IMG/VR virus record: IMGVR_UViG_3300034152_000240
Span: 1 to 23,589 of that record
Source: a virus
Length of the DNA stretch: 23,589 bases
Reading direction: 5' to 3' (one strand)
Shown: positions 1-23,589 of the stretch, piece by piece
Layout of the letters: each line of letters opens with the position of its first letter
Position numbering within the stretch: position 1 is the stretch's first letter
Program-made: the position numbers and the translations under genes
The notes under the pieces: generated by a model
Seen by the model: the letters and a program-made list of their open reading frames with translations, nothing else
Database searches by the model: none
Told to the model about the DNA's origin: nothing

Positions 1-54
1 GAGTTTGAGCAGCAATTATCCCAACGAAACGACTGCTTAAACTTCTATGAAGAT
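1..54. repeat. Left arm of a 54-bp perfect inverted repeat
   Basis: Bases 1-54 are the exact reverse complement of 170-223. The match stops at 54/170: base 55 is C and base 169 is C, which do not pair. The arm starts at the first base of the window, so it may extend further left. Read on the minus strand it encodes part of RNAP beta' that duplicates the coding content of the right arm. The arm length and its position at the edge suggest an assembly or read fold-back rather than a biological repeat, but the window alone cannot decide. Confidence 0.95.
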
Positions 55-169
55 CCCCGTAACATTTTTTGCAAATTTTTGGTGCGTTACAATAAATTGG
101 GGTCCTGATCTTGATTACTTTACCAATTAAATCTTTATAATTTTTGTGGTCAATCATATAAAGATCATC
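1..169 (-). other. Inverted fragment of RNAP beta' (zinc-binding segment)
   Basis: The minus strand is open from 169 to 1 and reads DDLYMIDHKNYK, then an arginine-threonine-proline stretch, then CNAPKICKKCYGDLHRSL and GIIAAQT. This matches the bacterial beta' region in which a zinc-binding cysteine cluster (E. coli form C-x6-C-x2-C followed by YGRDLA) comes directly before the trigger-loop helix ([10 protein letters not shown]). Here the spacing is C-x5-C-x2-C. The same protein continues on the plus strand from 170, so this piece lies in the wrong orientation relative to the rest of its gene. Flipping bases 55-169 between the repeat arms restores one continuous beta' frame. The likely cause is a fold-back at a contig end; a real inversion is less likely because it would break an essential gene. 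Confidence 0.85.
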
Positions 170-223
170 ATCTTCATAGAAGTTTAAGCAGTCGTTTCGT
201 TGGGATAATTGCTGCTCAAACTC
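170..223. repeat. Right arm of the 54-bp inverted repeat
   Basis: This is the exact reverse complement of bases 1-54, separated from it by 115 bp. On the plus strand it encodes the conserved beta' residues LHRSLSSRFVGIIAAQT, and its coding phase continues without a break into the rest of beta'. It therefore looks like the genuine copy, with the left arm being its folded-back duplicate. Confidence 0.95.
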
Positions 224-678
224 TAGGAGAAAGAGCTACACAGCTTGTCCTCAGAACTTTTCATACGTCAGGATCAGCAATAATTAAAGGCGAGAAGAAA
301 TCTGAAGACATGAGACAACAAGATATTATTGGCGATCTCTCTACAGTTTCTTCAATTCTTCACAAGTTCAAAGGAAAAACTGAATCCGAAATTGTTGATG
401 AGTTATTTGATGTCTACGACAAAGATATACATCACGTACATTATGAATGTGTCGTAGCACAGCTAATGTGGTCTGGCTCAAGAAAATGGAGACTTCTACC
501 AGATCGGGATAAACAGAAACCTGAATTCTATAGCGTTCAATCAGTACCAAACCAAGAAAGTTGGATACTCTCAATGGCATTTTCAAATCCGAAGAGAAGT
601 ATTCTTCAAGGAATTCTTTACGAAGGAAGATATTCCGGTGTGCTAGATAAAATCTTAAAGGGGGAAGTAATCACGTGA
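170..678 (+). CDS. RNA polymerase beta' subunit, C-terminal part (5' end lost or inverted)
   Basis: This is the C-terminal end of a multisubunit RNAP beta' chain. The frame reads GIIAAQTLGERATQLVLRT then FHTSGSA at about 202-280. That is the trigger-loop region (E. coli [21 protein letters not shown]), with the catalytic Arg and His kept and the Met replaced by Leu. Downstream, HVHYECVVAQLMW and ESWILSMAFSNPKRSIL correspond to the conserved C-terminal segments around VIVRQML and SFQETTRVL. From the trigger loop to the stop there are only about 160 residues, far fewer than in E. coli, so the insertion typical of proteobacteria is absent. Upstream codons are open to 115, with stops at 106-108 and 112-114, but 115-169 is the inverted piece. 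The first ATG is at 310, inside the conserved region, so it is not the real start. The stop overlaps the beta start by 4 bp (GTGA), so the two subunits are translationally coupled. Confidence 0.93.
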
Positions 679-3600
679 GAATAGTAAACCCTATTTATAA
701 GATACAAAACGAAGAAAAGAATATTTTTACATTAAGAAAATACGACTACGAGAATATTCTTCCTGCCGTTGCAAAAATACTTGAACCTGTAGAGGAGCTG
801 GGATTCTCAGTCAGTGAACTTGATCTACGAGACTCCCGGTTCCCTACGGGGGACCTTACAAGAACAATTCGACAGTCTCTTGTTATTCGATTAAAGAAAG
901 GCCAATCAACAATTGACCTAAGTATGTTCATTCCAAAGTTGATTGATGGAAACTACGTCTTTATAAATGGTAGAAGAAAGATACCATTATTTCAGATGTT
1001 TGACGTACCAGTTATAACAAGAGGTAATTCAATTAAGCTCAGAACCAATGTTGCTACACTCATGGTGGCAATTGAAAAGGAACCACCACACGTAAAGGTG
1101 AGTTTCCTTGGAAGAAGAGTCCCGCTGTCACTATTGATGCTTGCATACTACGGCATGGATGAACTAGTCAACAGATTTAGTCTAAATAGTTTTGACTTGC
1201 AAAAACCAGAAACAATTCTAGAATTCTTAGCAAGCGATCTTAAACTATATCAGACTGAATCGCGTGGTTACACACAAGACGATTTTATTCTTGAACTAGG
1301 TAGAATGTATTCAAAGTATAACGCCCGATCAAAAGGTGAGGATGTTGTATATGCATTAGACCTAATTCCGCGTGTTGATGTAATCACGAGAAAGTTCTTA
1401 AAACACGATGTATTGCTTGATGAACTGATTGATGCACTTCAAATTGGTTATGTAGATGATACACTGTTAACAAATAAAAGAGTTCGATGTTTTGAATACA
1501 TGGTATTAGCAAAGGTCTCAAAAAATGTATTCGATCTTTGTTTTTCTAATAGAACAACAAGACAACCGAAGTTTAACATAAACTCTTCTCAAGTAATAAC
1601 AGAATCAAATGTATCAGACATTGTCCAATTTGATTTTTCAATTAATCCCATTGAGGAACTAACAAAACTGTCTCGTATAAGTCTTTTAGGTCCAGGAGGA
1701 TTTAGAAGAGAAAATATTCCAAAGCATCTAAGAGATATTTGCCCAACTATGTTTGGAAGAGTTTGCCCTGTTGACACACCTGATCGAGATAATTGTGGTG
1801 TACTTCAAAATCTAATTCCAAACGTTCACCTAGATGAAAATATGAAATTCACAAGTAAGTTCTGTGAAGATCAACCAATATCTATTCCTGTGTCAATGGT
1901 TCCGTTCTGTGAACATGATGATCAAACAAGATTACAAATGTCTTCATCACAGATGAGACAAGCTATCATGCTTCAGAAATTTGATAAACCAATGATACAA
2001 TCTGGTTGTGAAGGACTATACACAGATTATACCCAATTTGTAAAACGAGCTAAAAAGGACGGAGAAGTTATTCATATTGACGGCAAGTATATTATGGCTC
2101 AGTATACTGATGGTGAGATAGATATTTTTGATATCTCTTACCGTAAAGTTTATGTAGAGAACGTTGATTTCATGCAAGTCTATGTTGAAATGGGAGATAA
2201 ATTTAGAGCGGGTGACATTCTAGCAGAAAGCAATTTCTGCAAGGACGGTTCGATCAATATTGGTAAGAACTTATTAACTGCTGTAATGTCTTACTATGGC
2301 GATAACTACGAGGATGCAATTGTAATATCAAATAGACTCGTAAAAGAAAGAACTCTGATGTCAGTTCATTTTAGAGATCTATCTTTTACAATCCCTCCTC
2401 ATAAAGTCCTGATGTCATTGAATAAAGAAAAATATCAACCTCTTCCAAAAGTTCTTGAAGAGATAAAAAGAGGTAACCCATATGCTATTCTTAAGACTAT
2501 AAATGCAGAAGATTATTATTCTGTATTTCAAGAGGAGAATGTTCTTAGAGCTAAAAGTAAATACATAATCTCTGAGGTGAACATATACCCAAACGAGTGG
2601 AACACGGAGCTTCCCGAATATAAAGATTGGGTTGAAGCAACAATAGAGAATCAAAAGGAAAAAGAACACTACCTCTGTAAAATAATAAAAAACAAACTTC
2701 CAACAAAAGAAGCAAAGCGATTTATTAAAGAAAATTCTTTAGATATATTTTCAAATGTTGGAAACTATAAAATAAAGAAAGAAAAAATCAATGGTATTCA
2801 TGTTGAAATGTATGCCATTCATTTTCGACACGTTCAAGTCGGTGATAAATTAGCGAATCGTCATGGCAATAAAGGTGTTATTTCAAGAATTATACCTCAC
2901 GAGAAAATGCCGTTAACGGAAGACGGAAGACACGTTGATATATGTATAAACCCTCTAGGTATAATTTCAAGAATGAACATCGGGCAATTGTATGAATTGC
3001 ATCTCTCACTTTGTCTTGAGTACTTAAAGGCGTCTTTGATGGAAAAGCTTGTAACCAAAAAGCCCCAAAAAGAAATAAGAGATTACCTACTTGGTTTTAT
3101 TAAGATCGTTGATCGGACAAAATCAGGATGGTATCATAAGCAATTCAAAGAGCAATTGCCAGATAAAATAGGTAAAGAATTTATAACTGAGCTAAATCTA
3201 ATTCAACCACCGTTTGAATCAATTCATTTAGATGATTTAAAGAAAGCATTTGAATATGTAAGTGCTCCATATAAACAAAAGATCTACGATCCTGTTTCAA
3301 AGTGTCACCTTCTTAATCGCATTGCGGTTGGATATATATATTTCTTCAGAATGGTTCATATTGCAGAAGAAAAACTTGCGGCGAGAGGCATTGGAGCATA
3401 TGCAAGAAGAACACTGCAACCGCTAGGTGGCAGGAGAAATAAAGGTGGCCAGAGATGTGGAGAAATGGAAACAGCTTCACTTATAGGCCATGATGCGCCT
3501 GCAAATCTGTTAGAGTTTCTCACAACAAAATCTGACTGTATTGATAAGAAGAATCAATTTATTCGTGATTTCATTAACCCCAAATTGTTAGATGAGATTA

Positions 3601-3689
3601 ACGAACTTGACGGGACACCTGAATCAGTTAAGCTTCTAGATTCTTATCTTACAGTTCTGGGAGTAGACCACGGGAAGAAGCATGAGTAA
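675..3689 (+). CDS. RNA polymerase beta subunit, unsplit, phage-encoded
   Basis: The 1004-aa protein is a complete, single-chain beta subunit; bacterial beta is roughly 1100-1350 aa. Landmarks in order: FINGRRKIPLFQMF near residues 95-110; GPGGFRRE at about 339-346; RVCPVDTPD at about 362-370; YYGDNYEDAIVISNR at about 540-555 with the active-site Glu-Asp; GDKLANRHGNKGV at about 723-735 with both catalytic lysines; NPLGIISRMNIGQ at about 759-771; GGQRCGEME near 924-932; and LTTKSD near 948. All the main catalytic motifs are intact, so it should be active. The start is GTG at 675, overlapping the beta' stop and preceded by a GGGGGAAG ribosome site. Bacterial operons run beta then beta'; here beta' comes first. 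In phiKZ-like phages both subunits are split into pieces, so an intact beta next to T4-like morphogenesis genes is notable. The alpha and omega subunits are not in the window. Confidence 0.97.
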   Translation: MRIVNPIYKIQNEEKNIFTLRKYDYENILPAVAKILEPVEELGFSVSELDLRDSRFPTGDLTRTIRQSLVIRLKKGQSTIDLSMFIPKLIDGNYVFINGRRKIPLFQMFDVPVITRGNSIKLRTNVATLMVAIEKEPPHVKVSFLGRRVPLSLLMLAYYGMDELVNRFSLNSFDLQKPETILEFLASDLKLYQTESRGYTQDDFILELGRMYSKYNARSKGEDVVYALDLIPRVDVITRKFLKHDVLLDELIDALQIGYVDDTLLTNKRVRCFEYMVLAKVSKNVFDLCFSNRTTRQPKFNINSSQVITESNVSDIVQFDFSINPIEELTKLSRISLLGPGGFRRENIPKHLRDICPTMFGRVCPVDTPDRDNCGVLQNLIPNVHLDENMKFTSKFCEDQPISIPVSMVPFCEHDDQTRLQMSSSQMRQAIMLQKFDKPMIQSGCEGLYTDYTQFVKRAKKDGEVIHIDGKYIMAQYTDGEIDIFDISYRKVYVENVDFMQVYVEMGDKFRAGDILAESNFCKDGSINIGKNLLTAVMSYYGDNYEDAIVISNRLVKERTLMSVHFRDLSFTIPPHKVLMSLNKEKYQPLPKVLEEIKRGNPYAILKTINAEDYYSVFQEENVLRAKSKYIISEVNIYPNEWNTELPEYKDWVEATIENQKEKEHYLCKIIKNKLPTKEAKRFIKENSLDIFSNVGNYKIKKEKINGIHVEMYAIHFRHVQVGDKLANRHGNKGVISRIIPHEKMPLTEDGRHVDICINPLGIISRMNIGQLYELHLSLCLEYLKASLMEKLVTKKPQKEIRDYLLGFIKIVDRTKSGWYHKQFKEQLPDKIGKEFITELNLIQPPFESIHLDDLKKAFEYVSAPYKQKIYDPVSKCHLLNRIAVGYIYFFRMVHIAEEKLAARGIGAYARRTLQPLGGRRNKGGQRCGEMETASLIGHDAPANLLEFLTTKSDCIDKKNQFIRDFINPKLLDEINELDGTPESVKLLDSYLTVLGVDHGKKHE

Positions 3690-4008
3690 AATTGTATTAG
3701 CTGCACTTAAGCCTATTGGTGTGGTGCTAGCAGAAAATCCAACTTTAAGACCAGTATCGTGTACTCCTGAAACGGTACTTGCTTATGAAAATGGGAATTA
3801 TCATATCAATAGTACAATGTTAAAGAAATTCGGTGATGGAATAATCTATCAATTCAGATCAATAGATATGGGTGGGCGTTCATATACACATAGAATGGTA
3901 AACTGCCCCGATGATCAATATAGTTATCATGAATCATGGTTTATTAAATTCGACGAAGAGAGAAAAAATAAGAAAGTTAAGTTTGATCCGAAAGAATTGG
4001 TGTTATGA
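3682..4008 (+). CDS. Unknown 108-aa protein following RNAP beta
   Basis: I do not recognise this family. The ATG lies 8 bp inside the end of the beta gene, with GGGAAG upstream, so it is probably co-translated with beta. No membrane segment or signal peptide is visible. The C-terminal 25 residues are strongly charged (DEERKNKKVKFDPKEL) and contain KFDPKEL. A near-identical KFDPQEL occurs in the next small protein. Overlap with RNAP genes on one side and the shared motif on the other would fit a small RNAP-associated or regulatory protein, but that is inference. Confidence 0.75.
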   Translation: MSKIVLAALKPIGVVLAENPTLRPVSCTPETVLAYENGNYHINSTMLKKFGDGIIYQFRSIDMGGRSYTHRMVNCPDDQYSYHESWFIKFDEERKNKKVKFDPKELVL

Positions 4009-4208
4009 GTGGATATGATTACTATTCAACATCAACATCATCAAATTCATATTCTACAGCTCAATGGCAGATAGGTGGGATGACTATATATTATAAACCT
4101 ACGATGTATTTTACAAAAACAGAATATAGTGAACCACAAGAAAAGATAGAGAAATTTGATCCGCAAGAGTTAGATATCAATTGGGAAATAAGGAGGGATC
4201 CTATATGA
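4005..4208 (+). CDS. Unknown 67-aa Ser/Thr/Tyr-rich protein with KFDPQEL motif
   Basis: A short protein joined to its neighbours by ATGA overlaps at both ends: 4005-4008 with the gene before and 4205-4208 with FolE2. The first 25 residues are almost entirely Ser, Thr, Tyr, Asn and Gly. The middle, around residues 20-40, has alternating aromatic residues (IYYKPTMYF) that look like beta strands. The C-terminal third is acidic and holds EKFDPQEL, nearly the same as KFDPKEL in the preceding protein. There is no strong ribosome site before the ATG, so translation probably depends on coupling. Function unknown. Confidence 0.65.
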   Translation: MSGYDYYSTSTSSNSYSTAQWQIGGMTIYYKPTMYFTKTEYSEPQEKIEKFDPQELDINWEIRRDPI

Positions 4209-5116
4209 CACCTCTTCCAGATGTTCAATGCACTGAACCAAAAATATTAAGACCAATCAATCAGGTTGGTGTTGAAAATGTCGAAGTACCTTTCAAACTT
4301 GAACTTAGAGCTGGAGGATTTATTGAACTAGTGGCAAAAGTTTCAATGAGGACAAGTCTTGATGAAGACCTGAAAGGTATTTCGATGTCTAGATTTCTGC
4401 GAACGTTAAAGAAATATTTACACAAACCTCTGAAAAGAGTTCTAATCAAAGAAATTCTTCGAGACTTTAAGAAAAAGGTTGGTGGAAATTCAAGTTTTAT
4501 TAAATTCAATTTCAAACTACCGATAGAAAGAAAGTCTCCGATATCAGAATACACATTTCCTATTTATTACGATTGTAGATTTGAAGGACAGCTTATTGAG
4601 TCTGATGACTTTGTAGAAACTGGTGTCATTGCTTCAGTAGAAAAATTTAGATTCTTTCAGGGAATGAAAATACAATACGCATCTTATTGCCCATGCTCAG
4701 CAGAACTTTGCAATCACTTGGGTGAGAAGGGTACGTGCGGGTTTCCTCATAATCAGAGATCTTTCGCTGAAATCTTGATTGAGTCGTATGACGACGAACT
4801 TGCACTCATTGCTGGTTATGATGAGGTTCCTTATATATGGCTTGAAGATATTATTGAGGCCGTTGAAATGCAACTCAAAACTCTACCTTACCCAATAATT
4901 AAAAGAGTAGATGAACAAGAGATTGCAAGAATTGCAGCGGAAAATCCGATGTTTGTCGAAGATGCAATAAGATCAATCTCTGCTATACTTGACTCTTTTC
5001 CAATCAAAGACTGGATTGTAAAATGTGTTCATGAAGAATCAATTCATACTTCGGAAGCAATTGCAGTCAATTGGGCAGGTATACCAGGAGGCTTTGATGG
5101 CACCCGTTTTATCTGA
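4205..5116 (+). CDS. folE2: GTP cyclohydrolase IB (FolE2 family)
   Basis: Predicted to convert GTP to 7,8-dihydroneopterin triphosphate, the first step towards folate and towards queuosine or other 7-deazaguanine compounds. The 303-aa protein is slightly longer than usual for the family (about 260-300). It carries the family signature along its length: LPDVQ at residues 4-8, INQVGV at 18-23, KGISMSRF at 57-64 (bacterial KGTHMSRF), CPCS at 162-165 with the metal-ligand Cys, PHNQRS at 181-186, ENPMFVED at 246-253, and ESIHTSEA near 278-285. Between CPCS and HNQRS there are a few extra residues with two more cysteines (C169, C177). The ATG at 4205 is chosen because AAGGAGG lies 8-15 bases upstream and it forms an ATGA overlap; a TTG at 4181 would sit before that ribosome site. 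No other folate or deazaguanine gene is visible in the window. Confidence 0.95.
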   Translation: MTPLPDVQCTEPKILRPINQVGVENVEVPFKLELRAGGFIELVAKVSMRTSLDEDLKGISMSRFLRTLKKYLHKPLKRVLIKEILRDFKKKVGGNSSFIKFNFKLPIERKSPISEYTFPIYYDCRFEGQLIESDDFVETGVIASVEKFRFFQGMKIQYASYCPCSAELCNHLGEKGTCGFPHNQRSFAEILIESYDDELALIAGYDEVPYIWLEDIIEAVEMQLKTLPYPIIKRVDEQEIARIAAENPMFVEDAIRSISAILDSFPIKDWIVKCVHEESIHTSEAIAVNWAGIPGGFDGTRFI

Positions 5117-5129
5117 GGAGAACAGCTAT

Positions 5130-5537
5130 ATGAAACAAAAATATACAATTGACTTGTCTCAAGAAGAAATTCGTTCCCTTGAAACATTATTCAAGACTTA
5201 TCTAAAAGAGCGTGAATATGAAACATCAATATTTGGAAGATATGAAGATTTGAGATCGCTCAACTTCGCGAGTTTCATTCTGTTTCTTGAAATTTACATA
5301 GATAAAATAAAGAAAGCTTACGCAGACACTTGGGATACTGAAATGCCTTGGTGGATGACGAAATGTAAAGAAATGGAAGAATCTGGCGAGGCTCCGATTA
5401 AAGCTTACGAAGAATTAGTCAAATTATTTACATTAGCAGGAGCCGCCTTAGAGACTTACACTCAGCTAGATCCACGAATGTGGAGACGAAACGCAGAAGA
5501 TGACATGAAGAAGTGGAAAAAAATTGAAAAGGAGTAA
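5130..5537 (+). CDS. Unknown 135-aa helical protein
   Basis: Not recognised. The start at 5130 is preceded by TGAGGAG, which contains the FolE2 stop codon. An in-frame ATG at 5097 also has a good site (AGGAGG) and would add 11 residues while overlapping folE2 by 20 bp. The sequence looks mostly alpha-helical, opens with KYTIDLSQEEI and has aromatic residues in PWWMTKC near the middle. ALETYTQLDPRMWRR comes late, followed by a very charged tail (DDMKKWKKIEKE). No membrane segment is visible. Its place after FolE2 hints at nucleotide metabolism, but I cannot support a specific enzyme. Confidence 0.75.
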   Translation: MKQKYTIDLSQEEIRSLETLFKTYLKEREYETSIFGRYEDLRSLNFASFILFLEIYIDKIKKAYADTWDTEMPWWMTKCKEMEESGEAPIKAYEELVKLFTLAGAALETYTQLDPRMWRRNAEDDMKKWKKIEKE

Positions 5538-5543
5538 TTTGTA

Positions 5544-6308
5544 ATGAACGAAAACCTATCCGCAATGGTACAAGACGCACAACCGGAGGAAAACGAAGAG
5601 GACATCACAATACCCGAAGATGTTATTGAATCAGTAGATGATGAAACAGGAACACATGAAGCTATTGAAGAAACTCCAGCCGTTGCAAAAGTTGGTATTA
5701 CATCACTGACTGACTGGTTTCGCAGAAACCATGAAAGATTTGATAATATCAATTACGTTCGTGTTTCTATTCGAGGAGTAGATCCAGATAAATACCTGAT
5801 CGTAACTTCCCCAGAAGATGACGGATCAGTAGACGAGGAAGGTAACCCTCGCCGCAAACTCAAAGTATTTGAAAGTGCTGACTCTCATCCCGTTCTTGAT
5901 CTACCGGGAAGCGCGATGGAAGCATTTAACAATGGAACCTTTATGGTTCTCTATCAGTACGCCGACACTGATATTGTATTCAAGTGTTATGGCATTCGTG
6001 CAGGACTTATTGTTGTAGCATGTCAGAATGTTGACGGAGCATTAATACCATATAATATACAGCGCGTAAAGAAAAGAGATACTGAAATTGAAATTCCAGT
6101 TTTTGATGGGTCAGACCCAAGAGTAAAATTAGCGCAAGACCTTGACAAAGAAGTATTACAATTACTTTATCGTCAGAGTTCGAAAGAAGTTGATAACTTC
6201 ACCACAAATCAGGATGCTGTGAATTGGCTGGTTGGAAGACAAGCTGAAATGATTGACATCAATCATTTACTTCAAATTGATAATGTTCTTCTAAGTCTAA
6301 TTCGATAG
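5544..6308 (+). CDS. Unknown 254-aa protein with acidic N-terminus
   Basis: Not recognised. AAAAGGAG just upstream gives a strong ribosome site, and it overlaps the end of the preceding gene. Residues 10-45 are very acidic (EENEED and similar) and probably disordered. The rest looks like a compact alpha/beta domain with beta-rich segments such as YVRVSIRGVDPDKYLIV and FMVLYQYADTDIVFKCYG. The C-terminus is helical. No transmembrane segment or catalytic motif is visible. It is the last gene before the 6314-6349 hairpin region. It could be a virion or DNA-associated protein. Confidence 0.75.
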   Translation: MNENLSAMVQDAQPEENEEDITIPEDVIESVDDETGTHEAIEETPAVAKVGITSLTDWFRRNHERFDNINYVRVSIRGVDPDKYLIVTSPEDDGSVDEEGNPRRKLKVFESADSHPVLDLPGSAMEAFNNGTFMVLYQYADTDIVFKCYGIRAGLIVVACQNVDGALIPYNIQRVKKRDTEIEIPVFDGSDPRVKLAQDLDKEVLQLLYRQSSKEVDNFTTNQDAVNWLVGRQAEMIDINHLLQIDNVLLSLIR

Positions 6309-6313
6309 CACAT

Positions 6314-6349
6314 GGAGGCGGGGGCCATTAAGTTGGCCCCCAAAAATAA
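6314..6349 (+). promoter_or_regulatory. Hairpin between a Shine-Dalgarno and the start codon at 6350
   Basis: GGAGG at 6314-6318 is a strong Shine-Dalgarno but lies 31 bases before the ATG at 6350, too far to act directly. Between them is a perfect 8-bp, GC-rich stem (GGGGGCCA at 6320-6327 with TGGCCCCC at 6334-6341, loop 6328-6333). Folding the stem leaves 9 bases between GGAGG and ATG, a near-ideal distance. No other ribosome site lies close to this ATG. Phage T4 gene 25 is known to use a structured RNA spacer in this way. The hairpin is followed by A-rich rather than T-rich sequence on the plus strand, so it is not a canonical terminator of the upstream gene. Confidence 0.6.
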
Positions 6350-7084
6350 ATGAAAATAAACCCAGACATCAAACTTGTTTCACATGACATACAATCCTAC
6401 GATATTCCATCATGTCACTACAACATATTAAAAGCACACGGTTTTGATCTTTCAGAAATTGATAAAGAAGATAAATTAAAGCGCAACATAACCATCGGTA
6501 AAATGATGAGGGCAAACCCAAGAATAACAAAACTTCTTCGAGAAACAACTAAGTCTTTAATTGACGAATTCATATTAAATAACAATATCCAAGATTCCGA
6601 TATTGTTATAAGACAATATGATGGTCTTCTTCTTAAAAGGGCTGTGAAAAATATGGAAATCGGTAACATGAGGATTGAACATAGAAACAGTTTTGATGTC
6701 TTTATTTCATCTATCAAGAGAAATATGTACATTGCTTATGACTCTGTAAGAGGACAGACCAAAATAAAAGGTGTTTCTCATCGCTATGAGGCAATGGATG
6801 AAATGTACGAAAAAATTTGTAAAATTAACTTTGCAAAGAAAACTGCTATATTTCGTTCACTTCAAAGGTTATACGATTTTTTTATGACCACAGAAGATGC
6901 CGAGCTTTTTGCAATACCTTCAGATAATGATAGATTTTTATTTTATGTGGTTAAATATGGAGAGTTTGAAGTGACAAGACCCACCATTGGAATCATGGAT
7001 ACGAGTGATATAGATCGAAAGAGATATTTTGATTTTTATCTCAAACCTTTTACACAAAGCATTGTATTGGAGCACGTCAAATGA
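6350..7084 (+). CDS. Unknown 244-aa protein
   Basis: Not recognised. The start is the ATG after the 6314-6349 hairpin. The N-terminus has SYDIPSCHYNIL near residues 15-26, followed by basic helical segments and VIRQYDGLLLKRAV around residue 85. A central stretch (FDVFISSIKRNMYIAYDSVRG) precedes KGVSHRYEAMDEMYEKI. The C-terminal part, FAIPSDNDRFLFYVVKYG, looks beta-rich. No signal peptide or membrane segment is visible. It overlaps the next gene by ATGA (7081-7084), so the two are probably made together. An enzyme of nucleic-acid metabolism is conceivable but not shown. Confidence 0.8.
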   Translation: MKINPDIKLVSHDIQSYDIPSCHYNILKAHGFDLSEIDKEDKLKRNITIGKMMRANPRITKLLRETTKSLIDEFILNNNIQDSDIVIRQYDGLLLKRAVKNMEIGNMRIEHRNSFDVFISSIKRNMYIAYDSVRGQTKIKGVSHRYEAMDEMYEKICKINFAKKTAIFRSLQRLYDFFMTTEDAELFAIPSDNDRFLFYVVKYGEFEVTRPTIGIMDTSDIDRKRYFDFYLKPFTQSIVLEHVK

Positions 7085-7698
7085 AAATAGATATACCAGT
7101 ATCAGACAGAATTTCTGTTTTAAACATTGCCGCAGGTAAAATGAAGCCACTTGACATAGGCGAACATTGTTGTGTTATAAATATTGATCAACATTATTAT
7201 CGAGGTTCAACATCAAATCCACAAGATGCAGAACATATGGTTGATGAATTCAAACACATGGTTGAACCAAAAACGCATTGGTATATCAATGAAGATGTAT
7301 TTGATTTCATGCACAAAACGAGATGTAAGTTTGATCGTGTATGTATATATCGCTTTCTTGAACACGTTGCATTTGATCAAGTATTGTATTTTATTTACCT
7401 AGTTTCAACAGTTACAAAAGTGGGAGGACTCGTTGATATTATTGTTCCAGACTACCGTGTGTTAGCTGGAATGATAACACATGAAGATGTCTACAGTAAA
7501 GATTTTGATCGTCATAATATTTTACTTACAACTGAACTTCTCAATACACCTGGAGACCCACATGCATCTATCTGGACATCAGATAGACTTGTGTATTTCT
7601 GGCAGTATGAGAGACGATTTGATTTTGAACAAATTCAAGACAATTATCTTTTTGATAACCGCAACATTTACTTGCGTTTTATCGTGAGGAGAATATGA
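7081..7698 (+). CDS. SAM-dependent methyltransferase-like protein (class I, degenerate)
   Basis: The 205-aa protein resembles class I methyltransferases of the Methyltransf_11 type. Residues 13-20 (VLNIAAGK) occupy the SAM-binding motif I position, normally hydrophobic-D/E-x-G-x-G-x-G. INID at 33-36 supplies the acidic residue for the ribose. FLEHV at 92-96 is the typical motif before the second half of the fold, and a conserved-type KVGGLVDIIVPDY segment follows at about 113-125. Motif I keeps only one of the usual glycines, so catalysis is uncertain. The gene overlaps its neighbours by ATGA at both ends. Targets could be nucleic acid, a nucleotide or a small molecule; no specificity motif such as DPPY is seen. 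Confidence 0.65.
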   Translation: MKIDIPVSDRISVLNIAAGKMKPLDIGEHCCVINIDQHYYRGSTSNPQDAEHMVDEFKHMVEPKTHWYINEDVFDFMHKTRCKFDRVCIYRFLEHVAFDQVLYFIYLVSTVTKVGGLVDIIVPDYRVLAGMITHEDVYSKDFDRHNILLTTELLNTPGDPHASIWTSDRLVYFWQYERRFDFEQIQDNYLFDNRNIYLRFIVRRI

Positions 7699-8024
7699 TA
7701 CTGTTCAAGAAGGTTAGTGGAGATGGTTATGGGGGAAACGGCCCAGATAACCCATCAAGCCGAGAGGTAGTGAAAGTTAAAAAAGATCTTGTACTATCCA
7801 CGGACGCAAGAATGTTTCTAAGAGAGGCCGAACCTCATCTATATAATGCAGGGATAGATAAAAGAAGAGAGATGAATCTTGACGAAACAATCAAAACTTG
7901 TGCGCACCTTATTTCAACGAACTTTTATAAGAGAGAAGGATTTCTTACGAATGTTCTTGCACAAGAGCTTGAGAAAGTAATTCGAAAACGATTGGAGGAG
8001 GAAAGTGATAACATTCGGAAGTAG
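7695..8024 (+). CDS. Unknown 109-aa protein
   Basis: Not recognised. The ATG overlaps the upstream stop (ATGA, 7695-7698) and is preceded by GAGGAG. Residues 8-22 are rich in Gly, Asn, Pro and Ser (GDGYGGNGPDNPSS) and look flexible. The rest looks helical and charged, with an Arg/Glu-rich C-terminus. The gene runs 20 bp into the next one. Its small size and coupling to the DUF932-like gene suggest the two products may work together, which is inference. Confidence 0.7.
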   Translation: MILFKKVSGDGYGGNGPDNPSSREVVKVKKDLVLSTDARMFLREAEPHLYNAGIDKRREMNLDETIKTCAHLISTNFYKREGFLTNVLAQELEKVIRKRLEEESDNIRK

Positions 8025-8946
8025 AGCAGAGGAAATGGGTCTTCAGGTTTTAGATGCAATCAATGGAATATATCGCTACGGTGACAAATTTGGATCTGTG
8101 ATATATCGACAACTATTTACAGGTTCACATTATGTACAAGATGTTGAGACATTTGATGGTATAGATACATCACAAGTAGAAATACCATATCTCGCAGTGT
8201 TCACACGAGGACCAGAAGAAGAAGAGCACAAATATTGCGGGATTGTTTCACGAATATACCGCTTTATCGGTAATGAGATACTCAATAATATTGTACGCGA
8301 ATCAGTTCGTAATACAGGTATGCCTGTTGTAGCGGAGAATACCTATCTATCAGATAAACGCACAATGATGAGAAACGAATTCATCATGAGCAACTCAGCG
8401 AGAACCAAAGTTGGCGACGTTCTACCTGTAGTTGTAATTAGAAACAGCTATGATGGAACGTGGGCGCAAGCCATGCAATTTGGTATTAACTTTCCACATT
8501 ACGAACTTTCATTTGCTTTTCGTATGGGAGAGGTTCGCCAGATTCATGTGGCTGGAGCCACTACATCTATGTCATCTTTTATGGAAGGTTACTTTAACAC
8601 TTTTGCTGACAACATCAGCAACGTTCTGAGAGATAGCTTTGAAAAGCAATTCACAGAAGAACAATTAATGTCACTACTTGATATAATTGAAGATACCGGA
8701 AAGAGAAAGCGTAGAGGAATATCGGAAATAATCCAAGAAGTCACACCAGAAGGCCAGGTTCTCCCATCAGCATGGCATGTATTCCTTGCAATTGTGCGCT
8801 ACACAAGCACAGAACCAAACTTGAACACAAAAGCGATACTGGAAAATATCGCGGAGAGCGTCCTTGTGATTCCTACTCGTATGGCATCAGTTATGGAAAG
8901 AATGAGTCGAGGAATTCTTCCAGAAGGACAAGAAGATGCAGCATAG
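8005..8946 (+). CDS. DUF932-like protein, 313 aa
   Basis: The start is GTG at 8005, with GGAGG six bases upstream inside the preceding gene. The central part resembles DUF932 phage/plasmid proteins: KYCGIVSRIYRFIGNEI near residues 72-88, then a segment ending KVGDVLPVVVIRNSYDGTWA around 133-153, which matches the family's 'GD..p.l.v.NSyDGs.a' pattern from memory. DUF932 proteins are common on plasmids and large phages; their role is not established. The C-terminal third is helical and charged (DTGKRKRRG). The gene ends just before the 8947-8985 terminator. The family call is moderate; the existence of the gene is not in doubt. Confidence 0.6.
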   Translation: MITFGSRAEEMGLQVLDAINGIYRYGDKFGSVIYRQLFTGSHYVQDVETFDGIDTSQVEIPYLAVFTRGPEEEEHKYCGIVSRIYRFIGNEILNNIVRESVRNTGMPVVAENTYLSDKRTMMRNEFIMSNSARTKVGDVLPVVVIRNSYDGTWAQAMQFGINFPHYELSFAFRMGEVRQIHVAGATTSMSSFMEGYFNTFADNISNVLRDSFEKQFTEEQLMSLLDIIEDTGKRKRRGISEIIQEVTPEGQVLPSAWHVFLAIVRYTSTEPNLNTKAILENIAESVLVIPTRMASVMERMSRGILPEGQEDAA

Positions 8947-8985
8947 AAATAAAGGGTGTCATATTTTGGCACCCTTTATTTTTTT
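8947..8985 (+). terminator. Intrinsic (Rho-independent) terminator
   Basis: A 14-bp stem (8947-8960 with 8968-8981, one T-G wobble) around the loop ATATTTT, followed by T residues to 8985. It starts at the base after the stop codon of the DUF932-like gene. The A-rich left side and T-rich right side mean it could work partly in both directions. It closes the RNAP and accessory block, so the hub gene at 9027 probably has its own promoter in the 41 bases between. I cannot identify a promoter there. Confidence 0.9.
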
Positions 8986-9026
8986 GCCAAGCGAGAACAA
9001 ATTTATAGTAAAAGGAGATTATTGCG

Positions 9027-10292
9027 ATGCCAGAAGAACAACAAGGATATAAGCAGTCAAGGACCTATGAGATTATTGTCAGAATCAAAGAGCTAGAATA
9101 TACTGCGGATTTAATCTCTTTAAGAATCGTGGCGTCTCTGTCAACTGGTTATGATATCGTAACGTTGACATTTTCTGTTGATCCAGACGATATGATACTT
9201 GAGGACGTTTTTGGTGGAGAACCAATCAAACTTACTATAAATCAAATGGGAGATGATAACGTCCCACTCGACGGACTTGAATTTGAACTTATGGTTCTTG
9301 AATCTGATTTACCAATGTTTGAAAGAGTTGTTGATGACAATCAAGCTCAAAGAACTCGCGTATCAATACCATTTACGGCTGTTGATCGCAATGCTTACAA
9401 AACCGTTTCAAGTATTGTAAATGGTGTTTATCTTGGGCAGAATTTAAACTCAATTGTCAGCGACCTTTTGAGTCAAACCAACACAGGATTAAGATTGAGA
9501 TTTGATTCAAACGGTAGAAACAATGAAGTGATCGACCAAGTGTGTATTCCCCCAACAACATTTTATAATATTATCAAAGAATATGACAAAACCGATCTAT
9601 ATCCATTTAACGGGTTCCTTGATAGAAGGTTCGGGCTTTTTAACGGTGTCCCTGCCGTCTATGTGCAAGGGCAATACGTATACATAAAAAATCTAAGCGC
9701 AAAATTAAAACAAAATCAAGCGTATACTGTTTATCAGTTGAACGCGGGAAGTAAAAATACAGATGATATTATTGAGCGAAGTACTGATGGAAAAACGTTT
9801 TACACGTATGATCAGATTAATACAAAATATGCAGGGAATGCAAAACTCGGAGCTTTGGGGTCCACTATCAATCACATTGATAAACCCTCAAAAACATTAT
9901 TTACAACCGTTCGAAACGATTTAGAAACTATTGCTCAAAATAATTCTTTGACATTTCAAGGGGGAAAATTATTTAGAGATTCTGCAATTCAGAGAACACG
10001 TTATATATTTACTGATACAGGATTTGAAGAAAACCCGCAACTAAAATATCAATCCCACTACGGAAGAAGCATGGGTGATATCTCTAGTATAAACTTTAGA
10101 ATGGAAAGGGCGTTGCCGCTTCTTAATCTGTTAAAAGTGGGCGAATGCGTCAAGTTTAAACCTGAGAATGTGGTCTATGCTGAATTTGGTGGGAAATATA
10201 TTCTATATAGTACATCTCTTGAGTTTGCAAGACGTGGAGGTTGGTCTTCAGTTGCTACTGTTAATTTAGTCCGCACAAACAGGAAAATATGA
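9027..10292 (+). CDS. Baseplate hub protein candidate (gp27-like)
   Basis: Probably the hub protein at the centre of the baseplate. AAAAGGAG precedes the ATG. The 421-aa protein has the layout of hub proteins such as T4 gp27: an N-terminal beta-rich domain (TYEIIVRIKELEYTADLISL onward), a middle segment with YLGQNLNSIVSDLL and then IPPTTFYNIIKEYD. This 'short helix, then ip..t.y..i...yd' pattern is common in hub and late-control proteins. A C-terminal beta domain ends in GGWSSVATVNLVRTN. No lysozyme domain is fused to it. Neighbouring terminase, tape measure and tube-cap genes support a tail role. Identification is by pattern and context, not by strong identity. Confidence 0.6.
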   Translation: MPEEQQGYKQSRTYEIIVRIKELEYTADLISLRIVASLSTGYDIVTLTFSVDPDDMILEDVFGGEPIKLTINQMGDDNVPLDGLEFELMVLESDLPMFERVVDDNQAQRTRVSIPFTAVDRNAYKTVSSIVNGVYLGQNLNSIVSDLLSQTNTGLRLRFDSNGRNNEVIDQVCIPPTTFYNIIKEYDKTDLYPFNGFLDRRFGLFNGVPAVYVQGQYVYIKNLSAKLKQNQAYTVYQLNAGSKNTDDIIERSTDGKTFYTYDQINTKYAGNAKLGALGSTINHIDKPSKTLFTTVRNDLETIAQNNSLTFQGGKLFRDSAIQRTRYIFTDTGFEENPQLKYQSHYGRSMGDISSINFRMERALPLLNLLKVGECVKFKPENVVYAEFGGKYILYSTSLEFARRGGWSSVATVNLVRTNRKI

Positions 10293-10317
10293 GAACAAAA
10301 TACAAAGGGAGTCTATT

Positions 10318-11970
10318 ATGGTTGCTTTTCGATTAGATGAAGTTGAATTACAAGCTAATAAATATATTACGGAATATTTAAGATGCAAAAGCGACTTTGA
10401 GCATTTTTGTTCAAACTACATTTTACTTGAAGCTCCTGGTGGTGATATACCTCTTAGACCTTATAAGAAACAAATTCAATTAATACGAGCAATGGAAAGA
10501 CATAAGTTCATGCTTGTCTTAAAGAGCCGCCAGATTGGGATATCTACAATTAATCAGGCATATGCTGTATGGTTAGTTGTTTTCTATTCAAATGCTGTAA
10601 TCGGTATTATTTCAAAAAATGGTAAAGAGGCTACACACTTTGCCAGAACAATTCGAAGCATGATTGAGAAGTTGCCAGATTGGATGAAACCACGAAAAGG
10701 AACTCAGGGTAGAGGGTTTGCAAAGAAAACAGAACAATCATTTATTTTAACAAATGGTTCAAAAGTATATGCTGAACCAGTGAACCCAAACGCACCTGAA
10801 AAGACTCTTCGTGGTAAAGCTATAACATTATTAATAATTGATGAGGCAGCATTCGTTGATCATATAGATTCTGCTTGGACTTCAATGGTTCCTGCTCTGT
10901 CAACGAATCAGATGCAAGCCAAAAAAGCAAACGTTCCATATGGGACGATGATTCTTTCAACACCTAACAAGACTGTTGGTGTAGGTCAATGGTACTTCAA
11001 ACGATATCAAAATGCTTTGACTGGCGATGATATCTTTAAACCTTTTATCATTCACTGGAAAATGATTCCAGAACTTGCAGAGGACGGTGATTGGTACAAA
11101 ACACAATGTCGTCTATTTGACAATGATCCTAAAAGAATTGCGCAAGAGCTTGAATTAAAATTTCTACCAGCGGAAGGATCTTTCTTTGAATCGGAAACAG
11201 TTGAAAGAGTTCAAGCGGCTGTACAAAAACCAATTGAAAAAGCAAAACTATACAATGGAGAAATTTGGAAGTTTAGAGATCCAGTTCCAGGGCGTCATTA
11301 TATAACTGGCGTAGATACAGCTCCAGAACACGGAGAAGACAAATCCGCTATAACAATATGGGATTATGAAACGATGGAGCAAGTTTGGGAATATAGAGGA
11401 AAGTGTAAAGTTCTTGAGTTTGTAAATGTTGTAAAAGTTGCAGTTGCACAGTATCCAGGAACCCTTGTAATTGAATCTAACTCTTACGGAAATCAAGTTG
11501 TAGAGCAAATGAACCACGGCGAATACTCTCACATGGTATATCAAGAAAAGAGGGGGCAGAGAACCTATTATCCTGGCCTATCAACGAACACAAAGACCAG
11601 ACCGCTTATGATTGATGCTCTATATTCATATATTACTCAGTACCCCGAGATTGTGAAATCTGAAAGACTGGCTCTTGAAATTGCTGGTCTAGTTTCAAAA
11701 CCAAATGGTAGAGTTGAAGCAGATGCAGGATGTACAGACGACTTGGTTTTATCTTCTGCATGTTGTATGTACGTCCGCAAGTATGACCCACCACTCATGG
11801 TAAGCATAGCTGAGCAACAAACAGTTATGAATGATTTAATCGATGTTATGAGTACAAATACAGGCGGACGAATGGAGATAGAAAATTCTTCAATTATTAA
11901 GCATGTAAAAGAGAGACTTGATGAAATGGGTGGGTTTGTAGATGTTATGAAATTTTATGATAGGGAGTAG
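10318..11970 (+). CDS. terL: Terminase large subunit (DNA-packaging ATPase and nuclease)
   Basis: The motor that pumps phage DNA into the prohead and cuts it, T4 gp17-like, 550 aa. The ATPase domain has a deviant Walker A (KSRQIGIST, residues 69-77), Walker B (LLIIDEAAF, 171-179) and a coupling motif STPN (214-217). The RNase H-like nuclease domain has its acidic residues at D333 (TGVDTAP), E386 (VIESNS) and D474/D475 (TDDLVLS). The Walker A lacks the usual GKS/T lysine; the lysine before SRQ probably takes its place, as in other terminases. AAAGGGAG precedes the ATG. No small terminase gene is recognised nearby. Confidence 0.96.
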   Translation: MVAFRLDEVELQANKYITEYLRCKSDFEHFCSNYILLEAPGGDIPLRPYKKQIQLIRAMERHKFMLVLKSRQIGISTINQAYAVWLVVFYSNAVIGIISKNGKEATHFARTIRSMIEKLPDWMKPRKGTQGRGFAKKTEQSFILTNGSKVYAEPVNPNAPEKTLRGKAITLLIIDEAAFVDHIDSAWTSMVPALSTNQMQAKKANVPYGTMILSTPNKTVGVGQWYFKRYQNALTGDDIFKPFIIHWKMIPELAEDGDWYKTQCRLFDNDPKRIAQELELKFLPAEGSFFESETVERVQAAVQKPIEKAKLYNGEIWKFRDPVPGRHYITGVDTAPEHGEDKSAITIWDYETMEQVWEYRGKCKVLEFVNVVKVAVAQYPGTLVIESNSYGNQVVEQMNHGEYSHMVYQEKRGQRTYYPGLSTNTKTRPLMIDALYSYITQYPEIVKSERLALEIAGLVSKPNGRVEADAGCTDDLVLSSACCMYVRKYDPPLMVSIAEQQTVMNDLIDVMSTNTGGRMEIENSSIIKHVKERLDEMGGFVDVMKFYDRE

Positions 11971-11973
11971 ATC

Positions 11974-12870
11974 ATGGAAAAAGTTAATGAGTTGGTTGCT
12001 ATTAAAAGAGGTGGAGGTAGAGTTGTTAAGATTGACAATATGACCTTCTATTCTTCTGATAGGTTAAACGATCTAGTTGAAGAATCATTTAAGAAATCTT
12101 CAATAACAAAACCAGTTGCATCAAAATTACGAGAACTAATTGACCGTGATTTAATTATCCCTGTATTCTCAACAAAGAATATGTTGCACTTTATTTATAG
12201 AAAAGTTTTTCAACCAACTGAATACGAGTACACTTCTGGTTTCTGGACTCCCAAAATAAGAAAAGTTTTTCTGTTAATTGATTCAAATGTTAATGTTTTG
12301 GGTTATGCGACCAACACGTTAATTGCGAAAGTTTTGATTCACGAACTAATGCATGTTTATGCACATATGAAACCTAATCAATATATAAATTTTTTTCAAG
12401 ATGAATTGGTAGCATTCTATAAAACATATTGGGGATTAATATCAGGAAATAAAGAAATCCCAGATAGAAATATAATGAATATTCTACAATACATGAGAAA
12501 AAGTTATGATAATATCAAAGGCCCCAATACAACGATAGGTCGTATGGAAGCTAGCTATAAAAATATTATTGATAAAGAAATTACCCCCTTTGCGAAACGA
12601 GAGAGCGAAATATATGAAAAATTGATTAAGAATTTCTTTTTGGCACTAAGACTTTACTTTATAAGTCCGATGGCTTTCAGAAGAAACTACGATCACCCTG
12701 ATATTCGTTCGGTTATTTCACCGCTATTAATTACATATAGAGATCAACTGAATATTGGAATACCAAAGTTATTATGTGTTCAAGAACTCATCTTTCCATC
12801 AGAAGTCATTGCTGTATTTGCTGCATCAGCCTATCCAAACAAAGTTTATTCAGCAATCAAGCAATTGTAA
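11974..12870 (+). CDS. Putative zinc metallopeptidase (HExxH), 298 aa
   Basis: Residues 121-131 read LIHELMHVYAH, a clear HExxH zinc-binding motif (H123, E124, H127). Glu144 (in FQDELVAFY) lies 17 residues after H127, in the range expected for a gluzincin-type third ligand, and H131 is another candidate. The residues before HExxH (NTLIAKVL) look helical, as required. The rest is helical with no signal peptide or membrane segment. The start is 3 bases after the terminase stop, with AGGGAG upstream. Phage structural regions often encode a maturation protease, but the usual prohead proteases are serine enzymes, so substrate and role are open. One motif does not prove activity. Confidence 0.6.
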   Translation: MEKVNELVAIKRGGGRVVKIDNMTFYSSDRLNDLVEESFKKSSITKPVASKLRELIDRDLIIPVFSTKNMLHFIYRKVFQPTEYEYTSGFWTPKIRKVFLLIDSNVNVLGYATNTLIAKVLIHELMHVYAHMKPNQYINFFQDELVAFYKTYWGLISGNKEIPDRNIMNILQYMRKSYDNIKGPNTTIGRMEASYKNIIDKEITPFAKRESEIYEKLIKNFFLALRLYFISPMAFRRNYDHPDIRSVISPLLITYRDQLNIGIPKLLCVQELIFPSEVIAVFAASAYPNKVYSAIKQL

Positions 12871-12885
12871 GGAGATATAATATAG

Positions 12886-15800
12886 ATGGCTAAAAAGAAG
12901 GATACTCCTCCAAACACTCGCAGATTAGAGGAAAATGCGCGAGAAGCATCTGAGTTTCGTGCCTCAAGAATTAGCACACTCAATCAAACAATGGTAGATG
13001 TTGAGCAAGAGGCAAAGAAACGCACTCGTATGATTAATGATGAGCTAGATGTCATAACGCGCCAGCAACGCGAAGCTGTCAAGATGCTTGGAAAATCCGA
13101 TAAGCAATTAACTGGTGAAACAGCAAAAGGGCTAAATGAAGTAATCGGGCATCTTGGTCAAGCAATGGGTAACTTTGCGACTGGAATTGGAAGAGTTACC
13201 ACACAAACCTCAAGAGCAACAACTCAAGCTATCTCGCAGTATGGTAAGGCTATTGGCGAAGACATCAATATTAACAAACAAAATACAGTGGCAATGGCAT
13301 TATCAACTGCTGCTCCTTTGTTTGGATACTTTGCATCAAAATTTATGGAGACCTCCGTCTTCAAAGATGCGTCTAGAAATATTCAACAGTCCGTTGCAGG
13401 TGCTTTCAGAAAAGGACTATCTTCTGTTACTGGAGCTTTTAGAAGAAAGGGTGGTGGAGGTGGTGGCTACACTGAAGAAGAATTAGAATTAGAACTTTCG
13501 AATCTTAGACGGCCTCCAAAAATGCAAGCTGGTGGATACGTAAAAAAGGGTGGTCTTATTGAAGCTCATGCTGCTGAAGTCGTTACACCAGTAGAGAAAA
13601 TCTTTACACAATTTCAAAGTATGAACGCAGAACTAGTAAAGGCAATGAGAAGCCCACTCAATCGTGCTGCGAGAAGTCTGAAAGAGATTAAAGAACACTC
13701 TGCTGAAAGCATAGAGAATTCAAAGAAGGTCGTTTCAAATCTAGCAGAGCTTAGATCAGTTCTTATTGGAACAACCGATCAGATCAAAGTCTCTTGGCAA
13801 GCAATGTTAAATGAGAACCCATTCTTTAGAAAAGTTCTAAAGATGGCTGAGGTTCTTAATACCGTTGTCGTATCACCTATTAAATGGCTCTTCGGAATGC
13901 GGGGCGGGTATCGAGGAATGGCAACAAGAGCCACTGCGACAAGTAATGTATTTCTAAAGATTTCTAATATGCTTCAGTTGATCTTTGGTCAGCTTATGCC
14001 AAAAGTTGATCGTGTCATTGAAATTCTTAATCGCCAGTTAGAATATATGACAGGAGAACGCGTTCCTGAAATTAAAGGGCGTGGAACCTACACGATGTTT
14101 GGTAAGATTAAAGAATTCTTTACAACAAGATCAATTCAAACGGCTGGCGAAACTGTGTTTGATTCTGTCGTAGATGCTCTTCGACTTGATCGATCAGCAC
14201 TTGAAGAAGCAGGAATTACATCAATTGGTGATTTTCTTATGCCTCACCGATGGGTGAAAAATATGGGCGTAACTCGCGAAAATATAGCCAGTAAATTAAA
14301 GGGAAAAGGTGAAGGAGGAATTGGAGCAAGACTTGCTTCTGTCGTAGAAAGAGAAAAATCGTTTAAAGAAGCAGCCAAAGAGCAGACAGAAGTTATAAAA
14401 GAATCCGTAGCCAGGGTTAATGAAAACATAAAAGAATCAAAAAAAGTATTAAAGGAGCAGCATGAAGAGAGAATAAGTGTTGCTCAAGAACATTACCAAG
14501 CAACTTTGAAACGTGCAAAAATGAGCGAAGAACAACAAGAAAAAATAAGTGAAATAATGGAAACTTGGAAAGATCAATCTCTAACTATAGGGAAGAAATC
14601 TGTTGATGCCTCAAAATTTGTAGGGAAGAAAGTTGGTGGGTTAGGAAAAACCTATGTCAAACAAACGACTAGATTAATCAGTGGAATTGCAAGACGGATT
14701 AAGAAACTTGTTCCTCGGCTGGGAAGTATGCTCTTAACAATGTTCAACATATTATCTTTTACACTTGGTAATATGTTGAGAGCCATTGGTAAGATTCTTA
14801 TTCCTATTGCAAGCTTTTTAGGATCTGGAATTATGAGAATGCTAGCTGCTGGACCTATAGGGATATTGAAAGGGGCAGGGTTGATGGCAGGTGGAATGGC
14901 GGCTGGCGCAGCAGGACTTACAATGGGAACCATTGATGCATTTAGAGGTTTTGGCAGAGCAGAAGAATGGGGGGTTGGAAGAGGCGCAGCAATGGCCGGA
15001 GCATTCTTTGGAGGTGTCGGCGGGGGAACTCTTAAATCAGCAGCTTGGGGTGCTGCAAAGGGTGGTGCTCTTGGTGCAGCAATAGGATTAGTTGTTCCTG
15101 GTGTTGGACCAGCCATCGGCGGAGCTGTTGGTGCTATTGCTGGTGCCATTCTTGGATTTGTAGGTGGAAAGAATATTTCAAAAGCTTTTAGTGCAATTGG
15201 AAAGGAAATTACAAAAGTGGTTAAAGCTGTTTGGAAAGTTGTCACGTTTCCAATTAAACTTCTCTATCGTGTTGCAAAAGGTATCATAAAAGGATTCTAT
15301 AGAATCTTCAAATTTCCTATCAGTTTAATTGCTAGATTTGTTAAATGGTGGGTTGGAAAGGTTTGGAGTGTTATTACTTGGCCACTTGTTAAAATTTTGT
15401 CTCTATTTGGTATTCAAACCGGACCAAGTGAGCTTGGCGATTGGATTGCAGAGAAAATTGCATGGCTATGGAAAGCGATCACAGCTCCTGTGCGAAATTT
15501 CTTTACAATGGTAAACAATATAATGGATGCTGCTGATAAAGGAACTCAGAATCTTGATGAAATGATAGCCGACGCTATGTACAATGTAGTTACGTGGCCT
15601 TTGAGAAAGCTTGGAGAACTTCTCACAAAATTAAAAGATTGGATAGTAGAAAAAATAAGCCCCATCGCAAGTTTCTTTGGTATTGACCTTGGGGTTGAAG
15701 AATCTCCAAGAGAGGGACCATCACCAAAAAGTGATGTCGGTAGAGCATTTCGAAATCAAAGAAATGTTGAAACAATGACGACAGCCGCAGAAATTGCTGC

Positions 15801-16005
15801 GGGTAAGAACGTAGGTAAGAAAATTGTTGATGCAATTAATGAATCATCAAAAACATCAACGGCAGCAGTTATTGCTAATAGCAGTAGAATAATTGCATCA
15901 ACAAGTCAAGTAATCAATCAAAACAATAATAATGTAGGAGGAACATCTCCAGGAATGGGCAATACAATAGCGACAGAACAAATCCTGCTTTCTGGTATGA
16001 TGTAA
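12886..16005 (+). CDS. Tail tape-measure protein
   Basis: This 1039-aa protein sets tail length and is thought to be released during DNA injection. TAAGGAGATA, where TAA is the stop of the previous gene, precedes it. The N-terminal 120 residues are helical and charged. Six consecutive glycines lie at 189-194, followed by GGYVKKGGLIEAHAAEVVTP (216-235), a 'GGYV..G...H..EVV' element common in tape-measure proteins. Coiled-coil-like Glu/Lys-rich helices fill about 480-580. Around 640-770 there is a very hydrophobic Gly/Ala stretch of glycine-zipper type (GAAIGLVVPGVGPAIGG), suited to membrane insertion, followed by Trp-rich amphipathic helices. At about 0.15 nm per residue this would allow a tail near 150 nm. 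The next gene is a tube-cap candidate, as in T4 (29 then 48). Confidence 0.88.
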   Translation: MAKKKDTPPNTRRLEENAREASEFRASRISTLNQTMVDVEQEAKKRTRMINDELDVITRQQREAVKMLGKSDKQLTGETAKGLNEVIGHLGQAMGNFATGIGRVTTQTSRATTQAISQYGKAIGEDININKQNTVAMALSTAAPLFGYFASKFMETSVFKDASRNIQQSVAGAFRKGLSSVTGAFRRKGGGGGGYTEEELELELSNLRRPPKMQAGGYVKKGGLIEAHAAEVVTPVEKIFTQFQSMNAELVKAMRSPLNRAARSLKEIKEHSAESIENSKKVVSNLAELRSVLIGTTDQIKVSWQAMLNENPFFRKVLKMAEVLNTVVVSPIKWLFGMRGGYRGMATRATATSNVFLKISNMLQLIFGQLMPKVDRVIEILNRQLEYMTGERVPEIKGRGTYTMFGKIKEFFTTRSIQTAGETVFDSVVDALRLDRSALEEAGITSIGDFLMPHRWVKNMGVTRENIASKLKGKGEGGIGARLASVVEREKSFKEAAKEQTEVIKESVARVNENIKESKKVLKEQHEERISVAQEHYQATLKRAKMSEEQQEKISEIMETWKDQSLTIGKKSVDASKFVGKKVGGLGKTYVKQTTRLISGIARRIKKLVPRLGSMLLTMFNILSFTLGNMLRAIGKILIPIASFLGSGIMRMLAAGPIGILKGAGLMAGGMAAGAAGLTMGTIDAFRGFGRAEEWGVGRGAAMAGAFFGGVGGGTLKSAAWGAAKGGALGAAIGLVVPGVGPAIGGAVGAIAGAILGFVGGKNISKAFSAIGKEITKVVKAVWKVVTFPIKLLYRVAKGIIKGFYRIFKFPISLIARFVKWWVGKVWSVITWPLVKILSLFGIQTGPSELGDWIAEKIAWLWKAITAPVRNFFTMVNNIMDAADKGTQNLDEMIADAMYNVVTWPLRKLGELLTKLKDWIVEKISPIASFFGIDLGVEESPREGPSPKSDVGRAFRNQRNVETMTTAAEIAAGKNVGKKIVDAINESSKTSTAAVIANSSRIIASTSQVINQNNNNVGGTSPGMGNTIATEQILLSGMM

Positions 16006-16017
16006 GGAGATAGATTG

Positions 16018-17247
16018 ATGAAATTAGAGCCGTTTCAAGGTGTATTTGGTTTACCACCCTCAACACATGTAAGTGATGATATGATTGCAAACAGTATGCC
16101 TGTTATGGAAATTGTGCCCTGCACTCCATCGTTTGACAGAGGGTTGACACTATTTAGAATAAACCCAGCTTTTTCAAGATATGCATCAATTGTTTCTAAA
16201 CATGGTTACGAAATTCAGTCTCCTCTTCGATTTGCCTTTATTGCTGATAACTTTCCAACAGATACTTTCACAAATGATTATGGTGAAACATTCTTACAAA
16301 AGATGACGGATGTAGCATCACAAGGTATGCAACAATTAGCGCAAATGTCAGGGGCCGACACCGGAACTGAAGCTCTTTCAAGAATTGGTAAAGAATTTGA
16401 GGGTATAGGCGGAGAGTTGGAGGGTGGATTGGGTAGTATAATCGGGGGTCTTGGTAAAGGAGCTACCGGGCTATCTACCTCATTACAAAAATTAAAGGGA
16501 TCTCTTCAGCAGGGGGGAGACTTTTCGCGAATGATCGGTGGCGGAGCACAAGTTGTTGATAAAATGTTTGCTGGGCATAGAGTTGACTTTCCAAATATCT
16601 GGAGAAATAGTGGTTATCAACCACAATACACAGTAACCATTCGACTCTACAATCCAAACCCAGGAAGTTCTGCTGCAACTGAGAAATATATTATAGGACC
16701 CCTTGCAGTAATTCTAGCATTAGCAGCACCAAGAAGTGATAATGGTAAGACTTACAATTGGCCTTTCTTTCATAAGGTTCGAACAAATGGAATTTGGTGG
16801 CTTGACCCAGGTGTTATCACTAACATATCTGTTATTAAAGGTGGAGATCAACAGCAAATTGCATATAATCAGAAATTAGCAATAGTTGATGTTCGTATTG
16901 ATTTTGCAAGTCTATATACAAGCATGATTCTTGAAGAGGGTGATACGAATATAGAACATCGACCAACAGTTCGAAGATATCTTAGAGAACTGAAAGATAA
17001 CAAGCCCGTGTTTACAAGAAACGTTTTAAGAGCCAACGCTGCTGGTCGTGCTGGTGCGACCAGTGCAACATTTAGACCACAATCAGAAATTGCAACTACT
17101 CAAGGAAACACAAATGCAGCACTTGCAGCTAGACAACCAACCGCAACAGAGACAACTGCAACTGATAGGGTAGCTGTTGCGAACGTATTAATCTCAAACG
17201 ACCTAGAAGTTAAAAACAGACAAAACGGAATCATAAGCCAAGGCTAA
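16018..17247 (+). CDS. Tail tube cap / baseplate protein candidate (gp48/gp54-like)
   Basis: ATG at 16018 is preferred over the TTG one codon upstream because AAGGAGA is at 16004-16010. The 409-aa protein has a central Gly-rich stretch (GKEFEGIGGELEGGLGSIIG). It continues with FPNIWRNSGYQPQYTVTIRL, a PLAVILALAAPRSDNGKTY segment and a C-terminal VDVRIDFASLYTSMI. This resembles, from memory, the tube-initiation protein family around T4 gp48/gp54. The position directly after the tape measure, as in T4 (29-48-54), supports this. The last 70 residues are Ala/Thr-rich and probably flexible. Its stop overlaps the stop of a convergent gene. Confidence 0.55.
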   Translation: MKLEPFQGVFGLPPSTHVSDDMIANSMPVMEIVPCTPSFDRGLTLFRINPAFSRYASIVSKHGYEIQSPLRFAFIADNFPTDTFTNDYGETFLQKMTDVASQGMQQLAQMSGADTGTEALSRIGKEFEGIGGELEGGLGSIIGGLGKGATGLSTSLQKLKGSLQQGGDFSRMIGGGAQVVDKMFAGHRVDFPNIWRNSGYQPQYTVTIRLYNPNPGSSAATEKYIIGPLAVILALAAPRSDNGKTYNWPFFHKVRTNGIWWLDPGVITNISVIKGGDQQQIAYNQKLAIVDVRIDFASLYTSMILEEGDTNIEHRPTVRRYLRELKDNKPVFTRNVLRANAAGRAGATSATFRPQSEIATTQGNTNAALAARQPTATETTATDRVAVANVLISNDLEVKNRQNGIISQG

Positions 17248-18356
17248 CAAATCTGATTTCGCAATACGAGCGTTATATAATATGCGAGAAATTTCTGAAT
17301 TAGAAATTTTGTTTGAGAAGTGAGTTTATCATATCGTGGTTTTTCCTCAGTTTTCTTCAAAACCCCATTAAGCAAAACTTCTACTTGTTGTTTAAAATAA
17401 ATCTTAGCTGTGGTTCTCTTAATAGACATCAAGTTATCAACTCTTTTATAAAAATCTTCTCCACATATCTCAGAAACCTTAGTGACTTCACGAATAAACA
17501 ATTGAAGAACAGTACGAATGTTATCTTGCAAACCGACATCAGTTAATCCCTGAATTATTGTCTGCGCTGTACCCACATTTATCTTTGATCTTTTACGTGC
17601 TTCGTCTCTCGCCTTATTATCAATAAATTTATAAACGGTAATCTTACGAGCAATTTCTGCAACAAGACGATTTGTCTTATCAGGTGTCTGAATTTCTGAA
17701 GGTTTCCCCTCTTCATCTGAAGGAAGCTCTTCTGCGCTTATAGATTTTCCCTGTGCAGAAGCCTTCATATATGTATTTACAAAGCTCTTTACGCTTTGAG
17801 ATATTCGACTTCTAGTATCTTGAATAAAAAGAGAAACTTTATCTAGATCCCAATTCTTTAACCCCTGTTTCCAACGATTTGCCATAGCTTTAGCTATGAA
17901 ATAAAGTGCGTTTGCAATCGTTTTCTCTCGGTGAAAAAGATGTGTTTTCGTAAGAACTTGGAATGTATAATTAAACACACCAACATCACAAAACTTCAGT
18001 TGCTTCTTTAGAAGATTTGCATAATGACGAATAACATACAAAACCATCATGGTAAGGTAACTTCTTACGTCATTTTTTCTTAGGAAATAATGAAGCAAGA
18101 ATACGTACATCATTGCAACCTTATCATTATGTAAAGAAAATTTTGCTTCTTTTCTACCACTCCAAGTTCTCTTAGTAAATGCTTTCAAATCTTCCTCAGT
18201 TAGATTCGTATACTTTAGAAATTCATAGTACACTCCCTTCACACTTGGGTAGTAACAAGGCTCAGCCAATTTGCCAAGTTCTTGCGCAACCGTACGAGAT
18301 ATAATCTGTTTTAATTTTGTCTCATTTATTTTTGCTTTTTCTAATAATTCTTTCAT
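17244..18356 (-). CDS. Unknown 370-aa helical protein at the end of the minus-strand block
   Basis: Not recognised. The protein is basic and looks mostly alpha-helical, with a charged, Pro/Glu-containing linker near residues 205-230 (SAEELPSDEEGKPSEIQ) that may separate two helical domains. Helical stretches such as VAMMYVFLLHYFLR and YLTMMVLYVIRHYANLL are hydrophobic, but they are interrupted by charges and are more likely buried helices than membrane segments. It overlaps the gp6-like gene by ATGA and meets the plus-strand gene tail-to-tail with a 4-bp overlap. As the last gene of the baseplate block, a structural or assembly role is plausible. Confidence 0.75.
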   Translation of the reverse strand: MKELLEKAKINETKLKQIISRTVAQELGKLAEPCYYPSVKGVYYEFLKYTNLTEEDLKAFTKRTWSGRKEAKFSLHNDKVAMMYVFLLHYFLRKNDVRSYLTMMVLYVIRHYANLLKKQLKFCDVGVFNYTFQVLTKTHLFHREKTIANALYFIAKAMANRWKQGLKNWDLDKVSLFIQDTRSRISQSVKSFVNTYMKASAQGKSISAEELPSDEEGKPSEIQTPDKTNRLVAEIARKITVYKFIDNKARDEARKRSKINVGTAQTIIQGLTDVGLQDNIRTVLQLFIREVTKVSEICGEDFYKRVDNLMSIKRTTAKIYFKQQVEVLLNGVLKKTEEKPRYDKLTSQTKFLIQKFLAYYITLVLRNQIC

Positions 18357-20824
18357 ATGATAGTCACCGAAATGTTGTCCTCCGTAAAATATACAAACTC
18401 TGGACCATATAATAAGAGTTGATCTTCTGTAAGTTCTTCAAGTTGGAAATTGAAAAAGATACCAGTCTCGGGTTTAATTAAACGACAATGATCAACACCG
18501 TCAACTTCCTGGACAACGTCAATTATCTCTGATCGGTATATTGTAGCATTTGCTCCAAACCTTGATTTGAACGTTTCATACACCGCAGAACGCACAGCTT
18601 GGGCCAATGCACTAAAAGTTCCAGCATAAGAAGATGATCTAAAAACTTCAATTTGTACATCTAACGGTATATTATATTCTGGAATTGGTATCCACCCACC
18701 AACTTCTGCAAATATATACTTTGCTGCTTGGTTCGTTACATATATAATATCGTCTCCATTTGGTTGAGAATATGTAAAAGTAACATTAGTAGAATCTGTG
18801 CAAGTTATGATTGCATTTTTATTTTCACCAGATGAAAGAATATATCTATCACCTACATTGCAGGAAAGAGGTTCTGATGTAAGTATATCAATTACATTAC
18901 TCTTAGTAGTTTCATTTAAACCCATATTGGTTAGCTTGCCAAAAGCATTTGTAAACTTCACATTAGCAAAGTCCGTTAGCATCTTTCTACTTGCAAGATC
19001 AATTGATGAAACAACCTTTTGTAGAACATCAGATTCAAAATCTGTTTTTGATACGCCATCATAATAATCTTGTTCAATAACTGGAATATCATAGATAATT
19101 ATATTAGAACCATCTGGTGCTGTAGCGGTATTAGAAATCATGAAGTTATCAAGACTGCTTCTCAGTGTTACATCAACTTGGTAGTCAGCAACAATATTTG
19201 CACTTGGATCAAAAATTCTAAAAATTAGATCTTGTGAATCAGAAGGAAAATTAGTATAAGGATTAAATGTATATGTAAAAACACTAGCTGTTGCATCGTT
19301 CGTCATATTTTTTACGGATCCGGTAATGGTATTTCGAAGTTCGCATGTAGCTAGTGATGCATTTGATTCTTCTGATTGATACTGCAATTCAAAAATAGCA
19401 GAATTACCAACCTTTTGAATACTAAGTTGCGTAGCAATAATATCAAATGTTGAAGTATAACTTGTCTGTAAAGTAGGCGTTAGTTCTAATTCAAGAAAGG
19501 TATAATCATATTCAGCCGCAGAATTAAGCAAATCAATTGTCAGATCAAAAAGTGTATAATAATCTACTCCTCGGTGTGTTATGGTTGTTCCTCTCGGGAT
19601 AAATGTAACCGACGGATCAATTGTATAGGTAACATTGCGAGTCGGCACTAAATTATCAACTGTTTCTGTTTCAGAACCAAAGAGTAGATTTGTGAAAATC
19701 TGAATTTCATTAATCTTAATATCAGATCGCTTAAGCACAGGTAGAGCATTAGCTGCAAATGGCGAATCTGGTATAATTGTGCTTATATTCTGATAATCAC
19801 TCTCTGAAACTAATCTATTTAGCGCTGTCAGAGATGCAATTGAATTTGCCCTAATTTCTTCAATAGATTCTTCGTCTTCTCCATTTGTAGCGGGAGAAGT
19901 ATTCGTGACGGTATAATCTACAACTTGAACTGTCCCAGCTAGAGTGGTTGTGTATATTCTATCACCAGTTCTAATTGTTCCTGCAATTACATTTCCACCA
20001 GCTCCCTGAGTGATACCAGTTGTTACAAGTACCGTTGACCCAGGTTCCGGTTGAACTCCGATTAGATTATTACCAAAGAACAAACGAATTCCGCTTGACG
20101 TTCTTCTTGCTACATAACCCTCATCAGTATTTGACATTAAATAAAGACTGTTAAATTCTGTCCATGTCGTAAATCCAGCCGACCCAGGTTCTTGTATCTG
20201 AACTGTTAAAGTAGAAATCTGACCGTCAAATGGAACATCAAGAGTTACAAATTGAAAATCTTGAACGTCATCATCAATCTGAAATTCCTGCTCTAAATTA
20301 CTTATCTGTCGAACAGGTAAAACAAAATAAAGGTTTCCGCCACTTATTGTAATCGGCAATGTATATCTTTTGTTTCCTTCTACCAACGTGGCAGTAGCAG
20401 ATGTATTATTTGTAACCTCAACTGTTACTGTATAATAGGTAGTAAACTCAATTCCATCTTCAGTCTTTAATGTAAAGTCTTCAGGAATAGTGAACGTTAC
20501 ATTTGGATCTGTAAAAGTCAAAGGAAATGCCATCAAAACATTAGCTGTTGAAAATTGTGCATCTTGAGGGTTATAACCTAGAAAAGCAGAAAGATTAAGA
20601 ACAGATTCTTCAAGTTGTGCTGTAGTCATGAAGAATTCACGATAAGTTGAAACTTGATAGAATAAAAGGTTTCCTGTCAGTGTAGAAACAATATCTATAA
20701 TGAATGACAGAAAAGAAGATTTCGTAAGATCCACGTTTTCAAGTTCTAAGTACTCTTTGATCAAATCGCTGATCTGTCTACGAATTGAATCTCTTGATAA
20801 ATATATCTGGTCTGATAATGCCAT
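18353..20824 (-). CDS. Baseplate wedge protein, gp6/gpJ-like
   Basis: The 823-aa protein belongs to the baseplate-J/T4 gp6 group, which forms the wedge ring that triggers sheath contraction. Diagnostic parts: GNLLFYQVSTYREFFMTTA and LEESVLNLSAFLGY (51-84), typical of the N-terminal arm; GIRLFFGNNLIGVQPEPGS then TQGAGGN (245-278), the 'FG...G..P..G' and 'G..GN' signature; and GEDEESIEEIRANSI then NRLVSESDYQNI (315-347), the classic 'G.D.ES.EE.R' plus 'AV...DY' region. The middle, about 400-600, is extended with beta-rich Ser/Thr-rich sequence and is probably an insertion. The C-terminus has the expected 'D.V..V..VDGV' element (IDVVQEVDGVDHCRL). AAAAGGAAAG precedes the ATG. Confidence 0.88.
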   Translation of the reverse strand: MALSDQIYLSRDSIRRQISDLIKEYLELENVDLTKSSFLSFIIDIVSTLTGNLLFYQVSTYREFFMTTAQLEESVLNLSAFLGYNPQDAQFSTANVLMAFPLTFTDPNVTFTIPEDFTLKTEDGIEFTTYYTVTVEVTNNTSATATLVEGNKRYTLPITISGGNLYFVLPVRQISNLEQEFQIDDDVQDFQFVTLDVPFDGQISTLTVQIQEPGSAGFTTWTEFNSLYLMSNTDEGYVARRTSSGIRLFFGNNLIGVQPEPGSTVLVTTGITQGAGGNVIAGTIRTGDRIYTTTLAGTVQVVDYTVTNTSPATNGEDEESIEEIRANSIASLTALNRLVSESDYQNISTIIPDSPFAANALPVLKRSDIKINEIQIFTNLLFGSETETVDNLVPTRNVTYTIDPSVTFIPRGTTITHRGVDYYTLFDLTIDLLNSAAEYDYTFLELELTPTLQTSYTSTFDIIATQLSIQKVGNSAIFELQYQSEESNASLATCELRNTITGSVKNMTNDATASVFTYTFNPYTNFPSDSQDLIFRIFDPSANIVADYQVDVTLRSSLDNFMISNTATAPDGSNIIIYDIPVIEQDYYDGVSKTDFESDVLQKVVSSIDLASRKMLTDFANVKFTNAFGKLTNMGLNETTKSNVIDILTSEPLSCNVGDRYILSSGENKNAIITCTDSTNVTFTYSQPNGDDIIYVTNQAAKYIFAEVGGWIPIPEYNIPLDVQIEVFRSSSYAGTFSALAQAVRSAVYETFKSRFGANATIYRSEIIDVVQEVDGVDHCRLIKPETGIFFNFQLEELTEDQLLLYGPEFVYFTEDNISVTII

Positions 20825-20836
20825 TATGCTTTCCTT

Positions 20837-21487
20837 TTATACAAAATAGAATCCAGAATTATCGTCAAAAATTGCAGATAATGAATCTTTTAATTCTGAA
20901 TGTTTGACAAGAATTCGGTTAATACATTGTGCATCTTCTAATAGATGGATCTTCTTATCATATTCTGTAAATGACAGAATCCGAGAAACAGACTGATCGA
21001 GTTCGTCTGTTGTTCGGCTTTGAAAATTTTTAACGTTCAACTTCCAGAATCTTCTATCAGTGTTTGGAAATATCTCAACCCCCTCAACTCTGAATACTGG
21101 ATATATATCATTTGTTGGTCGAAGAAACTCTTGTTCTAATTTTATCATATCTCCTGGATAAGGTGTAAAGCCGTATGTACTTGGTATCGTAAATGAACTC
21201 ACGTTATCTTTTATATAACCTATATCTTGACCATCAAATGCCGTTGAAATTTCATCTGAATAATAAACTGGTAATAGGAGAATCTTCTCCCATTTAATCC
21301 CAGAGAGATCGCCAATATCGTGATATGGGCCACCAAAAACCTTTTCATCTTCCCATATTGTTTCTTCCTTATCAATATGGTAATATGTCGTGAGAAAGGC
21401 GACAACATGATTTGAGTATACTTCATAGAGCATCTTTTGATACTCGTGAATATAGAAGTACAACCTTTCATATTTTTGTAAATACAT
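20837..21487 (-). CDS. Unknown 216-aa virion-type protein
   Basis: Not confidently recognised. The ATG overlaps the upstream stop by one base (TAATG). The N-terminus is helical (KYERLYFYIHEYQKMLYEVY). A loop-rich region follows (GGPYHDIGDLSGIKWEKILL), then PSTYGFTPYPGDMIKLEQEF, with a C-terminal helix. A compact domain with 'P..GD' and 'V..VE.....YWKL'-like strands is also seen in phage neck and connector proteins such as T4 gp14, but the resemblance is too weak to name it. Its place between gp6-like and gp25-like genes favours a baseplate or tail role. Confidence 0.7.
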   Translation of the reverse strand: MYLQKYERLYFYIHEYQKMLYEVYSNHVVAFLTTYYHIDKEETIWEDEKVFGGPYHDIGDLSGIKWEKILLLPVYYSDEISTAFDGQDIGYIKDNVSSFTIPSTYGFTPYPGDMIKLEQEFLRPTNDIYPVFRVEGVEIFPNTDRRFWKLNVKNFQSRTTDELDQSVSRILSFTEYDKKIHLLEDAQCINRILVKHSELKDSLSAIFDDNSGFYFV

Positions 21488-22695
21488 TATCTACCTGCCT
21501 TCATTCTGCGAAGTTTTGAAAGTCTCTTATCTAAAATTTCTTCGTATTTATGCTTGGACTCAACAGCCCTTTGTCTCCAGTCTTCTAACATATTTAAAAC
21601 TTTCTTTTTACATTTAAGAGGTTTTTTTGATTTATTACATTTTGTCACCTGACTTTGCAAGAATTTTACAGCATATTGTCTTCCTTCATATCTACATTTT
21701 CTGTAGCAGAAATCTCTATCTTTATCTCTAATACAACTTTTCATACAGGCAAAGTCATGTTTTTTAATTATATAATTAACCACATCATTAAAGAAAGGAA
21801 TAGGTAATAGCCACAAACCAAGATATAAAACAATGCGAACTTTCTTTTCCATTTCTGGATTTACCTTTGGTTGATCTACATCTTGCTCAAATATTTTTTG
21901 TGAGATTTTAGTAGCTGATTCTTCAGGGATTCTCTTTATAGCGGAAAATAATGCAAGATGTTCGGGGAACGATAAATTTTTTCTAATAACCGAACTTTCA
22001 GAAATTAAATGCATCAATAAAAGATGATCTAAAGATAGACTTTCATAAGGAACTGCTGAAGTTGGTTTTCTCAACTCCTTTGATGCTTTCTTCGATAACT
22101 CTTTTGCCTTGGCCTGTCTTGCAACATCTTCAATAGCAGCCTTTGCTTTTTCAAGTCGCGATTTCTGTTGTTGTAGTTTCTTCTCCCATTTGACTAAATG
22201 TTTTCTTAATTTCTTTTTACATTTATCTTCGCGTTTATCTTCAAATTGATTACATTTACCAAATTCAGATCTAAGCCGTCTAACTATTCCCTGTGTTGCC
22301 TTATACTGGCATTCATACTTACATACATTTCTTTCTTTTCCTCTTCCAAATCTGTTAAAGCATTGGCGATAGCAAGGATCATTTAACTTTCTCCATGAAT
22401 ATAAAACTAGAGGGCCAAGTAGTGGAGCAGCAGGACCAGCCGCACCAGCCGCAATTATTGAAAAAGAATACTTTAGAAATTTTCTAAAAGCTCCTTCAAA
22501 TTCACGAATTCCTTCTTGCATAATTTCAAAAACTTCATCTTCTGGTAAACTTCTAATTTCTTTACACAGCGCAATGTGCTCTTTAAATGTAGTTCTTTCT
22601 TTAATATACTCGCTATGAATTGCAAAGCGAATTAATTGTTTTCTTCCAATATCAGCAAAAAATTGTCTTTTAATTTTATCCATTCTTAACCTCAT
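21487..22695 (-). CDS. Duplicated twin-CX3C cysteine-rich membrane protein
   Basis: Family not recognised. The 402-aa protein consists of two related halves, roughly 20-185 and 226-395. Each half has a helical FxEHxALxxxIxxxPE element (FKEHIALCKEIRSLPEDE and FPEHLALFSAIKRIPEES), a hydrophobic segment (74-98 and 287-304), then six cysteines. In half 1 they are C108-x3-C112-x12-C125-x3-C129-x18-C148-x10-C159. In half 2 they are C317-x3-C321-x8-C330-x3-C334-x18-C353-x8-C362. A lysine-rich coiled-coil-like helix follows each set. The x3 and x18 spacings are identical. Such pairs could bind metal or form disulfides. The ATG at 22695 overlaps the gp25-like stop (ATGA); ATG at 22683 with GAGG upstream is an alternative. 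A virion role follows from context only. Confidence 0.8.
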   Translation of the reverse strand: MRLRMDKIKRQFFADIGRKQLIRFAIHSEYIKERTTFKEHIALCKEIRSLPEDEVFEIMQEGIREFEGAFRKFLKYSFSIIAAGAAGPAAPLLGPLVLYSWRKLNDPCYRQCFNRFGRGKERNVCKYECQYKATQGIVRRLRSEFGKCNQFEDKREDKCKKKLRKHLVKWEKKLQQQKSRLEKAKAAIEDVARQAKAKELSKKASKELRKPTSAVPYESLSLDHLLLMHLISESSVIRKNLSFPEHLALFSAIKRIPEESATKISQKIFEQDVDQPKVNPEMEKKVRIVLYLGLWLLPIPFFNDVVNYIIKKHDFACMKSCIRDKDRDFCYRKCRYEGRQYAVKFLQSQVTKCNKSKKPLKCKKKVLNMLEDWRQRAVESKHKYEEILDKRLSKLRRMKAGR

Positions 22696-23126
22696 GTGGC
22701 CTCAAGAAATGATCCGAACGTATCTTGATCAAAATCAATAGATAGTTCTCCTGTAACTCCTCTATATGAGACTTCTACGTTAACATTAAAACCTTTGAAA
22801 TTACTAAAGTATGTGACCTCAAGATTTGTTATAGACGCACGATCATCATATCTCAAAAGTGTATCTTCAACTTCATTTTCAATTAGAGAAATAGTCTCTT
22901 CATCGGCTGGTTCAAAGACAAGACGGTATAGCTCGCTACCATACTCTGGATCAAAGATATATGTTCTTCTTGGAGTTTGAAGAATATTGTTCCAAGAATT
23001 TAAGATTACAGCCAATTCTGTAATACGTTTAAAATCGCCACTTGCCACGATCTTGCTTTGATAATCAGCTATCCTACCACCTGCTCCGCGAACCGCCGTA
23101 TTAAATCGATCAAGTAGGTTAGCCAT
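22692..23126 (-). CDS. Baseplate wedge subunit, gp25-like
   Basis: A 144-aa protein of the GPW/gp25 family, a small wedge component that helps nucleate the tail sheath in contractile phages. The core at 46-104 is typical: NILQTPRRTYIFDPEYGSEL, then LVFEPADEETISLIENEVE, then RYDDRASITNLEV. This fits the family pattern 'il.T..ger...pefGs.l...lFep.d......i...i...l...epRi.v..v'. The usual 'EPR' near the end is RYDDRA here. GAGG precedes the ATG. It lies immediately downstream of a gp26-like reading frame, the neighbour expected from T4. Confidence 0.92.
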   Translation of the reverse strand: MANLLDRFNTAVRGAGGRIADYQSKIVASGDFKRITELAVILNSWNNILQTPRRTYIFDPEYGSELYRLVFEPADEETISLIENEVEDTLLRYDDRASITNLEVTYFSNFKGFNVNVEVSYRGVTGELSIDFDQDTFGSFLEAT

Positions 23127-23135
23127 TTATAGTCC

Positions 23136-23390
23136 TCACCATCGTTTTTGTTTAAGCTCAATTTTGTGCTGTTCTTCTTCAATTTGTTTTCTTTTCTCTT
23201 CCTCGAATTCAGATTTCCATTTTAAATATTTCTGAAGCTTATTAACTGGCATTGCCATAATGTCAGTCCAAGATTGCTTGCTAAGTTCCATACATGCAAA
23301 AACATCTTCGTTAAGAGATTTAACATATTTCTCGACATCACTGTGCCGAGTACAATGAACGAAAAAAGCTTTCGACCAATTCAATGTCAT
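23136..23390 (-). CDS. Downstream frame of a possible frameshifted gp26/gp51-like assembly protein
   Basis: This open frame ends at 23136. It encodes HSDVEKYVKSLNEDVFACME, then LSKQSWTDIMAMPVNKLQKY and a Glu/Lys-rich C-terminal helix. The sequence looks like a real helical protein. It overlaps the preceding frame by at least 53 bp. Its possible starts (GTG 23423, ATG 23402, ATG 23390, ATG at about 23294) all lack a ribosome site, unlike most genes in the window. It is in the +1 frame relative to the upstream gene, so it may be made as a fusion through a shift at the T6C site at 23361-23369. If translated independently, the ATG at 23390 is the shortest start that keeps the whole conserved-looking region. 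The 'I..MP...L..Y' tail resembles small phage tail or baseplate chaperones; the family is not certain. Confidence 0.55.
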   Translation of the reverse strand: MTLNWSKAFFVHCTRHSDVEKYVKSLNEDVFACMELSKQSWTDIMAMPVNKLQKYLKWKSEFEEEKRKQIEEEQHKIELKQKRW

Positions 23391-23589
23391 AAACGTCACC
23401 ATGACCACAAGACGAACACACACTCTTCATCTTAAGATCAATTCCATACTGACCAAATTCTTTTTCATAAGTAGAAAATATTGCTCTTTTATCTCTAGCT
23501 GGTAGAGTTAAAAAAGCATCAAGTATATCTTCTCTAGTTTTATATTTTAATGTTTCTTTACTATCCACAATATCTTGTTCAAAGCGATC
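23338..23589 (-). CDS. gp26-like baseplate assembly protein with zinc-ribbon-like C-terminus (partial)
   Basis: The frame is open to the right edge of the window, so the gene begins outside it; an in-window GTG at 23568 has no ribosome site and is unlikely to be the start. The visible 83 residues contain REDILDAFLTLPARDKRAIF, then EKEFGQYGIDL, then VCSSCGHGDVYDIELVESFF. The CxxCG followed by 'i.l...FF' is typical, from memory, of the end of T4 gp26-type baseplate proteins. The position next to gp25 fits this. Only one CxxC pair is visible. After SFF the frame runs seven more codons to a TGA; see the frameshift site. Confidence 0.6.
   Translation of the reverse strand, partial: DRFEQDIVDSKETLKYKTREDILDAFLTLPARDKRAIFSTYEKEFGQYGIDLKMKSVCSSCGHGDVYDIELVESFFRSLYSAQ
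23361..23369 (-). other. Candidate +1 ribosomal frameshift site (GC-TTTTTT-C)
   Basis: On the minus strand the codons are AGC TTT TTT CGT, encoding SFFR. The second TTT can slide one base forward onto TTC; both are read by the same phenylalanine tRNA, so pairing is kept. The new frame then reads GTT CAT TGT and runs on to the stop at 23136, giving ESFF-VHCTRHSDVEKYV. The normal frame ends at the TGA at 23340-23338. No obvious stimulatory structure was seen. A sequencing indel in the A6/T6 run (23362-23367) would give the same picture. Confidence 0.45.

What the first reader, a model, noticed from the sequence alone, without database searches (positions are those of the whole stretch)
21487..22695. 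Internally duplicated membrane protein with two sets of six cysteines (twin CX3C)
Both halves repeat a helical EH-ALxxxI element, a hydrophobic segment, and C-x3-C, C-x3-C, x18, C-C spacing, at an offset of about 205-209 residues. Twin CX3C is best known from small mitochondrial Tim chaperones, but a relation is not implied. In a phage baseplate operon this may be an undescribed disulfide-braced or metal-binding virion protein acting at the host envelope.
Basis: partly seen in the sequence, partly recalled or inferred. Interest (0 to 1): 0.65.

Follow-up and report, generated by a model that had tools for sequence, protein, structure and literature searches.

The report
Disulfide-stapled accessory protein of phage tails
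A large tailed virus of microbes carries, among its baseplate genes, a protein made of two old copies of one cysteine-pinned helical unit; the unit belongs to an undescribed family that related environmental phages keep in the same two gene slots, which suggests a rigid, probably disulfide-locked accessory part of the tail, although nobody has yet shown where the protein sits or what it does.

Summary
The ORF (minus strand, 21487-22695, 402 aa) holds two repeats (blastp E 7e-12 between halves; far above shuffles even with Cys masked) with Cys 108/112/125/129/148/159 and 317/321/330/334/353/362, plus a conserved odd Cys44. The window is a fragment of a T4-like virus. I found 136 copies of the domain in 114 ORFs of related environmental contigs. 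They occupy two fixed slots of one tail operon: tube-like > [0-3 copies] > gp26-like > gp25 > [0-2 copies, or this fused gene] > 216-aa gene > gp6. No Pfam, PHROG, NCBIfam, PDB or phage-record match exists. C2, C3, C5 and C6 are nearly invariant; C1 and C4 come and go together; one lineage lost C2 and C3 together. With AlphaFold helices this supports pairs C1-C4, C2-C3, C5-C6 (disulfide-stapled helix turns) over one metal site. In other phages the two repeats are separate neighbouring genes. The hydrophobic segment is borderline and missing in some members, so 'membrane protein' is unproven, as is presence in virions. Seven sister contigs with the operon lack the family, so it is accessory. 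Similarity to small Tim proteins looks convergent.

The parts
21487..22695 (-). Two-repeat Cys protein, 402 aa, 13 Cys (3.2%), net charge about +43
22090..22638 (-). Repeat 1 (about residues 20-202): N-terminal helical element, hydrophobic segment, Cys three-helix domain
   Evidence: HMM boundaries; helices
21490..22032 (-). Repeat 2 (about residues 222-402)
   Evidence: HMM boundaries; helices
22219..22374 (-). Cys core of repeat 1, C108 C112 C125 C129 C148 C159
21610..21747 (-). Cys core of repeat 2, C317 C321 C330 C334 C353 C362
22564..22566 (-). Codon of odd Cys44, conserved in 15 of 18 aligned repeat-1 sequences; candidate for an intermolecular bond
22402..22458 (-). Hydrophobic segment 1 (residues 80-98, IIAAGAAGPAAPLLGPLVL)
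   Evidence: Kyte-Doolittle 1.75
21778..21834 (-). Hydrophobic segment 2 (residues 288-306, IVLYLGLWLLPIPFFNDVV)
   Evidence: Kyte-Doolittle 1.76
22692..23126 (-). gp25-like baseplate wedge gene, upstream neighbour
   Evidence: PF04965 5e-10; phrog_261 4e-20
20837..21487 (-). 216-aa conserved gene in the place of gp53 (named by position only; no family hit)
18353..20824 (-). gp6-like baseplate wedge gene
   Evidence: phrog_219 8e-29
23338..23589 (-). C-terminal part of gp26-like hub gene, cut by the window end
   Evidence: phrog_150; profile

Best explanation
The protein is an accessory component of the contractile tail module of a large T4-like phage. It is two fused paralogous copies of a domain found so far only in phage-like contigs. 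In each copy (predicted by AlphaFold) a short helix A, a helix B and a long basic helix C follow one another; the A/B turn would be pinned by two stacked disulfides (C1-C4, C2-C3) and the B/C turn by one (C5-C6). I infer that it is made late with the baseplate, binds the acidic gp25/216-aa/gp6 wedge proteins through its strongly basic helices, and that its cysteines oxidise once the particle leaves the cell, giving a stiff clamp; the hydrophobic segment, where present, may touch the target membrane on contraction. Shown here: the family, its two operon slots, pairwise Cys inheritance, predicted helices. Inferred: disulfides, virion location, wedge binding, membrane contact.
For: 136 domains in 114 ORFs; C2 133/135, C3 134/136, C5 and C6 135/135. 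After thinning at 85% identity, C1 and C4 both present 46, both absent 52, mismatch 1 (L082:1675-2265, which has a Cys one residue off); C2 and C3 both present 98, both absent 2. C3-x22-C5 in 98 of 99 while the A/B loop varies from 5 to 13 residues. AF2: helices 107-116/120-150/153-209 and 301-321/327-355/359-401, pLDDT about 85-93 there, Cys flanking both turns; a 4-Cys paralog gives the same layout. Same slots in the tail operon wherever the family occurs. Cys is concentrated in this protein: gp25 0, tape measure 0, gp6 4 of 823. Charge +43 against -11, -13 and -60 for the neighbours. Disulfides in a contractile tail are established for phage Milano (PMC10811340).
Against: No proteomics or redox data. 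The pairwise Cys changes are few independent events (3-4 changes for C1/C4, one for C2/C3; the sign test has no power), and the profile itself favours Cys-bearing members. Seven contigs with the operon stretch lack the family, so it is not a required brace. No coordinates were available to measure Cys-Cys distances; pTM is only 0.57.
Confidence: 0.42

Rival explanations
1. Ejected membrane protein: carried in the tail like a tape-measure companion, released on contraction, its Gly/Ala/Pro-rich hydrophobic segments enter the host inner membrane and help open a path for DNA, the stapled helices acting as a rigid collar.
For: Hydrophobic segment before the Cys core in most members, Kyte-Doolittle up to 2.4; variable-length Gly/Ala-rich insert in repeat 1; slots next to tube-like and hub genes; best, though insignificant, viral fold hit is a tape measure (E 0.097). 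Whether myoviruses of this kind encode ejection proteins is called open in PMC10329688.
Against: Only 38 of 97 domains pass a usual transmembrane cut-off; L083 and L087 have no hydrophobic segment; polar residues FND are conserved inside segment 2; fold hit not significant.
Confidence: 0.2
2. Non-virion assembly factor: anchored at the inner face of the cytoplasmic membrane, it holds hub or wedge intermediates during baseplate assembly, with the Cys domain in the cytoplasm and reduced.
For: More basic flank after than before the hydrophobic segment in 27 of 39 TM-like members, which by the positive-inside rule puts the Cys domain in the cytoplasm; accessory, variable copy number.
Against: Does not explain near-invariant paired cysteines; members without hydrophobic segment; lineages without the gene still have the operon.
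Confidence: 0.15
3. Metal-binding domain: the Cys residues hold zinc or an Fe-S centre.
For: Cys-rich with CX3C pairs; near-invariance.
Against: C1/C4 are absent in over half of the family, C2/C3 are absent in L085:4692-5273 and L183:6523-7113, and the constant x22 step along a predicted helix puts C3 and C5 some 34 A apart (1.5 A per residue), so no constant set of four ligands comes together.
Confidence: 0.07
4. Host-directed accessory gene (for example superinfection exclusion at the membrane) that merely rides in the tail operon.
For: Dispensable, 0-5 copies; evolves a little faster than most neighbours (57% identity to L082 against 65-69% for gp25, the 216-aa gene and gp6).
Against: The same two slots between the same core tail genes in distant relatives; no convincing defence-family hit.
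Confidence: 0.12

Closest known systems
Small Tim / CHCH twin-CX3C helical hairpins
   Same: Twin CX3C on an antiparallel helix pair, pairing C1-C4 and C2-C3 inferred here; Tim10 is the profile's only PDB hit
   Different: E = 0.6, not significant; extra C5-C6 staple and third helix, N-terminal element, phage tail operon, 4-Cys relatives lacking C1/C4
alpha-Hairpinins (plant antimicrobial peptides)
   Same: CX3C-X4-20-CX3C motif and two disulfides in a helix-loop-helix (PMC11591084)
   Different: Those are short peptides; here a domain in a 402-aa phage protein with a third staple
Disulfide-crosslinked tail of phage Milano (and Pam3 baseplate-fibre bonds)
   Same: Disulfides in a contractile tail (PMC10811340; Pam3 as cited in PMC10329688)
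   Different: The bonds listed for Milano link sheath, tube and wedge subunits; here the core tail proteins seen are Cys-poor and the Cys sit in one accessory family
T4-like baseplate core (gp26, gp25, gp53, gp6)
   Same: Operon neighbours
   Different: T4 has gp26 and gp25 directly adjacent with no such gene between or beside them; no copies were found in Flavobacterium phage immuto, Microcystis phage Mel-JY01 or two huge-phage records

Membership tests
Small Tim (twin CX3C) family | Two CX3C motifs on a helical hairpin | tested here: met
   (helices predicted)
Small Tim (twin CX3C) family | Significant sequence relation to Tim8/9/10/13 | tested here: not met
   No Pfam hit; Tim10 at E 0.6
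Small Tim (twin CX3C) family | Hexameric chaperone of the mitochondrial intermembrane space | not testable with these tools
   phage gene; no biochemistry
alpha-Hairpinin | CX3C-X4-20-CX3C motif | tested here: met
   x12 and x8; motif from PMC11591084
alpha-Hairpinin | Short peptide | tested here: not met
   402 aa
Milano-type disulfide tail network | Cys-rich sheath, tube and wedge subunits joined by disulfides | tested here: inconclusive
   gp25 0, 216-aa gene 1, gp6 4, tape measure 0 Cys; sheath and tube are not in the window
T4-like contractile tail module (neighbours) | gp25 and gp6 homologues in one operon | tested here: met
   PF04965, phrog_261, phrog_219
Integral membrane protein | Conserved transmembrane segment | tested here: inconclusive
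   Borderline hydrophobicity; absent in L083/L087
Virion protein | Found in purified particles | not testable with these tools
   no proteomics available

The most novel reading that the evidence does not exclude
The family is a new class of separate, disulfide-laddered proteins that contractile-tailed phages eject and insert in the host inner membrane to form or brace the DNA entry channel, answering how such phages cross the last membrane.
Probability: 0.15. Interest if true: 0.78.

Novelty: new variant of a known kind. Interest (0 to 1): 0.52.

Why it matters
It defines a sizeable, previously nameless protein family at fixed positions of a phage tail operon with an unusual, testable redox architecture. 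If the disulfides are real, they show a second way, beside Milano's inter-subunit network, in which a contractile tail uses disulfides; if the hydrophobic segments act at the membrane, they offer candidates for the unknown inner-membrane step of DNA entry.

Tried and rejected
Single-protein scans of viral contigs and tblastn of annotated phages with the window protein found nothing, so relatives were reached through the neighbouring terminase and gp6 genes. Tim-like membership rejected. Fold searches in PDB and BFVD gave no match at E <= 0.001. Defence-system membership not supported. Homology of the N-terminal element between 6-Cys and 4-Cys paralogs was suspected from the alignment but not supported (hhalign about 1%). 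Homology of the two hydrophobic segments not supported. A tree-based test of Cys co-change lacked power. An alignment search with mixed repeats had no scannable stretch. Literature searches for a phage twin-CX3C or huge-phage cysteine virion protein found none in the held library. The host was not identified; Shine-Dalgarno-like GGAG/AGGAG sites before many starts speak mildly against Bacteroidota (own knowledge).

Full report
WHAT IS THERE. The ORF lies on the minus strand at 21487-22695 (402 aa) and its start overlaps the stop of the gp25-like gene. Its halves are true repeats: blastp between halves E 7e-12; local score 161 against a shuffled maximum of 61, and 102 against 63 with all Cys masked. 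The Cys spacing is as reported, with C6 offset 203. The N-terminal elements are homologous by profile (97.6%), while the hydrophobic segments are alike in place only. A 13th Cys, C44, is conserved in 15 of 18 aligned sequences and lies in repeat 1 only; being odd, it could bond another chain (the bond is inference).

SURROUNDINGS. The window is a 23.6-kb virus record with a T4-like terminase, a tape-measure-like protein, an RNA polymerase beta-like protein and a minus-strand baseplate operon: gp26-like end, gp25, this gene, a 216-aa gene in gp53's place (named by position only), gp6.

FAMILY. Nothing matched in Pfam, PHROGs, NCBIfam, PDB or 50,697 phage records. Going through the terminase and gp6 neighbours brought homologues; profiles A2 and A4 and further scans extended the set to 136 domains in 114 ORFs. 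Two-repeat proteins recur in many contigs. In L085, L183 and L095 the two repeats are separate adjacent genes that fall with repeat 1 and repeat 2 respectively in the tree, on moderate support. So the 'internal duplication' is an old pair of paralogous genes, fused here or split there. Simpler 4-Cys relatives mostly occupy a second slot.

SYNTENY. In 33 mapped loci the order is tube-like > slot 1 > gp26-like > gp25 > slot 2 > 216-aa gene > gp6, with ends cut in some. Slot 1 holds 0-3 Cys genes and slot 2 holds 0-2 genes or the fused gene; L239 (185-kb contig) has an extra one after the 216-aa gene. Seven loci (L232-L238) have the operon and no family member. The family is accessory.

CYSTEINES. 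C2, C3, C5 and C6 are nearly invariant. C1 and C4 are both present in 46 and both absent in 52 of the thinned set, with one mismatch that is a one-residue shift; two members lack C2 and C3 together. An earlier, looser alignment shows a further candidate, L124:3319-3915, that keeps C1 and C4 without C2 and C3. AlphaFold places C1 and C2 on helix A, C3 and C4 near the start of helix B, C5 at its end and C6 near the start of helix C (4-Cys paralog). C3-x22-C5 is constant in 98 of 99 while the A/B loop varies. This is what stapled helix turns would show and not what a single metal site would show. Caveats: few independent events; profiles favour Cys-bearing sequences; no coordinates were available to measure distances.

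MEMBRANE. Hydrophobicity is borderline; 38 of 97 domains pass 1.6 and L083/L087 do not come near. The Cys core is basic (mean net +12), and the flank after the segment is more basic than that before it in 27 of 39 TM-like members, which would place it in the cytoplasm if it were inserted during synthesis. Disulfides would then have to form in the virion after release; that contractile tails can carry them is shown for phage Milano (PMC10811340).

MECHANISM. Best reading: a stiff, disulfide-stapled accessory clamp of the tail. The protein carries +43 among neighbours of -11, -13 and -60, so wedge binding is plausible. Ejection into the membrane is the more exciting rival; an inner-face assembly factor and a riding host-directed gene are others.

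COMPARISON. It would work like a twin-CX3C hairpin (small Tims, alpha-hairpinins) but is not a member: Tim10 matches at E 0.6 only. It differs from Milano's network in that the core tail proteins seen are Cys-poor.

VERDICT. Observation confirmed; undescribed family; disulfide reading favoured; virion and membrane roles untested.

Noticed in passing
window 22564-22566: Conserved odd Cys44 in the N-terminal element of repeat 1 only, a candidate for intermolecular bonding.
   Followed up: partly
L200 5353-12434: The same tail operon with three Cys genes lies in a 35.8-kb contig binned in a Thermoplasmatales archaeon MAG; probably a mis-binned phage, but an archaeal host is not excluded.
   Followed up: partly
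window 675-3689: 1004-aa ORF matching phage RNA polymerase beta-subunit families (phrog_24349, phrog_3295).
   Followed up: no
L101 1814-3085, L174 3969-5216, L109 1501-2826: Slot-1 paralogs carry long Ala/Lys/Gly-rich repetitive linkers between the N-terminal element and the Cys domain.
   Followed up: no
L133 3558-3899: Apparently truncated slot-1 paralog that keeps the N-terminal element and has no Cys domain.
   Followed up: no
L234 6655-7254: Cys-free protein with a hydrophobic C-terminus between gp26-like and gp25 in a contig without the Cys family.
   Followed up: no
L174 8236-9057; L133 1955-2719: A homing-endonuclease-like gene after the 216-aa gene, and a 17-Cys ORF before the tube-like gene, suggest mobile insertions in this operon.
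   Followed up: no
L132 130-1125: Radical SAM/SPASM protein divergently transcribed beside the tail operon in the 223-kb contig.
   Followed up: no

Follow-up and report, generated by a model that had tools for sequence, protein, structure and literature searches.

Frameshifted tail assembly chaperones are a hallmark of long-tailed phages. In lambda, the short form gpG is accompanied by a frameshifted long form, gpGT, whose C-terminal extension results from a −1 slip just ahead of the tape measure gene. This G-T frameshifting scheme is described in a review as widely conserved except in T4 (PMC5009743), whose proteins gp26 and gp51, listed as hub assembly chaperones in a second review (PMC3004832), both belong to family PF12322 and are encoded by two separate, divergent genes with no shift, gene 26 directly preceding gene 25. 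The chaperone gene of Vandenendeviridae and Andersonviridae is reported to use a −1 shift at GTTTTT (PMC12846349). For six haloviruses of the HF1 group a TTT-CGC site has been proposed where the first tail chaperone CDS ends (PMC7230728), and the shift of HSTV-2 has been called very likely +1 (PMC5009743). Frameshifting of the +1 type at UUU_CGN is also known in influenza A PA-X and in plant amalgaviruses (PMC3498833, PMC5052127); UUU_CGU is a site studied experimentally in influenza PA-X, and CGN is, according to the PA-X paper, favoured over other CNN codons among putative sites.

Here we describe, from a poorly known group of large tailed viruses, a gene of the T4 gp26 family that, with a probability we put at roughly 0.88, yields a short and a long tail/baseplate-hub assembly protein by programmed +1 frameshifting at UUU_CGN. 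It lies at the edge of a window of 23,589 nt, which is the complete virus record IMGVR_UViG_3300034152_000240, so that the 5′ end of the gene is cut by the record edge and out of view. On the minus strand, the zero frame (23338..23589) encodes the C-terminal part (83 residues) of a gp26-family protein and closes with the codons GAA AGC TTT TTT CGT TCA TTG TAC TCG GCA CAG TGA, the stop occupying 23340-23338. The shift site TTT TTT CGT (23359..23367) comprises a preceding TTT (23367-23365), the P-site TTT (23364-23362) and the A-site CGT (23361-23359), the A6 run of the record at 23362-23367 being a T6 on the coding strand, with C23361 and G23360 next. An open +1 frame extends from 23426 past the zero-frame stop to a TGA at 23138-23136. 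A shifted ribosome would restart at GTT (23360-23358) and read a tail of 74 codons (codons 23360-23139 of the feature 23136..23360) arranged as a helix, a short helix and a long charged helix. If TTT(+C) is read as one step, a continuous product of 150 residues results, ending ...ELVESFFVHCTRHSD..., and the junction tryptic peptide predicted for a +1 shift ends ...ELVESFFVHCTR.

The comparative evidence derives from at least 245 related loci, drawn from seven first relatives, three viral scans (taking the best 80 of 192, the best 80 of 215 and the best 80 of 202 confirmed relatives) and one scan of genome contigs. The first seven were found with the gp6-like baseplate wedge gene of the window (18353..20824, minus strand; phrog_219, E 8e-29) as query; all show the same junction as the window, and the +1 tail is homologous in all of them. 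Dropping identical 180-nt junction stretches left 135 distinct junctions, window excluded, while duplicates were elsewhere removed by 270-nt or 330-nt stretches, so that the unique sets differ in size. These sequences are kin and the counts are not independent, for which reason cluster numbers are given: 131 aligned zero frames, with identity down to 26%, form 7 greedy clusters at 50% and 20 at 60%. The zero-frame fragment of the window is 46-68% identical to its first-round relatives. No close relative was found among 50,697 phage records, the best matches, at about 23% identity, being jumbo phages of Bacillus and Listeria, and a tblastn search of these records with the window's fused protein gave a best E of 3.

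Two overlapping frames at AGC TTT TTT CGT, noticed in a preliminary description of the window, are indeed present there and recur in the relatives: in 134 of the 135 distinct junctions an in-frame TTT CGN lies in the overlap and is accompanied by an open +1 tail, for the most part without a usable start of its own, the traits by which UUU_CGN +1 sites are recognized in sequence. The locus thus shares with PA-X and the amalgaviruses the P-site UUU, the A-site CGN and the +1 direction, with no downstream structure found in the gp26-family gene, but it resides in another gene of a prokaryotic dsDNA tailed virus and would be read by another ribosome, whereas those two cases are eukaryotic RNA viruses. 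A sequencing or assembly indel could be imagined in the A6 homopolymer of a single contig; its probability is negligible, as 135 distinct loci from many metagenomes, not counting the window, show the same frame relation, which rules out an assembly error. None of these junctions contained a fused gene or a clearly separate second gene preceded by a ribosome site, arrangements that had been set against a shift at the outset. The comparative evidence thus supports the original proposal of a programmed +1 shift joining a gp26-like frame to a helical C-terminal domain.

The sole exception of the 135 is the most divergent member, L171, whose junction reads TTT TTT CAG and whose gp26 is only about 25% identical; it still has a +1 tail, which resembles the other tails (z 6.4, profile test). 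A scan with L171 as sole query found nothing. Among the other 134, the A-site codon is CGT in 63, CGC in 38, CGA in 18 and CGG in 15, and the zero-frame stop follows 4 to 7 codons past the slip codon in 132; complete tails (n = 131) span 63 to 84 codons. In L050, which belongs to an earlier set, the +1 tail has 43 codons and a different end (from 3001 onward), a real feature or an assembly effect; it is the sole complete but shortened tail among the members listed, those of L045 and L054 being cut by contig ends. The A-site CAG of L171, the 43-codon tail of L050 and the location of the gene, which does not immediately precede the tape measure as in lambda, are among the points against a +1 reading.

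Codon choice at the slip site stands out from that of the gene as a whole. In 67 full gp26 genes (of 68; the window was left out since its gp26 is cut), the P-site Phe is TTT in 67/67 and the preceding Phe in 66/67, while the other conserved Phe columns contain 5-27 TTC. Among 103 conserved degenerate columns, these two vary least. At the A site all 67 genes have a CGN Arg codon, which is CGT or CGC in 58/67; elsewhere in the same genes Arg is AGA or AGG in 498 of 636 cases and CGT or CGC in 53. Over the wider set, the codon before the P-site TTT is TTT in 128 of 134 junctions and TTC in the remaining six. This modifies the initial suggestion of a slip on TTT TTT C: a +1 shift at that site is upheld, while the T run as its signal is not, only the second TTT and the CGN being invariant.

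The same six sequences bear on two further ways of reaching the +1 frame. A −2 slip on the T6 run, with full re-pairing of the tRNA, would lead to the same frame with one extra Phe in the product and in the junction peptide, and T6 is present in 128/134; at the six TTC TTT CGN sites, however, it would place tRNA-Phe on UCU, and the A-site CGN is a property of UUU_CGN +1 sites, so that a −2 slip appears very unlikely. Slippage of the RNA polymerase on the T6/A6 run, generating mRNAs of varied length that ribosomes would read normally, is an even more improbable explanation. T6 is found in most members, and the window virus encodes an RpoB-like protein and might therefore possess a different polymerase; six members lack T6, however, and the invariant CGN would be left unexplained. 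A run of six is also short for polymerase slippage. In view of the six TTC TTT CGN members, both the −2 slip and transcription slippage on the T run were rejected as the general mechanism. From these patterns in the sequences we infer both the ribosomal shift itself and its +1 rather than −2 direction.

In the +1 mechanism we propose, most ribosomes would stop a few codons beyond the slip, giving the short form. While tRNA-Phe occupies a P-site UUU, slow reading of the CGN Arg codon in the A site would give time for a slip; some ribosomes would then move forward one base, tRNA-Phe would pair with UUC, and translation of the 63-84-codon helical tail would yield the long form. The anticodon of tRNA-Phe is usually GAA in bacteria. 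It would pair with UUU by wobble and better with UUC one base forward, so that the P-site codon would have to be TTT and the next base C. Such re-pairing alone leaves the choice of CGN over other CNN codons unexplained. CGN accounts for 164 of the 418 Arg codons of the window and is not very rare there. In-frame TTT CGN occurs seven more times in the 21 other window genes, at sites distributed over six genes between 675 and 16005, none of them TTT TTT CGN. About six occurrences are expected from codon use (279 TTT x 164 CGN / 7601); since the observed number is close to this, the motif is presumably weak, leaky at a low level, or dependent on context.

RNAalifold applied to 20 sequences predicted no pairs downstream of the slip, and a conserved RNA structure was rejected as stimulator. 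Stimulation of the prfB type was rejected as well, the A site being CGN and an SD-like sequence just upstream of the slip being present in only 1/134.

The tail could in principle be a separate protein, made through re-initiation or from a start that is internal or unusual. In 74/134 members a +1-frame start codon does precede tail codon 20, and in 126/134 an ATG lies near a conserved Met; 60/134 have no ATG, GTG or TTG ahead of tail codon 20, and in 80/134 the +1 frame opens no more than 18 nt upstream of the tail's first codon. A ribosome site accompanies an early +1-frame start in 8/134 and the internal ATG near the conserved Met in 1/126, compared with 132/133 at the gp26 start, and the earlier remark that the second frame has no start bearing a ribosome site is thereby extended to the relatives. 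Selection on the tail also precedes the conserved Met: in 100 of 103 tails (complete, at least 60 codons), pN/pS is 0.58 from the gp26 stop to this Met and 0.42 beyond it, while the first tail stretch read in the two wrong frames gives 1.09 and 1.39, values that are rough because pS is near saturation. Independent initiation, which would leave the invariant TTT CGN unexplained, was rejected for the scarcity of ribosome sites, and a separate tail protein is highly improbable. An AF2 model of the tail of L002 is all helical (pLDDT 89.9). Searches for relatives of the tail gave Gag_p24 matches below cutoff in Pfam, weak matches throughout PHROG, a best E of 0.51 in a PDB sequence search and a best E of 0.3 in a viral fold search.

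The assignment of the zero frame to the T4 gp26 family is based on profiles, predicted structure and gene order. The window fragment alone matches weakly (PF12322, E 0.0041, below cutoff; phrog_150, E 0.0021). The full-length protein of the relative L005, read through the shift (P0003), aligns over residues 11-258 with positions 2-219 of the PF12322 profile (T4_baseplate; E 2.2e-11, 44 bits against a cutoff of 24.5), and L171 and L204 are also above cutoff; T4 gp26 and gp51 match the same profile at 9e-64 and 4e-52. Alignment by hhalign of ten T4-type gp26 proteins with the shifted-gene family gave E values of 1e-6 to 2e-7. With an AlphaFold model of the frame-0 protein of L002 (263 residues from an ATG start, pLDDT 87.6), 70 viral models were retrieved at E ≤0.001, with names including baseplate hub subunit and gp26, among them gp26 of Aeromonas phage 25 at E 8e-7; a PDB fold search with the same model gave no match to a solved structure (best E 0.25). 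Two CxxC pairs are invariant among 41 aligned members, which fits the zinc ribbon first suggested for this frame. The shifted gene is directly followed by a gp25-like baseplate wedge gene in the window (22692..23126, minus strand; PF04965, E 5e-10; phrog_261, E 4e-20) and in the seven first relatives, as gene 26 is in T4.

The relation to gp51 is less direct. Neither T4-type gp51 proteins against the shifted-gene family (hhalign probability 6-7%) nor the single sequences (T4 gp51 0.8%, T4 gp26 12%) gave a significant hhalign match, so the gp51 link runs via PF12322 and via gp26. In T4, PF12322 covers residues 1-206 of the 208 in gp26 and residues 1-201 of the 249 in gp51, which then continues as a C-terminal extension. 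Our own profile-profile comparison of this extension with the +1 tail scored 18.6, against a mean of 10.5 for shuffles, none of 2500 scoring as high, and a best of 15.5 among 84 decoy windows; hhalign assigned the pair a probability of 1.9%, and HMM searches fail to separate real from shuffled sequences. That the tail may be the counterpart of the gp51 C-terminus is suggestive only. RB43 and KLB15 have the tandem order 51-26-25, the names in RB43 being assigned by position and similarity, since its record names no function.

The finding is in our view genuine, and its reading as programmed +1 frameshifting is well supported; to this we would add, by inference, a chaperone role and a link to T4. 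Family membership suggests that the two forms would act as a tail-assembly chaperone pair like gpG and gpGT, likewise a short form and a frameshifted long form. The lambda slip is −1 and directly upstream of the tape measure; the shift described here is +1 and the gp25-like gene is next, the tape-measure-like gene of the window (12886..16005; phrog_167, E 1.3e-10) lying on the opposite, plus strand and not immediately following the shifted gene. The gene differs from the lambda type in both respects and may still work like G/GT. The HF1-group haloviruses come closer in that they too are tailed viruses with a tail chaperone pair, TTT CGC and a +1 direction, the HF2 sequence reading TTT CGC AGA TAG with the +1 frame continuing into the second CDS; their site, however, is located between tail tube and tape measure, unlike that of the gp26-family gene, and a profile test revealed no likeness between the second-frame domain of HF2 and the +1 tail (z 0.8). 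The chaperone of Vandenendeviridae and Andersonviridae likewise has a conserved shift with a T run at the slip, differing in its −1 direction.

It is tempting to think that one shifting gene does the work that T4 may give to the paralogous genes 26 and 51. In AR9 (L010, 4771-5073) and BpSp (L011, 4618-4911), both Bacillus jumbo phages, a gp26-like gene precedes a short helical frame that lies in the −1 register, is open across the junction and in AR9 is annotated from a non-ATG codon. This frame resembles the +1 tail (z 3.4, with 1 of 300 shuffles as high), and a −1 shift may occur at the corresponding position of the protein. A broader scheme, to which we give somewhat less than even odds, would have UUU_CGN as a compact, structure-free +1 signal on prokaryotic ribosomes, long fixed in this clade, in a shifting gene that does the work of T4 genes 26 and 51; the T4 pair would be a duplicated shifting chaperone gene freed from frameshifting, and AR9 and BpSp might arrive at a comparable tail through a −1 shift. 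A large clade in which +1 shifting is combined with a T4-family protein would connect the lambda and T4 schemes, make a strong comparative argument for UUU_CGN beyond eukaryotic viruses and provide a short testable cassette. We found no published gp26-family frameshifting with TTT_CGN in the open-licence literature, a scope outside which most subscription papers fall. For such genes, gene callers would annotate the short form alone and miss the long product.

Several other features of these genomes were observed. The window encodes a 1004-residue RNA polymerase beta-like protein (675-3689) that is nearest to bacterial rpoB models (E 6e-115), though far under their cutoffs. All three relatives from genome contigs (L169, L170 and L171) occur in MAGs labelled archaeal (Lokiarchaeota, Thermoplasmatales, Thermoproteota); the binning may be wrong, and since the RpoB-like protein is of bacterial type these labels do not settle the host. 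A GTP cyclohydrolase FolE2-like protein is encoded at 4181-5116 (PF02649, E 7.5e-58), and a protein at 11974-12870, with no NCBIfam or Pfam match, contains an HELMH stretch that we take to resemble a metalloprotease motif. Cys-/Lys-rich proteins with a repeated Cys pattern recur near the baseplate genes. The window has one two-part gene of this kind (21487-22695), for which Pfam and PHROG profile searches gave no family match; L005 has two (8063-9276), and other copies lie upstream of gp26, with positions in further relatives at 5726-6660 and 8124-9335 in L002, 820-1260 and 2705-3157 in L003, and 1-234 in L006.
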